A stretch of 64,000 nucleotides of DNA from Massilia sp. 9096 (GTDB taxonomy: Bacteria; Pseudomonadota; Gammaproteobacteria; Burkholderiales; Burkholderiaceae_D). The stretch covers positions 3,224,001-3,288,000 of the forward strand of contig NZ_JQNN01000001.1 in the NCBI RefSeq assembly GCF_000745265.1, read 5' to 3'. The notes below the pieces were generated by a model, which worked only from the letters and a program-made list of their open reading frames with translations, was not told where the DNA came from and did no database searches. The position numbers and the translations under genes are program-made. Every line of letters starts with the position of its first letter. The first letter of the stretch is position 1. Below, one piece after another: positions 1 through 64,000 of this stretch.

Positions 1-1
1 C

Positions 2-547
2 GAGCGCCATCCGATCGGCGCCCGGGTGCTTGACTGGTCGCGCGCCCAGGTCGCCCTCATGCGGCCCACGCCAGACAGCCGCGCGCTGCGCGCCGTCATG
101 CAGGACCTGATGCAGACGCGCGACGGCGCCACGTATGTTGCCGGGCGCGTATGGGGCATGCACACGCGTCTCGATCTGGGCGGCAGCCATGCGCTGACCG
201 GCCGCAGCATGCCGAATTTCGCTTTTCCCGACGGCGTCACGGTCGACGCCGCGATGCGCGATGGGCGCGGCTTGCTGCTGGACTTTTCGACGACGGCGAA
301 CGTGCGCTACGCGTCGGTTGCCGCCGAATACGGCGCACGCCTGCGCTACCTTGTCGGCCAGGTCGAGAACCGCCTGGGCATCGGCGCGGCGCTGGTGCGG
401 CCGGACGGCATCGTCGCCTGGGCCATCGGCGATGCGGCCGGCGGCGATGACCCGGACGGCATCGATGCGCTGCGGCGCGCCGTCGCACGCTGGTTCGGCG
501 TCAAAGGATGTGGCGCATCAGTATCCCTATCGAGGCCGCGACCATAA
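2..547 (+). CDS. FAD-dependent monooxygenase, C-terminal part (cut by window edge)
   Basis: The reading frame is open from the first bases and ends in TAA at 545-547, so the true start lies upstream of the window. The first visible residues read ERHPIGARVLDWSRAQVA, a typical stretch of PheA/TfdB/MhpA-type flavin monooxygenases, which hydroxylate aromatic or polyketide substrates with NAD(P)H and FAD. The remaining 180 or so residues match the C-terminal thioredoxin-like region of that family, ending near GIDALRRAVARWFG. The FAD-binding GxGxxG and the substrate domain are not in view, so the substrate cannot be named. It is followed after 58 bp by the 5' half of radC on the same strand. Confidence 0.75.
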   Translation, partial: ERHPIGARVLDWSRAQVALMRPTPDSRALRAVMQDLMQTRDGATYVAGRVWGMHTRLDLGGSHALTGRSMPNFAFPDGVTVDAAMRDGRGLLLDFSTTANVRYASVAAEYGARLRYLVGQVENRLGIGAALVRPDGIVAWAIGDAAGGDDPDGIDALRRAVARWFGVKGCGASVSLSRPRP

Positions 548-605
548 TGCCGAGTCGGGCAAGAGTCGGCCAAATTCGTGCGCCGGCGATCGAGCCGGGA
601 GGCAT

Positions 606-1064
606 ATGGGCATCAACGAATGGTCGCAACAGGAAAGGCCGCGCGAGCGCCTGGTGCGTGAAGGACCGCAGGCGCTGTCCAATCCGGAACTGCTGGCCTT
701 GCTGCTGCGCGTGGGCGTGCGCGGCAAGAGCGCGGTCGAGCTCGGGCGCGACGTGTTGCAGCACTTCGGTTCGCTGCACGGCCTGTTCGGCGCCAGCCTG
801 AACGATTTCTCCGAAGTGAACGGCCTGGGCATGGCCAAGTACGCCCAGCTGCAGGCGGTGATGGAACTGGCGCGGCGCGCCATCGCCGAGCAGATGCAGG
901 CCGGCCAGGCCTTGAGTTCGCCGGAAACGGTCAAGCGCTACCTGCGCATGCGTTTCGGCACCCAGCGCCACGAATCCTTCGTCGTGCTGTTCGTCGACGT
1001 CAAGAATCGCCTCATCGCTGACAAGGAACTGTTTCGTGGCACCCTCAACCAGCTTATCGTATAA
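606..1064 (+). pseudogene. radC: radC, 5' part, interrupted by the genomic island
   Basis: It starts at ATG 606 (MGINEWSQQERPRERLVREG). The product carries the UPF0758 N-terminal helix-hairpin-helix part of RadC, followed by the start of the JAMM/MPN fold (ESFVVLFVDVKNRLIADKELFRGTLNQ). Homology ends at codon CAG 1050-1052; the last four residues before the TAA at 1062-1064 come from the island. The JAMM motif H-x-H-x10-D lies in the other half at 15205-15432. Joined, the two parts give 224 residues, about the 222 of E. coli RadC. As it stands the gene is disrupted; excision of the island would restore it. Confidence 0.93.
1049..1052. other. attL core (CCAG) of the radC island
   Basis: CCAG at 1049-1052 is the last sequence shared by the left chromosome-island junction and the right junction (15201-15204). 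RadC homology ends exactly here on the left and resumes directly after CCAG on the right. A very short shared core is what large serine recombinases leave. The exact crossover dinucleotide cannot be fixed by eye. Confidence 0.75.
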
Positions 1065-1092
1065 TATCTTCGTAATTGCTACGAGGAAATTT

Positions 1093-2802
1093 ATGGACTA
1101 TGACCTGGTCATATCGTATTGGCGCTATTCGGCGCGTAAGCAGAGGCTCGGGGATTCAGAGCGCAGACAGCTAGATGCGGCATTGAGCTATTGCGAGCGG
1201 CATGGTCTGACACTAGACCAAGAATTCATGAAGGGGGACCGCGGTGTCAGCGCCTACTCGGGTGCCAATCTAAAAAAAGGTCCGCTCTATGACCTCGTTG
1301 CTAGGTGCCGTGCCGGTGAGCTTCGTCCCAATACGCTCCTGCTCGTTGAGGCATTTGACCGCCTCACTCGCCTCCCCCTTACTGACGCATGTGAGCTCCT
1401 ACTATCGCTAATTAATAGCGGCCTGACGGTCGTGACGCTCACTGATGAAAGAGTGTGGACTAAGGCCACCTTGAATAGCGTTTCGGACCTCACGGCGTCC
1501 ATTCTTACTCTGGACCGCGGCCATCAAGAATCAGAGTACAAAAGCAAGCGTGTACGGTTGGCTTATGAGGCGAAGCGCGCTATAGGCTCAAATATTCCTT
1601 TTGGTAGCGCACCTGGCTGGCTCCACCGGCAAGATAAATTGTCCCCTTGGTGCGTCGACGAGGTGAAGGCTGAGTCAGTTCGACGTGTATTTGAGCTCTC
1701 TGCCTTGGGGCTAGGCTCGAAAGCAATTGCGGCTATCGCTAATCGGGAAGAGTGGCCCGTTCCTACTCGGCTGGCTCGTACAGGCCCCCGCTGGCATGCT
1801 CAAATGCCCGGCCAGCTTCTGCGCAATCGCGCTGTCTTAGGCGAGCATCAATATTATGAGCGTAGCTACGAGGCCAAGGCCCAGGCGCAGCACTGGAAAG
1901 GCCTAGCTACCGGTAAAATACTGCCGAATTTTTACCCTCGTATTGTGTCCGACGAGATGTGGCTGCGGGCGCAGGCATCTATTTCGACTCGCGGGGTTGC
2001 TCGCCGTCGAGACACTCACGGCTTTAACATTTGGTCTGGATTGCTCTACTGTGGGCACTGTGGAGCTCCGCTACATCGTAAATCCGAATCCCGTGGACAA
2101 AGCCGTGCCTCTATCGTGTGCTCCGACCGGCTGGCTGGCCTCACAGAGTGTCCTTCCTCTTCGGCCGCCTATCTCGACGCTCCGCTCCTGAACCGAGTTG
2201 TGAATCAGGCTCCCTCGGTATTCGGTACCCCTCAGGCAGACCAAACCCTCACAGCCATTGCGGCACTCGAGGCCCAGGAGAGTCAGCTGAAGCAACAGCT
2301 GGCTCGAATCGAGGATTTCATCGTCAAGGTCGGCGGCGACGCCGATTCTCTCTCTGTGAGGTATCTAGCTACTAAGGACGAAGTCGCACGAGTAAAGGTC
2401 GAGCTTTCAACCATGCGCGAGCAGCAGGCCCTGACTGCTGCGGACTACGTACTCGATGACGAATTCCTTTCAGAGGCGCTAGACCATCTCTACTCGACCA
2501 GTCCAGAATCTCGAGTCGTACGTGCCGAGCTACATCTGAAGCTGGCTCGCCTGATTTCGCACATCTGGGTCTGGGGCTATGACGTCGCCATCATTGAGTG
2601 GGAAGCAGAGGGCTGGAGAACCGTTATACCCCTGCGCCATAAGTCCCTTCCATCCCGCCTTAATCCACAAGCGAAGTATCACAAGCCAGTTCCTCCACGC
2701 GTGGTGCACGAGGGAGGTCCTGTCTATGCGTTGGTCGCCTCTGGAGATTACGAGTTTGAGCCCCCGCCGCCTCAACGACGCAACCAGGTGGCGTCGCATT
2801 GA
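1093..2802 (+). CDS. Large serine recombinase (integrase of the island)
   Basis: It catalyses site-specific integration and excision through a serine-DNA intermediate. The start is ATG 1093, preceded by the ribosome binding site GAGGAA; the frame is open further upstream into radC but that stretch is not homologous. The product has 569 residues. The catalytic domain begins SYWRYSARKQ, with the nucleophile at about Ser13, and contains the DRLTRLP motif. A recombinase domain follows (about 160-265), then a zinc ribbon near 318-350 (LLYCGHCGAPL ... ECPSS), then a coiled-coil region (about 390-460). Its place 40 bp inside attL and the length both fit an integrase rather than a resolvase or invertase. 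Confidence 0.93.
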   Translation: MDYDLVISYWRYSARKQRLGDSERRQLDAALSYCERHGLTLDQEFMKGDRGVSAYSGANLKKGPLYDLVARCRAGELRPNTLLLVEAFDRLTRLPLTDACELLLSLINSGLTVVTLTDERVWTKATLNSVSDLTASILTLDRGHQESEYKSKRVRLAYEAKRAIGSNIPFGSAPGWLHRQDKLSPWCVDEVKAESVRRVFELSALGLGSKAIAAIANREEWPVPTRLARTGPRWHAQMPGQLLRNRAVLGEHQYYERSYEAKAQAQHWKGLATGKILPNFYPRIVSDEMWLRAQASISTRGVARRRDTHGFNIWSGLLYCGHCGAPLHRKSESRGQSRASIVCSDRLAGLTECPSSSAAYLDAPLLNRVVNQAPSVFGTPQADQTLTAIAALEAQESQLKQQLARIEDFIVKVGGDADSLSVRYLATKDEVARVKVELSTMREQQALTAADYVLDDEFLSEALDHLYSTSPESRVVRAELHLKLARLISHIWVWGYDVAIIEWEAEGWRTVIPLRHKSLPSRLNPQAKYHKPVPPRVVHEGGPVYALVASGDYEFEPPPPQRRNQVASH

Positions 2803-3138
2803 TGTGACACATCTCATCACGTGCATGTGCATGTGCCATTTTCTAACACATGCATTTGATTGAATCTGTCACCGTATCTCTACAATCACCTCACAGTGTG
2901 TAAGTTTAATCACACCTGAGGTCATCAAATAAGACGCTAAGTCGTGATTGATTCAATCACCCTAACAGAGATGGAACAGAGTTTTTAAGGGTGATTGTTC
3001 CAATCACCCTGTCGGCGCTACGCGCCTATTCGTTGGCCAGGTCGGCTGGCTGGAGCGCAGCGACCAGCATCACAGCGGGGTGTCGACGCAATAGCGGCGC
3101 CGATGACAAATGCCCCTTTCGGGGCCTTGTTGCCTGCT
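2803..3138. other. Convergent intergenic region with two palindromes
   Basis: This is the gap between the 3' ends of the recombinase and the HTH gene at 3139-3942. No credible gene was found. It starts with GATGTGACACATC-like repeats and a TGCATG-rich run, and contains several GTGATT/AATCAC half-sites, including the two palindromes listed separately at 2944-3010. Short GC-rich text follows. Confidence 0.5.
2944..3010. promoter_or_regulatory. Two related palindromes (operator-like)
   Basis: GTGATTG-ATT-CAATCAC occupies 2944-2960 with perfect 7-bp arms. AGGGTGATTG-TTC-CAATCACCCT occupies 2988-3010 with perfect 10-bp arms. They share the GTGATTG/CAATCAC arms and a 3-bp spacer, and their centres are 47 bp apart. 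Neither is followed by a T-tract, so they look like protein-binding sites rather than terminators. A related palindrome lies at 4232-4260. Confidence 0.55.
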
Positions 3139-3942
3139 TTACATGTTTGGACCGAGATTGTTCTTGTGGATGATGTGTTGCGGTAGCTGCACGCCGTTGA
3201 CCTGCATGTCGTAGAGCTGCCCCCGTGTGTATCCAGCATACTCGTCCACCTTTGCCCACTTAGGCTCTTCCTTGAAGTCCTCCAAGTCGACTTCTTCCTT
3301 ATCGAACTCTCCCTTGATGCCTCCGGCCTTCGCTGGCAGCTCTTTCCTAGCTTTGGCGGGCTTTTTGGAGCCTGTCTGACGGTCTTGTAGCTTCTGAGCC
3401 TCTTGCGCTTCCCGGGCTTCTAGCGCGGCCAGAGCAGCCTCACTTGTTTCGTACTCGGTGGGGTCTCCCGCGATTTTGTAGACATCCTTTATGCCGCGGT
3501 TAAATTCCTCTACGGCTTTCCTATTGTCGTCGGAGATTTTTGCTTGGATTTCTGCCACTCTTTTCTTTTGCTCGTCCGACGTGCGCCTTTTTGGAGTGAC
3601 CTTACGAAATTCCGTTTCCTTCGGGATTGTCACGAAGTAGACGTTCGGGAACCCCCTTCCCAGCCGTATACGGTCCACCCATCCCTTTTCGACGAGGGAA
3701 CCCATAGCCCGGCTCGCGTTCTCCCGAGCTATACCCGTGCACTCTGTAATCGTCTCATAGCTCGGCGCAGACTTTCCGGTTTCCGAGTTGGCGTAGCGGC
3801 ATAGGCACAGCAGAATTCGCCGTTCTTGGTCTGTCAGCCGCGAGTCTAGCAGTACCTCTACTGGTGTGACAATGAATTGGCCCGGCATGTTGTTGTAATA
3901 GCGCTTTTTCTCTGCCGGGGTACCTACAATGGTCTTCGTCAT
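3139..3942 (-). CDS. Winged-helix DNA-binding protein, replication-initiator-like
   Basis: The product has 267 residues. The N-terminal part (about 15-115) reads PGQFIVTPVEVLLDSRLTDQE and then SYETITECTGIARENASRAM, a classic winged-HTH of the HTH_36 type seen in plasmid and phage replication proteins. A wing (GLGRGFPNVYFV-like) follows. From about 120 on it is charged, low in complexity and Ala/Lys/Glu-rich, probably coiled coil or disordered. It starts 2 bp after the stop of the gene at 3945-4217 and is likely co-transcribed with it. An internal ATG at 3888 (MPGQF) is an alternative start. A role in replication or regulation of the island is inferred from the HTH and the nearby iteron-like repeats. 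Confidence 0.7.
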   Translation of the reverse strand: MTKTIVGTPAEKKRYYNNMPGQFIVTPVEVLLDSRLTDQERRILLCLCRYANSETGKSAPSYETITECTGIARENASRAMGSLVEKGWVDRIRLGRGFPNVYFVTIPKETEFRKVTPKRRTSDEQKKRVAEIQAKISDDNRKAVEEFNRGIKDVYKIAGDPTEYETSEAALAALEAREAQEAQKLQDRQTGSKKPAKARKELPAKAGGIKGEFDKEEVDLEDFKEEPKWAKVDEYAGYTRGQLYDMQVNGVQLPQHIIHKNNLGPNM

Positions 3943-3944
3943 TT

Positions 3945-4217
3945 TTAGTCCCGGGCAGTTACGGCATCAACATGCCAAAAGTTCTGAATCTCGTAATCGC
4001 TGTTCAGCTGAATTACGTCGTATGAGCCCGGAATACGCACCTTATATCCGCATTCAAATTTGACATATTCGACGTAGTCGGTAAGGAAAATTTTCCACAA
4101 CCGGTTCAGGAACCTCTTGTTTTTTAGGTATCCCCAGTGCTTAAGGAAGCGTTTATGTAAGGCAGTCAGTGTTTCTTCTGCGCGGCATTCGAAAAATGCT
4201 TTTTTGCTAGGTGTCAT
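3945..4217 (-). CDS. Hypothetical protein, 90 aa
   Basis: The family is not recognised. ATG 4217 is chosen over ATG 4229 because GGGGAACGAG sits directly in front of it. The protein is basic and aromatic-rich (KRFLKHWGYLKNKRFLNRLW), with no signal peptide or clear membrane segment. It stops just before the start of the HTH gene at 3942, so the two form an operon reading leftwards from a promoter region that contains the palindrome at 4232-4260. Confidence 0.6.
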   Translation of the reverse strand: MTPSKKAFFECRAEETLTALHKRFLKHWGYLKNKRFLNRLWKIFLTDYVEYVKFECGYKVRIPGSYDVIQLNSDYEIQNFWHVDAVTARD

Positions 4218-4231
4218 CTCGTTCCCCATGG

Positions 4232-4260
4232 AGTGATGTGATTGGATTTGTCACATCACT
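4232..4260. promoter_or_regulatory. Palindromic operator upstream of the minus-strand HTH operon
   Basis: AGTGATGTGA at 4232-4241 and TCACATCACT at 4251-4260 are a perfect 10-bp inverted repeat with a 9-bp spacer. It lies 15-43 bp upstream of ATG 4217, where an autoregulatory operator would sit. The GTGATT/TCAC elements recall the palindromes at 2944-3010, so one regulator may bind all three. Confidence 0.6.
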
Positions 4261-4636
4261 GTGTATGCACCTCCGTTTATACAAAGCTCTCCAAATTGCG
4301 CCGTCGTTACAAATTGTTACAACTTCGCTTTTTTTCGACTGTTTAGCTAGGAATTCACTGGAAAAAACCGTCCCTCATTGAAATATCTTCTATGGCATAT
4401 AACTATTCGATAGCCTTTATCTATGCCAGTAAACGAGTCCCAAGCTGTGGTTTCTGCGGGCGCAAGCGAGGCGGCTCCAGCTAGCTTCCCTCCTTTTCTA
4501 GCCCACGCCGCACCTAACTAATTAATCAAAGGGGGAACAAAATGTGGACATATGAATTTGGTAGCTAGACCTCTGCGCCCTCGGGCATATAAATCTGGTA
4601 GCTAGACTGTGTCACCTTTATCTGGGCATATAAATT
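4261..4636. other. AT-rich non-coding region, possible replication origin
   Basis: No gene was found. The stretch is AT-rich, carries two of the three iteron-like repeats of 4549-4646, and has a weaker related string near 4396-4415 (CATATAACTATTCGATAGC). It lies between two HTH genes. Repeats next to an AT-rich stretch and a replication-type HTH protein resemble an iteron origin, but no DnaA box was identified with confidence. Confidence 0.4.
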
Positions 4637-4646
4637 ATGTTAGCTG
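4549..4646 (+). repeat. Three iteron-like direct repeats
   Basis: The units are CATATGAATTTGGTAGCTAG (4549 on), CATATAAATCTGGTAGCTAG (4586 on) and a degenerate CATATAAATTATGTTAGCTG (4627 on). The spacing is 37 and 41 bp, nearly 3.5 and 4 helical turns. The first two units agree at about 20 of 22 positions. Confidence 0.75.
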
Positions 4647-4780
4647 TATTTCGCGCAGTTCTCTCTGGCACCGGCCGACCGTATGCCCTTTCGTGGTACA
4701 CAAGAATCAATCTGCCATATCAGCCAAAAACTCACGATGAGCTAGTCATTCAATTGATTGTCGACCGCCTTATTCGGTAA
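4637..4780 (+). CDS. Small ORF, 47 aa, followed by a terminator
   Basis: ATG 4637 to TAA 4778-4780 encodes 47 residues beginning MLAVFRAVLSGTGRPYALSW and ending VDRLIR. The family is not recognised. It overlaps the third iteron-like repeat, and no convincing ribosome binding site precedes it. The only support is the intact frame and the strong intrinsic terminator 6 bp after the stop, which shows that something is transcribed here on the plus strand. It could equally be a non-coding RNA. Confidence 0.35.
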   Translation: MLAVFRAVLSGTGRPYALSWYTRINLPYQPKTHDELVIQLIVDRLIR

Positions 4781-4785
4781 AGCAC

Positions 4786-4808
4786 AAGGGCCCTTATGGG
4801 CCCTTTTT
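4786..4808 (+). terminator. Rho-independent terminator
   Basis: AAGGGCCC, a TTAT loop, GGGCCC and then TTTTT form a strong GC stem with a U-tract on the plus strand. It ends a transcript coming from the repeat region to its left. Confidence 0.8.
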
Positions 4809-4844
4809 CGTTGTCTTAGCCGGCTCACTTGGCCAACCTGATTT

Positions 4845-5456
4845 TTAGCTTCGCAGCGCTTGCCTGAAGAATTTAATCGGGCCTATACTTCCGATTAGTT
4901 CCAAGTCTCCGACTGCCTTTTTTACTCGCTTGGCTTTTTTTACTAGCTCAGGATGAGTATTCCTAACTACAAGTACCGCCTTGTACTCTCCGGTCTCTGC
5001 GTCTGTAACAAAGCCGTCCGCGCCGGCAAAACCCGCTTTATCCAGCATTCCTATTTCGATGGCCTTCCTTATGCCTGCCATTCCCATTACTGTCTTACCC
5101 GCGTGATGCTGCGCTATTAGGTAATCTACTGCCGTTCTTTGTCTTGCCGAATCCAGCTGTGATAGGTCATATCCGTGCCGGAATAGCTCATGCGTTAGTC
5201 CTTCGTTTGCCCTTGCTGCACCGGTTTTTGTGAGGATGTAGACGCTCATGCGTAGTGAGCTGTCACGGCGCTTCACCTCTCCCCGTTCTACTAGCCGTTT
5301 TAGTACTCGGTCCGCGCTCACTCGAGCGCTGTGTGGATTTCCACCTCCCCACACCCAAGTCGCCACTTGCGTCGCGCTGAGCCATCCTACCAGGCCGATG
5401 GCCTGCAGTACGTGTCTCTCGTTGTCGATTGCTTTTAGTTGGTTTGCTGTTTCCAT
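4845..5456 (-). CDS. Winged-helix protein, replication-relaxation/Mob-accessory-like
   Basis: The product has 203 residues. ATG 5456 (METANQLKAID) is chosen because GAGGGGG lies just upstream; the longer frame from 5516 has no such site. Residues 10-90 form a winged HTH (IGLVGWLSATQVATWVW ... ADRVLKRLVERGEVKRR ... VYILTKTGAARANEG). This arrangement is seen in plasmid replication-relaxation or mobilisation accessory proteins. The C-terminal part is Lys/Val-rich and unassigned. No relaxase is next to it, so a transfer role is unproven. Confidence 0.6.
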   Translation of the reverse strand: METANQLKAIDNERHVLQAIGLVGWLSATQVATWVWGGGNPHSARVSADRVLKRLVERGEVKRRDSSLRMSVYILTKTGAARANEGLTHELFRHGYDLSQLDSARQRTAVDYLIAQHHAGKTVMGMAGIRKAIEIGMLDKAGFAGADGFVTDAETGEYKAVLVVRNTHPELVKKAKRVKKAVGDLELIGSIGPIKFFRQALRS

Positions 5457-5516
5457 CGTTGTACCCCCTCTATCTATTGGTACAGCGTATAGGTACAACG
5501 ACGAAAATCCGCTCAC

Positions 5517-5923
5517 TTGTCATTCCGGGTCGCGCTCTTGCGTGGCTGGACGCCCCGCCCGCACTCGTCGCTGTCGCTCCGTCCCTGTATACGGGGCACC
5601 CGCCCGAGCCACCGACTTCGTCGGCGGTTCGGCCGGGGGGCCCCACGCCTCCAGGCCGCCGACTATGTCGCCGTCCCCGGAGCCATGGGGCCCCCCGCCC
5701 TCCGGCCGTGCCCGGCTGCGCCCCATCCCAGCCACTTCGGCCCCTTGGGGGGCCTCGGTGCAGGGACGGCCCCCGCCAATCCTCTCGCTAGGGCTCGAGG
5801 ACGTTTTCGCTGGACGCTCAACGCCCCCTTCGGGGTTGCGGCACTCGCCTCCGCTCGTGTCAGCTACCGCACAAGGGTATAGTTGGCACTCAACGCTACC
5901 GCTAACACCGCTAGGAGACCATC
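5517..5923. other. GC-rich hairpin-rich region without a credible gene
   Basis: This stretch of about 360 bp is far richer in G and C than the rest of the island. It contains GGGGGGCCCC at 5635-5644 and GGGGCCCCCC at 5687-5696 (perfect 10-bp arms, 42-nt loop), plus further GGCCCC/GGGGCC strings near 5735-5755. Frames open here on both strands have proline/arginine-rich translations typical of GC-rich noise. Such a block could be a transfer origin, a single-strand origin or a structured RNA. The last bases carry the ribosome binding site of the gene at 5924. Confidence 0.45.
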
Positions 5924-6115
5924 ATGGATTTTGACATTCTGCGTAGAGCTACGCGTCCACTTACTCTTGCGCAGATTGAAGCTGTCGTGCGTGAGCGCAC
6001 TGCGGGTTCGCGGGGTGAGTGCCTCACTCTCGAAGACGCCGGTCTCGCAGATGAAGTACGGCGGTTTTTAGATACGAAGCTCCCGCCTGGTGACTATACG
6101 GAGGAGGTCAACTAA
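5924..6115 (+). CDS. Hypothetical protein, 63 aa
   Basis: ATG 5924 follows a good ribosome binding site (TAGGAG). The sequence MDFDILRRATRPLTLAQIEA then GECLTLEDAGLADEVRRFLD looks like a small acidic helical protein. The family is not recognised. It is followed after 18 bp by the membrane protein gene at 6134, and both precede the terminator at 6509, so the two form a short operon. Confidence 0.6.
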   Translation: MDFDILRRATRPLTLAQIEAVVRERTAGSRGECLTLEDAGLADEVRRFLDTKLPPGDYTEEVN

Positions 6116-6133
6116 CTCTTGAGGTTACTGTGC

Positions 6134-6487
6134 ATGCGCGCACTCGCAATGACGGTTTTTCGTATTTTAGTAATTTTCTTTCTAATAGGGCTTTTAACGA
6201 GGGCGCCTTGGCCTTTCGTCAGGGAAAACCGCTTGTTATTCCTCTCAATTTTGCTCTTTATAGCGGCTCCTATCGCGGCGGTTACGAAAGTGCTGCTAGC
6301 GAAGCGCCGCTCGAAAAAGAATTTTTTCCGTACTGAACAAAATTCCTTCGACGTCGCTATACATTATGTAGGTGCTTCTGATATCGACGTGAGAAGTGTG
6401 GTCCTACATACTCCCGAACCAGTCGAGCCCGGAAGCTACTACATGCTCTTGTCAATCTGCTTAGTCCCTACTGAAGGCCATAATTAA
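6134..6487 (+). CDS. Small inner-membrane protein, 117 aa
   Basis: There are two hydrophobic segments, FRILVIFFLIGLLTRA (about 8-25) and LLFLSILLFIAAPIAAVTKV (about 36-58). A basic stretch (AKRRSKKNFFR) and a soluble C-terminal part of about 45 residues follow. The family is not recognised. Starts at TTG 6119 or ATG 6149 are also possible. The gene ends 22 bp before a strong terminator. Confidence 0.55.
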   Translation: MRALAMTVFRILVIFFLIGLLTRAPWPFVRENRLLFLSILLFIAAPIAAVTKVLLAKRRSKKNFFRTEQNSFDVAIHYVGASDIDVRSVVLHTPEPVEPGSYYMLLSICLVPTEGHN

Positions 6488-6508
6488 AACAGCTTTATTC
6501 GCATTTTT

Positions 6509-6535
6509 CGCGGGCCAATTTGGCCCGCTTTTTTT
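6509..6535 (+). terminator. Rho-independent terminator
   Basis: GCGGGCCAA pairs with TTGGCCCGC, followed by a run of seven T on the plus strand. It closes the 5924-6487 transcript. On the minus strand it lies just after the stop of the 6535-6939 gene but has no T-tract there. Confidence 0.85.
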
Positions 6536-6939
6536 CAGTCGTTGAAGCTGCTTCCGTATGGATTTCCGTGGATGTCGATTGTGTCCGTCATCATAGGCAA
6601 GCCGTTAGTGTTGAATGCTGGGCCGTGCCCAGGCTCATCGCCACTCGACATGTCAGCTGCGTCGTCGATTACCGTCACGACTGCTTGGGATGTTTCTATC
6701 CACTCTGCCGCGTCGTCGTCATTGACATACATGCCCGACCCTTGCGGTCGAGATAGCACCCAAGCCAAGTACGCATGCGCTATCAGTACTGGTGCGTTGT
6801 ACACGATGAGGTGGTCGAGAAATCGTAGGAGGTGCGGGTGCTCAGCCCAGGCGTAAACGTCAACGGCAACTGTCACAACAAGTGACAGCGATGCCAGCCC
6901 CGCAAACGCCTCTCTGAACCCGAGATAAGGTGCAGGCAT
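6535..6939 (-). CDS. Putative membrane protein, 134 aa
   Basis: It begins MPAPYLGFREAFAG, with two hydrophobic segments (about 10-28 and 43-63). An acidic soluble tail follows (NDDDAAEWIETSQAVVTVIDD), ending in GNPYGSSFND. The family is not recognised and the ribosome binding site is weak. It is kept as a gene because the frame is long for this AT-richer stretch, the composition is protein-like, and it stops right at the terminator shared with the opposite transcript. Confidence 0.5.
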   Translation of the reverse strand: MPAPYLGFREAFAGLASLSLVVTVAVDVYAWAEHPHLLRFLDHLIVYNAPVLIAHAYLAWVLSRPQGSGMYVNDDDAAEWIETSQAVVTVIDDAADMSSGDEPGHGPAFNTNGLPMMTDTIDIHGNPYGSSFND

Positions 6940-7064
6940 GGTCGCATTTATTGTTATTATTCGATAGGTAATACTACACCGGATTGAGATATTTGTCCGA
7001 GCAGGAGCAATTCCGAAGTTAATGCAAGATGAGCCATGCTAGCATGTAGGCCAAGACCGATTTA

Positions 7065-7165
7065 GAGCATCTAATAAAAACCTTATGGCTGCGTTGCATT
7101 CGTCTCGCCGTACTAGCGTACTGTCTTCGACGATGCGTCTTGCCGGGGCGGCTCGTTAGACGCTC
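7065..7165. repeat. attC-like imperfect palindrome 1
   Basis: The outer arms are GAGCATCTAAT (7065-7075) and GTTAGACGCTC (7155-7165). Inside, GGCTGCGTTGCAT and GATGCGTCTTGCC form a second imperfect stem with a central GTACTAGCGTAC. Read on the minus strand it starts with GTCTAAC, which fits the attC R'' consensus RYYYAAC, and the stop codon of the adjacent minus-strand ORF lies inside that motif, as in integron cassettes. It matches the site at 8341-8433 almost end to end, in inverted orientation. Confidence 0.7.
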
Positions 7166-7386
7166 TTAGGCAGTAGATAGGCCTTGCCTGTTGTGGCATT
7201 CACGAAAACTTGGGGCTCGTTAGGCTGCCGCACGGGAAACTCCCCCGTCGACCCAAGCCGGTAGATGAAGATGGGCGCTGGCTCGCAGGATAGCGGTCGG
7301 AAGCCGTTATTTACCATTAGGCTAACCGGAAAACGCTGCTCGTTCTCTTCGTACATGTACATCGTGCCAATGTGCATTTCGCTCAT
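7156..7386 (-). CDS. Small hypothetical protein, possible partner of the HEPN-like gene
   Basis: The product has 76 residues starting MSEMHIGTMYMYEENEQRFP. ATG 7386 overlaps the stop of the upstream gene as ATGA, indicating translational coupling. The family is not recognised. It ends PKSV with the TAA inside the GTCTAAC of the attC-like site. The tight coupling to a HEPN-like gene suggests a two-gene module, possibly toxin-antitoxin. That function is inferred only. Confidence 0.6.
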   Translation of the reverse strand: MSEMHIGTMYMYEENEQRFPVSLMVNNGFRPLSCEPAPIFIYRLGSTGEFPVRQPNEPQVFVNATTGKAYLLPKSV

Positions 7387-7829
7387 GACTGCCACCTCTG
7401 CTCGTTTTTGAATCGACGCATTAGCTCCGTCTCCTCAAGGGGGAGACGGCTCATTATGCCGAAATAATTGGTCAGTGCGCGGCCGAGCATATCCTCTGCC
7501 TCGCGCTTGGGGTCGAACAAAATCTCGTCGTCCCCCTCTTCGTCCAGGTGCTTCGTGCGATTCCGTGCGTAGTTCATCACGTGAGTAATGCCCTTTTCGG
7601 TGGCGGGAGGGCCACCGATGTAGGCTGAGATTCGTAGCGCGCCGGCCCTCATGCCTTCAAAAGCGGAGTCGGTACCGCCTCTCGTCACGTAACCGCCTAG
7701 AATCTCATCGGCGCCGCCGGCCAAGTGCAGCGCTGCAAAGTAAGCACCGTCGAAATACATCTGCAGGCCGCACTCCAGCAACTCCTGGCCAACTTGCATC
7801 TTTGGGGTAACGCGTTCGAGCATCGACAC
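7383..7829 (-). CDS. HEPN-like helical protein, 148 aa
   Basis: The sequence LLECGLQMYFDGAYFAALHL then AGGADEILGGYV, followed by THVMNYARNRTKHLDEEGDD, resembles a widespread family of small all-helical proteins with a HEPN-type fold. RNRTKH (about residues 87-92) gives the R-x4-H pattern found in HEPN ribonucleases. Tail residues EAEDMLGRALTNYFGIM are typical of the same family. It is the middle gene of the unit bracketed by inverted attC-like sites and overlaps the next gene by 4 bp. Whether it is an active nuclease is unknown. Confidence 0.6.
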   Translation of the reverse strand: MSMLERVTPKMQVGQELLECGLQMYFDGAYFAALHLAGGADEILGGYVTRGGTDSAFEGMRAGALRISAYIGGPPATEKGITHVMNYARNRTKHLDEEGDDEILFDPKREAEDMLGRALTNYFGIMSRLPLEETELMRRFKNEQRWQS

Positions 7830-7832
7830 CGC

Positions 7833-8237
7833 TCAGCCTTTCTGCGGCACGTGCAGGCTTATCTTCTTCGTCGCAGCGGTGTACACCAGGAACTTCATGG
7901 GGCCGAACGGGTTCAGCATGTCTGCGTCGGAACCCGGAGAGCCGCGATGCGGTTTGAGCCAGGCGGACGCCGTTACGTCCTTGCTGCCGTCTAGCTTCGT
8001 TGCAACCGCCATGCAGTCGCGCAGTGCTGTCTCGACTTTTGCGTTTGAGGGCTTTTTGCCAGTGAACGTCACGAGAATGCTGTAGATGTTTCCTCCGCCA
8101 GAAGCCGCATCTAGGTACTGTCGCTCAGCCACGGCTCCGGTCGACATGGCGCACTTGAGTGGGATTTTGGGTGGCTTTGCATAGACGGAGCCAGATACAA
8201 CCGCAGCGAGCGCAGCAAAGGCGAATGCTTTTTTCAT
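7833..8237 (-). CDS. Secreted hypothetical protein, 134 aa
   Basis: ATG 8237 has a good ribosome binding site (GGGGAATCC). MKKAFAFAALAAVVSGSVYA is a signal peptide with an AxA-type cleavage site near residue 20, so the product should be periplasmic. Two cysteines (KCAMSTG and DCMAV) could form a disulfide. The family is not recognised. It is the first gene of the attC-bracketed unit and stops 4 bp before the HEPN-like gene start. Confidence 0.6.
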   Translation of the reverse strand: MKKAFAFAALAAVVSGSVYAKPPKIPLKCAMSTGAVAERQYLDAASGGGNIYSILVTFTGKKPSNAKVETALRDCMAVATKLDGSKDVTASAWLKPHRGSPGSDADMLNPFGPMKFLVYTAATKKISLHVPQKG

Positions 8238-8340
8238 GGATTCCCCAGGTAGTTGGCATATGCCTCGATGCATTCTAACCCGCTGGCTCTGCTTGTCAAA
8301 AAGAAAAGCCTTCGGCTAAAGGGCTGAACGTTGCTGCTCA

Positions 8341-8433
8341 GGCGTCTAACGAAACCCCACGGCAAGGCGCATCCGTCGAAGACAGTACGGCGAGAAGGAT
8401 GCAACGCAGCCATAGGGGGGTTTTAGAAGCTCT
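8341..8433. repeat. attC-like imperfect palindrome 2 (inverted copy of 7065-7165)
   Basis: It begins GGCGTCTAACGAAACCCC and ends GGGGGGTTTTAGAAGCTCT. The inner arms are GGCAAGGCGCATCC and GGATGCAACGCAGCC. Its reverse complement aligns with site 1 over nearly the whole length, sharing GGCTGCGTTGCAT, CTCGCCGTAC and TCGTTAGACGC. Together they bound a unit of about 1.37 kb (7064-8433). I see no convincing target duplication outside it. Confidence 0.7.
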
Positions 8434-8469
8434 TAGTCTGCAAGGCTCTGCTTAGCCATTTTAAACAGC

Positions 8470-9666
8470 TTATAGACCAAGAAAAGTATGGGCCTCGGCT
8501 TTTAAAGAAGGTATGTTGATATTCAAATCTTGTTGATAAATCTTTAATAGACACTTCCGCTCAATATCTTTTAGTTCATTATGGACGTGCTCTATATTTC
8601 TACACACATCATATGCTGCCAAGTATCCATTTTTCTTTGCACTTAGCTTACTGCCAAGTGTTGCAAGCGTAATTCCTCTGCTCAGCAATTCTTTTACAGA
8701 ACCGTAGTTAAGCATTTCCTCCCGTAGGCGCTGAATCTGCTTTTCAGAAAGACGTAGTTCATACGCTTTCTGCACGGGCGCCAACTCAAGTCCGAGGAAC
8801 TCGGCAGGTTGCAAAGGTTCGTAAATCACAGACTTAGTTTTTTCGTCATTTAAGGCCGGAATCGCCAAACCGATTTTCTCGAATTCGGCCTTACAAAAGT
8901 CGGCGACGCTTAAACAGTCAACTCTGGAATCACAAAAAAATATTAGGTCATCAGCGTATCGAACTGCCCTAAATCCCTTTTTCTCTACTGCCTTGTCAAA
9001 CGACTGTAAAAGCAGATTAGAAAAGAAAGGGGAAAGAGGCATGCCCTGCCGGACACCAATTCCTCTCCGTATCCCCAATTGCGCGATACGGCGCACGTTT
9101 GCCCTATTACTGCTTTCGACTTCACACTCCAGTGCGGACAGCAACAAGGGATGAAGACTACGCTCTTTGATACGTTTTTTTATCGCGGAACTAAGAATTT
9201 CTCGGTCTACTGAATCAAAAAACGAAGTAATGTCAGTTTTGAATACCCAAGCTTGCTTTCTTCTGTAGGCGCAAGCTAACTCGGCCGCTTGTTTGACAGA
9301 GCGCCCCTTTACAAAACCGAAGCTTATGGAGTTTGCTAACTGAAGATGATACTTATTAGCTAAAAAGCCAAGTAGCGTGCGCTGGACAAGACGGTCTATA
9401 ACCGTAGGCACACAGATAAGCCTATATTTGCCAGACGGCTTAAGGATAAGCACAGGCTTTAATTGACTAAAGCTGAATCGCTTTTCAGAAACTGCTCGGT
9501 GCAACTTGCCAATATTGTCTTTGTAATTAATGGCAAAGTCATTGATGCTGACACCATCAACCCCTATAGTGTTTCTCGATACGGGTTTGGTATTGTGGAA
9601 TAGGTCTTGCCAGGACTGGACGAACGACTTGTAGGTGAGGACTGCGGAATACGAATTACGACTCAT
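8470..9666 (-). CDS. Reverse transcriptase (stand-alone, defence-type candidate)
   Basis: The product has 398 residues and should copy RNA into DNA. RT motifs appear in order: GVDGVSINDF then LILKPSGKYRLICVPTVIDR (motifs 1-2), the catalytic FKTDITSFFDSVD (motif 3, about 142), GIGVRQGMPLSPFFSNLLL (motif 4, about 200) and RYADDLIFFC (motif 5, about 235). These are followed by AEFLGLEL and a C-terminal helical thumb. There is no maturase zinc or endonuclease domain. Retron hallmarks are missing: the NAxxH position reads QAAELA and the VTG position reads FLGLE. The DGR-type SQ motif is also absent. This fits a group-II-like, unknown-group or defence-associated RT. ATG 9666 overlaps the stop of the frame through the upstream repeats as ATGA. 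Confidence 0.88.
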   Translation of the reverse strand: MSRNSYSAVLTYKSFVQSWQDLFHNTKPVSRNTIGVDGVSINDFAINYKDNIGKLHRAVSEKRFSFSQLKPVLILKPSGKYRLICVPTVIDRLVQRTLLGFLANKYHLQLANSISFGFVKGRSVKQAAELACAYRRKQAWVFKTDITSFFDSVDREILSSAIKKRIKERSLHPLLLSALECEVESSNRANVRRIAQLGIRRGIGVRQGMPLSPFFSNLLLQSFDKAVEKKGFRAVRYADDLIFFCDSRVDCLSVADFCKAEFEKIGLAIPALNDEKTKSVIYEPLQPAEFLGLELAPVQKAYELRLSEKQIQRLREEMLNYGSVKELLSRGITLATLGSKLSAKKNGYLAAYDVCRNIEHVHNELKDIERKCLLKIYQQDLNINIPSLKAEAHTFLGL

Positions 9667-9897
9667 TTAGGAAACCCGCTGGCATTGATTCTCCCGGACC
9701 AGCGGTCTAAGGCCCCGTCGACGACACCGGCTTTGCAGAGCGCCTCTTGCGAGTCCACCCTGCCGCTGATACCGCCGCTGACGCTCACGCGATTGCTCGC
9801 CGTTGCGCCATCATGCCGCTTGGTCACGTGCAGCGCAACCTGCAGAGATGCCTGAGGGTGCACCGAACAAACTTCCGCGGAGGTCGAATCTCCACCA
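9667..9897 (-). ncRNA. Putative structured leader / non-coding RNA of the RT locus
   Basis: It is predicted to start about 7 nt after the -10 box at 9904-9909 and run to the RT start. It contains all of repeat copy A. On the minus strand, CACCCT near its 5' side can pair with AGGGTG about 100 nt later. Inside are TTGCGC/GCGCAA, GCGA-GCAA-TCGC (a GNRA tetraloop) and AGAG-GCG-CTCT. A last hairpin, CCGCTGG/CCAGCGG (9676-9705), sits just before the RT start. No ATG-initiated frame follows this predicted start. A coding alternative exists: an 85-residue frame from ATG 9920 to TGA 9663-9665 ending SGFPK. Confidence 0.55.
9710..9861 (-). repeat. 152-bp direct repeat, copy A (next to the RT)
   Basis: It is identical to copy B (10118-10269) except at 9814, where the plus strand has T and copy B has G at 10222 (A versus C on the transcribed strand). 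The repeat starts AGGCCCCGTCGACGACACC and ends CCTGAGGGTGC on the plus strand. It is GC-rich and highly structured, in contrast to the AT-rich RT gene. The 408-bp offset is a multiple of three. Confidence 0.95.
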
Positions 9898-9903
9898 ATT
9901 ATC

Positions 9904-9932
9904 ATATTATCACACTCCATGTTAAAGCGCAA
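9904..9932 (-). promoter_or_regulatory. Sigma70-type promoter for the RT leader
   Basis: On the minus strand TTGCGC (9932-9927), 17 bp, then TAATAT (9909-9904). The spacing is ideal. It lies between the two 152-bp repeats and reads through copy A into the RT. Confidence 0.6.
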
Positions 9933-10117
9933 GCAAAATGCTAACGCCAGGGCAATCGGAGCGGCAATAACGCGCCGCGCCGAAGGCATAACTGAATGCT
10001 TGGACGGCTTGCGGACATTCGACTTTTGCGACGCACCCGCGCCCCTGCTTTCAGCCCGCTCTGCACGTTTGTTACTCGCCTTCCCAATAACTCCGGGAGT
10101 AGAAGACGGTCGCCGCG

Positions 10118-10269
10118 AGGCCCCGTCGACGACACCGGCTTTGCAGAGCGCCTCTTGCGAGTCCACCCTGCCGCTGATACCGCCGCTGACGCTCACGCGA
10201 TTGCTCGCCGTTGCGCCATCAGGCCGCTTGGTCACGTGCAGCGCAACCTGCAGAGATGCCTGAGGGTGC
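10118..10269 (-). repeat. 152-bp direct repeat, copy B (distal)
   Basis: Second copy of the unit at 9710-9861, one mismatch in 152 bp, same orientation. A minus-strand frame is open from GTG 10235 through this copy, the 256-bp spacer and copy A to the RT start, but an in-frame TAG sits just upstream of the copy. The spacer translates to a hydrophobic run (VIAAPIALALAFCLRF) but shows no recognised domain. A TTGACT string just upstream of the copy could be a -35 element. Confidence 0.93.
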
Positions 10270-10351
10270 TACCACAAGTCAATTCTACCTCAGCTACGGG
10301 AGCTCTACCATTATTTCAGCGCGACGGGCTTTTTAGTTGGTCTGAAAGGTT

Positions 10352-11338
10352 TCAGGGCGCCGGGTTGTTCCAGCAACCTGGACTTGCGGAATCAAAGAAC
10401 ACTACTTCTGTGACGTCGATGTCATGAAGGGTTTGTTCGGCGTGGCGCATGTAAACTTCGTTATTGCCATAGACAGAAACCGCTACCTTTTTGCAAGACG
10501 ATTTCCTGAGTGAATTAACAATGTGCTGCTCCTGCTCAGCGATTCCCCATCCATAAATGACCAAGGAGCTTCCGATTTTAGGCAGCACTTCTCGGTTAAC
10601 ACGCTGTAGGTAAGATGAGCTCTTTATCGACTTGACCTTGTGGTCGGACGTCCCCTCGCAAACAAACAGGGGAACAGCCTGCCCTGACTCCCAGACTTCC
10701 AAGACACGAGTAAGTAGGTCCTGGCCGCGCGCCTTGAGCTTGCCCTCTTCGTCGTCCAAAGTACGTGCAAGTGCAAGATTGCCATGTGGATAGAAGAATA
10801 AGGTGGCACCCGCTGCTCCGTAAGCATCGGCCATGCGCTCCCAGTTGTCAGCGAAAGCCCCGCTGGCAAAACAGTCTTTGAACCAGTTGCCGAGTGCGTC
10901 CCGACTGTACATCGCAGCCCAATAGACGATGAGGTCGTAGTTTAGTGAAACCACCGTCTTGAAGCCTTGCATGAAGGTATAAATCGGCTTCAGGTGCACC
11001 ACCGCATCGTCGTGGCTAATGTGCACTTCCCGGACCGTTTCAATGAGCGCAGTTCGGACCTGCTCGTACGCCTCCTCAACCTGGCCCGCGGCAATCCCGA
11101 GAGTTTCATTTACCACCTTCGCTTGCCACAAACGCCGTAACACAAGCTCGAAGTCATTAACGCCAAACGCGTCGAAGACACCGGCAACCTCGGGAGTGAT
11201 GAAGTTGTGGTCTTGTGCTGCTTCAAACAGACCCGCGTATCCGAAACCCCGGTGAATCGCCATGCTGGCACCGTTGCCCAAGAGCAATCCCTCGCTGAAG
11301 TGCGCCTTGATTTCTTCCCACTGATGTATTTTTGTCAT
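10352..11338 (-). CDS. DUF4917 / SIR2-like protein, candidate effector
   Basis: The product has 328 residues. The motifs LLLGNGASMAIH (about 18-29), GVNDFELVLRRLW, VVSLNYDLIVYW (about 131) and FFYPHGNLAL (about 185) follow the order seen in DUF4917 proteins. They resemble the NAD-binding GxxGN / N-Y-D / H-G pattern of SIR2-like folds, which in several defence systems deplete NAD. The C-terminal part (SSLVIYGWGIAEQEQHIVNSL) is the second half of that fold. It lies upstream of, and in the same orientation as, the 152-bp repeats and the RT, 82 bp before copy B. NADase activity is inferred from fold resemblance only. Confidence 0.65.
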   Translation of the reverse strand: MTKIHQWEEIKAHFSEGLLLGNGASMAIHRGFGYAGLFEAAQDHNFITPEVAGVFDAFGVNDFELVLRRLWQAKVVNETLGIAAGQVEEAYEQVRTALIETVREVHISHDDAVVHLKPIYTFMQGFKTVVSLNYDLIVYWAAMYSRDALGNWFKDCFASGAFADNWERMADAYGAAGATLFFYPHGNLALARTLDDEEGKLKARGQDLLTRVLEVWESGQAVPLFVCEGTSDHKVKSIKSSSYLQRVNREVLPKIGSSLVIYGWGIAEQEQHIVNSLRKSSCKKVAVSVYGNNEVYMRHAEQTLHDIDVTEVVFFDSASPGCWNNPAP

Positions 11339-11788
11339 GTTATGGTGTCTTATTTTTACACAGCCGGTGAGCCGGTTACGACGTCGTCATCCCTTGACGT
11401 CCAGCAGCTTAGCTCGTTACCCATCATATCTGAACGCTAGGTAGGATGAAGCAATAGCTATTTCGAAGTTGTTGTGCTCTGACCCAAGGTAGTGCCCTGC
11501 AGTTCTTTTAACGATTAACTCTGCTGTCAGTCTTCAATTTTCGAGACGAATGCGCTAGTTCGGGTGGCGGTTTCGCTCTCGAACTTCCCTAACAGCCGGC
11601 TCGGTTAATGCTCAGCTGATTCTTCAATGCCCCTCGAGTTCAAGAATATTGCCGCTGCCACAGGATTACACAAGGGTAAAACCATGATAAAATTACAATT
11701 TCTTAGAGCGAACTGCTTTAAGGCTTGGCGTTATATTTTAATAAATAAAAATAAGATTCTTTAAATTATTTAATGATTGGGAGAAGAG
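11339..11788. other. Divergent intergenic region, about 450 bp
   Basis: The gap lies between the minus-strand DUF4917 gene and the plus-strand ATPase. It must hold both promoters. The part before 11789 is very AT-rich (TTATATTTTAATAAATAAAA near 11730). It also contains the att-like string at 11461-11485. No credible gene was seen. Confidence 0.5.
11461..11485 (+). repeat. Internal copy of the island right end (att-like site)
   Basis: TTTCGAAGTTGTTG followed by TGCTCTGACCCA matches the right-end sequence at 15178-15203 (TTTCGAAGTTGTTG, CACTCTAACCCA). The first 14 bases are identical, with three mismatches in the next 12. It has the length and position relative to CCA expected of one arm of a serine-recombinase attachment site. 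Confidence 0.6.
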
Positions 11789-12856
11789 ATGACATTACCA
11801 GGCGCACATCCATTTACATACATTATTGGGAACAACGGCTCAGGCAAAAGCCGCGCACTCGAAAGTGATGCGCAGTTAAAGTCGAAGAGTTCCCCAGTAG
11901 TAGTGATTTCATCCTCAGTTAGCGATAAGTTCACCTATGGTGGGACTGTAAAAACTCGCGCTAACGGCAGTTACACGTACGCAGGGAATAGAACGGTTGG
12001 CAACGGCCTGCACACCAATACGCTCGCCGCTAACGTTGTCCTCAATTATGCACGTTTGATAAATCAGAGAGGCGAGGCGGAATTTTTAAAATTTTTGCCC
12101 AAGATGGGCCTTGAGCCATCTGTTGGCATTGAATACGTGAAAAAGAAGCGAAGCAAAGGCAGCGTGCCGTTCCTAAAATCGGAGCTCACCTCTTCTTTTA
12201 TTCAAGAGTTTCAATCTGTTTTTAGCGACAAGACTAAGCCATTTGTGCCAATTTTCAAAAAGGGAGACAAAGAATATGATTTTCCTTCTCTGAGTTCTGG
12301 GGAGCAGTCTATGCTTGCCACTGCATTGCGGGTACTTACAAACCTGGCACCTAGAACTATTTTTTATATTGATGAACCCGAAATCAGCCTACATGTCGAA
12401 TGGCAAGTAAAATGGCCAGGGATGATACAAGAGCTCGTAAGTAAGACCCAGGATGTTCAGGTATATGTGGCGACTCACTCGCCGGTGATTATCTCTAGCG
12501 CAATGAACTTAGGCATGCATTGCTACTCATTAAAAGATGACGTATATTCTGAAATTCTTGAACACGATTTGAATGTGGAGCGCCTTATTTTCAATGACTT
12601 TCATACGCTCACACCAGACAACAAGCACATATACAACGAATTCTCTCGAATAATCAGCACGATAATGGATGGCATCAATTCCGGTCGCGCCGGAGTAAAA
12701 TTGAATGCAAGGGCGGAAGTAAAAATCTTAAAGCAGAAAGTCGAAAAAGCGGCGGCAATTGCACCTGCGCGTGCTCAGCTTTCACAGACCATGAGTGACT
12801 TCGAGCGCGCAGTTACGGAAATACTCAGCAGTGTTAGAGGTGGAACAAATGCGTAA
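11789..12856 (+). CDS. AAA/ABC-type ATPase, Septu PtuA-like
   Basis: The product has 355 residues. ATG 11789 follows GGGAGAAGAG; a TTG four codons upstream is less likely. Walker A is GNNGSGKS (about 14-21), the ABC signature LSSGEQSML (about 168), Walker B FYIDEPEISLH (about 193) and the H-loop ATHSPVIISS (about 228). This is the layout of OLD/PtuA-type ATPases, where ATP state controls a partner nuclease. The last 100 residues are helical and charged. It overlaps the HNH gene by 8 bp, the usual PtuA-PtuB arrangement. It is shorter than classical PtuA. Confidence 0.8.
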   Translation: MTLPGAHPFTYIIGNNGSGKSRALESDAQLKSKSSPVVVISSSVSDKFTYGGTVKTRANGSYTYAGNRTVGNGLHTNTLAANVVLNYARLINQRGEAEFLKFLPKMGLEPSVGIEYVKKKRSKGSVPFLKSELTSSFIQEFQSVFSDKTKPFVPIFKKGDKEYDFPSLSSGEQSMLATALRVLTNLAPRTIFYIDEPEISLHVEWQVKWPGMIQELVSKTQDVQVYVATHSPVIISSAMNLGMHCYSLKDDVYSEILEHDLNVERLIFNDFHTLTPDNKHIYNEFSRIISTIMDGINSGRAGVKLNARAEVKILKQKVEKAAAIAPARAQLSQTMSDFERAVTEILSSVRGGTNA

Positions 12857-13556
12857 AAAACGAACATTAGCTGATGAGTTTTGGAAGCGCATCTATCCTA
12901 CGAAAAAGAATTCTCGAAAAATTGCAGAAGAATTAAGGAGACGTTTTCACTGGCGGACGCAGCACTTCCCAGTTCCCACAACCCTCTGGACGGAATTTTT
13001 CGCGGAGACAGCCGGTAGTTATATACACCGCAGTTTATCCTCGTATCTTTTGGAAAAACAGTCAAACTACTGCTGTTATTGTCAGGAGAGAATCTATACA
13101 AAAGTGAACGCCGCTATCGACCATGTTTTACCTCGTTCGTTTTATCCCCAATTTACTTTTACGTTTCACAATTTAGCGTTAGCGTGCGTCACGTGTAATG
13201 GACTTAAAAGTGACGAAAATTGGTATCAACTGCCATTTGCCGAGCTTAAATATTCGAAGCATCGGAAGTCACTGCAAGTCTTCCATCCCAAATTTCATGA
13301 ATTCAACGAGCATATCGACATGTTTTGCATGCAAACAAATTACATATATGTAAGAACATACTTTGGAAGAACTAACCAAGGCAAGAAGCTATGTTTACAA
13401 CATCTTAACAAAATTGCCGTCTATACGGCAAAAAGTAAGGCTAATACACAAGCCGTTAAAGCTATTGAAGACCTCAGAAAATTTATCGCAACCGCCGATA
13501 CTTCAACTAATGCGTCTGAAAGAATATTTAAGTTGCTCGTCAATCGTCTCGCATAA
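12849..13556 (+). CDS. HNH endonuclease, Septu PtuB-like
   Basis: The product has 235 residues. ATG 12849 overlaps the end of the ATPase gene (stop 12854-12856), so the two are translationally coupled. The nuclease core is YCCYCQERI (about 74), AIDHVLPRS (about 91) and LACVTCNGLK (about 112). It combines the zinc-binding cysteine pairs with the catalytic DH of the HNH fold seen in PtuB. In Septu the pair acts as an anti-phage nuclease. The C-terminal half is basic and unassigned. Confidence 0.82.
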   Translation: MRKKRTLADEFWKRIYPTKKNSRKIAEELRRRFHWRTQHFPVPTTLWTEFFAETAGSYIHRSLSSYLLEKQSNYCCYCQERIYTKVNAAIDHVLPRSFYPQFTFTFHNLALACVTCNGLKSDENWYQLPFAELKYSKHRKSLQVFHPKFHEFNEHIDMFCMQTNYIYVRTYFGRTNQGKKLCLQHLNKIAVYTAKSKANTQAVKAIEDLRKFIATADTSTNASERIFKLLVNRLA

Positions 13557-13607
13557 TACCTTAAGGCTGACGGTGTTTTTGCTGCGGCCTTTTTTACATT
13601 TAAGGTA
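13557..13607 (+). terminator. Probable terminator after the ATPase-HNH operon
   Basis: TACCTTAA at 13557-13564 and TTAAGGTA at 13600-13607 are perfect inverted arms. Nested inside is AAGGC ... GCCTT followed by a T-tract. It begins directly after the HNH stop codon. Confidence 0.55.
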
Positions 13608-13827
13608 GAAGTAAGAGGAAAGAAATCGAGAAAAAGAAGGTGGGTCAGGCCAATGGCTCGTCACCGGGAAGCTTTACCGTTGGAAATCTGAATTTCGACG
13701 ATTCCTCTTTAAAGTTACGCTACACTAACCCACTTCGAAGCAAATCGAAATGACGTAAATAGCCAAATTAACAAAGAGCATCGACCTCATCCGCGTTTTT
13801 GCAATTTGATTTTTCAATTAATGCCAC

Positions 13828-14847
13828 TCATCCATTAATTTCAGGAGACGTTATATCTTGAATAATCGCGTCCGAAATTTTTTCAGATATCTCTTCGTTA
13901 TACTTCGCGCTCCACCCCCATTTTCTTGTTGCGATATTTAGTCCATCAAAACACTCCATCATAAACGCAATAGCTTTTTTAGGGTCCGCTTTTACAAAGA
14001 ATCTGTCACCTTTTTTCTTTAAAGGTTTTGAATTAGGTGCACAGGTGCAAGTAGTCATCCACATCAGCGTTGACCAGCGTTCTTCGCCAGCACAGAGATA
14101 CCATTCTCTTATCTCTTTTCGTGCTGCCGTGGCCCAACGCCTAATCGCTGGGATTTGGTACACTTCCCTATGGTCGTACTCATACCCGTAAGTCGCAATG
14201 TAAAGCTTTCCTTGAACGGCCAGTGCGAGTTTTTCGTTTCGCGTAATCCTTGCGATAAAATTTTTCAGATTTGATACATTTAAAGACTCAATATCTTTTC
14301 GAGGAATACTGTATTGAATCAATGAATCCTCCCCGATTTTGCTAAGCATCTCTTGGTCCCGCTCAAACTCCGATAAGTGATTCTCAGCATTTCCAAAAAG
14401 ATTTTTTATTTCATCTATACTGCTTTTACATAGTTTTTTATCTTTCGGAATCGGATATCTCCAACCGGCGCCACCAAAGTCAACATTCTCTTTTTTTAAA
14501 ACCTCCCAATAGCAGTCTTTTCCTTCCGGGTCACAAATTATTAATAAGAGTGGAGTGGGAAGATTTAAAAAGTAATTTAGATGTTCTTTACTATCTTTAT
14601 ACCAATGCATTTGGCCGCCAGGCGTTAGGTAGCTTTTCCCCGTCTTAACCTGAACAGCTATGAATTGCCCTGTCACACTTCCGTCTGGCGAAACGTAGTC
14701 TACGTACCCATCCACTCCAAAATCATGTTCTTGATGAGTTCTTCTAAAAACCCACCCGAAATCATCATTAAAAATTGTCGAAACAACATTAATTCCAATC
14801 TCTGCAGTTTTACCCGTATTTTGTCGTTTCGGAAAATTTCCAGTCAT
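13828..14847 (-). CDS. DUF4365 nuclease-like protein
   Basis: The product has 339 residues, starting at ATG 14847 (MTGNFPKRQNTGKTAEIGIN). An upstream ATG at 14907 would add a non-conserved stretch. The N-terminal 150 residues match DUF4365: EHDFGVDGYVDYV (about 37) followed by GQFIAVQVKTGKSYL (about 64). The D ... QxK spacing is that of a PD-(D/E)xK-like restriction fold. The domain is common in defence islands, alone or beside RM-type genes. Residues 170-339 are unassigned. It faces the Septu-like operon and is the last gene before attR. Confidence 0.7.
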   Translation of the reverse strand: MTGNFPKRQNTGKTAEIGINVVSTIFNDDFGWVFRRTHQEHDFGVDGYVDYVSPDGSVTGQFIAVQVKTGKSYLTPGGQMHWYKDSKEHLNYFLNLPTPLLLIICDPEGKDCYWEVLKKENVDFGGAGWRYPIPKDKKLCKSSIDEIKNLFGNAENHLSEFERDQEMLSKIGEDSLIQYSIPRKDIESLNVSNLKNFIARITRNEKLALAVQGKLYIATYGYEYDHREVYQIPAIRRWATAARKEIREWYLCAGEERWSTLMWMTTCTCAPNSKPLKKKGDRFFVKADPKKAIAFMMECFDGLNIATRKWGWSAKYNEEISEKISDAIIQDITSPEING

Positions 14848-15177
14848 TTTTATCTTCAAAACCAAATATTCGGCTATCTCGACATGGTATAACGAAAAAG
14901 TAACCATTGACTATTAGTACTTTTTAAACACCAGAATTCTTGTTATAAATAAAAGCTAACAGTCAGAGCATACAAAGTAACACTAGAATAATGCGATTCG
15001 TAGAAAATTATGTTCGGGCCGTATACCGACGTCAAGCGGTAAATCATTTACTTCTGACGATTCAAGAGAGGGTGTTAGATACACCTTGAGGTGACACTAT
15101 GCCAATAGACATGCATCGCGTTCTAAATATCGAGCGAGGTTGCTGCCGAAAGGACATCAGATAGACGGTAAGAGTTG
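14848..15177. other. AT-rich right end of the island
   Basis: About 330 bp between the DUF4365 start and the right attachment arm, with no credible gene. It must contain the promoter of the DUF4365 gene near its left side. No repeat other than the right-end arm was noticed. Confidence 0.45.
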
Positions 15178-15204
15178 TTTCGAAGTTGTTGCACTCTAAC
15201 CCAG
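15178..15204. other. attR arm and core of the island
   Basis: TTTCGAAGTTGTTGCACTCT leads into AACCCAG. The last four bases CCAG equal those at 1049-1052, and radC resumes with the next base. This is the right junction. Confidence 0.75.
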
Positions 15205-15432
15205 ACCACAGTGTACCCACGCGAAGTCGTACGCGAAGCGATCGCCTGCAACGCCGCCAGCGTCCTGCTCGCCCACAATCACCCGTCCGGCATGGCGCAG
15301 CCGAGCGACGCCGACCTGAACATCACGCAGCGGCTGCGCGAGGCGCTGGCCCTGGTCGACATCCGCGTGCTCGATCATTTCGTGGTGGCCGGGCCGCTGG
15401 TGTATTCGTTTGCGGAGCACGGGCAGCTGTAG
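15205..15432 (+). pseudogene. radC: radC, 3' part
   Basis: It continues RadC in frame with the 606-1052 part: [20 protein letters not shown], then [17 protein letters not shown], the JAMM zinc motif H-x-H-x10-D, and ends FAEHGQL. It has no start codon of its own at the junction. Frames open upstream of it in island DNA are not conserved. The product of this fragment alone would lack the N-terminal half of the fold. Confidence 0.92.
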
Positions 15433-15462
15433 CGCCGCGTCGGTCGCGCTGCGCGGCGCTGC

Positions 15463-17106
15463 TCACGACGGCCCGGGCGCCTGCGCCAAGGCCGGCTGCG
15501 CCCGCACCGGCGCCGGTCCCGGCGCGGGCAGCATCATGCGCTCGACCGTGAAGCCGAGCATCCCCCTGCCCCCGAACCGCAGCGGCAGCTCGATACGCGC
15601 ACGCGACAGCGGCCGCGCTGCCGGGTAGGCGGCGCGGAAGTCGGCGCCGAGGCCTTGCGGGTAGCCGTCCTGGGTCACCAGCAGCACCTCGCCGCGCAGC
15701 GGGCGGCGCTCGCGCAGCAGGTCGTCCAGCAGGACAGTTTGCGCGACGGTCTGCAAGGACGGCGCCTCGGCCCGGGCGAACAGCAGGTTGCCGGCCAACA
15801 TGACGTCATTGGCGACCACGGCCTGCGCGCCCGGATACCGCTGCGCCAGCGCCTGCGCCAGCGGCGCGTACGGATAATGCGCCGCCACCGTCTTGCCGAT
15901 GGCCGGGCCGAGCCAGATGCGCGCCGGCAGCAAGGCAAGGGTCGCGACCCCAGCCACGGCGCCGATGCGCAACAGCCGGCCTCCGGGCGCCTGCCGGCGC
16001 AGCGCGGGCAGCCAGACCAGCAGCGCCAGCGGCAGCGAAAACAGCACCGGCATCAGCCAGCGCTCCTTGATCGTCCCGACCACCCCGAGCAGCACCAGCA
16101 ACCCCAGCTGCGCCAGGCAGAGCACATACAGCCAGAGAAAAAAGCGGCCGGCGGCGCCATCTCGCGCCCGCGCCATGCGCGCATCGCGCGCTCGCGTACG
16201 CACGCGGGAGGCCAGATCGGCGCGCACGGACCAGGCGGCGAACGCGAACGCGGCGGCGGGTACGGCGACGAAGGCCGCCAGCGCCGACAACAGGCCGAGC
16301 GCGCCGTGCAGCACGCGGCGCAGGTAAGGCGCGTGCTCGCCGCCGTCCTGCATCTTGTGCAGCGTGCCGCCGAAGGCCGCGTCGAGGTGCTGCGCCATCC
16401 AGGCGGCATGCGGCAGGAAAACCACCATGGCCACCAGCGCCGCGATCCAGGCGCGCCGGTGCCACAGCACCACGCGGTGCTCGTGCACCAGCAGACTGGC
16501 GCCGACCATGCCGCCCAGCAGGATGGCGAAGTTGTACTTGGCCAGCAGCCCGAGGCCCGCCACCAGGCCGAAGGCCGCGTAGCGCGCGGCGACCGGCCTG
16601 GCCAGCAGCGCGCCGTATGCCCACAGCAGGCCGCAGGCGAGCGCCATCATCAGCACGGAGTGGGTCTGGATGCGCAGCGCTTCCCAGCCGATCTGCGGCA
16701 ACAGCAGCAGCGACGCGGCCGCCGCCAGCGCCCCGGCCCGGCCGACCCACGGCAGCGCGGCGCGATACATCGCCATGTAGATCGCACCCAGCGACAGGCC
16801 CTTGACGAGCGCCAGCGCGAAACGATCCGGTCCGAAGGCCTGGAAGGCCAGCCACTGCAGCCAGGTGTAGAGCGGCGGCTGGGCGCCGTAGCCGGGCCGC
16901 AGGTCGCGCGCCAGGTAGACCATCTCGGCTTCGTCGCGTTCGAGCCCGCCGTGCTCGCCCAGACGCAGCACGAGGTAAGCCACGACATAGGCGAGCACGG
17001 CCAGCAGCGGGCCCGGGACCTCGCTGCGCCGGCGCAGGACGGGCGCGCCATGGGCATCGAAGGCGTCGACCGGGCCCGGTGATGCGGCCAAATGCTCGTC
17101 GGACAT
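15463..17106 (-). CDS. GT39-type membrane glycosyltransferase (ArnT/PMT-like)
   Basis: The product has 547 residues. ATG 17106 (MSDEHLAASPGPVD) is preceded by GGAGAG. The longer frame to 17454 lacks family resemblance upstream. The first loop after TM1 carries RDEAEMVYLARDL and then QPPLYTWLQWLAFQAFGPDR, the acidic and PPLY signature of GT39/ArnT-like enzymes that use polyprenyl-phosphate sugars. About a dozen hydrophobic segments fill residues 35-450, followed by a periplasmic domain (VAAHYPYAPLAQALAQRYPG). The acceptor could be lipid A or a protein and cannot be told from the sequence. Confidence 0.8.
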   Translation of the reverse strand: MSDEHLAASPGPVDAFDAHGAPVLRRRSEVPGPLLAVLAYVVAYLVLRLGEHGGLERDEAEMVYLARDLRPGYGAQPPLYTWLQWLAFQAFGPDRFALALVKGLSLGAIYMAMYRAALPWVGRAGALAAAASLLLLPQIGWEALRIQTHSVLMMALACGLLWAYGALLARPVAARYAAFGLVAGLGLLAKYNFAILLGGMVGASLLVHEHRVVLWHRRAWIAALVAMVVFLPHAAWMAQHLDAAFGGTLHKMQDGGEHAPYLRRVLHGALGLLSALAAFVAVPAAAFAFAAWSVRADLASRVRTRARDARMARARDGAAGRFFLWLYVLCLAQLGLLVLLGVVGTIKERWLMPVLFSLPLALLVWLPALRRQAPGGRLLRIGAVAGVATLALLPARIWLGPAIGKTVAAHYPYAPLAQALAQRYPGAQAVVANDVMLAGNLLFARAEAPSLQTVAQTVLLDDLLRERRPLRGEVLLVTQDGYPQGLGADFRAAYPAARPLSRARIELPLRFGGRGMLGFTVERMMLPAPGPAPVRAQPALAQAPGPS

Positions 17107-17542
17107 GTCTCTCCTCGTCAAAGCAAACCGGTGGCGTGCGATCGCGCGCCTGCCTCTACTGAAACGCGAGCAGGCTTGCGTGGTCTTGAAGTCCGACAAA
17201 CGCACGGTAATGCGGTTCGCATACGCGCGCCGGCGTGGTGTGCTTCCTACACTGCGATCGACAGGCGCAGCCCATGGCGACAACGATGACCTTGCGGGAG
17301 AAGGCAGATGTATCTCGACCGCCACGCTTGAATGTCCCCGAGCGTTCCGTGAGCGCCGTTTCAGGCACCGATAAGACTGTGTAAACAGAGGCTTAGCACA
17401 CGAATATTGCGAAATTCGATAATTGTTAAATCTTTGCGATTTATGGAGAAACAATTTTTTTCCGCAAGTTGTTGATTACGCGACGGTTTTCAAGCTATAC
17501 TCTCGTTTTTCCAAATCTGGAAGTTTATTCAAGGAGTGCGCT
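17107..17542. other. Intergenic region upstream of rpmB
   Basis: About 435 bp between the divergent glycosyltransferase and rpmB. The right end holds the rpmB promoter. The rest shows no gene; frames running through it are GC-rich overlaps without homology. Confidence 0.5.
17472..17501 (+). promoter_or_regulatory. rpmB-rpmG promoter
   Basis: TTGATT (17472-17477), 18 bp, then TATACT (17496-17501), about 40 bp ahead of the rpmB start. Confidence 0.6.
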
Positions 17543-17779
17543 ATGGCACGTGTTTGCCAAGTTACTGGCAAGGGTGTGATGGTTGGCAACAACGTCTCCC
17601 ACGCTAACAACAAAACCAAGCGTCGTTTTCTGCCGAACCTGCAGAACCGTCGTATTTTCGTAGAATCGGAAAACCGCTGGGTCTCCCTGCGCGTCTCCAA
17701 CGCTGGCCTGCGCGTCATCGACAAGCTCGGTATCGACGCTGTCCTGACCGACATGCGCGCCCGCGGCGAGAAAATCTAA
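17543..17779 (+). CDS. rpmB: 50S ribosomal protein L28
   Basis: The 78-residue product [20 protein letters not shown] ... [15 protein letters not shown] is the canonical bacterial L28, a structural protein of the large subunit. ATG 17543 has AAGGAG 9 bp upstream; longer frames have no support. It is followed by rpmG after 16 bp, the usual two-gene operon. Confidence 0.98.
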
Positions 17780-17795
17780 TTAGGGAGTAGTCACC

Positions 17796-17963
17796 ATGGC
17801 AAAAACTGGCCGCGACAAGATCAAGCTGGAGTCGACCGCAGGTACTGGTCACTTCTACACCACGACCAAGAACAAGCGCACCATGCCGGCGAAGATGGAA
17901 ATCACCAAATTCGACCCGAAGGCACGCAAGCACGTCGTGTACAAAGAAACCAAGATCAAGTAA
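17796..17963 (+). CDS. rpmG: 50S ribosomal protein L33
   Basis: The 55-residue product [20 protein letters not shown] ... [18 protein letters not shown] is bacterial L33 of the form lacking the zinc-binding cysteines (C- form). GGGAG lies 8 bp upstream. It is co-transcribed with rpmB and followed by a terminator at 17982. Confidence 0.97.
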
Positions 17964-17981
17964 TCCGATCTGGTTCTTCTC

Positions 17982-18016
17982 AAAAAAGCCGCTCACACCG
18001 TGTGCGGCTTTTTTGT
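17982..18016 (+). terminator. Terminator of rpmB-rpmG
   Basis: AAAAAAGCCGC and GCGGCTTTTTT flank an inner CACACCGTGTG; the stem is followed by TTTTTTG on the plus strand. Confidence 0.9.
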
Positions 18017-18111
18017 TTTTGATGCGCCTCATTCCGCATCGCGCTTCCACCGCCGAGCCCACCTGCCGCCGCTATAGTCGGTCCACCGATGACCGTCTTC
18101 GGAGGCACGCC

Positions 18112-19056
18112 ATGCCGCGCCCGCTCCTTCCCTTCGTCCTTGCCCTCGTCCTCCTGCTGCCGGGCTGCGGCACACCCTACCGGCCGGCCGTCGTCGTGCG
18201 CGACAGCACGCCTTTCCCCGGCATCGCCGGCGTGATCGCCGCCAACCAGCCGCAAGCGGTCGACGTCATCCTGGTGCACGGCATCTGCACCCACGATGCC
18301 GCGTGGGCCGACGCCGCCATCGAGCGGCTCGCCGGCATCGTCGAGACCCATGCGCCGCCCTCCCCTGCGGCGGCCGCGCCCGGCGACGTCTGCAAGCCGA
18401 CCCGCGCCAGGCTCAACGGCATCGCCAAGGACCGGCTGCTCGACGACTGCCTGTCCGACGCCCTGATCTACGAAGGCGCCAGCCACGAGGCGATGCGCGA
18501 CGCCATGGTCGAAGCGGTATCGCAGGTGCTCGCAGAGCACCCGGACGACGGCGCCACGCTGGTCGTGGTGGCCGAGAGCCTGGGCAGCAAGATGCTGTTC
18601 GACGCCCTGGACAGCATGCTCGAATCGAACCAGCCGCGCACCCGGGCGCTGGGACGGCAAGCGGCGCGCCGCCTGGGCCTGGTCTTCATGGCCGGCAACC
18701 AGCTGCCGATCCTCGGGCTGGCCGAGCAAACGCTGGCGGCGCGCGCGATGCCGGCCCAGGACACGCTGCAGCGCTTCCTCGAGCTGCGGCGGCGCCAGAG
18801 CGCCCCGCGCGCCGGCGGCATCGCGCGCCTGGGCCTGGTCGCCTTCACCGATCCGAACGACGTGCTGTCGTATCGCCTGCTGCCGGCGCGCTATGCCGCG
18901 CCCGATGTCGCCGTGGCCGATGTGCTGGTCTCGAACGGCCGGACCTGGCTTGGCCTGTTCGAGAACCCCTTCGCCGCGCACCTGGACTACCTCGCCAATC
19001 CGGACCTGGGCGCGCTGGTCGCCTGCGGCTATCCGATCGCGCCCGGCTGCCGCTGA
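18112..19056 (+). CDS. Alpha/beta-hydrolase lipoprotein
   Basis: The product has 314 residues. ATG 18112 follows GGAGG. The first residues MPRPLLPFVLALVLLLPGCG contain a lipobox (LLPGC), so the mature protein is lipid-anchored. VDVILVHGICTHDAAW (about 50) is the oxyanion-hole strand, and VVVAESLGSKMLFDAL (about 155) carries the nucleophile elbow (ESLGS). The middle is Ala/Arg-rich. The substrate is unknown; the fold is that of an esterase or lipase. It is followed on the same strand by a desaturase. Confidence 0.72.
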   Translation: MPRPLLPFVLALVLLLPGCGTPYRPAVVVRDSTPFPGIAGVIAANQPQAVDVILVHGICTHDAAWADAAIERLAGIVETHAPPSPAAAAPGDVCKPTRARLNGIAKDRLLDDCLSDALIYEGASHEAMRDAMVEAVSQVLAEHPDDGATLVVVAESLGSKMLFDALDSMLESNQPRTRALGRQAARRLGLVFMAGNQLPILGLAEQTLAARAMPAQDTLQRFLELRRRQSAPRAGGIARLGLVAFTDPNDVLSYRLLPARYAAPDVAVADVLVSNGRTWLGLFENPFAAHLDYLANPDLGALVACGYPIAPGCR

Positions 19057-19163
19057 AATCGGCCGTGCTTCACCAAGCCGAGCCGACCGTCCCGCACGGC
19101 AACGGTTCGACGCGCGCGGCAATCGGCGTTAATCTCCAAGGGCCTCATCTTCGGGGGATGTCC

Positions 19164-20372
19164 ATGGATCACGTCTTGCAATGGCTGGCCGGCGGACTGC
19201 TGCACTGGGGCCCGTGGCGCATCGTCGCCTACACGGCCATCACGACCCACCTCACCATCGTCGCCGTCACGGTCTACCTGCACCGCTGCCAGGCGCACCG
19301 CGCGCTCGACCTTCATCCGGCGGTCGCGCACCTGTTCCGCTTCTGGCTGTGGATCTCGACCGGCATGGCGACGCGCGAATGGGTCGCGGTGCACCGCAAG
19401 CACCATGCGCGCTGCGAACAGCCGGGCGACCCGCACAGCCCGCAGATCTTCGGCATCCGCAAGGTGCTGCTCGAAGGCGCCGAGCTGTACCGCCTTGAAG
19501 CCCGGGACGCACACACGGTCGCGCGCTACGGCCACGGCGCGCCCGACGACTGGCTCGAGGGCCACGTCTACGCCGCCTTGCCTTGGCAGGGCGTCGGGCT
19601 GCTGTTGATGCTTGACGTGGCGCTGTTCGGCGCGATCGGCGCGACCGTGTGGGCGGTGCAGATGCTGTGGATTCCGGTGCTGGCGGCGGGCGTGGTCAAC
19701 GGCCTGGGCCATTTTGCCGGCTACCGCAGCTTCGACGGGCCGAACGCGGCCGCCAACATCCTGCCCTGGGGCCTGCTGATCGGCGGCGAGGAGCTGCACA
19801 ACAACCACCATACCTTTCCGACCTCGGCCAAGTTGTCGGTGCGCTGGTTCGAGTTCGACGTCGGCTGGCTGTACATCCGCCTGCTGTGCGCCTGCCGCCT
19901 CGCGCGCGTGCGCACGCTCCCGCCACGCATGCACGCGCGAGGCGGCGCGGCCTTGCCGCTGGACGCGGGCAGCGTCGCCGCGGTGACGGCCGGCCGCCAC
20001 TACCTGATGCGCGATTATGGCCGGATGCTGGTGCATGTATTCCGTGACGAGCTGCGCGCCGAACTGCGCCGCGCCGGAGACCGAAGGAGTGGCACCACTG
20101 CACGCATGCGGCGCCAGGCCGAGCGCCTGCTGCGGCGCGAGCCGGACAACCTGGCCGCGCACCAGCTGGCCGACTTGCGCCGGCTGCTCGAGCGCTACCA
20201 GCCGCTGGCGCGCCTGCAGGCGATGCGCGCGGAACTGCGCGCAGTGTGGGAGTCGACCGCGGCCGGTGAGCAGGAAGCGCTGGCGCTGCTGGCCGGCTGG
20301 TGCGAACGCGCCGAGCGTTCGGGGATGGCGCCGCTGCTGACGTTTGCACGCACGCTGCGCGCCTACCGTTGA
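19164..20372 (+). CDS. Membrane fatty-acid/acyl desaturase, paralog 1
   Basis: The product has 402 residues. ATG 19164 has GGGGG upstream; ATG 19158 is the alternative. Histidine boxes are HRCQAHRALD (about 38), HRKHH (about 75) and HNNHH (about 213), which bind the di-iron centre of delta-9 type desaturases. Four hydrophobic segments surround them. A C-terminal extension of about 150 residues is helical (ERLLRREPDNLAAHQLADLR) and is shared with the paralog at 20450-21661. It introduces double bonds in acyl chains, most likely for membrane fluidity. Confidence 0.88.
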   Translation: MDHVLQWLAGGLLHWGPWRIVAYTAITTHLTIVAVTVYLHRCQAHRALDLHPAVAHLFRFWLWISTGMATREWVAVHRKHHARCEQPGDPHSPQIFGIRKVLLEGAELYRLEARDAHTVARYGHGAPDDWLEGHVYAALPWQGVGLLLMLDVALFGAIGATVWAVQMLWIPVLAAGVVNGLGHFAGYRSFDGPNAAANILPWGLLIGGEELHNNHHTFPTSAKLSVRWFEFDVGWLYIRLLCACRLARVRTLPPRMHARGGAALPLDAGSVAAVTAGRHYLMRDYGRMLVHVFRDELRAELRRAGDRRSGTTARMRRQAERLLRREPDNLAAHQLADLRRLLERYQPLARLQAMRAELRAVWESTAAGEQEALALLAGWCERAERSGMAPLLTFARTLRAYR

Positions 20373-20399
20373 AGGGGTGAGCTTTACCTGGCCTGGATA

Positions 20400-20430
20400 C
20401 GACGACGCCCCTGCGTGAGGGGCGTCGTCG
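20400..20430. terminator. Hairpin between convergent desaturase genes
   Basis: CGACGACGCCCC (20400-20411) pairs perfectly with GGGGCGTCGTCG (20419-20430). There is no T-tract on either side, so termination may be weak, but it sits exactly between the two convergent stops. Confidence 0.55.
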
Positions 20431-20449
20431 GGTTCACATCACAGCCGGA

Positions 20450-21661
20450 TCAGGCATAGCTGCGCAGGCGCATCGAGAACTCCTTGAGCGACTGGATGCC
20501 CGAAGCTTCGGCGCGTGCGCACCAGTCCTGCAGCTGGTGCAGCAGCTGGTCGCGGGTCGAGTGCGAACGCTCCCAGATCGCGCCCAGTTCGACGCGCATC
20601 TCGTGCATGGTCTCCAGCGCCTTGCTGTGCTGGAACAGCTGGGTCAGCTGGGCCTGTTGCGGCGCGCCCAGCTTGGCCGGCTCGCGCTGCAGCAGCTTGC
20701 GGCTGCTCTTGAGGAAACGCGCTTCCAGCTCGGCCTTGTGTTTCAGGTGCTCGACTTCCTCGCTGAAAGCAGCCTTGACCGACTTGGCGTACTTGGCCAT
20801 CACGTCGTAGCGGTTGGCGATCACGGCCTGCAGCGTGTCGAAGTCGGCAACCAGCTTGTCCTTGGCCAGCTTCGGCTTCGGGATGGTCTTCTTGACCTTG
20901 GCCAGGCCCACCATTTCCATCATGCGGATGTACATCCAGCCGATGTCGAACTCGTACCACTTGCTCGACAGCTTGGCCGAGGTGGCGAAGGTGTGGTGGT
21001 TGTTGTGCAGTTCTTCGCCGCCAATGATGATGCCCCACGGGATCAGGTTGGTGGCGGCATCGTTGCAGTCGTAGTTGCGGTAGCCGGTGTAGTGGCCCAG
21101 GCCGTTGATGATGCCGGCCGCGGTGATCGGGATCCACAGCATCTGCACGGCCCAGATCGTGATGCCGGCCACGCCGAACAGCATGACGTTCAGCGGCAGC
21201 AGGATCGACACGCCAACCCAGCTCCAGCGCGTGTAGAGCTTGTTCTCGATCCAGTCGTTCGGGCAGCCGTGGCCGTATTTGTCGAGCGTTTCCTGGTTCT
21301 TGGTCTCGGCGCGGTACAGTTCGGCGCCTTCCAGCAGCACTTTCTTGATGCCGTGGGTCTGCGGGCTGTGCGGGTCTTCGACGGTTTCGCACTTGGCGTG
21401 GTGCTTGCGGTGCACCGCAGCCCATTCCTTGGTGACCTGGCCAGTGGTCATCCAGAGCCAGAAGCGGAAGAAATGGCTGACGATCGGGTGCAGATCGAGT
21501 GCACGGTGCGCCTGGTGGCGGTGCAAATAGATCGTCACGCCAGCGATCGTGATGTGCGTCACGACGAGCGTGTACGCGACCATTTGCCAGACAGACAGCT
21601 CGAACAGGCCGCCATCCAGGAAGGACAAGACGGCATGCAGGGTGTTGCTCAGAAAATTCAT
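20450..21661 (-). CDS. Membrane fatty-acid/acyl desaturase, paralog 2
   Basis: The product has 403 residues. ATG 21661 (MNFLSNTLHAVLSFLDGG) follows GGAGTC. The same three histidine boxes are present: HRHQAHRALD, HRKHH and HNNHH. It shares the WVAVQMLWIP-type core and the C-terminal helical extension with the plus-strand neighbour, so the two arose by duplication and now point at each other. The C-terminal domain is longer and richer in Lys/Glu here. Likely role: membrane lipid desaturation. Confidence 0.9.
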   Translation of the reverse strand: MNFLSNTLHAVLSFLDGGLFELSVWQMVAYTLVVTHITIAGVTIYLHRHQAHRALDLHPIVSHFFRFWLWMTTGQVTKEWAAVHRKHHAKCETVEDPHSPQTHGIKKVLLEGAELYRAETKNQETLDKYGHGCPNDWIENKLYTRWSWVGVSILLPLNVMLFGVAGITIWAVQMLWIPITAAGIINGLGHYTGYRNYDCNDAATNLIPWGIIIGGEELHNNHHTFATSAKLSSKWYEFDIGWMYIRMMEMVGLAKVKKTIPKPKLAKDKLVADFDTLQAVIANRYDVMAKYAKSVKAAFSEEVEHLKHKAELEARFLKSSRKLLQREPAKLGAPQQAQLTQLFQHSKALETMHEMRVELGAIWERSHSTRDQLLHQLQDWCARAEASGIQSLKEFSMRLRSYA

Positions 21662-21793
21662 TAAGACTCCACTAGGAACTGACATAGGCCATTCTTTCTC
21701 TGAAATGGTCTCTACGGAAAGGTATCGTACTCGGCGTACAAAGCAAGGCGCATTTTACGCGCAACCAATGTCGTACGGAACGTATTGGCGCAA

Positions 21794-23146
21794 TCAGGGC
21801 GATTCGAGAGGGGAATTCGAGGCCGGCTGCGTGATCTGCGCCACAGCCGCAGTAATATGTGTGTCGAGTACGCGTAAATCAATAGACGGATAGCCAAGTT
21901 TGATGGCGCCGGACGCCACCAGTGCATAAATCCGCTTGTTGATGTCGGATGCGACGCCGCCGGTGCCGTTTTCCGGATCGCCGACCCAGAAGCCGAGCTC
22001 GAGCTCGTAGCCGTCCGGTCCGAACCGGCTCAGCGCTACGCCCGGGGCCGGTTCGGCCAGCACGCGCGGCGAGGCGGCGGCCTGTTCGGCCAGCAGCGGC
22101 ATCGCCATGTCGAGGTCGGTGCCATAGGCCAGCGTGACGCGGGTCGAGGCGCGCACCGCGCGGGTGCTGAGCGACTGGTTCTGCACGGCGCTGGAAATCA
22201 GCATCTCGTTCGGCAATACCGATTCCACACCGTCCAGGCCTTGCAGCACCGTATAGCGCGTGTTGATCTGAGTCACCTTGCCTGCGTACTTGTCGACCGA
22301 GATCATGTCGCCGATCGACAGGCTGCGCTCCAACAAGATGATGAAGCCCGACACGTAATTGCTGGCGATGCGCTGCATGCCCAGGCCCAGGCCGACGCCG
22401 AGCGCGCCGCCGAACACCGACAACACGGTCAGGTCGATGCCGACCAGGCTCAGGCTGAACAGCACGCCGCCGACCATCAGCACCGCACGCCCCACCCTTG
22501 CCAGCGCGACGCGCAGCGAGCTGTGCAGCGCCTGCACGCCCATCAGGCGCTCTTCCAGCGCGGCGCCGGCCCACAGCGCCAGCATCAGCATCACCGCGAT
22601 CGAGATCACGCCTTGCAGGATGTCGGCCACGCTGACCACGTCCTTGGCTTTGGGACCGTATTTCAGCTGGTAGCTGTCGAGCGCGTCCCAGATGTCCGGC
22701 CACAGACCGGTGATGTACAGCGCCACCGCCCCCCACGCGACCAGCACCAGGATGCGCTCGAAGGTGACGAAGGCCTCGCCCAGCTGGCCGCGCCGGGCGA
22801 ATACGCGGTGCAGCAGGAAGAACACCGCGCGGATCGCCGCCAGCGACCAGAAAATCGGGATCGCCGCCTTGACGATGTTGACGTGAAAATGATGTTTCAG
22901 CAGCAGCGTCTTGGCCACGGTCAGCAAGCCCACGACCAGCATCGGCGCGGCCACGCGTGCGACGCTTTCGACGCCGGCGCGCAAGGGACTGCCTTCCTGG
23001 CCATGGCTGCGGCGCCACCAGACCCGCACCAGGTGCACGCTGAGCCAGCCGATCAGCGCGCAGGCCGCGATCGCCCCCACCTGCCACGGCATGCCGGGGC
23101 GGCTGAGGTCGTCGAGCAGGTCGTCGATCAGGCTGAACAGCGGCAT
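21794..23146 (-). CDS. MscS-family mechanosensitive channel
   Basis: The product has 450 residues with about five hydrophobic segments in the N-terminal half. The pore-lining helix and beta domain are clear: GGALGVGLGLGMQRIASNYV, then GFIILLERSLSIGDMISVDK, then GKVTQINTRYTVLQGLDGVE, then VLPNEMLISSAVQN. It opens under membrane tension to release solutes. The gene is the last of the purN-rsmB-mscS minus-strand cluster, 9 bp after the methyltransferase stop. Confidence 0.9.
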   Translation of the reverse strand: MPLFSLIDDLLDDLSRPGMPWQVGAIAACALIGWLSVHLVRVWWRRSHGQEGSPLRAGVESVARVAAPMLVVGLLTVAKTLLLKHHFHVNIVKAAIPIFWSLAAIRAVFFLLHRVFARRGQLGEAFVTFERILVLVAWGAVALYITGLWPDIWDALDSYQLKYGPKAKDVVSVADILQGVISIAVMLMLALWAGAALEERLMGVQALHSSLRVALARVGRAVLMVGGVLFSLSLVGIDLTVLSVFGGALGVGLGLGMQRIASNYVSGFIILLERSLSIGDMISVDKYAGKVTQINTRYTVLQGLDGVESVLPNEMLISSAVQNQSLSTRAVRASTRVTLAYGTDLDMAMPLLAEQAAASPRVLAEPAPGVALSRFGPDGYELELGFWVGDPENGTGGVASDINKRIYALVASGAIKLGYPSIDLRVLDTHITAAVAQITQPASNSPLESP

Positions 23147-23155
23147 CGTCCCGGC

Positions 23156-24460
23156 TTACTCCGAAACGGCGTCGTCGGACTCGACGGCGGCGGTTTTGGA
23201 CGCGCCCTTATCGGCGCCCTTGCGCTCGAACACGGCGGCAAAGAAACCGTCGGTGCCGTGCTTGTGCGGCAGCATCTTCAAATACTCGCCCATCTCGAGC
23301 TCGATGCGCTGCTCAGCCAGCACCTCGCTCATCGGCACCAGCACGAAGTCCGGATGCGTGGCCAGGAATTGCGCGGCGATCGCATCGTTTTCCTCGTCCA
23401 GCAGGCTGCAGGTCGCGTAGACCAGGCGGCCGCCGAACTTCACCAAGCGCGAGGCGCCGTCCAGGATCGATGCCTGCTTTTCGGTCAGCTCGGCGACGCC
23501 CTCCGCCTGCTGGCGCCATTTCACGTCCGGATTGCGGCGCAGCGTGCCCATGCCCGAGCACGGCGCGTCGACCAGCACGCGGTCGATCTTGCCGGCCAGG
23601 CGCTTCACTTTGGCGTCGCGCTCGTGCGCGATGACGACCGGATGCACGTTCGACAGGCCCGAGCGCGCCAGGCGCGGCTTGAGCTTGGTCAGGCGCTTTT
23701 CCGAGACGTCGAAGGCGTACAGGCGGCCGGTACTGCGCATGATCGCGCCGATCGCCAGCGTCTTGCCGCCGGCGCCGGCACAGAAGTCGACCACCATCTC
23801 GCCGCGGCGCGCGCCGAGCAGCTGGGCCAGCACCTGACTGCCCTCGTCCTGCACTTCGATCGCGCCGCTCTTGAACAGCGGCAGGTTCTGCAGCGCCGGC
23901 TTCTTGAAGACGCGCAGGCCGAGCGGCGCGTACGGCGTCGGCTCGGCGGCGATCGGCGCGGTGGCCAGTTCGGCGATCACGTCTTCGCGATTGGCCTTCA
24001 GGCTGTTGACGCGCAGGTCGAGCGGCGCCGGCGTGTTCAGCACGGCGGCCAGCTGCAGGGTTTCCTCTTCACCGTATTGAGCGACGAATTTGTCGTACAG
24101 CCAGTCCGGCAGGTTGGCGCGCTGCTTCGGCGGCAGCAGCGAACGGTCGATGTCCTGGATGCGCGCCAGGAACGCGGTTTCGTCGTCGGACAAGCCGCCC
24201 AGCGCATCGATGCCGACCGCGTCGGCCATGCCCATCAGCACCAGGCGGCGCATGGTCGCGCCGCCGGCGAAATCGGTATAGAACGTCTTGTTGCGCAGGA
24301 CCGAATAAATGCATTCGGCGATGGCGCCGCGCTCGCGGCCGCCGAGGCGCGGGTGGTCCTTGAAGTAACGCGACAGGGTGACGTCGGCCGGCGACGTAAA
24401 ACGCAGGATCTCGCGCAATACCTCTTCCGCATTGCCGAGTATCGCGGGTGGCAATCTCAT
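23156..24460 (-). CDS. RsmB-family rRNA (cytosine-C5) methyltransferase
   Basis: The product has 434 residues. The N-terminal NusB-like helical domain is followed by the SAM-binding fold: VVDFCAGAGGKTLAIGA (about 230), FDVSEKRL, DAPCSGMGTLRRNPDVKW with one conserved cysteine, and VYATCSLLDEEN with the catalytic cysteine. It methylates cytosine in rRNA (position 967 for RsmB; the exact site is inferred). It overlaps no gene and is 19 bp downstream of purN. Confidence 0.88.
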   Translation of the reverse strand: MRLPPAILGNAEEVLREILRFTSPADVTLSRYFKDHPRLGGRERGAIAECIYSVLRNKTFYTDFAGGATMRRLVLMGMADAVGIDALGGLSDDETAFLARIQDIDRSLLPPKQRANLPDWLYDKFVAQYGEEETLQLAAVLNTPAPLDLRVNSLKANREDVIAELATAPIAAEPTPYAPLGLRVFKKPALQNLPLFKSGAIEVQDEGSQVLAQLLGARRGEMVVDFCAGAGGKTLAIGAIMRSTGRLYAFDVSEKRLTKLKPRLARSGLSNVHPVVIAHERDAKVKRLAGKIDRVLVDAPCSGMGTLRRNPDVKWRQQAEGVAELTEKQASILDGASRLVKFGGRLVYATCSLLDEENDAIAAQFLATHPDFVLVPMSEVLAEQRIELEMGEYLKMLPHKHGTDGFFAAVFERKGADKGASKTAAVESDDAVSE

Positions 24461-24479
24461 GGTGTTCCTTGATAAATGT

Positions 24480-25091
24480 TCAGTTTGGTTCGCTGATGCG
24501 AACGTTGCCGTCTTCGATGCTGAGCCTGTCTTCGACGAAGAGGCGCACGGCTTGGGGGTAAATCAGGTGTTCCTGGTCCAGCAAGCGCGTCGCCAGGCTG
24601 TCCTCGGTGTCGCCGGGGCGCACGTCGATGCGCGCCTGCAACACGGCAGGACCGTGGTCCAGCTCGGCAGTGACGAAATGCACGGTGGCGCCATGCTCGA
24701 GCACGCCCGCCGCCAGCGCCTGCCGGTGCGTATGCAGCCCCGGAAACAGCGGCAGCAGCGACGGATGGATGTTCAACATCCGGCCGGCATAATGCTCGAC
24801 GAATGCGGGCGTCAAAATCCGCATGAAGCCAGCCAGTACGACCAGGTCGGGGGCAAACCCGTCGACGGTTTCCCTCAGCGCGGCGTCAAACTCCTCGCGC
24901 GTGGCGAAAGTCTTGCTGGCGACGACGGCGGTCGGGATGCCGTGTGCCTGGGCGAATTCGATGCCGGCGGCGTCCGCTTTGTTACTGATCACGGCGGCGA
25001 TGCGCGCCGGCCAGGCTTGCGCCTCGCACGCGCGCACGATGGCTTCCATATTGCTGCCACGGCCCGAGATCAGGATCACGATATTTTTCAT
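24480..25091 (-). CDS. purN: Phosphoribosylglycinamide formyltransferase
   Basis: The product has 203 residues. ATG 25091 (MKNIVILISGRGSNMEAIVR) is the conserved start. It transfers the formyl group from 10-formyl-THF to GAR in purine synthesis. SGRGSN binds the phosphate, MLNIHPSLLPLFPG holds the catalytic Asn and His, and VTAELDHGPAVLQA carries the catalytic Asp. It heads the purN-rsmB-mscS cluster. Confidence 0.96.
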   Translation of the reverse strand: MKNIVILISGRGSNMEAIVRACEAQAWPARIAAVISNKADAAGIEFAQAHGIPTAVVASKTFATREEFDAALRETVDGFAPDLVVLAGFMRILTPAFVEHYAGRMLNIHPSLLPLFPGLHTHRQALAAGVLEHGATVHFVTAELDHGPAVLQARIDVRPGDTEDSLATRLLDQEHLIYPQAVRLFVEDRLSIEDGNVRISEPN

Positions 25092-25163
25092 AAGCGCGCA
25101 TTGTACCCTGAGGCATGGCATGGCCCCAAGGCAGGATCTGCCATCATCGGGGCTGGCAAGGGC

Positions 25164-25613
25164 TTATTGAAACGGTTGCGCGCCGACCCAGCCGACCGAT
25201 TGCGGCGACTGCGGCTCTTCAAAAGAATAAAAGACGCGGAATGGAACTTTCTTTTCGGCCCAGAACTCGGCCGCGTCGCGGAACACGTCGAGCAGGGTTT
25301 CGCGCGCTTCCTTATCGAATTTCTGCGTATTCGGCAACTGGTCGAGCACGGCGATGAAACCCGGCTGCGGTCCGGCCTCGGCAATCACTTCGGTGAGGCA
25401 GCGACGCAAGGCGTCGAAATTCTTGCTGCACGGGCGCGGGAAATAAAACTGCTCGCCGATGCGGGCGCACACTTGCTGCTTGGTCAAGGCGTTCGTGCAC
25501 AGGGCATAGAGGAAGTGATGACCCAGGCGCGCCGCTTCCTTCTGCAGCTCCGGAACACGGTAAGCGCGGATGGACTGCACAAGATTCGGCGGTACTCTCA
25601 TCAACAAACTCAT
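25164..25613 (-). CDS. Barstar-family protein
   Basis: The product has 149 residues. NFDALRRCLTEV (about 67) and GFIAVLDQLPN resemble barstar, the inhibitor of the RNase barnase. The last 40 residues (AAEFWAEKKVPFRVFYSFEE) match the end of that fold. No barnase-like gene is next to it, as is common for proteobacterial barstar homologs, so its partner is unknown. Confidence 0.72.
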   Translation of the reverse strand: MSLLMRVPPNLVQSIRAYRVPELQKEAARLGHHFLYALCTNALTKQQVCARIGEQFYFPRPCSKNFDALRRCLTEVIAEAGPQPGFIAVLDQLPNTQKFDKEARETLLDVFRDAAEFWAEKKVPFRVFYSFEEPQSPQSVGWVGAQPFQ

Positions 25614-26056
25614 CTTTTCCTCAAGTCACCCAGTCTGTTTGCCTTGCCAGCGCATTGTTGGAAGCGGCAGCTGGTTTGCTTTCTCCTGTATCGTTTCCGC
25701 GCGCCAATAAACCCCAAGTCTCGTAAGGGTAACGTTTTGTGGTATGCGAATCAACCTGTATATGGACGAGCCGCTTTAAATTTGTAAAAAATGCCGCGTT
25801 CTTTATATGTATGTTGGCTGTTTTTCTACGCTTTTTCCCTCTGAAACACGACAATCGGCCGTTTACCGGCTGTTACAATTTGTTGCCACACGGATTGTTT
25901 GATAGTATGGACCCGCGCTAAGATTCAGACGTGGCAAATGCCGTTGAAAAGACAGGCATCTCGAGAAACGATTGCGACCCCATCCAGATGCAAGCCTGAA
26001 AGATGCCATCAGCAAAACGAGCGACACCAAAAGAACACGACCAATCGAGGTAGACA
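25614..26056. other. Intergenic region with divergent promoters
   Basis: About 440 bp between the barstar gene and the glycine-zipper gene. It is AT-richer than its neighbours. No credible gene or RNA was recognised. Confidence 0.45.
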
Positions 26057-26599
26057 ATGAACTTCAAAGCCAAACTGATTCTTTCCGCTCTGGGCGTGTG
26101 CGCCCTGCCGCTGGCCCAGGCTGGCGATTTCGAAGACTTCGGCCGCGTGGTCCGCGCGCAGCCGCGCGTCGAACAGATCCGTACCCCGCGCCAGGAATGC
26201 CGCACCGACTACGTCCAGACCCAGGTCGCACCGCAGCGCAGCCAGGGTGGCGGCGTGGTCGGCGGCATCGCCGGCGCACTGCTGGGCAGCACGGTCGGCA
26301 GCGGTAACGGTAAAGTGGCCGCCGCTGCCGCCGGCGCCATCGCCGGCGCTGCGATCGGCAACAACTACGACAATAACCAGAACGCCTACGCCCAGCCGCA
26401 GACGCAGGAACAAGCGGTGCAGCGTTGCCGCAACGTCGATGCCGTCGAACAGCGCACCACCGGCTACGACGTGACCTACGATTACCGCGGCCACACCTAC
26501 ACTACCTTCATGAACAGCGATCCGGGCGACCGCATCCGCCTGCACATCTCGGTGGATCCGGTGCAGTACGCCGACCGCGGCGACCGCTACCAGCGTTAA
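26057..26599 (+). CDS. Glycine-zipper 2TM surface protein
   Basis: The product has 180 residues. MNFKAKLILSALGVCALPLA is a signal peptide cleaved near AQA. The middle contains GGGVVGGIAGALLGSTVG and AAAAAGAIAGAAIGNNYDNN, a pair of glycine-zipper segments as in the Rickettsia 17-kDa antigen and SlyB-like envelope proteins. Tail residues DVTYDYRGHTYTTFMNSDPG are the conserved beta part. It is probably an outer-membrane or periplasmic envelope factor. A GC-rich hairpin (26617-26640) follows without a T-tract. Confidence 0.85.
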   Translation: MNFKAKLILSALGVCALPLAQAGDFEDFGRVVRAQPRVEQIRTPRQECRTDYVQTQVAPQRSQGGGVVGGIAGALLGSTVGSGNGKVAAAAAGAIAGAAIGNNYDNNQNAYAQPQTQEQAVQRCRNVDAVEQRTTGYDVTYDYRGHTYTTFMNSDPGDRIRLHISVDPVQYADRGDRYQR

Positions 26600-26888
26600 T
26601 CGGCAGTCCACACCCGGCGCGGGAACGCCCCTTCCCGCGCTGTCAGCATCAGCGCAAGTCGGTTTTCACAAAAATTTACGCGGCCTCACGGGGCGTCGAG
26701 CAACCGTAGCGAGCGGCCGCAGTGGCGGTCGAGAAGCGCGGTCGTACGCAAGTACGGCTGGTCCGCCGCGGCGTCGCATCGCAAACCGGCAATGCAACCC
26801 GCAGCAGGTTTATCGATGCCCCTCTGCGGTGCTTGCACTGTAGAACCACATAAACGGATAATCGTGGAAGCCCCTTCCAGATCATCCT

Positions 26889-27728
26889 ATGCTCATCAAA
26901 CGCAAATCCATCGAACAGGCCGAGTCCTCGCGCCGCCCCGCGTCCGCGTCCGCCGCCAAAACCGCATCCAAACCCGCATCGCGCAAACCCAAGTTTGCCC
27001 CGGTGACGCTGTCCGAGCAGGACGGCGTGCGCTACCTCCACTTCGGTACCGAATGGGTGCAAGGCGCCATGCGCATCCGCAAGCCGGACTGGCCGGAGCT
27101 CGAATATGCGCAGCAGATGATGGCCTGGATGCTGTTCGTCGACGCGCCACGCGCCATCGCCCAGCTCGGCCTGGGTGCTGCTACTTTGACCAAGTTCAGC
27201 TATCGCCAGTTTCCTGAGGCGACCGTCACCGCGGTCGAATTGAACCCGTCCGTGATCGCGATCTGCAACTCGATGTTCAAGCTGCCGGCGGAAGATGATC
27301 GCTTGCGCGTGCTCGAAATGGACGCGATGGATTTCGTGTTCGACCCAAGCAACATCGAAGCCTTCGACGTCCTGCAATGCGATTTGTACGACGCCACCGC
27401 GCGCGGCCCGGTGCTCGATACGCCTGAGTTCTATCAAGCCTGTAATGCCTGCCTGAGCGAAGGCGGCGTGATGACGGTCAATTTGTTCGGCGACCACCCG
27501 AGTTATGCCAAGAACATCAAGGCGATGCGCTTTGCCTTCGCGCACGTGATCTGCCTGCCCGAAGTCCACGACGGCAACGTGGTCGCGCTGTGCTTCAAGA
27601 CCCAGCCCGACCTCGACCCGGAACGCCTGGCCGCGCGCGCCGCGCAAATCGTCGCCGATACCAAGCTGCCGACCAAGTCCTGGGTCAAAGGCATCGCCGC
27701 CGCCGCCGCCGCCGCCAAGAAACGCTGA
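26889..27728 (+). CDS. Spermidine-synthase-like protein
   Basis: The product has 279 residues with a Lys/Ala/Ser-rich N-terminal 35 residues. The Rossmann core reads AIAQLGLGAATLTKFSYRQF, VTAVELNPSVIAICNSMF, EMDAMDFVF and FDVLQCDLYDATARGPVLDT. This is the arrangement of spermidine synthase-like aminopropyltransferases and SAM-dependent methyltransferases. The usual GGGDG is changed to GLGAATL, so the polyamine reaction is not assured. It stops 2 bp before the GspE-like gene. Confidence 0.7.
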   Translation: MLIKRKSIEQAESSRRPASASAAKTASKPASRKPKFAPVTLSEQDGVRYLHFGTEWVQGAMRIRKPDWPELEYAQQMMAWMLFVDAPRAIAQLGLGAATLTKFSYRQFPEATVTAVELNPSVIAICNSMFKLPAEDDRLRVLEMDAMDFVFDPSNIEAFDVLQCDLYDATARGPVLDTPEFYQACNACLSEGGVMTVNLFGDHPSYAKNIKAMRFAFAHVICLPEVHDGNVVALCFKTQPDLDPERLAARAAQIVADTKLPTKSWVKGIAAAAAAAKKR

Positions 27729-27730
27729 CC

Positions 27731-29566
27731 ATGACCCAAGCGCATCCGCCCGCCAGCCAGCCCGCAACACCGTCGGCCCCGACGCCGGCCACGCCCAAGC
27801 GGCCGCTGGCCATGGACTTGCAGACGCTGTTCTCGTGGCTGCTGGCCGATGGCATCGTCGAGAAGTCGACCGTCAAGCCGCATTTCGCACAGGCCCAGAG
27901 CATCCTCAAGAATGCGGTCGGCGCGATGCATCCGCTGACTGCGATCGCGCAATGCAAGATCGTCTCGGCCAAGGCGCCACACCGCTTGTTGACGCTCGAT
28001 GTCCTGAGCGAATGGTGCGCCAGCAAGGTCGAGCTGCCCTTCCTGCGCATCGACCCGCTCAAGATCGATTTCACCCGGGTGGCGGACGTGATGTCGGCCA
28101 GCTATGCGGCGCGCTTTAACATCCTGCCGGTGGAATTGAAGGGCGACGCGCTGGTCGTGGCCACCGCCGATCCTTTCCGCACCGAATGGCAGGACGAGAT
28201 CGCGCGCATCTCGCGCCGGCGCATCGAGCTGGTGATCGCCAACCCGCTCGACATTGCGCAATACATCTCGCAATTTTTCAGCCTCGCGAAGTCGATCCGC
28301 GACGCCAACAAATCGAGCGGCCAGGATCTGGCGCTGCGCAACAACTTCGAGCAACTGGTCGAGCTGGGCAAGAGCAACAAGCAGCTCGACGCCAATGACC
28401 AGCACATCGTCAACATCGTCGACTGGCTGTGGAGCTACGCCTTCGAGCAGCGCGCCTCCGACATTCACCTCGAACCGAAACGCGACGCCGGCGCGATCCG
28501 CTTCCGCATCGACGGCGTGCTGCACCAGGTCTACCAGGTGCCGGCCGTGGTGATGATCGCGATGACGGCGCGCATCAAGCTGCTCGGGCGCATGGACGTG
28601 ATCGAAAAACGGCGCCCGCAGGACGGTCGCATTAAGACGCGCACGCATGCCGGCCAGGAAGTCGAGCTGCGCCTGTCGACCATGCCGACCGCCTTCGGCG
28701 AAAAACTCGTGATGCGTATCTTCGACCCCGACGTGGTCGTCAAGACGCTGCCCGAACTCGGCTTTCCGCTTGAGGACGCGCAACGCTGGGATGGGCTCAC
28801 CAAACGTCCGCACGGCATCGTCCTGGTCACCGGCCCGACCGGCTCGGGCAAGACCACGACGCTCTACACCACCTTGAAGGCGCTCGCCACCAGCGAAGTC
28901 AACGTGTGCACGGTCGAAGACCCGATCGAAATGGTGGAGGCGTCCTTCAACCAGATGCAGGTCCAGCCCGGCATCGATTTGTCCTTCGCCGACGGCGTGC
29001 GTGCGCTGATGCGGCAAGATCCCGACATCATCATGGTCGGCGAGATCCGCGACCTCGAGACCGCCGAGATGGCGATCCAGGCCGCGCTGACCGGCCACCT
29101 GGTGCTGTCGACGCTGCATACCAACGATGCGCCCTCGGCGGTGATGCGCCTGCTGGAACTGGGCGTGCCGTATTACCTGCTCGGCTCGACCTTGATCGGC
29201 ATCATGGCGCAGCGCCTGGTACGCACGCTGTGCCCGCATTGCAAGTCGGCCGACGGCGAACTCGCCGACGACGTCTGGGACAGCATCGGCGGCGCCCGGG
29301 ACATCCCGAAGCCGGCGACCGTGTACCGCCCGGTCGGCTGCCCGGAATGCCGCCAGACCGGTTTCCGCGGCCGCACCGGTTTGTACGAATTGCTGACGGT
29401 GACGCCGGACTTCGCCCATTTGATCCGGGAAGAAACCGACCTGGCGGCGCTGCGCAAGCAAAGCGCCGGGGATGGCATGAAGCCGCTGCGCATTGCGGGG
29501 GCGTACAAGATCATCGAGGGGGTGACGACGGCGGAAGAAGTTCTCAAAGTGACGTCGGCGCACTAG
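27731..29566 (+). CDS. GspE/PilB-type secretion ATPase
   Basis: The product has 611 residues. ATG 27731 lies 2 bp after the preceding stop. There is a variable N-terminal domain with a long Ala/Pro leader, then Walker A VTGPTGSGKTTTLYTT (about 370), the Asp box CTVEDPIEM, Walker B PDIIMVGEIRD and the His box TGHLVLSTLHTNDA. A four-cysteine zinc element CPHC ... CPEC follows (about 500-540). It powers pseudopilus or pilus assembly in type II secretion or type IV pili. No other secretion genes are adjacent, so the system it serves is uncertain. Confidence 0.9.
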   Translation: MTQAHPPASQPATPSAPTPATPKRPLAMDLQTLFSWLLADGIVEKSTVKPHFAQAQSILKNAVGAMHPLTAIAQCKIVSAKAPHRLLTLDVLSEWCASKVELPFLRIDPLKIDFTRVADVMSASYAARFNILPVELKGDALVVATADPFRTEWQDEIARISRRRIELVIANPLDIAQYISQFFSLAKSIRDANKSSGQDLALRNNFEQLVELGKSNKQLDANDQHIVNIVDWLWSYAFEQRASDIHLEPKRDAGAIRFRIDGVLHQVYQVPAVVMIAMTARIKLLGRMDVIEKRRPQDGRIKTRTHAGQEVELRLSTMPTAFGEKLVMRIFDPDVVVKTLPELGFPLEDAQRWDGLTKRPHGIVLVTGPTGSGKTTTLYTTLKALATSEVNVCTVEDPIEMVEASFNQMQVQPGIDLSFADGVRALMRQDPDIIMVGEIRDLETAEMAIQAALTGHLVLSTLHTNDAPSAVMRLLELGVPYYLLGSTLIGIMAQRLVRTLCPHCKSADGELADDVWDSIGGARDIPKPATVYRPVGCPECRQTGFRGRTGLYELLTVTPDFAHLIREETDLAALRKQSAGDGMKPLRIAGAYKIIEGVTTAEEVLKVTSAH

Positions 29567-29679
29567 GCGCTGAAGGCGACGGCGCACTGGCGCTGACGTC
29601 ACCCGCACATTGATTAGCGGAAATCTTCCAGCACCTCTAGCGTAAATCAAAACTCGCCGCTATAATACGTGCCTTCTTC

Positions 29680-29755
29680 GGGTCGTTAGCTCAGTTGGTA
29701 GAGCAGCGGACTTTTAATCCGTTGGTCGCAGGTTCGAGCCCCGCACGGCCTACCA
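29680..29755 (+). tRNA. tRNA-Lys (TTT), copy 1
   Basis: 76 nt including encoded CCA. The acceptor stem GGGTCGT pairs with ACGGCCT (one G-U pair each at positions 1 and 4). The D-loop has AGCTCAGTTGGTAGAGC, the anticodon loop CTTTTAA with TTT, and the T-arm GGTTCGAGCC. A TATAAT at 29661-29666 is the -10 box. It is identical to the copy at 31120. Confidence 0.98.
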
Positions 29756-29776
29756 AAGAATTCAGCAGTAGCAAGG

Positions 29777-29810
29777 AAGGCGTTACGAGTGATCGTGACG
29801 CCTTTTTTGT
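29777..29810 (+). terminator. Terminator after tRNA-Lys copy 1
   Basis: AAGGCGTTACGA pairs with TCGTGACGCCTT and is followed by TTTTG. Confidence 0.8.
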
Positions 29811-29990
29811 TTTGCGCCTTTCTTCATGCCCGCGTCCCGCGCATGAGCAATTCCTCCATTCAAGAATTTCTTCCCGCGGCGAGGTGCCCTGGATCGGCAC
29901 GCACGACGCCATCCAAGCGCGGCCTTCGGCACCGACGGCAACAGGGGCACGCAGATGGGCGGGCTGGTCGAGCTGGGATTGCTGTTCTGC

Positions 29991-30959
29991 TCAGCCCACG
30001 ACGATATCGCCGTCGACCACCACCCGGTTGCGCCCGCCATCCTTGGCCGCATACAGCGCCTTGTCGGCGGCCTCGATCAACGCCGCGGGCGTGTTCAGGC
30101 GCTCGGCGTAGAAAGCGGCCACGCCGATGCTCAGGGTGACCACCGGCCAGTGCGCGTTCGGCGCGTGCGCCAGCGCCAGGCCGGCGACGTGTTCGCGGAT
30201 CGCGTTGGCGTGCAGCGCGGCCTGCTCGAGCGAAGTGTCGGGCAGGATCGCGGCGAACTCCTCGCCGCCGTAGCGCGCGGCGACGTCGGCCGGGCGCTTC
30301 AGTTTGGCGGCCAGCGCCTGGGCGACCGTAATCAGGCAGGTGTCGCCCTGCTGGTGACCGAAATGGTCGTTGTAGGCCTTGAACGAGTCGATGTCGATCA
30401 GCAGCAGCGCCAGCGGCCCCTTCACGCGCTGGGCGCGGCGCAGTTCGCGCTCGAGCGCGACGTCGAAATAGCGGCGGTTGGCGATGCCGCTCAAGCCGTC
30501 GACGTAGGAACGCGCGCGCATCGCCTCGGCGTGGTCGAGCAGGCGCCGTTCGCGCTCGACGACGCCGCTGACGTCGCGGATCTCGATCAGGCAAAAGCAT
30601 TCGCCGCCTTCGCGAAAGCCGCTCACCGACACCGCCTGGTCGATGCGTTCGCCGTCCAGGCTGCCGGCCTCGCGCAGCGGAAACGGTGCGCGGTTCTCGG
30701 TCTGCGGAACGTTCGTGTGCTGGCCGTCGAGCAGCGCAGCCAGCACGGCCGCTTCGACGCGCGAACCGCGCAGTTCCGGAAACACCTCGAGCAGGCGCCG
30801 CTCGCGCACGCGCGCGGCCGAGCGCGCGCAGCGTGGCGTCATCCAGCCGTTCCACACGACGATGCGCTGCTCGGCATCGAGCACGATGATGCCGCTGTTG
30901 ACCAGGTTCAGGGCGCGTGTGGACAGCTCGGCGGCGATGTCGGAGACAGGCAGTGTCAC
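29991..30959 (-). CDS. PAS-GGDEF diguanylate cyclase
   Basis: The product has 322 residues. The N-terminal PAS domain (about 15-130) contains SGIIVLDAEQRIVVWN. The GGDEF domain (about 145-315) has DGLSGIANRRYFD, LLLIDIDSFKAYNDHFGHQQ and the active-site AARYGGEEFAAILP. It makes c-di-GMP from two GTP. The usual RxxD inhibitory site is not evident before GGEEF. There is no membrane segment, so it is a cytosolic sensor. It sits between the two tRNA-Lys genes on the opposite strand. Confidence 0.93.
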   Translation of the reverse strand: MTLPVSDIAAELSTRALNLVNSGIIVLDAEQRIVVWNGWMTPRCARSAARVRERRLLEVFPELRGSRVEAAVLAALLDGQHTNVPQTENRAPFPLREAGSLDGERIDQAVSVSGFREGGECFCLIEIRDVSGVVERERRLLDHAEAMRARSYVDGLSGIANRRYFDVALERELRRAQRVKGPLALLLIDIDSFKAYNDHFGHQQGDTCLITVAQALAAKLKRPADVAARYGGEEFAAILPDTSLEQAALHANAIREHVAGLALAHAPNAHWPVVTLSIGVAAFYAERLNTPAALIEAADKALYAAKDGGRNRVVVDGDIVVG

Positions 30960-31080
30960 GATGGGATCCGCAGTTGGAATTAATGTCTGTGAATCAACGA
31001 ATCATACTGGAATCCAACCCCGCTGCGCAGTTTTTCGACGGCCCTGCCGCCGCAGGCGTTCCCGGTTTGCATATTGGCCC

Positions 31081-31109
31081 TTGGCCAATCGCCGATGAGC
31101 CGCTATAAT
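31081..31109 (+). promoter_or_regulatory. Promoter of tRNA-Lys copy 2
   Basis: TTGGCC, 17 bp, TATAAT, ending 10 bp before the tRNA 5' end. Confidence 0.7.
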
Positions 31110-31119
31110 GCTCGCCGTT

Positions 31120-31195
31120 GGGTCGTTAGCTCAGTTGGTAGAGCAGCGGACTTTTAATCCGTTGGTCGCAGGTTCGAGCCCCGCACGGCCTACCA
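31120..31195 (+). tRNA. tRNA-Lys (TTT), copy 2
   Basis: 76 nt, identical to the gene at 29680-29755 including encoded CCA. Anticodon TTT. It has its own promoter and a strong terminator, so it is an independent transcription unit. Confidence 0.98.
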
Positions 31196-31206
31196 TAGTT
31201 TCAAGC

Positions 31207-31238
31207 AAAAACGCCAGCCTTCGGGCTGGCGTTTTTGT
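31207..31238 (+). terminator. Terminator after tRNA-Lys copy 2
   Basis: ACGCCAGCC, a TTCG tetraloop, GGCTGGCGT and then TTTT. The stem is also preceded by AAAA, so it can work for the minus-strand binding-protein gene that ends at 31263. Confidence 0.9.
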
Positions 31239-31262
31239 TTTCCTACCCTGCCCCAGCCGCCC

Positions 31263-32405
31263 TCAATACATGATCTTGCCCTTGCGCGTGATGATGCTCA
31301 GGTCGACGTAATTCGATCCATTGTGATTGCTCGGCGAGAACTGCACCGTGTAGCCGCCCAGGTTGGTCGCCCCCATCGTCTCGAGCGCATGCGTGAAGCC
31401 CTTGCGCGTGACGTCGCCCTTCACATGGCGCAGCCCTTCCACGAACACTTTGGCCGCGATGAAACCCTCCAGGCTGGCGTAATCCGGTTCGCGCCCCGGC
31501 TTGGCCAGGTACAGCTTGCGGTATTCCTTGACCACGGCGATCTTCTCGTCCCACGGCGACGGCATCACCTGCGAAATCATCACGCCGCTGGCGTCCGGGC
31601 CGAGCTCGTCCATCAGCGCCTGGCTGCCGACGAACGACACGTTCCAGAAAAACGGCACGCTGTCGCTGGCCTTGCGCATCGCGCGGATGAAGGCGGCGCT
31701 CGATTTATAGGCCGAGATCATGATCACCGCGTGCGGCTTGGCCGCCTTCATCTTGGCGACCGCGGCGGCGACGTCGACGCTGTTGCGCTCGACCGTCGCG
31801 GTGACGAACACGTCCTGCTTGCGCTTTTTCAGCGCCTGCGTCACGCCCTCGAGCCCGGCCTTGCCGTAGGCGTCGTCCTGGTACAGCACGGCGATCTGCT
31901 TGACCCCGATGGCGTCGAGGTGCTCGACGATCTTTTCGGTTTCGTCGGCGTAGCCATCGCGGATGTTGAAGACGTTGCGGTTGACCGGTTCGCGAAACGT
32001 CTGGGCGCCCGTCATCGGCGCGAAGAACGGCACGTCCCCCTTGTCGACCCAGGCCATGGCCGCGTTCGAGGTCGGGGTGCCGACGTAGCCGAACAGCGCG
32101 AACACCTTGTCCTTGTCGACCAGCTGGCCTGTGTTGGGGCCGGCGCGCGCCGGGTCGTAGCCGTCGTCGACAGTCTTGAGGACGATCTGGCGGCCGTGCA
32201 CGCCGCCGTCGGCGTTGACGGCATCGAAGTAAGCCAGCGCGCCGTCGCGCATCGCCGTGCCGAGTGCGGAGGCCGGCCCCGACAGCGCCGCCGACTGGCC
32301 GATGACGATGCTTTTGTCGCTGACGCCATTCTCGGCCAGCGCCAGCCCGGCCGCCAGGGCCAGGCTCGCGCCCAGGAACATCTTGGTAAAATGTCTGGAT
32401 ACCAT
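31263..32405 (-). CDS. Branched-chain amino acid type ABC transporter substrate-binding protein
   Basis: The product has 380 residues. ATG 32405 (MVSRHFTKMFLGASLALAAG) is chosen over the in-frame GTG at 32414. The signal peptide is cleaved near ALAE. The mature part VIGQSAALSGPASALGTAMR and VNADGGVHGRQI is a Leu/Ile/Val-type periplasmic binding protein (type I fold). No permease or ATPase genes are adjacent, so it is an orphan component, as is often seen in this family. The ligand is unknown. Confidence 0.88.
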   Translation of the reverse strand: MVSRHFTKMFLGASLALAAGLALAENGVSDKSIVIGQSAALSGPASALGTAMRDGALAYFDAVNADGGVHGRQIVLKTVDDGYDPARAGPNTGQLVDKDKVFALFGYVGTPTSNAAMAWVDKGDVPFFAPMTGAQTFREPVNRNVFNIRDGYADETEKIVEHLDAIGVKQIAVLYQDDAYGKAGLEGVTQALKKRKQDVFVTATVERNSVDVAAAVAKMKAAKPHAVIMISAYKSSAAFIRAMRKASDSVPFFWNVSFVGSQALMDELGPDASGVMISQVMPSPWDEKIAVVKEYRKLYLAKPGREPDYASLEGFIAAKVFVEGLRHVKGDVTRKGFTHALETMGATNLGGYTVQFSPSNHNGSNYVDLSIITRKGKIMY

Positions 32406-32556
32406 TGTCGACACCTATTGAAGTGGATCAAAGAGCGGGACAATCTTACTCCAATAGAGTTTCCCTGAGACAATACTTAGCGATACTTTACATTTCCTTT
32501 CAGCGCAGTGTTGTGCAAATGCGGCGCTCGCCCCGTTCGCCAACCCTGCGCCCACC

Positions 32557-33159
32557 ATGCCCCAGACCATTCTCGCCCCCGTCCACCACGAACTGATCAT
32601 CAAGAAAAGCCGTTTCATCGCCTGCGTGCAGCCGATGCCGGACCGCGCCGGCGCGCAAAAGGTGGTGGCCGGGCTGCGCGCCGGGCACCCCGGGGCGAAC
32701 CACGTGTGCTGGGCGCTGCTGGCTGGTGGGCAGTCGGCGGCGGTCGACGATGGCGAGCCGAGCGGCACCGCCGGGCGTCCGATGCTCGACGTGCTGCGCC
32801 ACCAGGACCTGGAAGGCGTGCTGGCGACCGTGGTGCGCTATTTCGGCGGGGTCAAGCTGGGCGCGGGCGGCCTGGTGCGCGCCTACACCGACAGCGTGGC
32901 GCAGGCGCTGCTGGCGGCCGAGAAAGTGGCGATCGTGCGCCAGCGCCACCTGGCCTGCACGGCGCCCTACCCGCTCGAAGGCTTGCTGCGGCGCGAACTG
33001 GACGCGGTCGGCGCCACCCTCGACACGGTCGAGCATGCCCACCAGGTCGGCTTCGCCTTCCACCTGCCCGAGAACAAGGCCGATGCGCTGGTCGAACGCC
33101 TGAACGAGGCCGGGAACGGCCGCATTGCCTGGCGAAAATCGAGCGAGCCCGACGCTTAA
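32557..33159 (+). CDS. YigZ/IMPACT family protein
   Basis: The product has 200 residues. IIKKSRFIACVQPM, then ANHVCWALLAGG, VDDGEPSGTAGRPMLDVLR, then VVRYFGGVKLGAGGLVRAYT is the signature of the UPF0029/IMPACT domain, with the C-terminal DUF1949 ferredoxin-like part after it. Its biochemical role in bacteria is not firmly established; eukaryotic IMPACT affects translation control. ATG 32557 is the conserved start. Confidence 0.93.
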   Translation: MPQTILAPVHHELIIKKSRFIACVQPMPDRAGAQKVVAGLRAGHPGANHVCWALLAGGQSAAVDDGEPSGTAGRPMLDVLRHQDLEGVLATVVRYFGGVKLGAGGLVRAYTDSVAQALLAAEKVAIVRQRHLACTAPYPLEGLLRRELDAVGATLDTVEHAHQVGFAFHLPENKADALVERLNEAGNGRIAWRKSSEPDA

Positions 33160-33347
33160 AAGCTGTTAACGCTATCATCCCGTCCTATACCGGACATCAC
33201 GACTCCAAAGCGGACCGGTCCGATCCGAGTCGCTATAGTGACCGGTCTCCCTCCGCCTTTTCGTGACCCCGCGCGCATGCGTGCACGCAGGGCGGATCCT
33301 TTTTTTGCACGCCAGGCGTGCTCTTTCATTACCTCGAAAAAGAACAC

Positions 33348-34511
33348 ATGATCAAACGAAGCTTGGCGCCGCTCGCGCTCGGCGGTTTCGGCATCGGCAT
33401 GACGGAGTTCGTCATGATGGGCATCCTGCCCGACGTCGCCAACGGCCTGCACATTTCGATCCCGCAAGCGGGTTACCTGATTTCCGCCTATGCCTGCGGC
33501 GTGGTGGTCGGCGCGCCGACCCTGGTCAGCATGCTCGGCCACAAGCCGCCGCGCAGCGTGCTGATCTGGTTCATGCTGATGTTCCTGGTGTTTAACGGCC
33601 TGTCGGCGCTGGCGCCGAATTTCACCAGCCTGCTGCTGCTGCGCTTCCTGGCAGGCTTGCCGCACGGCGCATTTTTTGGCGTCGGCGCCGTGGTCGCCAC
33701 GCGCCTGGCCGAGAAAGGCAGGGAAGCGGCGGCGCTGGCCTCGATGTTTTCCGGCCTGACGATCGCCAACGTGATCGGCGTGCCGGCCGGCACCTGGCTT
33801 GGCCACCACATGAGCTGGCGGATCGTGTTCCTGATCGTCGCCGCGATCGGCCTGGCGACCGTGGTCATGCTGAAAAAGGTCGTGCCCTACATGGCAGGCA
33901 CCCCGGGCGCCGGCCTGCGTGAGGACTTGAAGATCTTCCGCCGCGCGAGCCTGTGGCTGGCGCTGGGCATCACGTCGATCGGCACCGGCGGCTTCTTCGC
34001 CTGGCTGAGCTACATTGCCCCGCTGCTGACCGACGTCACCCAGTTCCACGCCGACATGATCCCGCTGATCATGACCGTGGTCGGGGTCGGCATGACCTTC
34101 GGCGTGAACGTCGGCGGCAAGCTGGCCGACCGCGTGCCGCCGCTGCGCGCGATCCTGATCCTGCTGATGTCGATGGTGTGCCTGCTGTGCCTGAATGCCG
34201 TGCTGGCCGGTTCGCAGGTGGCGATGATGACGCTGGCGTTCCTGATCGGCGCCAATGCGCTGGCGCTGGGCCCGCCGATCCAGATGCTGCTGATCGAGAA
34301 TTCGCGCGAAGCCGAGATGCTCGGCTCCTCGCTGGGTCAATCCGGCTTCAATATCGGGAATGCCCTGGGCGCCTTCCTTGGCGGCATTCCGCTGACCCTG
34401 GGCTATTCTTACGCGTCGCCGCTGTGGGTGGCTGCCGGCCTGGCGCTGTCGGGCGTGGTGCTGGCCACGGCCATGCTGGCCCACGGCAAGAGGTCGGTCG
34501 CGCTGGCCTGA
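33348..34511 (+). CDS. MFS transporter, DHA1/AraJ-like
   Basis: The product has 387 residues with about 12 hydrophobic segments. It begins MIKRSLAPLALGGFGIGMTE and carries PQAGYLISAYACGVVVGAP then RFLAGLPHGAFFGVGAVVAT, typical of DHA1 drug or sugar exporters (AraJ/YdhP group). A GTG at 33318 would add 10 residues without support. A palindrome-rich stretch (ACCGGTC repeats) at 33210-33250 precedes it and may hold an operator. Confidence 0.88.
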   Translation: MIKRSLAPLALGGFGIGMTEFVMMGILPDVANGLHISIPQAGYLISAYACGVVVGAPTLVSMLGHKPPRSVLIWFMLMFLVFNGLSALAPNFTSLLLLRFLAGLPHGAFFGVGAVVATRLAEKGREAAALASMFSGLTIANVIGVPAGTWLGHHMSWRIVFLIVAAIGLATVVMLKKVVPYMAGTPGAGLREDLKIFRRASLWLALGITSIGTGGFFAWLSYIAPLLTDVTQFHADMIPLIMTVVGVGMTFGVNVGGKLADRVPPLRAILILLMSMVCLLCLNAVLAGSQVAMMTLAFLIGANALALGPPIQMLLIENSREAEMLGSSLGQSGFNIGNALGAFLGGIPLTLGYSYASPLWVAAGLALSGVVLATAMLAHGKRSVALA

Positions 34512-34726
34512 CGCGCCTGGCGAGCCGGCGCCGATTTGCGCGGACGCAGCAGGCCGTACGCCAGCGCCACGGCGGCACCCATCAGCGACACACAGCCCGG
34601 CGCCATCACTTTGTCGGGCGCCGCCGCGATGGTCGGGAGCGTGACGATCACGGCGGCGGCGCCGACCGAGGCGACCCCGGCCGCAACCACACTGACGACA
34701 GCAAGAAGGAAGAGACGTCCAGTCAT
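34409..34726 (-). CDS. Doubtful small membrane protein overlapping the MFS gene
   Basis: The 105-residue frame from ATG 34726 begins MTGRLFLLAVVSVVAAGVAS and continues with a second hydrophobic run (CVSLMGAAVALAYGLL). The first 70 residues look like a small two-helix membrane protein, but the last 103 bp lie antisense to the end of the MFS gene. No family is recognised and no clear ribosome binding site is present. AT-rich text upstream (34727-34862) could hold its promoter. Confidence 0.35.
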   Translation of the reverse strand: MTGRLFLLAVVSVVAAGVASVGAAAVIVTLPTIAAAPDKVMAPGCVSLMGAAVALAYGLLRPRKSAPARQARQASATDLLPWASMAVASTTPDSARPAATHSGDA

Positions 34727-34862
34727 AGCTTTTTAGAAATTAAAGATTCGATAGAGCAATATTACATCGAATCGATAAATACAAAAACATTTTCATCAAA
34801 AATTGCCTTAAATATGTCGTTTTTGATGATACTGAACAATCCGAAACTCCAGATACTGCCGA

Positions 34863-35909
34863 TTAAGGCAGGACCTTACGGGCGCGCAGACGCTCCAGGG
34901 CGCCGATCACGGTATCTTCGTTACGCACCGCTTCGGTAAATCCCGCACGACGGATCTTGCCCATGTCCGAGATCATGTCGAACTCGGTATTGAAGATGAA
35001 GTCGCCGAACGGCCACGCCACCAGCTTTTCATAGGCCACGTCCTGCAGGCTGTGCCGCGCGGCTAGCGCCTGCCAGGCATCCTTCATCAGCGGCATCTGC
35101 GCGGCCAGCTTGAACGGCTGCGGGTCGCCCACTTCCATGCCGAAAGTGGCGGCCACGTCGCGCCAGATGCGCTCCCAGCGGAACGGTTCGCCGACCAGGT
35201 TGAAGGCTTCGCCGGCAGCTGCCGGGTCGAGCGCCGCCCACACGCTCGCTCGCGCGAGCCAATCGGCGTCCGTGGTCTGGGCAAAAGCCCCGTTGTAAGT
35301 CTTGGGCGAACCCGGGAAGCGCAGCGGCACCCCGGCCTCACGGCTGAGCGCGGCGAACACGCCCATCACCATCACGATGTTCATCGGGTTGCCGACGATG
35401 TCGCCGACCACCACGTCCGGGCGCAGGATAGCCCACTCGAACTCGCCGGCGGCACTACGGCGGCGCAGCTCGTCTTCCTGCTCGTAATAGAAATTCGGCG
35501 TCAGGTGGCGCGGGTCGTCCTCGTAGAACGGCGCCTTGGCCTGGCCCAGGTGCACGCCATAGACCTTGGCGCCCTGGTACAGCACCACGCGCTGCAGCTT
35601 CGCGCCGGCGGCCTTCAAGCCGTCGAGCAGGTTGCGCAGCATGGCGCCGTTGATCGCCACTTCGTCGGCCAGGTCGCGCCCGCCCTTGAGCGCGGCATAG
35701 AACAGGTGCGTCGTATCAGAGGCCTGGGACAGCGCGGCCTTGGTGGCGTCGGCATCCAGCAGGTCGGCCTTGATGGCCTCGACGCCCTCGACGAAGGTGC
35801 GCGGCAACGCCCTCACCTTCCAGTCGGCGCGGCGATTGAGCTCGCCCACGACGGCGTTGCCGATGATGCCGCTGGCGCCCGCGACCAGCGCCGTATAGTT
35901 GTGATTCAT
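34863..35909 (-). CDS. SDR oxidoreductase, PRISE-like
   Basis: The product has 348 residues. ATG 35909 follows AAAGGAGCG. TALVAGASGIIGNAVVGEL is the NAD(P)-binding motif. VVLYQGAKVYGVHLG and LTPNFYYEQEDEL match the PRISE family (progesterone 5-beta-reductase/iridoid synthase-like), where the NFYY tyrosine and a lysine act in enone reduction. A Tyr-x3-Lys of classical SDRs is replaced by this arrangement. It most likely reduces enones or activated alkenes; the natural substrate is unknown. Confidence 0.82.
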   Translation of the reverse strand: MNHNYTALVAGASGIIGNAVVGELNRRADWKVRALPRTFVEGVEAIKADLLDADATKAALSQASDTTHLFYAALKGGRDLADEVAINGAMLRNLLDGLKAAGAKLQRVVLYQGAKVYGVHLGQAKAPFYEDDPRHLTPNFYYEQEDELRRRSAAGEFEWAILRPDVVVGDIVGNPMNIVMVMGVFAALSREAGVPLRFPGSPKTYNGAFAQTTDADWLARASVWAALDPAAAGEAFNLVGEPFRWERIWRDVAATFGMEVGDPQPFKLAAQMPLMKDAWQALAARHSLQDVAYEKLVAWPFGDFIFNTEFDMISDMGKIRRAGFTEAVRNEDTVIGALERLRARKVLP

Positions 35910-35995
35910 CTTCGCTCCTTTGCAGAATGAAGACGCAAGCTTACACAAAGCGCCATATCGCTGGCGGACGCGGGCGGAATATGCGCGGGACGTGT

Positions 35996-36829
35996 TTACG
36001 CCAGCAGCGCCTGCCCCATCGCACCGGCGATCTCGCCTGCCTCGACGATCATGCGATGCAGGCTGGGTTCGTCGACCAGGTAGTCGAGCGCGCTGTCGCT
36101 GTGGTGCGGCAGCGGCGCCGGGGCCTGGCCCAGCGGCGATGGGATGCCGGCGTACATGTTGGCCAGCAGCAGGGTGTCGAGCAGCGAGGTGGGCGGCATG
36201 TGCAGCCAGCTGTCGCGCAGGTCGAAGATGGCCTCGGCGACGCGCTCCGGCAGGGCCAGCTTGCGCGCCACCTCGCGCGTGACGATGTCTTCGCATTGCT
36301 CGGGCCAGGCGTCCGGATCCGCGTCCAGCAGGCCGGGATACTCGTCGGCGCACGACAGCAGGTAGAAGCCGCCGACCTCGTGGACGATGCCGGCAAACAT
36401 GGCCGTGTCCGGGTTGACGTAGGTGACGCGGCGCGCGAACACCTGGGCCAGCGCAGCCACCTGCACGGTGTGCTCCCACAGCTGGTTGGCCTTGGCGCGC
36501 AGCTGCGCGTCCTGGATGCGGGCGCCGAACTGGCGCACCATCAGCGCGGTCGCCAGCAGCTGCAGGTTGCGGTAGCCGATGCGCATGACGGCCGCGCGCG
36601 CATTCGCGATCGGCTGGCCGCCGCTGAAGGCCGGGCTGTTGGCCAGCGCCACCGTGCGCGCCGCCAGCTGGGGTTCGCCCAGCACCAGCCGGATCGCATC
36701 TTCCAGATGGCAGTCCGGCTCGAGCAGCGCCTGCTGCAGGCGCAATATGGCATTGACGCTGGTGGGAAAACGGATGTCGCCGCGCGCGGCGCGGGCAGCG
36801 ATGTCTCCGTAGGCTTCGAGTCTGTTCAC
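35996..36829 (-). CDS. HDOD-domain signalling protein
   Basis: The product has 277 residues. IRFPTSVNAILRLQQALLEP, then LANSPAFSGGQPIANARAAV, then IGYRNLQLLATALMV and AGIVHEVGGFYLLS follow the HDOD pattern. Such domains are degenerate HD phosphohydrolases that act in signalling scaffolds and motility or virulence control. Here the HD pair reads HEVGG, so hydrolase activity is unlikely. It is a single gene in a short minus-strand unit. Confidence 0.85.
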   Translation of the reverse strand: MNRLEAYGDIAARAARGDIRFPTSVNAILRLQQALLEPDCHLEDAIRLVLGEPQLAARTVALANSPAFSGGQPIANARAAVMRIGYRNLQLLATALMVRQFGARIQDAQLRAKANQLWEHTVQVAALAQVFARRVTYVNPDTAMFAGIVHEVGGFYLLSCADEYPGLLDADPDAWPEQCEDIVTREVARKLALPERVAEAIFDLRDSWLHMPPTSLLDTLLLANMYAGIPSPLGQAPAPLPHHSDSALDYLVDEPSLHRMIVEAGEIAGAMGQALLA

Positions 36830-36904
36830 GGCGGCGATTATACCGCCGCCGCTTTAGCGATTCGACAATTTATATATTTGAAGCAACAACCTGTGGTAGA
36901 TCAG

Positions 36905-36943
36905 CAAAAAATACGGCCGGTGTGCGAAAGCATGCACCGGCCG
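36905..36943 (-). terminator. Terminator upstream of the HDOD gene (minus strand, after the BON gene)
   Basis: CGGCCGGTG (36914-36922) pairs with CACCGGCCG (36935-36943). On the minus strand the stem is followed by TATTTTTTGC, so it terminates the BON-domain gene transcript. Confidence 0.8.
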
Positions 36944-36967
36944 CTTGCGCGGGAACGAAGAACCGGC

Positions 36968-38008
36968 TTATTTCACCTGGATCGCGCTGCGCACGTTGGC
37001 CACGCCATCGACGTTCTTGGCGACCTGCACCGCCTTGTCGGCCTCGTCCTTGTTGTTGACGAAGCCGCTCAGCATCACGACGCCCTTCTCGGTCTCGACG
37101 TGGATGCTGAGCGAATCCATCCTGGTCTCCTTGACCAGGCCGGCCTTGACCTTGGCGGTGATCGCGGTGTCGGCGGCGACCACGCGGGCCTTGGGTGCGG
37201 CGACCGCGGCGGAATTCTCGGTTTTATCGGCGACGGTTGAAGCAGCCTGTTTGGTTTTCTCGACGGCGGTTTGGGCTACTTCCTTGGTCTTCTCAGCAGC
37301 TGTCGCGGCCACGTCCTTCGTTTTCTCGGTGGCGGTCGCGGCAGCGTCGCGGGTCTTTGAAGCGGCAGTCGAGGCGGCGGCGCGGGTGGTGTCGGCGGCG
37401 TTGGCGGCCGCATTGGCGGCGCCGTCGCGCAGCGCCGACGGTTTGGTTTCGATCACGCAGCCGGTCTTGGCGTCGCCGCCGGCTTGCGCGCACTTGTCGA
37501 GGACGCCGGGGCCGGCGCCGGTCGCACCGGCCATGCTGCCGCCGTTGGCGGTGCTGGCGCTGGCGGCGGCGGCGGCGGTTGCAGTGGCGGCGGCGGGCGC
37601 GCGGTCGGCCTTGGCGTCGGCGAGCGCCGCGGTGTGCACCGACTTGGCGTTGTTCAGGCAATTGTCCTTGTCGGCGCCGCTGCTGCCGTCGCACTTGGTC
37701 CTGGCGACGTCGTACTCGGCGTTGGCGACGACCGTGCGCATGCTCTGGCGGCCGGCCGGGGTATTGTAGTAACGCGACAGCGCGTTGGTTTCGGCCTGGA
37801 CGCGCGCCAGCTTGGCCTCGGCCATGCAGACGTTCTTGTCGTTGCCGCTCATGGCCGGACATTTCGTGGCCGCAGCCTGGTAGGCCGCATCGGCTTTTTG
37901 CTTGATGTTGTTGTAGGTGGCCGCGTCGTGATTCAATGCCGCGGTCGGCGCCGCGGCAAAACTGGCGCCAGCCGCCGTTGCGAGTAATGTCGCAATCAGC
38001 GTTTTCAT
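36968..38008 (-). CDS. BON-domain periplasmic protein with LEA-like repeats
   Basis: The product has 346 residues. MKTLIATLLATAAGASFAAA is a signal peptide. Residues 25-130 hold cysteine pairs (KCPAMSGNDKNVC, KCDGSSGADKDNC). Residues about 180-265 are repeats of the type TEKTKDVAATAAEKTKEVAQ, an 11-residue amphipathic pattern like late-embryogenesis-abundant or apolipoprotein helices. The last 75 residues are a BON domain (ITAKVKAGLVKETRMDSLSI ... GVVMLSGFVNNKDEADKAVQ), which binds membranes. It is likely an envelope stress protein. Confidence 0.8.
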   Translation of the reverse strand: MKTLIATLLATAAGASFAAAPTAALNHDAATYNNIKQKADAAYQAAATKCPAMSGNDKNVCMAEAKLARVQAETNALSRYYNTPAGRQSMRTVVANAEYDVARTKCDGSSGADKDNCLNNAKSVHTAALADAKADRAPAAATATAAAAASASTANGGSMAGATGAGPGVLDKCAQAGGDAKTGCVIETKPSALRDGAANAAANAADTTRAAASTAASKTRDAAATATEKTKDVAATAAEKTKEVAQTAVEKTKQAASTVADKTENSAAVAAPKARVVAADTAITAKVKAGLVKETRMDSLSIHVETEKGVVMLSGFVNNKDEADKAVQVAKNVDGVANVRSAIQVK

Positions 38009-38128
38009 GGTCTGTGTCCCTTTGTCAGGTTTGTTTTGATATGCAGATTTAACGCCCGGACTCAGGCAAACTCTGTGCGCCAACGAACACTTGTCGAAAA
38101 AACCATAAAACTTTGACGGTGGCATTGG

Positions 38129-38821
38129 TCACTCATCCGTAACGAGGCCCTGGCGCCACAGCGGCAGCGCGTCTTCGAACGGCCGCTCGGCCTTGCCGAA
38201 GCCGGCGCCATCGCGCGCCAGCCGGACCCAGACGCGGGTGTCGTGGCCGTTGCGCGCAACCGGCTGGTCGCGCCTGACCTTTTCCAGCCAGGCGTAGATG
38301 CGGCCATAGTCTTGGGGATGGCGCCAGCGCGTCCAGGCCAGCGCCACCAGGTCGGCGTAGCCTTCCTCGCGCCGGGTCTGGCGCATGGCCCTGGACATGG
38401 CCAGCACGGCGGGATCGGCCGCGCGCTCTTCCCCGACTTCGACGAAGCCGGCCGGCAGCGCATGCCAGACGCCCTGGGCGTAACGCCAGCAATGGCCGAT
38501 CTCGTGGGCCGCCATCGCCTCGATCAGTTCGCCCTGGGCATCCGGATCGACACCGGACAGGACGCTTTCGGCTTGCGGATTGCCGCGCAGCGACAGCACC
38601 AGCTTGCAGCGGCCGCCATCGAAGCCCATCGCCATCGGCACGTCGTTGGGACCGGTGCGAGGTTGCGCGATGATGTCGATCGGCAGCCGCAAGCTGCGCG
38701 CATACTCGAGGACGGGAGCAGCGGCGCCGATCCAGCGCCACTCCAGCGCGGTCAGCTCGGCGCTGCGAGCCGCCTGGGATAGCGCGCACAGGGCGGCAAG
38801 GGCAAAGAGGGATTTGAACAT
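38129..38821 (-). CDS. Secreted putative zinc metallopeptidase
   Basis: The product has 230 residues. MFKSLFALAALCALSQAARS is a signal peptide. EAMAAHEIGHCWRYAQGV (about 110) contains HEIGH, the HExxH zinc motif of zincins, and EVGEERAADPAVL 20 residues on could give the third ligand. The family is not otherwise recognised. Substrate unknown. It ends 120 bp after the BON gene start and is on the same strand. Confidence 0.6.
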   Translation of the reverse strand: MFKSLFALAALCALSQAARSAELTALEWRWIGAAAPVLEYARSLRLPIDIIAQPRTGPNDVPMAMGFDGGRCKLVLSLRGNPQAESVLSGVDPDAQGELIEAMAAHEIGHCWRYAQGVWHALPAGFVEVGEERAADPAVLAMSRAMRQTRREEGYADLVALAWTRWRHPQDYGRIYAWLEKVRRDQPVARNGHDTRVWVRLARDGAGFGKAERPFEDALPLWRQGLVTDE

Positions 38822-38972
38822 GAAGGGGTTCCCCGATGGATATCTGAAGTGCCTTTCGGCAATTCTATCCCTGGAAAAACCCCTGGAAACGGACTGCGGC
38901 AGCGATATTTCGCTGCCTGTCCAGAACGGCAAACTTGGCAGGAAGGCAGCGCTGGGGCTGCCGAGCCTGCGT

Positions 38973-40700
38973 TCAGAAGGTCTCGAACTCGGTCTCGTCC
39001 ACGGCCGCCATCGCGCGCGCCGGGGCACGCTGGGTGCGCGGGGTGCTCTGCGCCAGGGCCTTGCGCGGCGCCGGGGCGCGGGCTGGCACGCCGGCCCTGG
39101 CCTTGACCGGGGCGCGTGCCGGCGCGGCGGCGCCTTCCAGCTTGAAGATACTGACCAGGCGCGCCAGGTTTTCCGCTTCTTCCTGCAGCGCGGCGGCGGA
39201 AGAGCCGGCCTGGCCGACGAGCGCGGCGTTCTGCTGGGTCGCCTCGTCCATCTGGCCGATCGCGCGATTGACCTGCTCGATGCCGGCGCTCTGCTCCTGG
39301 CTGGCCAGGCTGATCTCGGCCATGATGTCGGTCACGCGTTTGACGCTGGTGACGATCTCCTGCATCGTGCTGCCGGCCTCGTCGACCAGCTTGGCGCCAT
39401 CGTCGACTTTCGCCACCGAGTCGCCGATCAGCGCCTTGATTTCCTTGGCGGCGCCGGCCGAGCGCTGCGCCAGGTTGCGCACTTCGCTCGCCACCACCGC
39501 AAAGCCGCGGCCCTGCTCGCCGGCGCGGGCGGCTTCCACCGCCGCGTTCAGCGCCAGGATGTTGGTCTGGAAGGCGATCCCGTCGATCACGCCGATGATC
39601 TCGGCGATCTGCTTGGACGAATCGTTGATCGACGCCATGGTCTGCACCACCTGCGCCACCACCGCGCCGCCGCGCTGGGCCACTTGCGAGGCCGACTCGG
39701 CCAGCTGGTTGGCCTGGCGCGCATTGTCGGCGTTCTGCTTGACCGTGCCGGTCAGCTCTTCCATCGACGAGGCGGTCTCTTCCAGCGTGCCGGCCTGGCG
39801 CTCGCTGCGCTCGGCCAGGTCGTGGTTGCCGGCCGTGATCTCGGTCGAGGCCTGGGCGATGGTCAGCGTGCCGTTGCGCACCTGGCCGACGATGTTGACC
39901 AGGCTGTCGCGCATGCCCTTCATCGCGAACAGCAGGCTGTCGCGGTCGTTGGCGGCGGTCTGGATCGGGACCGACAGGTCGCCGGCGGCGATGGCGCCGG
40001 CGATGCGCACCGCATAGTCGGGCTGGCCGCCGAGCTGGCGCAACAGGCCGCGGCTGATATAAAAGGCCGCCCCGAGGCCGGCCGCGGCGGCGACCGCCAG
40101 CAGCGCCAGCATCCAGGCAAAGAACGTGCCGGACAGCTTGCGCGCGTTGGCGGCGGCTTCGTTGTTGAGTTTTTCTTCCAGGTCGATCAGCGCGTTGACG
40201 CTGGCCAGCCAATCGACGAAGGCCGGCGCGGCCTGCGTGGCGACCAGCTCGGCCGCTTCCGGCACCTTGTCGGCCTGGCGCAGCTCGATCAGCTTGGCGA
40301 TCAGCGGCTGGGTGCGCTGCTCGACTTCCTTGATGCGCGCCAGGTCCTGCTTTTCTTCGCTCGAAACACTGGCGCCTGCAGCAAAGAGCGCGTCCAGCGG
40401 TCCCGCGGATTTCTGGTAGTTCTCGTCGAGCTTGTGGATCAGGTCGATCTTCGGCTTGGCGGCGTCGACGCTGGTGGCCAGCACCACGTCGCGAACCGCG
40501 ATCGCGCGGTCGTGGACGCTGCCGCGGAAATTAATCGCGTAGCGTTGTTTGACGCTGTTGACGTCGTTGATACGTGTGAGGATTTCGTCGATCTGACCGA
40601 CGCGGTGAATGGCCAAGCCCGCCAGTACGGTCATGAGGCCCAGCACGCCGCCAAAGCCAAAGGCCAGGCGCTTGCCAATGGTGAGTCCAGAAGTGGTCAT
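38973..40700 (-). CDS. Methyl-accepting chemotaxis protein
   Basis: The product has 575 residues. ATG 40700 (MTTSGLTIGKRLAFGFGGVL) starts a membrane anchor. A periplasmic four-helix-bundle sensor (about 35-185), a second membrane segment (TFFAWMLALLAVAAAAGLGA) and a HAMP-like stretch follow. The signalling hairpin has the conserved FAVVASEVRNLAQRSAGAAK and GVIDGIAFQTNILALNAAVE. The protein ends ETEFETF, a variant of the NWETF-type pentapeptide that tethers CheR/CheB. It couples a ligand to CheA-controlled motility. Confidence 0.95.
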   Translation of the reverse strand: MTTSGLTIGKRLAFGFGGVLGLMTVLAGLAIHRVGQIDEILTRINDVNSVKQRYAINFRGSVHDRAIAVRDVVLATSVDAAKPKIDLIHKLDENYQKSAGPLDALFAAGASVSSEEKQDLARIKEVEQRTQPLIAKLIELRQADKVPEAAELVATQAAPAFVDWLASVNALIDLEEKLNNEAAANARKLSGTFFAWMLALLAVAAAAGLGAAFYISRGLLRQLGGQPDYAVRIAGAIAAGDLSVPIQTAANDRDSLLFAMKGMRDSLVNIVGQVRNGTLTIAQASTEITAGNHDLAERSERQAGTLEETASSMEELTGTVKQNADNARQANQLAESASQVAQRGGAVVAQVVQTMASINDSSKQIAEIIGVIDGIAFQTNILALNAAVEAARAGEQGRGFAVVASEVRNLAQRSAGAAKEIKALIGDSVAKVDDGAKLVDEAGSTMQEIVTSVKRVTDIMAEISLASQEQSAGIEQVNRAIGQMDEATQQNAALVGQAGSSAAALQEEAENLARLVSIFKLEGAAAPARAPVKARAGVPARAPAPRKALAQSTPRTQRAPARAMAAVDETEFETF

Positions 40701-41018
40701 TGTGTTAGCCGAGGAAGAAAATTCCGGAGTGAGCGATCCGGGCGCGTTGCCCTCTGTAAATTTCCTTAAGGCAACTAAATCGACTATATCACACAATTCC
40801 ACACGGCAATTTGAGCTTACTTGCTGCGACGGCTTGCATCTACGAAGATTCCGTCAGAACAGTCTTACAGCCCAAGTATTTATCGCCCTCGAGCGATCTC
40901 AGCGCAAAATATTCTTTTGCGCTCTACGGACAACGCTGAATAAAGCATTAAATTTGACGATATTGAGTGCAGAGTGCCGCATCTGCTGGGATTGAGTAGG
41001 ACTTGTTGTACAGACACA

Positions 41019-42074
41019 TCAATTTTCCACCGCTGCCGACGACGCCGTCGTGGTCGTGTACTTCATCAGCAATCCTTTCGGGCCCACCGCCCAGCCGCTG
41101 TCCGGCCCGGCAAAGCCGACGGTATTCAGTGGCGTGCGGCCGATCACGGTCCAGGTCTTGCCGCCGTCGCGCGTGAGCCCCGAGCCGGCCAGGCCGGCGG
41201 CCACCAGGACCCCGCGCGTGCCCGGCACTGTGGCCACCACCGACAGGTAGCCGGCCGGCTGCACCGGCAGCGCGCGCCAGGTGGCGCCGCCGTCGTCGGT
41301 GCCGGCGCCGTTCACGCCGGCCAGGTGCCGGTTCTGGTAGTCGCCGCCGACCGCGATGCCGGTTTTCGCGTCGAGGAAGGCGACCGAGAACACACCCTTG
41401 GCGGCGGCGCCGGCCGGGATCGGGGTGCCCGCGGCGCGCCAGCTGCGGCCATGGTCGCTCGAGTGGAACACGCGCGATTCGCTCGCGCCGCCGGTGGCGA
41501 TCCAGGCATCGTCGGCGCCCGCCACCGCCAGGCAGGTGCCGCTGGCCGCGAACGCGCCCTCGTGCTCGAGCGCATCCAGGCCGCTGGTCGCCTGCGCGCG
41601 CCAGCTGCGGCCGCCATCGGCTGTCAGGTAGACCTGGAAACGGCCCTTGACCGGGTCGCCGAACAGGATGCCGTGCTGCTTGTCCCAGAACGCCATCGCA
41701 TCCCAGAAGCCGTCCGGGTCAGCGTTGGTGGCTTGCAGCTGCCAATGGGCGCCGCCGTCGTCGGTGCGGTAGATGCGCGAGGCGGCGCCGGGGCCGGCGC
41801 CCATCGCCACCGCACTGTCGGCATCGAAAGCCTGGATGTCGCGCAGGTCGATCCCGTCGGCGTCCGGCACCTGCAGCGCCTGCCAGTGGGCGCCGTCGAC
41901 GGTGCGCAGCACGGTGCCGTGGGCGCCGCTGGCCCAGGCAACCTTGGCGCTGACCACGGACAGGCCGCGCAGCTCGGCCGTGGTGCCGCTCGGGACGGCT
42001 TGCCAGGATTGGGCGGCGGCGGCGCCGCAAGTCAGGAAGGTGGCGAGGAACAGCGGGAGCGAACGTGAAGGCAT
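41019..42074 (-). CDS. YCF48/BNR-repeat beta-propeller protein, secreted
   Basis: The product has 351 residues. [20 protein letters not shown] is a signal peptide. Repeats of the form [22 protein letters not shown] and [10 protein letters not shown] are Asp-box/BNR blades as in Ycf48/HCF136-like photosystem assembly factors and sialidase-type propellers. In non-photosynthetic bacteria their role is unclear; a structural or binding function is the safest call. Confidence 0.82.
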
Positions 42075-42167
42075 GGGCGGCGGCAGATCGAAGTGGTGGT
42101 TGACGATATTACACCGCTTGCGCCACTCTGCAATAATCTGGCACCCATCGACGACACGAGGACCCGA

Positions 42168-42644
42168 ATGACCACCCTAGAAACCCGCCCGCCGCTGCCG
42201 CCCTTCACCCGCGACAGCGCGATCCAGAAAGTCCGCCTGGCCGAAGACGGCTGGAACGCGCGCGACCCGCAGCGCGTGAGCCTGGCCTACACAGCCGACA
42301 GCCGCTGGCGCAACCGCGCCGAATTCGTCGAAGGGCGAGAGCAGATCGTCCAGTTCCTGGCGCGCAAATGGGCCAAGGAACTCGACTACCGCCTGATCAA
42401 GGAACTCTGGGCTTTCGAGGGCAACCGCATCGCCGTGCGCTACGCCTACGAATGGCACGACGATTCCGGCAACTGGTTCCGCTCCTACGGCAACGAGAAC
42501 TGGGAATTCGACGAGAACGGCCTGATGGCGCGCCGCTTCGCCTGCATCAACGACTTGCCGATCAAGCCGGAAGAGCGGAAATTCCACTGGCCGCTGGGAC
42601 GGCGGCCGGACGATCATCCGGGGCTGAGCGAACTGGGGTTGTAA
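42168..42644 (+). CDS. DUF1348 / NTF2-like protein
   Basis: The product has 158 residues. [20 protein letters not shown], then [20 protein letters not shown] and [20 protein letters not shown] then [20 protein letters not shown] are the conserved blocks of DUF1348, an NTF2/SnoaL-type cone fold. Function is unknown. Starts at ATG 42168. A palindromic terminator (42649-42672) follows. Confidence 0.9.
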
Positions 42645-42676
42645 AAAAAGGCCGGCGCACAGGCCGGCCTTCTCAT
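42645..42676 (+). terminator. Terminator after the DUF1348 gene
   Basis: AAGGCCGGC and GCCGGCCTT around a short CACAG loop. It is preceded by seven A, so it can work for the minus-strand efflux operon, which ends at 42693, as well. Confidence 0.7.
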
Positions 42677-42692
42677 CAGCAGCGGAAACGGC

Positions 42693-44210
42693 TTACTTGC
42701 CGTCCGCCTGCGCCACCGCTTCCGGCGCGCCCTGGCTCCAGCCGCCGCCGAGCGCGCGCGCGACTTCGACCGCGGCCAGCAGGCGCTGGGTGCGGATCTG
42801 CGCGGCGGCGCGGTCGGCCGCCAGCGTGCTGCGCTGGGCGTCGGTGACGTCCAGGTAGGTCGACAGGCCGCGGTCGTAGCGGGCCTGCGCCACCAGCAGC
42901 GCGCGCGCGGCGGCTTGCTGGGCCTGGGCCTGCACGTCGCCCTGCTGCTGGCGCTGCTGCACGTCGGTCAGCGCATCCTCGACTTCGCGCAGCGCGGTCA
43001 AGAGGCGCTGCTCGTGGTTGGCGACCGCCTCGTCGTAGCGCGCCTGGGCCAGCTTCAGGTTGGCCTTGTTGCGGCCGGCGTCGAACACCGGCAGCGACAG
43101 CGCCAGCGGGCCGATCGAGAACTCGCGCGAGCTCGCCTTGGCCAGTTGGCTCAGCTGCTGCGACGCGAAGCCGTAGTTGGCGGTCAGCGACACGTCCGGA
43201 TAGAACGCGGCCTGGGCCACGCCGATCTGGGCGTTGGAGGCGCGCAGCTGGGCCACGCTGGCCGCCAGGTCCGGGCGCTGGCCCAGCAGGCTGGCCGGCA
43301 GGCCGACCGGGATGCTCGGCGGCTGCGGCAGCGCGACGTCTTGCGCCGGGGCCACCAGCGGCGCGCTCGGCGAGGCGCCGATCAGGGCCGCCAGGCCGTG
43401 CTCGAGCGTGTCGCGCTCGCGCTGGGCTTCATGCAGGTCGGCTTCGGCGTTGGCGCGCTCGATGCGGGTGCGCGACACGTCCAGCTCGTTCGACAGGCCG
43501 GCGTTGAAGCGCGCCTCGATCAGCCCTTCGGACTCCTTGCGCGTTCCCAGCGCGTTGCGCAGGATGGCGATCTCGGTGTCCAGGCCGCGCAGCTGCCAGT
43601 AGGCGGTGGCCACCTGGCTGGACAGCATCAGCAGCACGCCGTCGCGGTCGTCCTGGGCCGCCAGCGCCTGGGCGTCGGCGGCTTCGACCACGCGGCGCAC
43701 GCGGCCCCACAGGTCGAGCTCCCACGAGAAGCCGGCGCCGACTTCGTAGTTCATGCCATGCAGCGACTGGTGGCCGAACAGGATGCCCTCGGTGCTGTTC
43801 TGCGAGGTGCGCTGGTTCGACACGCCGGCGTTCACGTTCAGCGACGGCAGCTCGTTGGCGCGCGTCACGCCCAGCTGGGCCTGCGCCTGCACCAGGCGCT
43901 GCGCGGCGGCGCGCACGTTCGGGTTGCCGGTCATGGCGCGGGTCTCGAGCTGGTCGAGGGTGGCGTCGCCGAACACGCTCCACCAGTTGGCCGGCAGGCG
44001 CGCTTGTTCCGACACCTGGGCCACCGGCGCCGGCGGCGTGCTCTGGCCGGGTTCGGCCGGCGACTGGGTCGCGCCGCGCCAGGCGGACGCCAGGTCGATC
44101 CCTTTGGGCATCGTGAAATTGGGGCCGACGGTGCCGCAGGCGCTCAGCATCGCGGCCACGGCCGCCGCTGCGGCGGTGCGAAGGACAGGCTTGAAATTCA
44201 TTGTTTTCAT
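42693..44210 (-). CDS. NodT-family outer-membrane efflux lipoprotein
   Basis: The product has 505 residues. MKTMNFKPVLRTAAAAAVAA then MLSACGTVGPNF is a lipoprotein signal with LSAC lipobox. Two repeats of the TolC-type fold are visible, each with RPDLAASVAQLRASNAQIGV-like and ALREVEDALTDVQQ motifs. It forms the outer-membrane channel for the emrA-emrB-like genes upstream, of which it is the third in the operon (19 bp gap). Confidence 0.92.
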   Translation of the reverse strand: MKTMNFKPVLRTAAAAAVAAMLSACGTVGPNFTMPKGIDLASAWRGATQSPAEPGQSTPPAPVAQVSEQARLPANWWSVFGDATLDQLETRAMTGNPNVRAAAQRLVQAQAQLGVTRANELPSLNVNAGVSNQRTSQNSTEGILFGHQSLHGMNYEVGAGFSWELDLWGRVRRVVEAADAQALAAQDDRDGVLLMLSSQVATAYWQLRGLDTEIAILRNALGTRKESEGLIEARFNAGLSNELDVSRTRIERANAEADLHEAQRERDTLEHGLAALIGASPSAPLVAPAQDVALPQPPSIPVGLPASLLGQRPDLAASVAQLRASNAQIGVAQAAFYPDVSLTANYGFASQQLSQLAKASSREFSIGPLALSLPVFDAGRNKANLKLAQARYDEAVANHEQRLLTALREVEDALTDVQQRQQQGDVQAQAQQAAARALLVAQARYDRGLSTYLDVTDAQRSTLAADRAAAQIRTQRLLAAVEVARALGGGWSQGAPEAVAQADGK

Positions 44211-44229
44211 TGGTTTTCTTATTCCGTAA

Positions 44230-45837
44230 TCAGTGACCGCCGCCGCCGGCGCCGCCGGGCGACTTGACCTTGTCGGCGAACCACAGCACCAGGATGGCCG
44301 CCAGCAGGATGAACCCGACCAGCCAGAAGCCGTCGTTGTAGGCCATCACGAAGGCCTCGCGCCGCACGATGCGGTCGATCGCGGCGATCGCCTGGTTGGC
44401 CGCGGTGGCCGCGTCCATGCCCTGGCCGATGAACACCTGGGTCAGCGAGTCCAGGCGGCTTTGCGTGGCGGCGGCCGCCATCGACACCGACTCGCCCAGG
44501 CGCTCGGAGTGGAAGTGTTCGCGGTTGGTCAGCGCGGTGCCGAGCATCGCGATGCCGACCGAGCCGCCCAGGTTGCGGGTCATGTTGAACAGGCTCGATG
44601 CCGACGCCATGTCCTTCATCGGGATGCCGTTCATCGCGAAGTTCGACAGCGTCAGCATCACGAACGGCTGGCCGATCGCGCGGATGACCTGGGTGACCAT
44701 CAGCTGGTCGTAGCCGGTGGTCGCATCCATGTAGGCGTTCATCATGCACGAGATGCCGAACATCGCCAGGCCGAACATGCACATGATGCGGTTGTCGATC
44801 TTGCCCGACAGGCGCGCCACGAACGGCATCACGAACAGCTGCGGCAAGCCCATCCAGGCGATCACTTCACCGATCTGCATCGGCGAGTAGCCAGCGATCT
44901 GGCCCAGGTACAGCGGCAGCAGGTACGAGGAGCCGTACAGGCCCATGCCGACCACCGCCGACAGCGCGGTCGCGACCAGGAAGTTGCGCTGCCCATACAG
45001 GCGCAGGTTGACGAAGGGGTCGGGCCGCGAAAAGCTCGTCACCACCCAGCCGAGGATGCCGACAATGGACAGCGCGGCGAAGGTGTTCACGAACGGCGAG
45101 TCGAACCAGTCCTTGGTATTGCCCTCTTCCAGGAAAATGGTAAGGCTGGCCAGGCCGGTCGCCATCAGCGCGATGCCGAGCCAGTCGGCGTTGAGCAGGA
45201 CCTTGAGGTTGCGCGGCTCCTTGTCGAGGCCCCAGTACATGCCAGCGATCAGCAGCACGCCAGGCACCCAGTTGATGTAGAAGATCGAGGGCCAGCCGTA
45301 CAGCTCGGTCAGGTAGCCGCCCAGGGTCGGGCCCATGGCCGGCGCCAGCGTCGCGGTCAGGCCGAACATCGCCATGCCGGTGGCGCGCTTGGCCGGCGGC
45401 AGGCGCGTCATCACCAGCGTCATCGCCATCGGGATCAGCGCGCCGCCGGTGAAGCCCTGCAGCATGCGGAACACGATCATGCTGGACAGGCTCCAGGCCG
45501 CGCCGCACAGGGTCGAGAACAGCAGGAACAGCGCGGTGGTGCCCATCAGGTAGCGCCGCTGGCCGAGCGCGCGCACGAACAGCGCGGTCAGCGGGATCAC
45601 CACGATTTCCGCACACAGGTAGGCGGTCGAGACCCACGAACCCTCTTCCTGGGTGGCCGACAGCGCGCCCAGGATGTCACGCAGCGACGAGTTGGTGATC
45701 TGGATGTCGAGCACCGCCATGAAGGCGCCCAGCATGCCGGCCGCCACCGCCACCCAGGTGCGCGCATCGATGTGCGACCCGTTGGCGGGTGGAGCGAAGC
45801 CCTGCGGCGGCGCCATAGGCTTGGTGGAGGTGGCCAT
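44230..45837 (-). CDS. EmrB/QacA-type MFS drug exporter (DHA2)
   Basis: The product has 535 residues with 14 hydrophobic segments. VAAGMLGAFMAVLDIQITNS (about 32), WVSTAYLCAEIVVIPL, and RMLQGFTGGALIPMAMTLVM with LPPAKRATGMAMFGL are the DHA2 signatures. It exports drugs by proton antiport, in a tripartite complex with the membrane fusion protein at 45849 and the NodT protein at 42693. Confidence 0.93.
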   Translation of the reverse strand: MATSTKPMAPPQGFAPPANGSHIDARTWVAVAAGMLGAFMAVLDIQITNSSLRDILGALSATQEEGSWVSTAYLCAEIVVIPLTALFVRALGQRRYLMGTTALFLLFSTLCGAAWSLSSMIVFRMLQGFTGGALIPMAMTLVMTRLPPAKRATGMAMFGLTATLAPAMGPTLGGYLTELYGWPSIFYINWVPGVLLIAGMYWGLDKEPRNLKVLLNADWLGIALMATGLASLTIFLEEGNTKDWFDSPFVNTFAALSIVGILGWVVTSFSRPDPFVNLRLYGQRNFLVATALSAVVGMGLYGSSYLLPLYLGQIAGYSPMQIGEVIAWMGLPQLFVMPFVARLSGKIDNRIMCMFGLAMFGISCMMNAYMDATTGYDQLMVTQVIRAIGQPFVMLTLSNFAMNGIPMKDMASASSLFNMTRNLGGSVGIAMLGTALTNREHFHSERLGESVSMAAAATQSRLDSLTQVFIGQGMDAATAANQAIAAIDRIVRREAFVMAYNDGFWLVGFILLAAILVLWFADKVKSPGGAGGGGH

Positions 45838-45848
45838 CGTCGTCCTTG

Positions 45849-47012
45849 TTACTTGGCGGCGGTGGCGGCGTTGGCGCCGGCCGCGTTGTTTTGCGCGCCC
45901 TGCTGGCGCAGGTCGACTTCGACTTCGGTCGACATGCCCGGCACCAGGCGGCCCGCGTAGTTCTTCAGGTCTTGCGGCGCGAAGGTGATCTTGACCGGCA
46001 CGCGCTGGACGATCTTGGTGAAGTTGCCGGTGGCGTTATCGGCCGGCAGCAGCGCGAACTGGTTGCCCGAGGCCGGCGCGAAGCTGTCCACGCGCCCGAT
46101 CAGCTCTTTCTTGGGCAGCGCGTCGACCGAGATCTTCACCTGCTGGCCCGGCACCAGGCCCGGCAGCTGGGTTTCCTTGAAGTTGGCGACCACCCACACG
46201 TCGTCCTGCACGATCGCGGCCAGTTGCTGGCCCGGCTGCACGCGCGCGCCGACTTCGACGCTGCGCTTGCCGATGCGGCCCGACACCGGCGCCACGATCT
46301 GGTTGTAGCCGAGCTGCTGCTGGGCGTCCTTCAGCTGGGTCTGCAGCACCTTGACCTGCGACTGCAGCACGGTGCGGGCCGAGTTGGCCGATGAGATCTG
46401 GGCCTGGGCGGCGGCGACGTTCTCGCGGCGCGCGGCGACGTCGGCGGCCGCGCCGGCGCGCGCGGCGGTGGCGGCGTCGACTTCGGCGCGCGACACGGCC
46501 TTCATCTGCGAATTGAACAGCTGGCCGTAGCGCTGCGCGTCCTGGCGTGCGCGCACCGAGTTGGCTTCGGCCTGGGCGACCTGGGCCTTGGCGGCGGCCG
46601 CCTGCGCCTTGGCCTGCTCGATGGCGGCATTCGACTGGACGATCTGCTGCTGCACGCTGGCGATCTGGGCCTGGATGTTATCGACGCGCACGCGCTGGTC
46701 GGCCGGATCGAGTTCGACCAGCACGTCGCCGGCCTTGACCACCTGGTTGTCGTCGAACATGACCTTGGTCACGATGCCCGGGATGCGGCCGGAGACGTTG
46801 TGCACGTGGCCGGTGACATAGGCATTGTCGGTCTCGACGAAGTTATGGCTGCGGTACCACATGCGGCCACCGGCGACGATAGCCGCGATGGCGATCAGGC
46901 CGACCACGATCAGCACGCGCTTGGGCGGGCCCTTGCTGGCATTGGCGGGCACGGCGGCGCCCGGCGGGACGGCGGACGGTTTCTGCTCAACCGTGGTTTG
47001 CGTATCAGGCAT
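45849..47012 (-). CDS. EmrA-type membrane fusion protein (HlyD family)
   Basis: The product has 387 residues. ATG 47012 (MPDTQTTVEQKPSAV) follows CCGGAG; a frame open to 47099 has no homology. One membrane anchor (about 30-50) is followed by the lipoyl/barrel halves YVTGHVHNVSGRIPGIVTKV and GYNQIVAPVSGRIGKRSVEV, separated by a long coiled coil (about 110-220). It links the EmrB-type pump with the NodT channel. It is first in the operon and divergent from the TetR gene. Confidence 0.93.
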   Translation of the reverse strand: MPDTQTTVEQKPSAVPPGAAVPANASKGPPKRVLIVVGLIAIAAIVAGGRMWYRSHNFVETDNAYVTGHVHNVSGRIPGIVTKVMFDDNQVVKAGDVLVELDPADQRVRVDNIQAQIASVQQQIVQSNAAIEQAKAQAAAAKAQVAQAEANSVRARQDAQRYGQLFNSQMKAVSRAEVDAATAARAGAAADVAARRENVAAAQAQISSANSARTVLQSQVKVLQTQLKDAQQQLGYNQIVAPVSGRIGKRSVEVGARVQPGQQLAAIVQDDVWVVANFKETQLPGLVPGQQVKISVDALPKKELIGRVDSFAPASGNQFALLPADNATGNFTKIVQRVPVKITFAPQDLKNYAGRLVPGMSTEVEVDLRQQGAQNNAAGANAATAAK

Positions 47013-47082
47013 GAAGCACTCCGGAAAAAAAATAATGAAAATGGTCAATCCCATTATTGGGCAAGATCCGGCGGAAGTCAAG

Positions 47083-47106
47083 AAATGAAACGGTTGCATT
47101 TCATTT
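47083..47106. promoter_or_regulatory. Palindromic operator between emrA and the TetR gene
   Basis: AAATGAAA (47083-47090), 8-bp spacer, TTTCATTT (47099-47106). It lies in the 116-bp divergent gap, the expected TetR binding site controlling both directions. Confidence 0.7.
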
Positions 47107-47128
47107 TGAAGTGGACTAGAGTGTGGTC

Positions 47129-47788
47129 ATGGACAATTCAACGCAAGACGCCGCCGACTGCCCCGGCAAGTCGGCCGGCCGCCCGAAGGCTGCGGACGTC
47201 GAGGCGCGCATGCAGGAGCTGCTGCAGGCTGCCGGCGAGCTGTTCCTGAAGAACGGCTACACCAAGACGAGCCTCGAAGCGATCGCGCGCGCGGCCCACG
47301 TGGCGGTGCGCACCATCTACGTCAAGTTCGGCGGCAAGGCCGGCCTGCTCAACGCCGTGCTGGCCGCCAAGCGCGACCATTTCTTCCGCAGCCAGCCGAT
47401 GGAAACCGATCCGCGCCCGCTGCGCGAGGTGGTCGGCGAATTCGCGCGCCAGATGTACGACATGAAAAACTCGCCGGAAGCGATCGAGCTGCAGCGCGTG
47501 GTGATGGCCGAGGCGCCGACCAACCCCGAACTGGCCGAAGCGTTCTGGAACAGCGGCCCCGGCCGCACCCGCGAGATGCTGGCGCGCTATTTCGCCCGTC
47601 CCGAGATCCGCGCCCAGATGCGCCCCGACGTGCCGCTCGACCTGCTGCCCAGCCACCTGCTGGCCTGCATCTCGGGCGAGCAGCTGCTGTGCTTCATGCC
47701 GCAATTCCGGGTGCGTTCGGTCGAAGATGGCCGGCGCGACCTCGATCGCCGCCTCGACCTGTTCTACCTCAGCGTGCTGCCGGCTTGA
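47129..47788 (+). CDS. TetR-family repressor of the efflux operon
   Basis: The product has 219 residues. The HTH region (about 30-75) reads LLQAAGELFLKNGYTKTSLE then AIARAAHVAVRTIYVKFGGK, the canonical TetR recognition helix. The C-terminal ligand domain is all helical. It is divergently transcribed from the efflux operon with a palindrome between, so it most likely represses emrA-emrB-nodT until a substrate binds. Confidence 0.92.
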   Translation: MDNSTQDAADCPGKSAGRPKAADVEARMQELLQAAGELFLKNGYTKTSLEAIARAAHVAVRTIYVKFGGKAGLLNAVLAAKRDHFFRSQPMETDPRPLREVVGEFARQMYDMKNSPEAIELQRVVMAEAPTNPELAEAFWNSGPGRTREMLARYFARPEIRAQMRPDVPLDLLPSHLLACISGEQLLCFMPQFRVRSVEDGRRDLDRRLDLFYLSVLPA

Positions 47789-47866
47789 GTGGCCGGGTCT
47801 ATGTGCGCTATCGAACGGACCCGCCTGCTTGCATCGGGCATCCTGGGATCTTTGAAGGAGGATGTC

Positions 47867-47926
47867 ATGAACATGATAAATAAAATGATCAGCGTAGAGC
47901 GTCCGTTCTACGAGGAGGCGGCATGA
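47867..47926 (+). CDS. Very small leader ORF, 19 aa
   Basis: ATG 47867 has the excellent site AAGGAGGA 5 bp upstream. It reads MNMINKMISVERPFYEEAA and its TGA overlaps the ATG of the next gene (ATGA). It may only serve to load ribosomes for the downstream gene or be a genuine microprotein. Confidence 0.45.
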   Translation: MNMINKMISVERPFYEEAA

Positions 47927-48108
47927 GCAAGTCTTCCCGTTACGAATGGCGTGACCAGCAAGCCGCGCTCCAGGAGCGCATGAAAGGCTTCCTCGAAAAC
48001 CCGGGCACCGAGCAGCTCGAAGCCGTGGTCGCAGAAATGCGCGCCTATGCTTCCGCCGCCGAGTCCGGCCAGATCGAGATCCCGCAGCGCTGGACCAGCT
48101 ACAACTGA
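47923..48108 (+). CDS. Hypothetical protein, 61 aa
   Basis: ATG 47923 has GAGGAGG upstream. MSKSSRYEWRDQQAALQERM then FLENPGTEQLEAVVAEMRAY is a small helical, soluble protein. The family is not recognised. It is followed by a terminator whose T-tract was the target of the IS insertions. Confidence 0.65.
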   Translation: MSKSSRYEWRDQQAALQERMKGFLENPGTEQLEAVVAEMRAYASAAESGQIEIPQRWTSYN

Positions 48109-48130
48109 AACCGGGCCTGGCCCAACCGAC

Positions 48131-48163
48131 ATGCCGTCCAGTGCGCTGGGCGGCATTTTTTAT
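48131..48163 (+). terminator. Terminator, T-tract occupied by an IS target site
   Basis: ATGCCGTCCAG, loop TGCG, CTGGGCGGCAT and then TTTTTTAT. The 8-bp TTTTTTAT is the first of three identical target duplications around the two IS copies. Confidence 0.85.
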
Positions 48164-49238
48164 GGCTGTGTTCGCGTTAGTTAAGTGAACCAAACGGCGT
48201 TGCCGAAGTCTTACGCATTGTCGAGTTAGCCCATCGGGAGTGACGATGCAACGGCCCACCTTCAGCGAATTGTTCGCCCTGCTTTCTGGCGCAACATTGT
48301 CCAGCAGCGAGCTGGCGCAATTGCGCGCCTGGATCGCCGGCATCCGCGACCCGACCGAGTGCCTGGCGCTGGTCGAAGCGGCCGCGGCAGGCCGGCCCTG
48401 TCCGCATTGCAGCGCTGTGCGGCTGCACCGCTGCGGCCGCGCCAGCGGCTTGCAACGGTTTCGCTGCCTCGGCTGTGCCCGCTCTTTCAATGCCCTGACC
48501 GGCACACCGCTGGCGCGGCTGCGCAAGCGCGAGCGCTGGCTGCCCTATCTTCAGTGCATGCTCGAGTCGCGTACCGTACGCCAGGCCGCGCGCGACACGG
48601 GCGTGCACCGAACCACGAGTTTTCGCTGGCGCCACCGGTTCGGACCGGGCGCCGCGCACCATCGGCCGTCGATGTTGTCGGCGATCGTCGAAGCCGACGA
48701 AACCTATCGCCTCGAATCGCAAAAGGGCGCGCGGCAGTTGACGCGACCGCCCCGGCGACGCGGCGGCGTGGCCAGCCGGCGCGGCATCAACCGCGAGCAC
48801 GACTGCCTGCTGGTGGTGCGCGATCGCAACGGCCTGACGCTGGATTTTCATACCGGCCGCGGTCCCGTGACGGCAGCACAATTGCGCTCGCGCCTGACAC
48901 CCGTGCTTTCTCCAGACGTGCTCTTGATCAGCGACAGCGCAGCGGCGTATGCCCGCTTCGCCGCAGAGACCGGGATCACGCACGCGCCCGTCAACCTGCG
49001 CGCGGGCCGGCGTGCACGCGGCGCGATCCATCTCCAGAACGTCAATGGCTGGCACAGCCGTTTCAAAAATTGGCTGATGCGCTTCAAAGGTGTTGCCAGC
49101 CGTTACCTGGCGAACTATTCTGGGTGGCAGCGGCTACTCGATGCACACGAGTTGAAGACACCTCGCAATGGCTGTGTGCTGCGGTACGTCAAGCTCAGTC
49201 AAGGTAGGCTAAAACGTCGACTTAACGCGAACACAGCC
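48164..49238 (+). mobile_element. IS1595-family insertion sequence, copy 1 (1075 bp)
   Basis: Terminal inverted repeats are GGCTGTGTTCGCGTTA at 48164 on and TAACGCGAACACAGCC ending 49238, 16 bp perfect. It is flanked by TTTTTTAT at 48156-48163 and 49239-49246. It carries one transposase gene, which is frameshifted at its 3' end by one missing G near 49163. Copy 2 starts directly after the second duplication. Confidence 0.95.
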
Positions 49239-49271
49239 TTTTTTATGGCTGTGTTCGCGTTAGTTAAGTGA
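48246..49271 (+). pseudogene. IS1595-type transposase, 3' frameshift (copy 1)
   Basis: The zinc ribbon PCPHCSAVRLHRCGR (about 50) and the DDE-type core (AIVEADETYRLE, LLISDSAAAYARFA, NVNGWHSRFKNWLMRFKGVA) match copy 2 almost residue for residue. One G is missing after 49163 (CACCTCGC versus CACCTGCGC in copy 2). The frame then runs past the IS end into copy 2, changing the last 37 or so residues (ending FMAVFALVK). The core residues are intact, so partial activity is not excluded. Confidence 0.85.
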
Positions 49272-50322
49272 ACCAAACGGCGTTGCCGAAGTCTTACGCA
49301 TTGTCGAGTTAGCCCATCGGGAGTGACGATGCAAAGGCCCACCTTCAGCGAATTGTTCACCCTGCTTTCTGGCGCAACATTGTCCAGCAGCGAGCTGGCG
49401 CAATTGCGCGCCTGGATCGCCGGCATCCGCGACCCGTCCGAGTGCCTGGCGCTGGTCGAAGCGGCCGCGGCAGGCCGGCCCTGTCCGCATTGCAGCGGTA
49501 TGCGGCTGCACCGCTGCGGCCGCGCCAGCGGCTTGCAACGGTTTCGCTGCCTCGGCTGTGCCCGCTCTTTCAATGCCCTGACCGGCACACCGCTGGCGCG
49601 GCTGCGCAAGCGCGAGCGCTGGCTGCCCTATCTTCAGTGCATGCTCGAGTCGCGTACCGTACGCCAGGCCGCGCGCGACACCGGCGTGCACCGAACCACG
49701 AGTTTTCGCTGGCGCCACCGGTTCGGACCGGGCGCCGCGCACCATCGGCCGTCGATGTTGTCGGCGATCGTCGAAGCCGACGAAACCTATCGCCTCGAAT
49801 CGCAAAAGGGCGCGCGGCAGTTGACGCGACCGCCCCGGCGACGCGGCGGCGTGGCCAGCCGGCGCGGCATCAACCGCGAGCACGACTGCCTGCTGGTGGT
49901 GCGCGATCGCAACGGCCTGACGCTGGATTTTCATACCGGCCGCGGTCCCGTGACGGCAGCACAATTGCGCTCGCGCCTGACACCCGTGCTTTCTCCAGAC
50001 GTGCTCTTGATCAGCGACAGTGCAGCGGCGTATGCCCGCTTCGCCGCCGAGACCGGGATCACGCACGCGCCCGTCAACCTGCGCGCGGGCCGGCGTGCAC
50101 GCGGCGCGATCCATCTCCAGAACGTCAATGGTTGGCACAGCCGTTTCAAAAGCTGGCTGATGCGCTTCAAGGGTGTCGCCAGCCGTTACCTGGCGAACTA
50201 TTCCGGCTGGCAGCGGTTACTCGATGCACATGAGTTGAAGACACCTGCGCAATGGCTGTGTGCTGCGGTACGTCAAGCTCAGCCAAGGTAGGCTAAAACG
50301 TCGACTTAACGCGAACACAGCC
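49247..50322 (+). mobile_element. IS1595-family insertion sequence, copy 2 (1076 bp)
   Basis: The termini are the same as copy 1 (49247 on; ending 50322). It is flanked by TTTTTTAT at 49239-49246 and 50323-50330. It is nearly identical to copy 1 and has a full-length transposase. Confidence 0.95.
49329..50291 (+). CDS. IS1595-type transposase (copy 2, intact)
   Basis: About 320 residues, ATG 49329 (a GTG lies two codons upstream). The N-terminal zinc ribbon (PCPHCSGMRLHRCGRAS), HTH-like TGVHRTTSFRWRHRF and the catalytic core AIVEADETYRLESQ / LLISDSAAAY / HLQNVNGWHSRFK follow the ISXO2/IS1595 pattern, in which the second D is in SDSA and the last position is in NVNGWHS. It moves the element by cut-and-paste. 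Confidence 0.93.
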   Translation: MQRPTFSELFTLLSGATLSSSELAQLRAWIAGIRDPSECLALVEAAAAGRPCPHCSGMRLHRCGRASGLQRFRCLGCARSFNALTGTPLARLRKRERWLPYLQCMLESRTVRQAARDTGVHRTTSFRWRHRFGPGAAHHRPSMLSAIVEADETYRLESQKGARQLTRPPRRRGGVASRRGINREHDCLLVVRDRNGLTLDFHTGRGPVTAAQLRSRLTPVLSPDVLLISDSAAAYARFAAETGITHAPVNLRAGRRARGAIHLQNVNGWHSRFKSWLMRFKGVASRYLANYSGWQRLLDAHELKTPAQWLCAAVRQAQPR

Positions 50323-50326
50323 TTTT

Positions 50327-51031
50327 TTATTGCCGATGCAGAAAGTCAATATAGCCGTCGATGAATTCGCGCTGCATGCCGAGGAATTCATCGATGGTCT
50401 GGAATTTGGACTCCTTCTGCTGCAGCAGGTAAGCCGTAACGATGACCTCGCGCTGGGGCACGAAGATGTGCAGCATTGCCGGCACGCTGCCGCTCAGGTT
50501 CAGCGCATTCTGCGTGCATAGCGCATAGTCGTAGCCCTGTATGCTGCCGCTCTCGTAGCTCACGTAAGCCTTGCCCCTGGACACCACCCGGTCCAGCTTC
50601 GCGCGCACGTCCGGATGCGCGCCGACATACGCGTCGACGTGCGCCTTCATGCGCGCGCACGCGTGCGTGAGCGCGTCCAGCACGGTTGCCTTGTCCTGGG
50701 CGTAATGGCCGGGCACGCTGAACTCGATCTTGGCGTTGGCAAAGTACTGCGTTCCCGGAAACGCGTACATGGCGCGCACGCCGTCGGCGACGCTGACTTT
50801 TTCCTGGCGCGACGGCGCGCCCTCCTGTTCAGCCGCGACCTCGACCATGCGCCATGGCGGGCCGGCGTCGCGCACGCGCGCGAGCTCGACCAGGGTCAGG
50901 CCGTTGGGAAATTCGGTCGGGACCAGCTTGGCGAACGGCGCGGGCGGGGTCGGCGTGTCCGCGGCGACGGCCTGGGCCACTACGGACAATGGCAAGCACA
51001 GCAGCGCGTATCGAATGACGGCCTGGATCAT
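50327..51031 (-). CDS. Secreted hypothetical protein, 234 aa
   Basis: ATG 51031 (MIQAVIRYALLCLPLSVVAQ) has GGAG upstream; ATG 51043 is four codons earlier. It has a signal peptide to about AVAA. The mature part is soluble with two cysteines (THACARMK, YALCTQN). The family is not recognised. Its TAA stop lies in the TTTTTTAT target duplication of IS copy 2, so the insertion happened right at the 3' end and left the coding sequence unchanged. Confidence 0.65.
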   Translation of the reverse strand: MIQAVIRYALLCLPLSVVAQAVAADTPTPPAPFAKLVPTEFPNGLTLVELARVRDAGPPWRMVEVAAEQEGAPSRQEKVSVADGVRAMYAFPGTQYFANAKIEFSVPGHYAQDKATVLDALTHACARMKAHVDAYVGAHPDVRAKLDRVVSRGKAYVSYESGSIQGYDYALCTQNALNLSGSVPAMLHIFVPQREVIVTAYLLQQKESKFQTIDEFLGMQREFIDGYIDFLHRQ

Positions 51032-51186
51032 GGTCGGCTCCATCGGGTGGTTGGACGCTCAAGGTACCCAATCGGCGCTCGTCACAAATACATGCATTGT
51101 CACGCTGGCGGTTTTTTCCGCCGGGGCCCGCCGCGCGAGCCGGGAGGTATCGCGCAGCGCCACCCACACGCGGCGGTGTTGCGGTT

Positions 51187-52032
51187 TTACTGCGACACCA
51201 GCACGAACCGGAAGCTCGGTTCGATGCCCCGCGCGTGCAGGACGCGCACGATGTCTTCCAGCGTCGCGTCCCTGAGCAGCAGGCCGTCCGGCACGCCGGA
51301 TGGCGCGGGCGTCGGGCCGAATGCGGGCGCCAGCGCAGGCGCTTGCGCCGGCACCGTCGCCGGCTGCATCGCCTGCAGCGCGGCGGGAACGAGCGGCGGC
51401 AGCGTCACCATCGGCTGTGCCGCCGGTTTGGCGGCGCGCGCCGCTTGCAGCCGATCGCGCGCCTGCACGAACTGCGCCGCGTCGATGTTGTCCAGGCCTT
51501 CCAGGAAGGCGGCCTGCCCGGCCAGCGGAGGCGCCATCTCCAGCCCGGACTCGTCGGCGAACGAGGCGCCCATGCCGGGATGGATGAAGGCGGCCCACTT
51601 GCCGCTCCTTGGATTCAGGCAGGGCGGCAGGTAGACCGGCGCGCTGGCGGCGTCGGGATCGAGCTCGATCTCCGGAAAATAAGCCTGGCGTAGCAGCTCG
51701 AGGAAGGCCTGGGCCTCGCTCGAGGGCACCGGATCGGCCAGCGACAGCCACAGATAAAACGCGCTGGCGCCGTTGATGCTCACCGCCGGCGCCGGCAGGC
51801 CGAGATCGCCCTGCAGCGCGTTCGCGACGTCGCACAGGCGCGTCCAGTGGCGGCCTTCCGGCGCGCCCGGCACGCGCCGGAACGGAATGGCCAGGCCGCG
51901 CGTCAGGCCGTCGGCCGTGGTCAGCTTGATGGCGAGCGTAGTCTGGCCGAGGATGTGCTGGGCCAGCGCCTCGCGCGTGACGGCTTCGGGCGCCAGGTAC
52001 AGGCGCGCCAGTTCTGCGATCAGTTTTTCCAT
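51187..52032 (-). CDS. Hypothetical protein, 281 aa
   Basis: Starts at ATG 52032 (MEKLIAELARLYLAPEAVTR). It contains SINGASAFYLWLSLADPVPS and VYLPPCLNPRSGKWAAFIHP, blocks faintly like archaeo-eukaryotic primase folds (a small hydrophobic strand, an acidic SLADP, and an LPP...GK loop). The C-terminal third is Ala/Pro-rich (PAQAPALAPAFGPTPAP). The primase idea is weak; no primase catalytic triad was verified. It is in tandem with the secreted protein downstream. Confidence 0.6.
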   Translation of the reverse strand: MEKLIAELARLYLAPEAVTREALAQHILGQTTLAIKLTTADGLTRGLAIPFRRVPGAPEGRHWTRLCDVANALQGDLGLPAPAVSINGASAFYLWLSLADPVPSSEAQAFLELLRQAYFPEIELDPDAASAPVYLPPCLNPRSGKWAAFIHPGMGASFADESGLEMAPPLAGQAAFLEGLDNIDAAQFVQARDRLQAARAAKPAAQPMVTLPPLVPAALQAMQPATVPAQAPALAPAFGPTPAPSGVPDGLLLRDATLEDIVRVLHARGIEPSFRFVLVSQ

Positions 52033-52062
52033 GGGCGGCGCCTCAGTCAAGGTCAACCCGGC

Positions 52063-52941
52063 TCAATCCAGGCCGCCGCGGCGCGCCGCGTTCTTCCCCA
52101 GCGCCGCCAGGTCGAGGTCGACGTCGCCATGGTCGACCGCTTCCTTGAACAGGCCCTGCAGCGCATCGCCGAAGGCCAGCGGCAGGTTCGTGCCCTGCCC
52201 CGCTTCCACCGCCAGGCGCACATCCTTCTGGCCCAGCGTCAGCTTGAAGCCCGGCGGGCTGTAGCGCTGCTGCGCGATCATGCCGCCATAGCCTTTATAA
52301 ACCGGCGAGCCGGCGAACAAGGTGTTGGTGATCAGGTCGATGAAGCTCTCGGCCGGGATGCCATGCGCGCGCGCGAGCGCGGTGCCTTCGCCGGTGGCTT
52401 CGATCGCGCAGGCCAGCATCAGGTTGCAGGCCAGCTTGATCGCGTTGGCCTGCTCCGGTTCGTTCCCGAAGCGCCAGGTCTTCTGGCCGATCAGGTCGAA
52501 CAAAGGCTGCACGCGCGCGATCAGCTCGTCGCTGCCGCCGGCCAGGATGTTCAGCTTGCCCGCCTCGGCGACGTCGACCCGGCCCAGCACCGGCGCCGCC
52601 ACGTAGCCGATGCCCTTTTGCTGGTGCAGCGCGGCCATCTCGCGCGCGAACGCGACCGAGACGGTGGCCATGTTGACGTGGATGCTGCCGGGCGCCATCG
52701 CGTCCAGCACGCCGCCGTCGATCATCACCTCGCGCGTGGCCTTGTCGTCGGCCAGCATGGTGAATACGATGTCGGCGATGCCGCATTCGGCGGCGCTGGC
52801 GGCCGGCTTGGCGCCCTTCTCGGCCAGCGCCTGCACGGGCGCCGGATTGCGGTTCCAGACGTGGACCGGCTGGCCGGAGCGCAGCAGGTTGGCGGCCATG
52901 TTGTGGCCCATGGCGCCCAGGCCGATGAATGCGATAGTCAT
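52063..52941 (-). CDS. 3-hydroxyisobutyrate dehydrogenase-like reductase
   Basis: The product has 292 residues. ATG 52941 follows AAGGAGGAG. MTIAFIGLGAMGHNMAANLL is the NAD(P)-binding motif. MATVSVAFAREMA and GYVAAPVLGRVDVAEAGKLN follow the beta-hydroxyacid dehydrogenase layout, and NAIKLACNLMLACAIEATGE carries the catalytic Lys. Likely substrates are tartronate-semialdehyde or succinic-semialdehyde type compounds. Confidence 0.87.
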   Translation of the reverse strand: MTIAFIGLGAMGHNMAANLLRSGQPVHVWNRNPAPVQALAEKGAKPAASAAECGIADIVFTMLADDKATREVMIDGGVLDAMAPGSIHVNMATVSVAFAREMAALHQQKGIGYVAAPVLGRVDVAEAGKLNILAGGSDELIARVQPLFDLIGQKTWRFGNEPEQANAIKLACNLMLACAIEATGEGTALARAHGIPAESFIDLITNTLFAGSPVYKGYGGMIAQQRYSPPGFKLTLGQKDVRLAVEAGQGTNLPLAFGDALQGLFKEAVDHGDVDLDLAALGKNAARRGGLD

Positions 52942-53135
52942 GTGAAACTCCTCCTTCTGTCTTGTTGGCGTGGACGCTATTAGACCAGCAATCCCGCGCG
53001 CGCGCAGGGCAGCACGCAGGGCTGCGCACGCCATCCGCGGTCAATACTCGCGCACGGCTGAACGCGGGTGCCAGCGCATGGCGCCGGTTCGGGTTACTCT
53101 GGCAGTCCGGATGACGCTGTCGGAGTAGCCTGTTC

Positions 53136-56100
53136 ATGTCCAAGTTCTTCATCAATCGTCCGATCTTTGCGATCGTGCTCGCGCTGCTGATCATGCTGGC
53201 AGGCGGGCTGTCGATCTTCAAATTGCCGGTCGAGCAGTTCCCGCCGGTCGCGCCGCCCTCGGTGCAGATCAGCGCGAGCTATGCCGGCGCCTCGGCCGAG
53301 ACCATGCAGAACACGGTGGTGCAGGTGATCGAGCAGCAGATGAGCGGCATCGACAACCTGCTCTACCTGAGCTCGACCAGCGACGACACCGGCCAGTCGA
53401 CCACCACGCTGACCTTCTCGACCGGCACCAACTCCGACATCGCCCAGGTCCAGGTGCAGAACAAACTGCAGCTGGCGATGCCGCTGCTGCCGACCCAGGT
53501 GCAGCAGTCCGGCGTGCGCGTGACCAAGTCGACCAGCGACTTCCTGATGGTGGTCGGCTTCGTCTCGCGCGACCACAGCATGAGCAAGTACGACATCGCC
53601 GACTTCGTCGCCTCCAAGATCCAGGATCCGATCAGCCGCCTGAACGGCGTCGGCAACCTGAACGTGTTCGGCACCCAGTACGCGATGCGCATCTGGCTCG
53701 ACCTGTCGAAACTCAACGAATACCAGCTGAACCCGACCGACGTCACGGCCGCGCTGACGGCGCAGAACGTGCAGATCTCGGCCGGCCAGCTCGGCGGCCC
53801 GCCCGCGTCCAACGCGCAGCAGCTGGCCGCGACCATCACCGAATCGACGCTGCTGCGCACGCCCGAGGACTTCGGCAACGTGGTGCTCAAGTCGCAGCAG
53901 AGCGGCGGCCAGGTGCTGCTCAAGGACGTGGCGCGCATCGTGCGCGGCGCCGAGAACTACCAGACCGACAACCGCTACAACGGCCAGCCCGCCTCCGGCC
54001 TGGGCGTCCAGCTGGCGCCGGGCGCGAATGCCCTGAATACCGCGGACGAGGTGCGCAAGCGCCTGGGCGAACTGAAATCGCTGTTCCCGCCCGGCCTGGA
54101 AGTGGTCTACCCGAACGACGTCACGCCCTTCATCAAGGTTTCGATCGAGGAAGTGGTCAAGACGCTCATCGAAGGCATCGTGCTGGTCGTGCTGGTGATG
54201 TACCTGTTCATGCAGAACATCCGCGCCACCCTGATCCCGTCGATCACGGTGCCGGTGGTCCTGCTCGGCACCTTCGGCCTGATGGCGGCGCTCGGCTTCA
54301 CGATCAACACGCTGTCGATGTTCGGCCTGGTGCTGGCGATCGGCCTGCTGGTCGACGACGCCATCGTGGTGGTCGAGAACGTCGAACGCATCATGCGCGA
54401 GGAAAAGCTGGAAGCGCGCGAGGCAACGATCAAGGCGATGGACCAGATCGGCACCGCGCTGGTCGGCGTGGCGATGGTGCTGTGTGCGGTGTTCGTGCCG
54501 GTCGCTTTCGCCCCGGGCACCGTGGGCGCGATCTACCGCGAGTTCGCGCTGACCATCGTGGCCTCGATGCTGCTGTCGGTGTTCGTCGCGCTGTCGCTCA
54601 CACCGGCGCTGTGCGCGACCATCCTGCGCCATTCGGAAGAGCACAAGACCGGCTTTTTCGGCTGGTTCAACCGCGGCTTCGAGAGCACGCGCGAGCATTA
54701 CGTGCGCTATTCGAAGGCGGTGGCCAACCGCATGGTGCTGTGGCTGGCGGTGTTCGCGGCGCTGGTCGCCGTGACCGTGTTCCTGTTCCTGCGCCTGCCG
54801 ACTTCCTTCCTGCCCAACGAAGACCAGGGCTTCCTGTACGTGCAGGTGCAATCCCCGGCCGGCACCAGCCAGGCGCGCACGGGCCAGGTGCTGGACGACA
54901 TCAGCAACTACCTGCTGCGCGAGGAAAAGTCGATGGTGACGGCCGCGTTCTCGGTCAACGGGGTCAGCAACGCCGGCCGCGGCCAAAACCAGGGCCGGAT
55001 GTTCGTGCAGCTCAAACCGTGGGACGAGCGCAAGGACGACGACCTGAGCGTCGAGGCGCTGCAAAAGCGGCTCACGAAACGCTTCGGCACGCACAACCAG
55101 GCGCTCATCTTCGCCACCAGCCCTCCGCCGATCCGCGGCCTGGGCAGCGCAGCCGGCTTCGACTTCGAGCTCGAGGACCGCGGCGGCCTGGGTCACGACG
55201 CGCTCGCGCGCGCCCGCGAGCAGATGCTGAACGGCGCGCGCCACCACTCGGTCCTGGCGCAGGTGCGCTACAACGGCGTGACCGACAGCCCCGGATTTAA
55301 GGTGGACGTCGACCGCCAGAAGGCCAGCGTGTTCGGCGTCAACCCGTCCGACATCGACCAGTCCTTCTCGGTCGCCTGGGGTTCGCGCTACGTCAACAAC
55401 TTCCTCGATACCGACAACCGCATCAAGAAGGTCTACGTGCAGGCCGACGCGCCCTATCGCATGAACCCGGGCGACCTGGATCGCCTGTTCGTCCGCGGCG
55501 CCAACAACACCATGGTGCCGTTCACCGCGGTGACCTCGAGCCACTGGATCACCGCGCCGTCGCAGTTGCAGCGCTACAACGGCGTCGAGGCGATGGAACT
55601 GCAGGGCCAGGGCGCGCCCGGCCAGAGCTCGGGCCAGGCGATGGACGCGATGGAAGAACTGGCCAAGCAGCTGCCGAAAGGGATCGGCTTCGAGTGGACC
55701 GGCACCTCGCTGCAGCAGCAGCAATCGAGCAGCCAGGCGCCGCTGCTGTATGCGCTGTCGATCGTGGTGGTGTTCCTGAGCCTGGCCGCGCTGTACGAAA
55801 GCTGGTCGATTCCGTTCGCCGTCATCCTGGTCGTGCCGATCGGCATACTGGGCGCGGTCGCGGCCACCATGCTGCGCGGCCTGACCAACGACGTTTACTT
55901 CCAGGTCGGCCTGCTGGTGACGATCGGCCTGTCGGCCAAGAACGCGATCCTGGTCGACGAATTCGCGCACGCGCGCCAGGGCGAGGGCGTATCCGCGCTG
56001 GACGCAGCCCTGGAAGCCGCGCACATGCGGATCCGCCCGATCGTGATGACCTCGATGGCCTTCGTGCTGGGCGTGCTGCCGCTGGCGATCTCGCGCGGCG

Positions 56101-56312
56101 CCGGCGCGCAAAGCCAGCATGCGATCGGCACCGGCGTCATCGGCGGCATGCTGGCGGCCACGTTTCTCGCGACCTTGATGATTCCGATGTTTTATATCGC
56201 GGTGGACAAGGTGCTCGGGCGGCACAAGAAGGACAAGAAGCCGGGGCCGCAGGACAAGAATGACCCCGGCGCGCCCGATCCGGCGCCGGCCGATGCGGCG
56301 GTGGCGAAATAG
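53136..56312 (+). CDS. RND multidrug efflux permease (HAE1/AcrB-like), solo
   Basis: The product has 1058 residues. MSKFFINRPIFAIVLALLIM then LPVEQFPPVAPPSVQISASY is the AcrB-type start. The proton-relay helix GLLVDDAIVVVENVERIMRE (about 404) has the two Asp. A second repeat begins SKAVANRMVLWLAVFAALVA (about 530). It exports drugs by proton antiport across both membranes. No membrane fusion or outer-membrane gene is adjacent, so it must borrow partners. It has no clear operator close by. Confidence 0.95.
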   Translation: MSKFFINRPIFAIVLALLIMLAGGLSIFKLPVEQFPPVAPPSVQISASYAGASAETMQNTVVQVIEQQMSGIDNLLYLSSTSDDTGQSTTTLTFSTGTNSDIAQVQVQNKLQLAMPLLPTQVQQSGVRVTKSTSDFLMVVGFVSRDHSMSKYDIADFVASKIQDPISRLNGVGNLNVFGTQYAMRIWLDLSKLNEYQLNPTDVTAALTAQNVQISAGQLGGPPASNAQQLAATITESTLLRTPEDFGNVVLKSQQSGGQVLLKDVARIVRGAENYQTDNRYNGQPASGLGVQLAPGANALNTADEVRKRLGELKSLFPPGLEVVYPNDVTPFIKVSIEEVVKTLIEGIVLVVLVMYLFMQNIRATLIPSITVPVVLLGTFGLMAALGFTINTLSMFGLVLAIGLLVDDAIVVVENVERIMREEKLEAREATIKAMDQIGTALVGVAMVLCAVFVPVAFAPGTVGAIYREFALTIVASMLLSVFVALSLTPALCATILRHSEEHKTGFFGWFNRGFESTREHYVRYSKAVANRMVLWLAVFAALVAVTVFLFLRLPTSFLPNEDQGFLYVQVQSPAGTSQARTGQVLDDISNYLLREEKSMVTAAFSVNGVSNAGRGQNQGRMFVQLKPWDERKDDDLSVEALQKRLTKRFGTHNQALIFATSPPPIRGLGSAAGFDFELEDRGGLGHDALARAREQMLNGARHHSVLAQVRYNGVTDSPGFKVDVDRQKASVFGVNPSDIDQSFSVAWGSRYVNNFLDTDNRIKKVYVQADAPYRMNPGDLDRLFVRGANNTMVPFTAVTSSHWITAPSQLQRYNGVEAMELQGQGAPGQSSGQAMDAMEELAKQLPKGIGFEWTGTSLQQQQSSSQAPLLYALSIVVVFLSLAALYESWSIPFAVILVVPIGILGAVAATMLRGLTNDVYFQVGLLVTIGLSAKNAILVDEFAHARQGEGVSALDAALEAAHMRIRPIVMTSMAFVLGVLPLAISRGAGAQSQHAIGTGVIGGMLAATFLATLMIPMFYIAVDKVLGRHKKDKKPGPQDKNDPGAPDPAPADAAVAK

Positions 56313-56468
56313 GCCGCGCAGCGGGCGCGCCGGCTCGGGGGATGCTCGATATGTCTCTTATTTACCAAGGATCACGCACGATTTCCCACTGATGTTCGTT
56401 CATCTGCCGGACTGGACACGACGGGTGTATGATGACCGCCGATCGCTTCATACCCAGTAGAGGAAACG

Positions 56469-58247
56469 ATGACCAGCACCATTCGTACGTCGGGCATCGA
56501 TGCCGTGGGCGATATCCCGTGGGGTTCCCACTTCTGCCAGTTCTATCAGCAAGAACAGGATCTGGTCGAGACGCTCGTCCCGTATTTCACGGCGGGACTG
56601 GCGGCCAATGAAGCATGCCTATGGGTAACGCCTCTCACTTTCGACACCGACAAGGCCAGGCGCTTGCTTGCCGAATCGGTGCCCGACCTGGACGCTTATC
56701 TGTCGAGCGGGCAGATGCAAATCGTGTCGATGGGCGACTGGTATCAGGCGTCGAGCGGATTCGAGCCGGAGCAGGTATTGGCAAGCTGGCTGGAACGCGA
56801 AGCCCGTTGTCGAGAGCAGGGTTTCGTGGGTTTGCGCCTGACCGGCGACACCAGCTGGGTGGAGGGTTCCGGCTGGGATGAATTCATGGCCTACGAAAGC
56901 CAGGTGAACGACGCCTTCAACCGGCGTAATCTGGTCGCGCTGTGCACCTACAGCCTGGACAAGTGCAACCCATCCGACGTGCTCGACGTATGCCGCCATC
57001 ACCAGTTCGCCCTCGCCCGCCGCGACGGCGAATGGGAACTGTTGGAAAGCTCGGCGCTCAAGGTCGCCAAAGACCGCCTGATCCAGCTCAACAGCGAGCT
57101 CGAAGAGCGGGTCGAGGTGCGTACGGCGGCGCTGAACGCCGCCCTGCATGCGCGCGACGAGTTTCTCGCCATGCTCGGCCATGAATTGCGCAATCCGCTC
57201 GCGCCGATTCGCACCGCTGCCGAAGTCATTCATACGTGCGCGCCCGAAGGCTCCGTCATCGCCACGAGCGCGGCAATCCTGACCCGGCAGGCGAATCACC
57301 TGACGCGCCTGGTCGACGACCTGCTCGACGCCGCGCGCGTGACGCAGGGACAGATCCAGCTCGAGCGCAAGCCGGTGTCGCTGGCAGACGTCATCGACAC
57401 GGCGGTCGAGCAATCGCGCGTCCTGATCGACCAGCGCGGGCATGCGCTCTCGGTCGCGGTGCCCAACCGCGCGGTCCACGTGCATGCGGATGCGACCCGG
57501 CTGGCCCAGGTGTTCGGCAACCTGCTCAACAATGCCGCCAAATACACGCCGGACGGCGGCGACGTCGCGATCGGCGCCAAGATCAAGGACGGCATCGCGA
57601 CCATCACGGTCAAGGACAACGGCACCGGCATTCCGGGACCGATGCTCGACGCCGTGTTCGATTTGTTCACCCAGCTGCCGCGCTCGCTGGCGCGCGCCGA
57701 TGGCGGCCTCGGCATCGGCTTGACGCTGGCGCGCCGCATCGTCGACATGCATGAAGGCAGCATCGAAGCCTTCAGCGAAGGCGCCGACACCGGCAGCGTG
57801 TTCACCGTGCGGCTCGCCGTATGCGACGCGCCCGGCGCCGCCGACGGCATCGCAGCGAAAACCATCTCGAACACCGCGCCGGCCAGCCGGATCCTGATCG
57901 TCGACGACAATGCCGACGCGCGCGAGGCCATGGCCACCATGATGTCCTTGCACGGCCATGAGGTCGCGACCGCGGACGACGGCTTGACCGGCATCGACAA
58001 GGTGAAGTCCATGCGCCCGGACCTGGTCGTCCTGGACATCGGCCTGCCCGACATGAGCGGGTACGACGTCGCCAGACAGCTGCGCGCACTGGACCTCTCG
58101 CCGGCGCCCAGGCTGATCGCCTTGACCGGCTATGGCCAGGCGTCGGATCGCGCCCTGAGCAAGGAAGCCGGATTCGATGCCCACCTGCTCAAGCCGGCGA
58201 CGTTCGAGGACGTGTTGTCGACGCTGGCGCGGCTCGGGGCGCACTGA
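56469..58247 (+). CDS. MEDS-histidine kinase-receiver hybrid protein
   Basis: The product has 592 residues. The MEDS sensor (about 15-190) starts GDIPWGSHFCQFYQQEQDLV; this domain is known from DcmR-type C1-compound sensors. The HisKA H-box MLGHELRNPLAP is at about 235, the N-box LLNNAAKYTPDGG at about 350, and the G-boxes at about 380-420. The receiver (about 475-592) has ILIVDDNADARE and VVLDIGLPDMSGYDV with the phospho-Asp. There is no membrane segment, so it is a cytosolic hybrid kinase. The output partner is not in view. Confidence 0.93.
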   Translation: MTSTIRTSGIDAVGDIPWGSHFCQFYQQEQDLVETLVPYFTAGLAANEACLWVTPLTFDTDKARRLLAESVPDLDAYLSSGQMQIVSMGDWYQASSGFEPEQVLASWLEREARCREQGFVGLRLTGDTSWVEGSGWDEFMAYESQVNDAFNRRNLVALCTYSLDKCNPSDVLDVCRHHQFALARRDGEWELLESSALKVAKDRLIQLNSELEERVEVRTAALNAALHARDEFLAMLGHELRNPLAPIRTAAEVIHTCAPEGSVIATSAAILTRQANHLTRLVDDLLDAARVTQGQIQLERKPVSLADVIDTAVEQSRVLIDQRGHALSVAVPNRAVHVHADATRLAQVFGNLLNNAAKYTPDGGDVAIGAKIKDGIATITVKDNGTGIPGPMLDAVFDLFTQLPRSLARADGGLGIGLTLARRIVDMHEGSIEAFSEGADTGSVFTVRLAVCDAPGAADGIAAKTISNTAPASRILIVDDNADAREAMATMMSLHGHEVATADDGLTGIDKVKSMRPDLVVLDIGLPDMSGYDVARQLRALDLSPAPRLIALTGYGQASDRALSKEAGFDAHLLKPATFEDVLSTLARLGAH

Positions 58248-58273
58248 GCCGCTGGCGACCGGCCACGCCGGCG

Positions 58274-59140
58274 TTACCGGTCCAGGACCCGCTCGAACGC
58301 CAGCGCGATCCGGTCCATCCCGGCCTGGGTCGGATGGTAGGCGACGGGTTCCTTCCAGCCGGGCGTGCGCGCCGGGTGGTAGCCGGTGATGTAGTTCGCC
58401 GGCGCACAGGCATCGTGGCCCGCGCTGATCGATGCGGCCGGCACCAGGTCGACGTGGTTGCGCGCCGCGGTGGATTCGAACACCCGTGTCAGCCGCGTCA
58501 TCGTGTCGCGCATGCGCTGGGCGTCCGCCGGCGCCAGCGGCAATGCCGCGCACAGCGGTTGGGTAGCGCCAGCCGCTGCGGGCAGCGCAGGCAGGTAGCC
58601 CACCAGCACGACGCGCGCATGCGGCGCGCGCGCCCGCACGGCCGCGATCACGCGATCGAGTTTTGCGGGCAGCTCGGCAAAGCGCTTCTCCAGCGTCGCC
58701 GTGTCCGAGACCCCGCACTTGTCCTTGTGTTCGAAGCGGCACGAAAAGCCGTACAGGTCGCCCACGTAAGCCACGTCGTTGCCGCCGATGAGGATGGAGA
58801 CCAGCTGCGTGTCCGCCGTCACCGCCTCGATCTGCGCCGGGAAGCCGTGCTGTCCATGGTCCAGGACGTTGTCGGTGGTGGCGCCCGAGCAGGACACGTC
58901 CACCAGGTCGAGGTGGCGATGCGCGGCGACCGTGCGCGCGTAATTCGTCAGCGAGCGCGCGCAGCCGCCGCTGGCCGGGTCGGGTCGGCCGACGCCGGGA
59001 CCGGCGGCGTAGGAGCTGCCCATCGAGACGAAGCGCGCGGCCTGGGCGCTGGCGCTGGCGGGCATGGCGGCCAGGGCGCTCATCGCGAGCAGGCCGGCGG
59101 CGAATGCCGTGGTCGTGCGGTTCATCGTCTTGGATTTCAT
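58274..59140 (-). CDS. Secreted SGNH/GDSL-type hydrolase
   Basis: The product has 288 residues. It has a signal peptide (MNRTTTAFAAGLLAMSALAA region). FVSMGSSYAAGPGVGR holds the catalytic Ser, LVSILIGGNDVAYVGDLYGF the Gly/Asn of the oxyanion hole, and VAYHPTQAGMD the catalytic Asp/His region. Cysteine pairs suggest disulfides. It is likely an esterase or lipase acting in the periplasm or outside. An upstream ATG gives MKSKTM at 59140; ATG 59125 is the alternative. Confidence 0.88.
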   Translation of the reverse strand: MKSKTMNRTTTAFAAGLLAMSALAAMPASASAQAARFVSMGSSYAAGPGVGRPDPASGGCARSLTNYARTVAAHRHLDLVDVSCSGATTDNVLDHGQHGFPAQIEAVTADTQLVSILIGGNDVAYVGDLYGFSCRFEHKDKCGVSDTATLEKRFAELPAKLDRVIAAVRARAPHARVVLVGYLPALPAAAGATQPLCAALPLAPADAQRMRDTMTRLTRVFESTAARNHVDLVPAASISAGHDACAPANYITGYHPARTPGWKEPVAYHPTQAGMDRIALAFERVLDR

Positions 59141-59278
59141 CGGCTTGCTCGCTCCTTGTCGCACTAAAGGTAATCAATAACGCTACCATAAGCGCGCTGT
59201 TCAGGTCAGTCAGGCGCTGCCAATCGCGTCGAACGCGCATAATCATCGGACCGATTCACAAGCTATCGAGGAGGCCGC

Positions 59279-59536
59279 ATGAGCAAACTGGACCAGGAAG
59301 ACCGGGACGACATCTCCACCCGACAATTCGCTTTTCCCAAGCAGCGCAAGGAACCGCTGGAAGACGCCAGCCACGTACGCAACGCCATCGCGCGTTTCGA
59401 CCAGGTCAAGGACGTCACGGACCACGAGCGGGACGAGGCATGGAAACGCATTCGCGCCGCGGCAAAGAAGTTTGACGTGGAAATGAATGAAAGCGACTGG
59501 CGCGAAGTGGGGAGCGGCAAGAAAGACGAGCATTGA
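59279..59536 (+). CDS. Small DUF6582-like protein
   Basis: The product has 85 residues. MSKLDQEDRDDISTRQFAFP then EPLEDASHVRNAIARFDQVK and WKRIRAAAKKFDVEMNESDW is a charged, soluble helical protein of a widespread small family of unknown function. GAGG lies 8 bp upstream of ATG 59279. It precedes the amidase-type toxin gene by 18 bp and could share its promoter. Confidence 0.7.
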   Translation: MSKLDQEDRDDISTRQFAFPKQRKEPLEDASHVRNAIARFDQVKDVTDHERDEAWKRIRAAAKKFDVEMNESDWREVGSGKKDEH

Positions 59537-59554
59537 GCCGCGTAGTCGCAACGC

Positions 59555-60001
59555 ATGAGTGAGGCTAATTTATGTCACTTGGGTCACGGAGCCGATGCAT
59601 GGCGACGTGGTAATGAAGCCAACCTTAACGATAAACACAAGTTTTCCTCCCATTTGCGCACTCATGCGGGTAAGCACAGTCAGTCGAGCTGTGCGAAATT
59701 CGTACGTAGAGCGCTAGAAGCCGGCGGAGCCGATACGACAGGTCATCCTACGTTTGCCAAGCAATATGGACTAACGCTGTTGAGTAATGGCTTTCACGCG
59801 ATCACGGTTGACGATCCGGACAAATTCCAATTCCAAGAAGGTGACATTGTCGTAATGCAGCCGACCGGCCATGGGAATCCAGCCGGTCACATTGCCGGTT
59901 ACGATGGAAAGGGATGGGTATCGGACTTCGTCCAGAGAAGCTTCTGGCCAGGCCCGGCATATGAAAAGAAGAAACCCGGTTATGTCGTCTATCGCCGTTA
60001 A
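59555..60001 (+). CDS. NlpC/CHAP-like peptidoglycan amidase, possible T6SS effector
   Basis: The product has 148 residues. SHLRTHAGKHSQSSCAKFVR then RALEAGGADTTGHPTFAKQY and GDIVVMQPTGHGNPAGHIAG then YDGKGWVSDFVQRSFWPGP give a Cys followed by a His-Gly-H-x-AG motif, the arrangement of small cysteine amidases such as Tae-type T6SS effectors. There is no signal peptide, which fits delivery into a target rather than export. The gene overlaps the start of an exported immunity-type protein. The exact Tae subfamily is not fixed. Confidence 0.7.
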   Translation: MSEANLCHLGHGADAWRRGNEANLNDKHKFSSHLRTHAGKHSQSSCAKFVRRALEAGGADTTGHPTFAKQYGLTLLSNGFHAITVDDPDKFQFQEGDIVVMQPTGHGNPAGHIAGYDGKGWVSDFVQRSFWPGPAYEKKKPGYVVYRR

Positions 60002-60500
60002 ACAGCTTAGTGCGCTCGTAGTGGCCGCTGCAGCAATTGGATGGACCGGCATGGCTGTCGCCGCGAAAGCAGATCCCGAGACGGCCGTGGTCGCGAAACT
60101 GTACGAGGATTTCGCCTGGCAAGCGATGACAGGCCAGCCCGACTTGTTTGGCCAGGACGTCAGTCATCTGAACAGACGCGCGCTCGAACAGTATTTCGCG
60201 CCCGCGCTGGCCGACTTATTGCTCCAGAACGCCGCCTGCGAAGTCAAATATCAAGGCATCTGCAATCTCGACTTCGATCTGCTATTCGCCTCCCAGGATC
60301 CGCTTGTGTCTGATCTCGAAATCACGGCATGAGCCCCAGGAAAGGTGTCCGTTACATTTATCAACCCAGTAGACCAGACGAAAACGAAGATCGATTTCCA
60401 AATCAAGCGAATCGGCGGGACTCCAAAGATTACTGATGTCATCTACCGCATGCCCGATCCATCCTCTCTCGTGAAGATGTTGTCGCAAAAAATCCCATAA
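59982..60500 (+). pseudogene. Periplasmic immunity-type protein with in-frame TGA
   Basis: From ATG 59982, MSSIAVKQLSALVVAAAAIG WTGMAVAA is a signal peptide, so the product is periplasmic, where an amidase immunity protein must act. The frame is broken by TGA at 60330-60332 and continues in the same frame to TAA 60498-60500. Its continuation reads PGKVSVTFINPVDQTKTKID then FQIKRIGGTPKITDVIYRMP. A DUF3828-like fold is suggested. The start overlaps the toxin gene by 20 bp. Either one base changed (for example TGG or CGA to TGA) or the sequence has an error. Confidence 0.7.
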
Positions 60501-60530
60501 AAAAACCGGGACACACGGTCCCGGTTTTCA
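60501..60530. terminator. Bidirectional terminator between the immunity gene and lpdA
   Basis: AAAACCGGGAC and GTCCCGGTTTT around a CACACG loop. The A-run on one side and T-run on the other make it usable from both strands. Confidence 0.8.
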
Positions 60531-60550
60531 GATCCAGCTGACAGCCCCGA

Positions 60551-62422
60551 TCAACGCTTGCGCGGCGGCGGCAAGTCCGTGCAGACGCCTTCGTACACCT
60601 CGGCGGCCATGCCGATCGACTCGCCCAGCGTCGGGTGCGGGTGGATGGTCTTGCCGATGTCGGTGCCGTCCGCGCCCATCTCGATCGCCAGCGCGATCTC
60701 GCCGATCATGTCGCCGGCGCTGGTGCCGACGATGGTGCCGCCGACGATGCGGTGCGTCTCGGCGTCGAACAGCAGCTTGGTGAAGCCTTCCGGACGGCCG
60801 TTGGCCACCGCGCGGCCCGAGGCGGCCCACGGGAAGTGGCCCTTCTCGACCTTGACGCCCTGCTGCTTGGCTTCCTCTTCGGTCAAGCCGACCCACGCCA
60901 CTTCCGGATCGGTGTAGGCCACCGACGGGATCACCTTGGCGTCGAAGAAGGCCTTCTCGCCGTGCGCGGCTTCGGCAGCGACGTGGGCTTCATGCACCGC
61001 CTTGTGGGCCAGCATCGGCTGGCCGACCAGGTCGCCGATCGCGAAGATGTGCGGCACGTTGGTGCGCATCTGGCCGTCCACGCCGATGAAGCCGCGGTCG
61101 GTCACCGCGACACCGGCTGCTTCCGCGCCGATCTTCTTGCCGTTCGGGCTGCGGCCGACGGCCACCAGCACCAGGTCGTAGGTCTGCGGCGCTGGCGCAG
61201 GCTGGCCGGCGTCGGCCGACTCGAACGTGACCTTGATCCCTTCCGGCAGCGCTTCCACGCCGACGGTCTTGGTCTTCAACATGATGTTGTCGAAGCGGTG
61301 CGCGTTGTACTTCTGCCAGACCTTGACGGCCTCGCGGTCGGCGCCCTGCATCAGGCCGTCCATCATCTCGACCACGTCGATGCGGGCACCCAGCGTCGAG
61401 TACACGGTCGCCATTTCCAGGCCGATGATGCCGCCGCCGATGACCAGCATGCGCTTGGGGACCTGGCGCAGTTCCAGCGCGCCGGTCGAATCGACGATGC
61501 GCGGATCTTCCGGCACGAACGGCAGTTTCACGACCGAGGAACCGGCCGCGATGATCGCCTTCTGGAACTTGACGACCTTCTTGGCGCCGTCGGCGGCGGT
61601 CACTTCGATGTGGTTCGGGCTCAGGAACTTGCCGACGCCCTGCACCACGTTGACCTTGCGGCCCTTGGCCATGCCGGCCAGGCCGCCGGTCATGGTCTTG
61701 ATCACGCCGTCCTTGTACGCGCGCAGCTTGTCGATGTCGACTTGCGGCTTGGCGAAGGATACGCCGAGATCGGCCATGTGCGCGGTCTCGTCCATGATGT
61801 GCGCCACGTGCAGCAGCGCCTTGGACGGGATGCAGCCGACGTTCAGGCAGACCCCGCCCAGGCTCGCGTACTTCTCGACCAGCACGGTGTTCATGCCGAG
61901 ATCGGCCGAGCGGAAGGCGGCCGAGTAGCCGCCCGGACCCGCGCCCAGCACCATCATTTCGCATTCGACGTCGACCGGGCCGTCGTAGCTGGCCGCGTTC
62001 GGCGCCGGCACCGAGTTCGGCGTGGCCGCATCCAGCTTGTGGGCCGGCGCGTACGAGTCGGTCGGGCCGGCGGCTGCGGTCGGGGCCACGGCCTGCGCGC
62101 CGATCTGGGCGGCAGGCTTGTCCGACGGCGCGCCCGCGGCCGGGGCGGCCGGAGCAGCGGCAGGCGCCGAAGAACCCGCACCCGCCTCTTCCGAAATCGT
62201 CAGCAGCAGCGAACCTTCGTTCACCTTGTCGCCGACGTTGACCTTCAGTTCCTGCACGACGCCGGCGTGGGTAGACGGAATCTCCATGCTGGCCTTGTCG
62301 GACTCCACGGTGACCAGCGACTGGTCGACCTTGATGGTGTCGCCCGGCTTGACCATCAGTTCGATGATCTCGACGTCCTTGAAATCGCCGATATTCGGGA
62401 CTTTGACTTCGATAATGCTCAT
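60551..62422 (-). CDS. lpdA: Dihydrolipoyl dehydrogenase (E3) with lipoyl domain
   Basis: The product has 623 residues. An N-terminal lipoyl domain (MSIIEVKVPNIGDFKDVEII ... [12 protein letters not shown], lipoyl Lys about 43) and an Ala/Pro linker precede the FAD-dependent disulfide reductase. VLGAGPGGYSAAFRSADLG binds FAD, GGVCLNVGCIPSKALLHVAH has the redox cysteines, and the C-terminal HPHPTLGES holds the catalytic His. It reoxidises the lipoamide of the pyruvate dehydrogenase complex. It is the last gene of the aceE-aceF-lpdA operon. Confidence 0.96.
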   Translation of the reverse strand: MSIIEVKVPNIGDFKDVEIIELMVKPGDTIKVDQSLVTVESDKASMEIPSTHAGVVQELKVNVGDKVNEGSLLLTISEEAGAGSSAPAAAPAAPAAGAPSDKPAAQIGAQAVAPTAAAGPTDSYAPAHKLDAATPNSVPAPNAASYDGPVDVECEMMVLGAGPGGYSAAFRSADLGMNTVLVEKYASLGGVCLNVGCIPSKALLHVAHIMDETAHMADLGVSFAKPQVDIDKLRAYKDGVIKTMTGGLAGMAKGRKVNVVQGVGKFLSPNHIEVTAADGAKKVVKFQKAIIAAGSSVVKLPFVPEDPRIVDSTGALELRQVPKRMLVIGGGIIGLEMATVYSTLGARIDVVEMMDGLMQGADREAVKVWQKYNAHRFDNIMLKTKTVGVEALPEGIKVTFESADAGQPAPAPQTYDLVLVAVGRSPNGKKIGAEAAGVAVTDRGFIGVDGQMRTNVPHIFAIGDLVGQPMLAHKAVHEAHVAAEAAHGEKAFFDAKVIPSVAYTDPEVAWVGLTEEEAKQQGVKVEKGHFPWAASGRAVANGRPEGFTKLLFDAETHRIVGGTIVGTSAGDMIGEIALAIEMGADGTDIGKTIHPHPTLGESIGMAAEVYEGVCTDLPPPRKR

Positions 62423-62434
62423 GGGGTCGGCTCC

Positions 62435-63768
62435 TTACAGCAGCGTCTTGCGCAGGTCGGCCAGCACGTCGGCCAGGTAGGCCGCGAAGCGGGCGGCGGC
62501 GGCGCCGTCGATCACGCGGTGGTCGTACGACAGCGACAGCGGCAGCATCAGGCGCGGCTGGAACGCCGAGCCGTCCCACACCGGCTTGGTGGCCGACTTG
62601 GACAGGCCCAGGATCGCCACTTCCGGTGCGTTGATGATCGGCGTGAACGCGGTGCCGCCGATGCCGCCCAGCGACGAGATCGTGAAGGTCGCGCCCTGCA
62701 TGTTCGACGGCGACAGCTTGCCTTCGCGCGCCTGCGCGGACAGCTCGCCCATTTCGGCGGCGATCTGCGAGACCGATTTCTTGTCGGCGTCCTTGATGAC
62801 CGGGACCACCAGACCGTTCGGTGTGTCGGCGGCGAAGCCGATGTTGTAATACTGCTTGAGGATCAGCTGGCCGTTCGGCTCGTCCAGCGACGCGTTAAAC
62901 GCCGGGAACTTCTTCAGTGCCGAGACCGACGCCTTGATCACGAAGGCCAGCATGGTCAGCTTGGTCGGCGACTTGGCCTTGGCGTAGGCGGCGTTCGAGT
63001 CGACGCGGAAGGCTTCCAGGTCGGTCACGTCGGCTTCTTCGAACTGCGTCACGTGCGGGATCATCACCCAGTTGCGATGCAGGTTCTGGCCGCTGATCTT
63101 CTTGATGCGCGACAGCGGCTGGGTTTCGGTCGGGCCGAACTTGCTGAAGTCCAGCGACGGCCACGGCAGCAGGTTCATGCCTGCGCCGCCACCGGCTGCA
63201 GCCGGCGCGGCGGTCGGGCCGGCGGCCAGCGCCGACTTCACGAAGCCCTGCACGTCCTGCTGGGTGATGCGGCCCTTGGCGCCGGAACCCTTGACCTTGT
63301 TCAGGTCGACGCCCAGCTCGCGCGCGAACTTGCGCACGGACGGCGAGGCGTGGGCGGTGGCGAAGCTCGGGGCCGGGCCGGCCGGCGATCCCGCGGCGGC
63401 TGCCGGGGCAGCTGCGGCCGGCGCCGGAGCCGGTGCGGCGGCCGGGGCCGGGCCGGGGCCGGGGCCGGTGCGGGCGCTGCGGCCGGCGCCGGCGCGGCAG
63501 CCGGAGCCGCCGCCGGCGCGCTCGCGCCTTCGGCTTCTTCCAGCATCAGCAGCAGCGAGCCTTCGCCCACCTTGTCGCCAACCTTGATTTTCAATTCCTT
63601 CACGACGCCCGCATGGCTGGACGGGATTTCCATGCTGGCCTTGTCCGACTCGACGGTCACCAGCGACTGGTCGACCTTGATCGTGTCGCCCGGCTTGACC
63701 ATCAGCTCGATGACTTCCACTTCCTTGAAGTCGCCGATGTCGGGGACTTTGACTTCCACAATGCTCAT
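62435..63768 (-). pseudogene. aceF: Dihydrolipoyllysine acetyltransferase (E2), frameshifted in this sequence
   Basis: The 5' part (63768 down) encodes [20 protein letters not shown] and a lipoyl domain ([12 protein letters not shown]). The 3' part (to 62435) encodes the peripheral subunit-binding domain ([20 protein letters not shown]) and the catalytic domain ending with the DHRVIDG motif. Between them, in a GC-rich hexanucleotide run, one base is missing (GGG at 63450-63452 where neighbouring units have GGGG), so the frame breaks in the Pro-Ala linker. E2 is the core of the complex and its loss is usually costly, so a sequence error is likely. Confidence 0.9.
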
Positions 63769-63856
63769 GTTCGGTAGCTCCGTTCTTATTTATCAGCTCA
63801 ATCGTACGCCGCCCACGCGCATGGGCGCGGGGCGGCGTCGTTTCAACACGTGAGCA

Positions 63857-64000
63857 TTACACGGTCGGGGGATACGGCTTGTCCGCGGTGATGCCGTACT
63901 TGGCGATCGCGTCGGCCACGGCCTGGACCGGGATCTTGCCTTCCTCGGCCAGCGACTTCAGTGCGGCGACCGTGATGTAGTAACGGTTCACCTCGAAGAA
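63857..64000 (-). CDS. aceE: Pyruvate dehydrogenase E1 component, C-terminal end (cut by window edge)
   Basis: The minus-strand frame enters at 64000 and ends in TAA at 63857-63859. The 47 residues FFEVNRYYITVAALKSLAEE then IPVQAVADAIAKYGITADKP are the C-terminus of homodimeric AceE, which decarboxylates pyruvate with thiamine diphosphate. It is followed by aceF 88 bp downstream in the same operon. Confidence 0.93.
   Translation of the reverse strand, partial: FFEVNRYYITVAALKSLAEEGKIPVQAVADAIAKYGITADKPYPPTV

Follow-up and report, generated by a model that had tools for sequence, protein, structure and literature searches.

A rare family of reverse transcriptases (RTs) is nearly always accompanied by a block in which two near-identical direct repeats, R1 and R2, enclose a unique segment, U. 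From the sequence comparisons described here, we consider it fairly probable that the RT jumps from R1 to R2 and makes concatemeric cDNA that codes for a repetitive protein, probably active on membranes, in a manner resembling the formation of neo in DRT2. The features established at the level of sequence are a conserved architecture, homogenized copies, a period divisible by three and one stop-free sense frame, together with a covarying stem (H3), a match between the H3 loop and a segment that follows R1, and promoter-like and ribosome-binding-like sites. The combination of near-identical terminal repeats and an endless frame suggests that the RT joins copies of the unit into one long tandem gene.

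Organization of the locus

The window analyzed comprises 64,000 nt of Massilia sp. 9096 (GCF_000745265.1, NZ_JQNN01000001.1:3,224,001-3,288,000), and coordinates are relative to it. Its minus strand carries, in order of reading, a DUF4917 open reading frame (ORF; 10352-11338), R1 (10118-10269), U (9862-10117), R2 (9710-9861), the hairpin H3 (9676-9705) and the RT ORF (8470-9666, 398 aa; group II intron-like, active site YADD; Pfam RVT_1, 7e-28), and the single direction claimed by an earlier note for the RT, the repeats and DUF4917 is thereby borne out. The 152-nt repeats R1 (upstream) and R2 (downstream) agree at 151 of 152 nt, with C at 10222 in R1 and A at 9814 in R2, and their starts are 408 nt apart. 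The duplicated 152-bp RNA unit of that note stands as far as the two repeats are concerned; the conserved unit is actually R1-U-R2, with its 408-nt period. This region is single-copy in its genome.

Signals for expression are found both ahead of R1 and inside the unit, all on the minus strand. A P1 -10-like hexamer, TAGAAT (10282-10287), lies 12 nt ahead of R1, and the RNA is predicted to start at about the beginning of R1. Within U are the P2 -35-like TTAACA (9920-9925) and -10-like GATAAT (9898-9903, within TATGATAAT), the latter 36 nt ahead of R2, and a Shine-Dalgarno-like GGAG with an ATG in the endless frame (9903-9918; -44 from R2). The segment coding for the hydrophobic stretch of that frame (VIAAPIALALAFCLRFN) spans 9921-9971. 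Immediately after R1, CUCCCGGA (10092-10099) is the predicted partner of the H3 loop arm UCCGGGAG (9691-9698), to which it is complementary. In the chromosome, the endless frame is open from the R1 start, includes a 190-aa ORF from GTG (9663-10235), and ends at a stop codon that overlaps the ATG of the RT.

Distribution and homogeneity of the repeats

Among records with sufficient upstream sequence, 25 of the 28 that carry any RT of the clade have R-U-R immediately ahead of it, as do 23 of the 25 whose RT frame is intact, an association that holds down to 28% RT identity. The block is missing in L004, L114 and L113, the first two being Acetobacter RTs inside the clade for which repeats were sought and none found. 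The RT frame is broken in L101, L112 and L113, leaving the 25 intact-frame records, and L112 retains R-U-R. Two records with upstream DNA that was too short (L020 and L071) and two near-copies (H2 and H25) were excluded before counting; L019, L025, L093 and L094 are duplicate contigs of L006, L008, L072 and L071, respectively.

The RT family is rare. Strong R-U matches among 294 genomes of the host family are confined to exactly those four that carry the RT, its own genome being one of them, and repeats without the RT, a possibility raised in the earlier note, are rare, with only two weak matches of 35-43 nt in the 294 genomes. Phylum and class searches found the RT family only in its own genome (1/398 at E 1e-70 and 1/369 at E 1e-50), and the RNA region was unmatched in E. 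coli genomes. Single-sequence scans of genome and viral contigs gave no relative, but an alignment-based scan did; a repeat-motif scan of viral contigs returned 15 candidate stretches, and two distant phage records (27-29%) were also seen.

Across loci, the repeats measure 103-152 nt and the unit 342-453 nt. The repeats diverge between loci and are approximately 97-100% identical inside each; most differences in R between loci are present in both copies (19/19 between L035 and L111, 21/25 between L028 and L029). Within a locus, R1 and R2 differ mainly at a single site of 2-4 nt, which in 17 of the 23 loci compared coincides with the place of 9814/10222. A scan of 39 other RT loci gave no comparable near-identical pair at such spacing.

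A repeat pair of this length beside an RT, differing mainly at one short site, might suggest DGR-like retrohoming, in which R2 would be the template and its cDNA would overwrite R1, with changes aimed at that site. We regard this as very improbable for the following reasons: (i) the R1/R2 differences are not limited to adenines (TAC/ATG in Acinetobacter, CGA/GTC in L024 and C/G in L029 and L092); (ii) motif 4 of the RT reads RQGMPLSP, confirming an earlier remark that the DGR SQ motif is lacking; (iii) the pairs beside other, DGR-like-looking RTs (L038 and L097-L099) are only 80-89% identical; and (iv) the promoter, the start codon and the divisibility by three would be left unexplained.

The endless frame and its signals

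A period divisible by three goes together with exactly one sense frame free of stops in 22 of the 23 loci examined (19 of 20 in a first set, plus L092, plus L111 and L112, which were found after the rule was stated). These 23 are the R-U-R records other than L003, a near-copy of L002, and L101. The period is 395 in L032 and 452 in the decayed L101. Against dinucleotide shuffles of 16 lineages, treated as independent in the summation, the summed log10 p was -26.7 for the unit, -17.9 for U minus its last 60 nt and -7.6 for divisibility. Of 20 loci, 19 have the open frame on the sense strand; in five of the 20, each with at least 64% G+C, the antisense strand is open as well. Where the copies differ in coding sense, it is the R1-derived unit that is open, R2 alone having a stop in L029 and an indel at the site in L022/L023.

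At the protein level, pN/pS in the true frame was 0.38-0.71 in six close pairs (five of them Acinetobacter) and 0.70-1.58 in six divergent pairs, and the amino-acid constraint on the endless frame is weak. The hydrophobic stretch exceeds shuffles at p<0.05 in just 8 of 19 loci; the product in the window is predicted to contain one hydrophobic segment per 136 aa.

The frame is fully open in the chromosome in 15 loci, with a stop no more than 8 nt from the listed RT start in 8 of these. Since it continues through the chromosome to the RT, plain translation is possible, and R1-U-R2 could be an ordinary membrane-protein gene whose product has a near-identical pair of domains and whose translation is coupled to that of the RT, no concatemer being made. 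The frame running from R1 to near the RT, its stop overlapping the RT ATG in the window, and the weak purifying selection in close pairs agree with such a gene, which we nevertheless hold to be unlikely: the start codon at R1 is not conserved (CTG, ATG or TTG at the same place), the recurring Shine-Dalgarno/start sits in U close to R2, the R2 copies of L029 and L022/L023 carry the defects described above, and covarying RNA elements come after the repeats. In addition, the reading frame of GGTTGC, a motif of R, is different in L028-L030, which indicates that the motif is kept as nucleic acid.

The signals identified in the window recur in other lineages. Of 16 lineages, 11 have a promoter-like P2 just ahead of R2 and 5 lack it (null mean, 1.2), 9 have P1 and 7 lack it (null, 2.2), and 13 have a Shine-Dalgarno sequence with a start codon in the unit (null, 4.1); none of these counts was equaled in 150 shuffles, the position limits for P1 and P2 having been chosen after a first look at the data. 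In the later loci L111 and L112, P2 fits both and P1 fits neither. The start codon lies upstream of the expected start point of P2 in seven of the eight lineages that have both, the exception being L092, so that a P2 transcript from the chromosome should not carry the start codon.

H3 and the long-range match

The H3 stem covaries in the nine of 15 lineages that MAFFT placed in one register, with 94.4% of cells paired and both-side changes in 8 of 8 pairs; on four of five measures, 0/500 shuffles scored as high, and further pair types were not unusual (115/500). Of the six lineages outside this register, the five that were folded, all but L111, form some hairpin there. Watson-Crick complementarity of H3 to the after-R1 segment had a p of 0.00006 over 15 lineages, against 0.86 for a control segment. 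With G-U pairs allowed, the match was no better than between mismatched loci (p 0.56), and in L033 it extends to just 4 nt.

Proposed mechanism

These elements would make up a two-part system, of which one part is the group II intron-like RT and the other an RNA composed of R1-U-R2, with its long terminal repeats, and H3. Transcription would proceed from P1, beginning at the R1 start, and pairing of the after-R1 segment with the H3 loop would juxtapose the 3' ends of R1 and R2. The RT may initiate in or beyond R2 and copy U and then R1 to the 5' end of the RNA, whereupon the nascent cDNA, complementary to R1, could re-anneal to R2 and be extended again, comparable to retroviral strand transfer or telomerase realignment. 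This would join 408-bp units into a concatemer, in which P2 of one unit would read into the start codon of the next, yielding a long, repetitive protein that is probably toxic (abortive infection). Recombination between cDNA and chromosome could, in turn, keep R1 and R2 identical.

Like retroviruses and LTR retrotransposons, the present system is predicted to have an RNA bounded by direct repeats, which would lend itself to strand transfer. Unlike in those elements, the repeats do not enclose the RT, the region has one genomic copy, and BLASTP of flanking ORFs identified no integrase gene common to 22 loci.

DRT2 makes neo from concatemeric cDNA (PMC12039810 and PMC11100668). DRT2 and, as predicted, the present system share an RT beside the RNA, a tandem unit whose length is a multiple of three and in which one frame runs through the junctions without a stop, a promoter and gene in the wrong order until tandem copies are made, and a product with a hydrophobic bias. 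Compared with DRT2, the present system differs in its unit (342-453 nt versus 111-129), in having terminal repeats of 103-152 nt versus ACA motifs, in its frame, which lies in the RNA sense and not on the reverse complement of the ncRNA (the cDNA strand), and in the match of the after-R1 segment to the loop of a hairpin beyond R2.

More tentatively, at somewhat short of an even chance, this may be a second, independent invention of RT-assembled genes, marked by an LTR-like RNA, a group II intron-like RT, a permuted promoter and start that work only in tandem, and cDNA feedback that homogenizes the repeats; a search of open-license PMC papers brought up no described system of such a kind. If true, the assembly of a hidden gene through rounds of reverse transcription has at least two origins, which differ in their RTs and in their RNA devices (long terminal repeats here, short ACA motifs in DRT2), and bacteria possess a retrovirus-like strand-transfer RNA. 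It would also give a direct test of what keeps repeats identical, and a processive RT jumping between long repeats could help to make repetitive DNA. A genome rule for finding such systems would be an RT with homogenized direct repeats whose period is divisible by three.

Affinities of the RT

On sequence and fold, the RT lineage is group II intron-like and different from that of DRT2. The best fold match was 7k9y, a group II RT template-switching complex, and query-normalized TM values were 0.72 for GsI-IIC RT and 0.73 for G2L4. The RT scores below the NCBIfam cut-offs for Drt2 (51.9 bits versus 390), for the best retron model (86 versus 235) and for group II intron RTs (TIGR04416; 179 versus 300). 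The normal YADD active site reported previously is present (YVDD in L033), unlike the YIDD given for G2L4 in PMC4244168, and R206 to S212 are invariant across 18 RTs. Unlike in group II introns, no Pfam maturase domain was matched, in agreement with the earlier note, and Rfam gave no match, intron RNAs included, over 1-18000 of the window at E up to 1. The retron motifs NAxxH and VTG, as defined in that note, are indeed missing when read directly on the sequence, and no inverted repeats of at least 20 nt, the length range covered for the retron a1/a2 feature, were found in 8470-11338. The RT is a stand-alone one, as proposed, and falls far under the NCBIfam cut-offs for DRT and retron families; HMM scores, together with a small tree that included a single UG17 row, place it outside the tested groups with a described ncRNA.

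Among PADLOC DRT models, UG17/DRT10 is nearest to the RT, at 142 bits against 511 for a true UG17 member. That member fell outside the R-U-R clade in the tree (50 rows, once L110, a broken Drt2 row, and six outgroup rows that were long or odd had been removed), where UG17/DRT10 is the nearest neighbor on a long, weakly supported branch (90/83); 2 of the 20 rows labeled R-U-R, L020 and L071, carry that label unverified. According to PMC12632851, the DRT10 template (A-B-A') ends in a repeat of its own beginning, a design that lends itself to realignment, and the system requires a SLATT protein. R-U-R resembles a much larger version of such a template, with repeats of 103-152 nt where A is 4 nt in Eco3DRT10. 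In contrast to DRT10 with its SLATT gene, BLASTP of the flanking ORFs of 22 of the present loci gave no partner gene common to them. The proximity to UG17 and the template design would fit an active cDNA, as in DRT9 or DRT10, with R-U-R templating untranslated tandem DNA and the open frame a by-product. This is quite unlikely, since 22 of 23 loci combine an open frame with a period divisible by three and the unit contains both Shine-Dalgarno/start and P2.

Neighboring genes and a possible role in defense

The SIR2-like DUF4917 gene of the earlier note is upheld in its family assignment (PF16263, 2.9e-86; PADLOC PDC-S21, 3.4e-113), as are, by family matches, the Septu-like pair PtuA/PtuB (11777-12856/12795-13556) and the DUF4365 gene (13828-14907) of the same island. 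That note had also proposed an RT-based system; the tie between the RT and a duplicated, structured region stands, and DUF4917 as its effector is not supported. A three-part defense system with DUF4917 as effector would agree with the co-directional placement of this gene, 82 nt from R1, but is extremely improbable, since DUF4917 lies beside the RT in this locus alone among the 22 compared and a promoter-like site separates it from R1. A literature search retrieved no report pairing DUF4917 with a reverse transcriptase. The likely effector is instead encoded within the repeat unit. When the flanking ORFs of the 22 loci were compared with one another by BLASTP, nothing but the RT and the R-U-R frame proved common to more than four loci. 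Judging from the neighboring genes, the system is probably used against phages; PADLOC defense families flank just 6 of 15 loci in a scan that covered 30 of 62 flanking ORFs and 15 of 17 loci.

Locus organization and the RT

The DUF4917 gene (11338-10352), the repeat block and the RT, a group II intron-like reverse transcriptase (9666-8470), read in one direction, as the earlier note had described; all lie on the minus strand of the window, the first being the most 5' element and the last the most 3'. The block consists of terminal direct repeats, R1 (10269-10118) and R2 (9861-9710), around a unique segment, U (10117-9862), and is followed by a hairpin, H3 (9705-9676), also on the minus strand. 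The near identity claimed for the repeats holds at 151 of 152 positions with a spacing of 408 nt. The R-U-R/RT region is single copy in its own genome and lies in an island that does contain the Septu-like and DUF4365 genes noted before; the island is an insertion within radC with a serine recombinase at its edge. It parts radC into an N part (261-1064; UPF0758_N and RadC positions 2-50) and a C part (15175-15432; RadC positions 44-120), and the large serine recombinase ORF spans 1036-2802. Two small ORFs (7383-8273) sit between inverted repeats (7081-7163 and 8342-8417) of 34 nt at 91% and 32 nt at 84%. A group II intron RT above its family cut-off (L105) lies ∼3.3 kb before the window start.

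For the RT itself, every NCBIfam match fell under its family cut-off; the top PADLOC match was a generic RT model (174.6 bits, a model without a stated cut-off), followed by UG17 (141.9 bits). The structure model (pLDDT 88.8) best matched the folds of GsI-IIC group II RT and G2L4. The active site reads YADD in the window and YVDD in the related locus L033. RTs accompanied by R-U-R, together with L004 from Acetobacter, form a clade with support of 100/98; the nearest tree neighbor of this clade is a single UG17 row on a long branch (90/83).

Co-occurrence of R-U-R with the RT

A near-identical direct repeat pair stands just before the RT in 25 of the 28 records with upstream DNA, and in 23/25 with an intact RT frame. 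R measures 103 to 152 nt and the period (start to start) 342 to 453; identity is 96.6 to 100% where the copies are of equal length, and in L022 and L023 an indel at the variable site separates exactly matching blocks of 47 and 94 nt. R-U-R is missing from one Acetobacter locus, represented by two strains (L004 and L114), and from the record of a partial RT (L113). In the Acetobacter locus, the RT falls within the clade and an invertase-like gene lies ∼450 nt upstream. L112, on an Acinetobacter soli plasmid, has a perfect R-U-R and an open frame with an RT frame broken near residue 75; in L101, decayed kin of L092, the RT has stops in all frames, and the 142-nt repeats (99%) have a period of 452, not divisible by three. 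None of the 39 other RT loci scanned as controls had a comparable near-identical pair. L057 has a 58-nt pair at 88%, L047, L059 and L075 have tandem arrays, and the pairs beside the RTs of L038 and viral L097, L098 and L099 (92 to 99 nt, 80 to 89%) resemble the template/variable repeats of DGRs.

Repeats from different loci have diverged or cannot be aligned, yet the two copies are concordant inside each locus. Judged by the share of between-locus R differences that appear in both copies, the sequences indicate that R1 and R2 evolve in concert: 19/19 for L035/L111, 21/25 for L028/L029, 10/11 for L002/L027, 9/10 for L027/L031 and 9/12 for L026/L027, with few differences to score in L019/L007 (1/3), L026/L031 (0/2) and L034/L035 (0/1). 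Differences within a locus fall mostly at one 2- to 4-nt site, ∼35 to 57 nt into R, which differs between the copies in 17 of 23 loci compared and is the same in L026, L033, L034, L035, L111 and L112; it may mark a jump point. The site (10222 in R1, 9814 in R2) sits after CGGC, and where the copies differ R2 mostly has A or C.

RNA structure

H3 covaries: across nine lineages, all eight of its pairs show change on both sides and 94.4% of cells are paired. On four of five measures 0/500 shuffles scored as high (on the fifth, further pair types, 115/500 did), and slid versions scored far lower. A segment starting 9 to 26 nt after R1 exactly complements the H3 loop, and the two vary jointly from locus to locus (window, CUCCCGGA/UCCGGGAG; L022, UCCCUAGA/UCUAGGGA; L030, GCCCCUGA/UCAGGGGC); in L033 the match is only 4 nt. 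Watson-Crick runs gave a P value of 0.00006 over 15 lineages (0.00075 in a wider first version of the test), a control segment gave a P value of 0.86, and with G-U allowed the match was no longer significant (P = 0.56).

A stop-free frame through tandem units

When R1+U units are joined in tandem, the period is divisible by three and exactly one sense frame is free of stops in 22 of 23 loci (19/20 in the main test plus L092, L111 and L112); in the exception, L032, the period is 395, one less than the 396 of its close kin. L111 and L112 were identified after this rule was stated and both conform, with 0/9/10 and 0/12/24 stops per sense frame. Dinucleotide shuffles over 16 lineages gave a summed log10 P of −26.7 with the whole unit and −17.9 with U shortened by its last 60 nt, values that overstate the strength because the lineages are related. 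Relative to R1, R2 has a stop in L029 and an indel in L022/L023, which leaves the unit derived from R1 as the one that can be read. In the proposed mechanism, the RT would build concatemeric cDNA carrying this frame; the primer, trigger, strand transfer, and the product's transcription and toxicity are steps that we infer.

In 13/16 lineages (null mean, 4.1), U carries within its final 110 nt a start codon that is in frame and is accompanied by a Shine-Dalgarno-like match of at least 4 nt. The unit's best promoter-like site, P2, ends 24 to 55 nt before R2 in 11/16 (null, 1.2), and the best upstream site, P1, ends 8 to 20 nt before R1 in 9/16 (null, 2.2), under position limits fixed only after the first promoter scan was inspected; 0/150 shuffles reached any of the three counts. 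P2 may simply be the RT's own promoter. In 7/8 lineages with both (exception, L092), the start codon precedes the point where P2 transcripts are expected to begin, taken as 7 nt past the −10 hexamer, and the gene is therefore permuted in the chromosome. The simplest rival, that R-U-R is an ordinary gene coupled to the RT, is weakened but may still hold. Amino acid constraint is weak, with a true-frame pN/pS of 0.38 to 0.71 in six close pairs and 0.70 to 1.58 in six divergent ones; likewise, the authors of the DRT2 report ascribe most of the amino acid conservation of neo to the nucleotide level (PMC12039810). A hydrophobic stretch in U or at its end exceeds shuffles (P < 0.05) in 8/19 loci.

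Distribution and possible function

The earlier note's pairing of repeat unit and RT was borne out among 294 genomes of the family, where the RT was found in three further genomes and strong R-U matches in the same three; weak matches of 35 to 43 nt occurred in two more. Since samples of the phylum and class held no member outside its own genome, the RT family is rare. Plasmid searches found relatives in Acinetobacter (45%) and Acetobacter (35%), and viral contigs held others. Among 52 loci obtained by scanning genome contigs with an alignment, the top 17 are clear relatives (28 to 58% by alignment); they come from Beta-, Gamma- and Alphaproteobacteria and from a single archaeal MAG, which may contain a contaminant. 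A defence function is likely, as judged from the neighbors: in addition to the window's own island, PADLOC matches flank 6 of the 15 loci scanned, namely, PDC-S06, TIR-NLR, bSEFIR, PDC-S53 with AbiEi, type IIG restriction and one methyltransferase.
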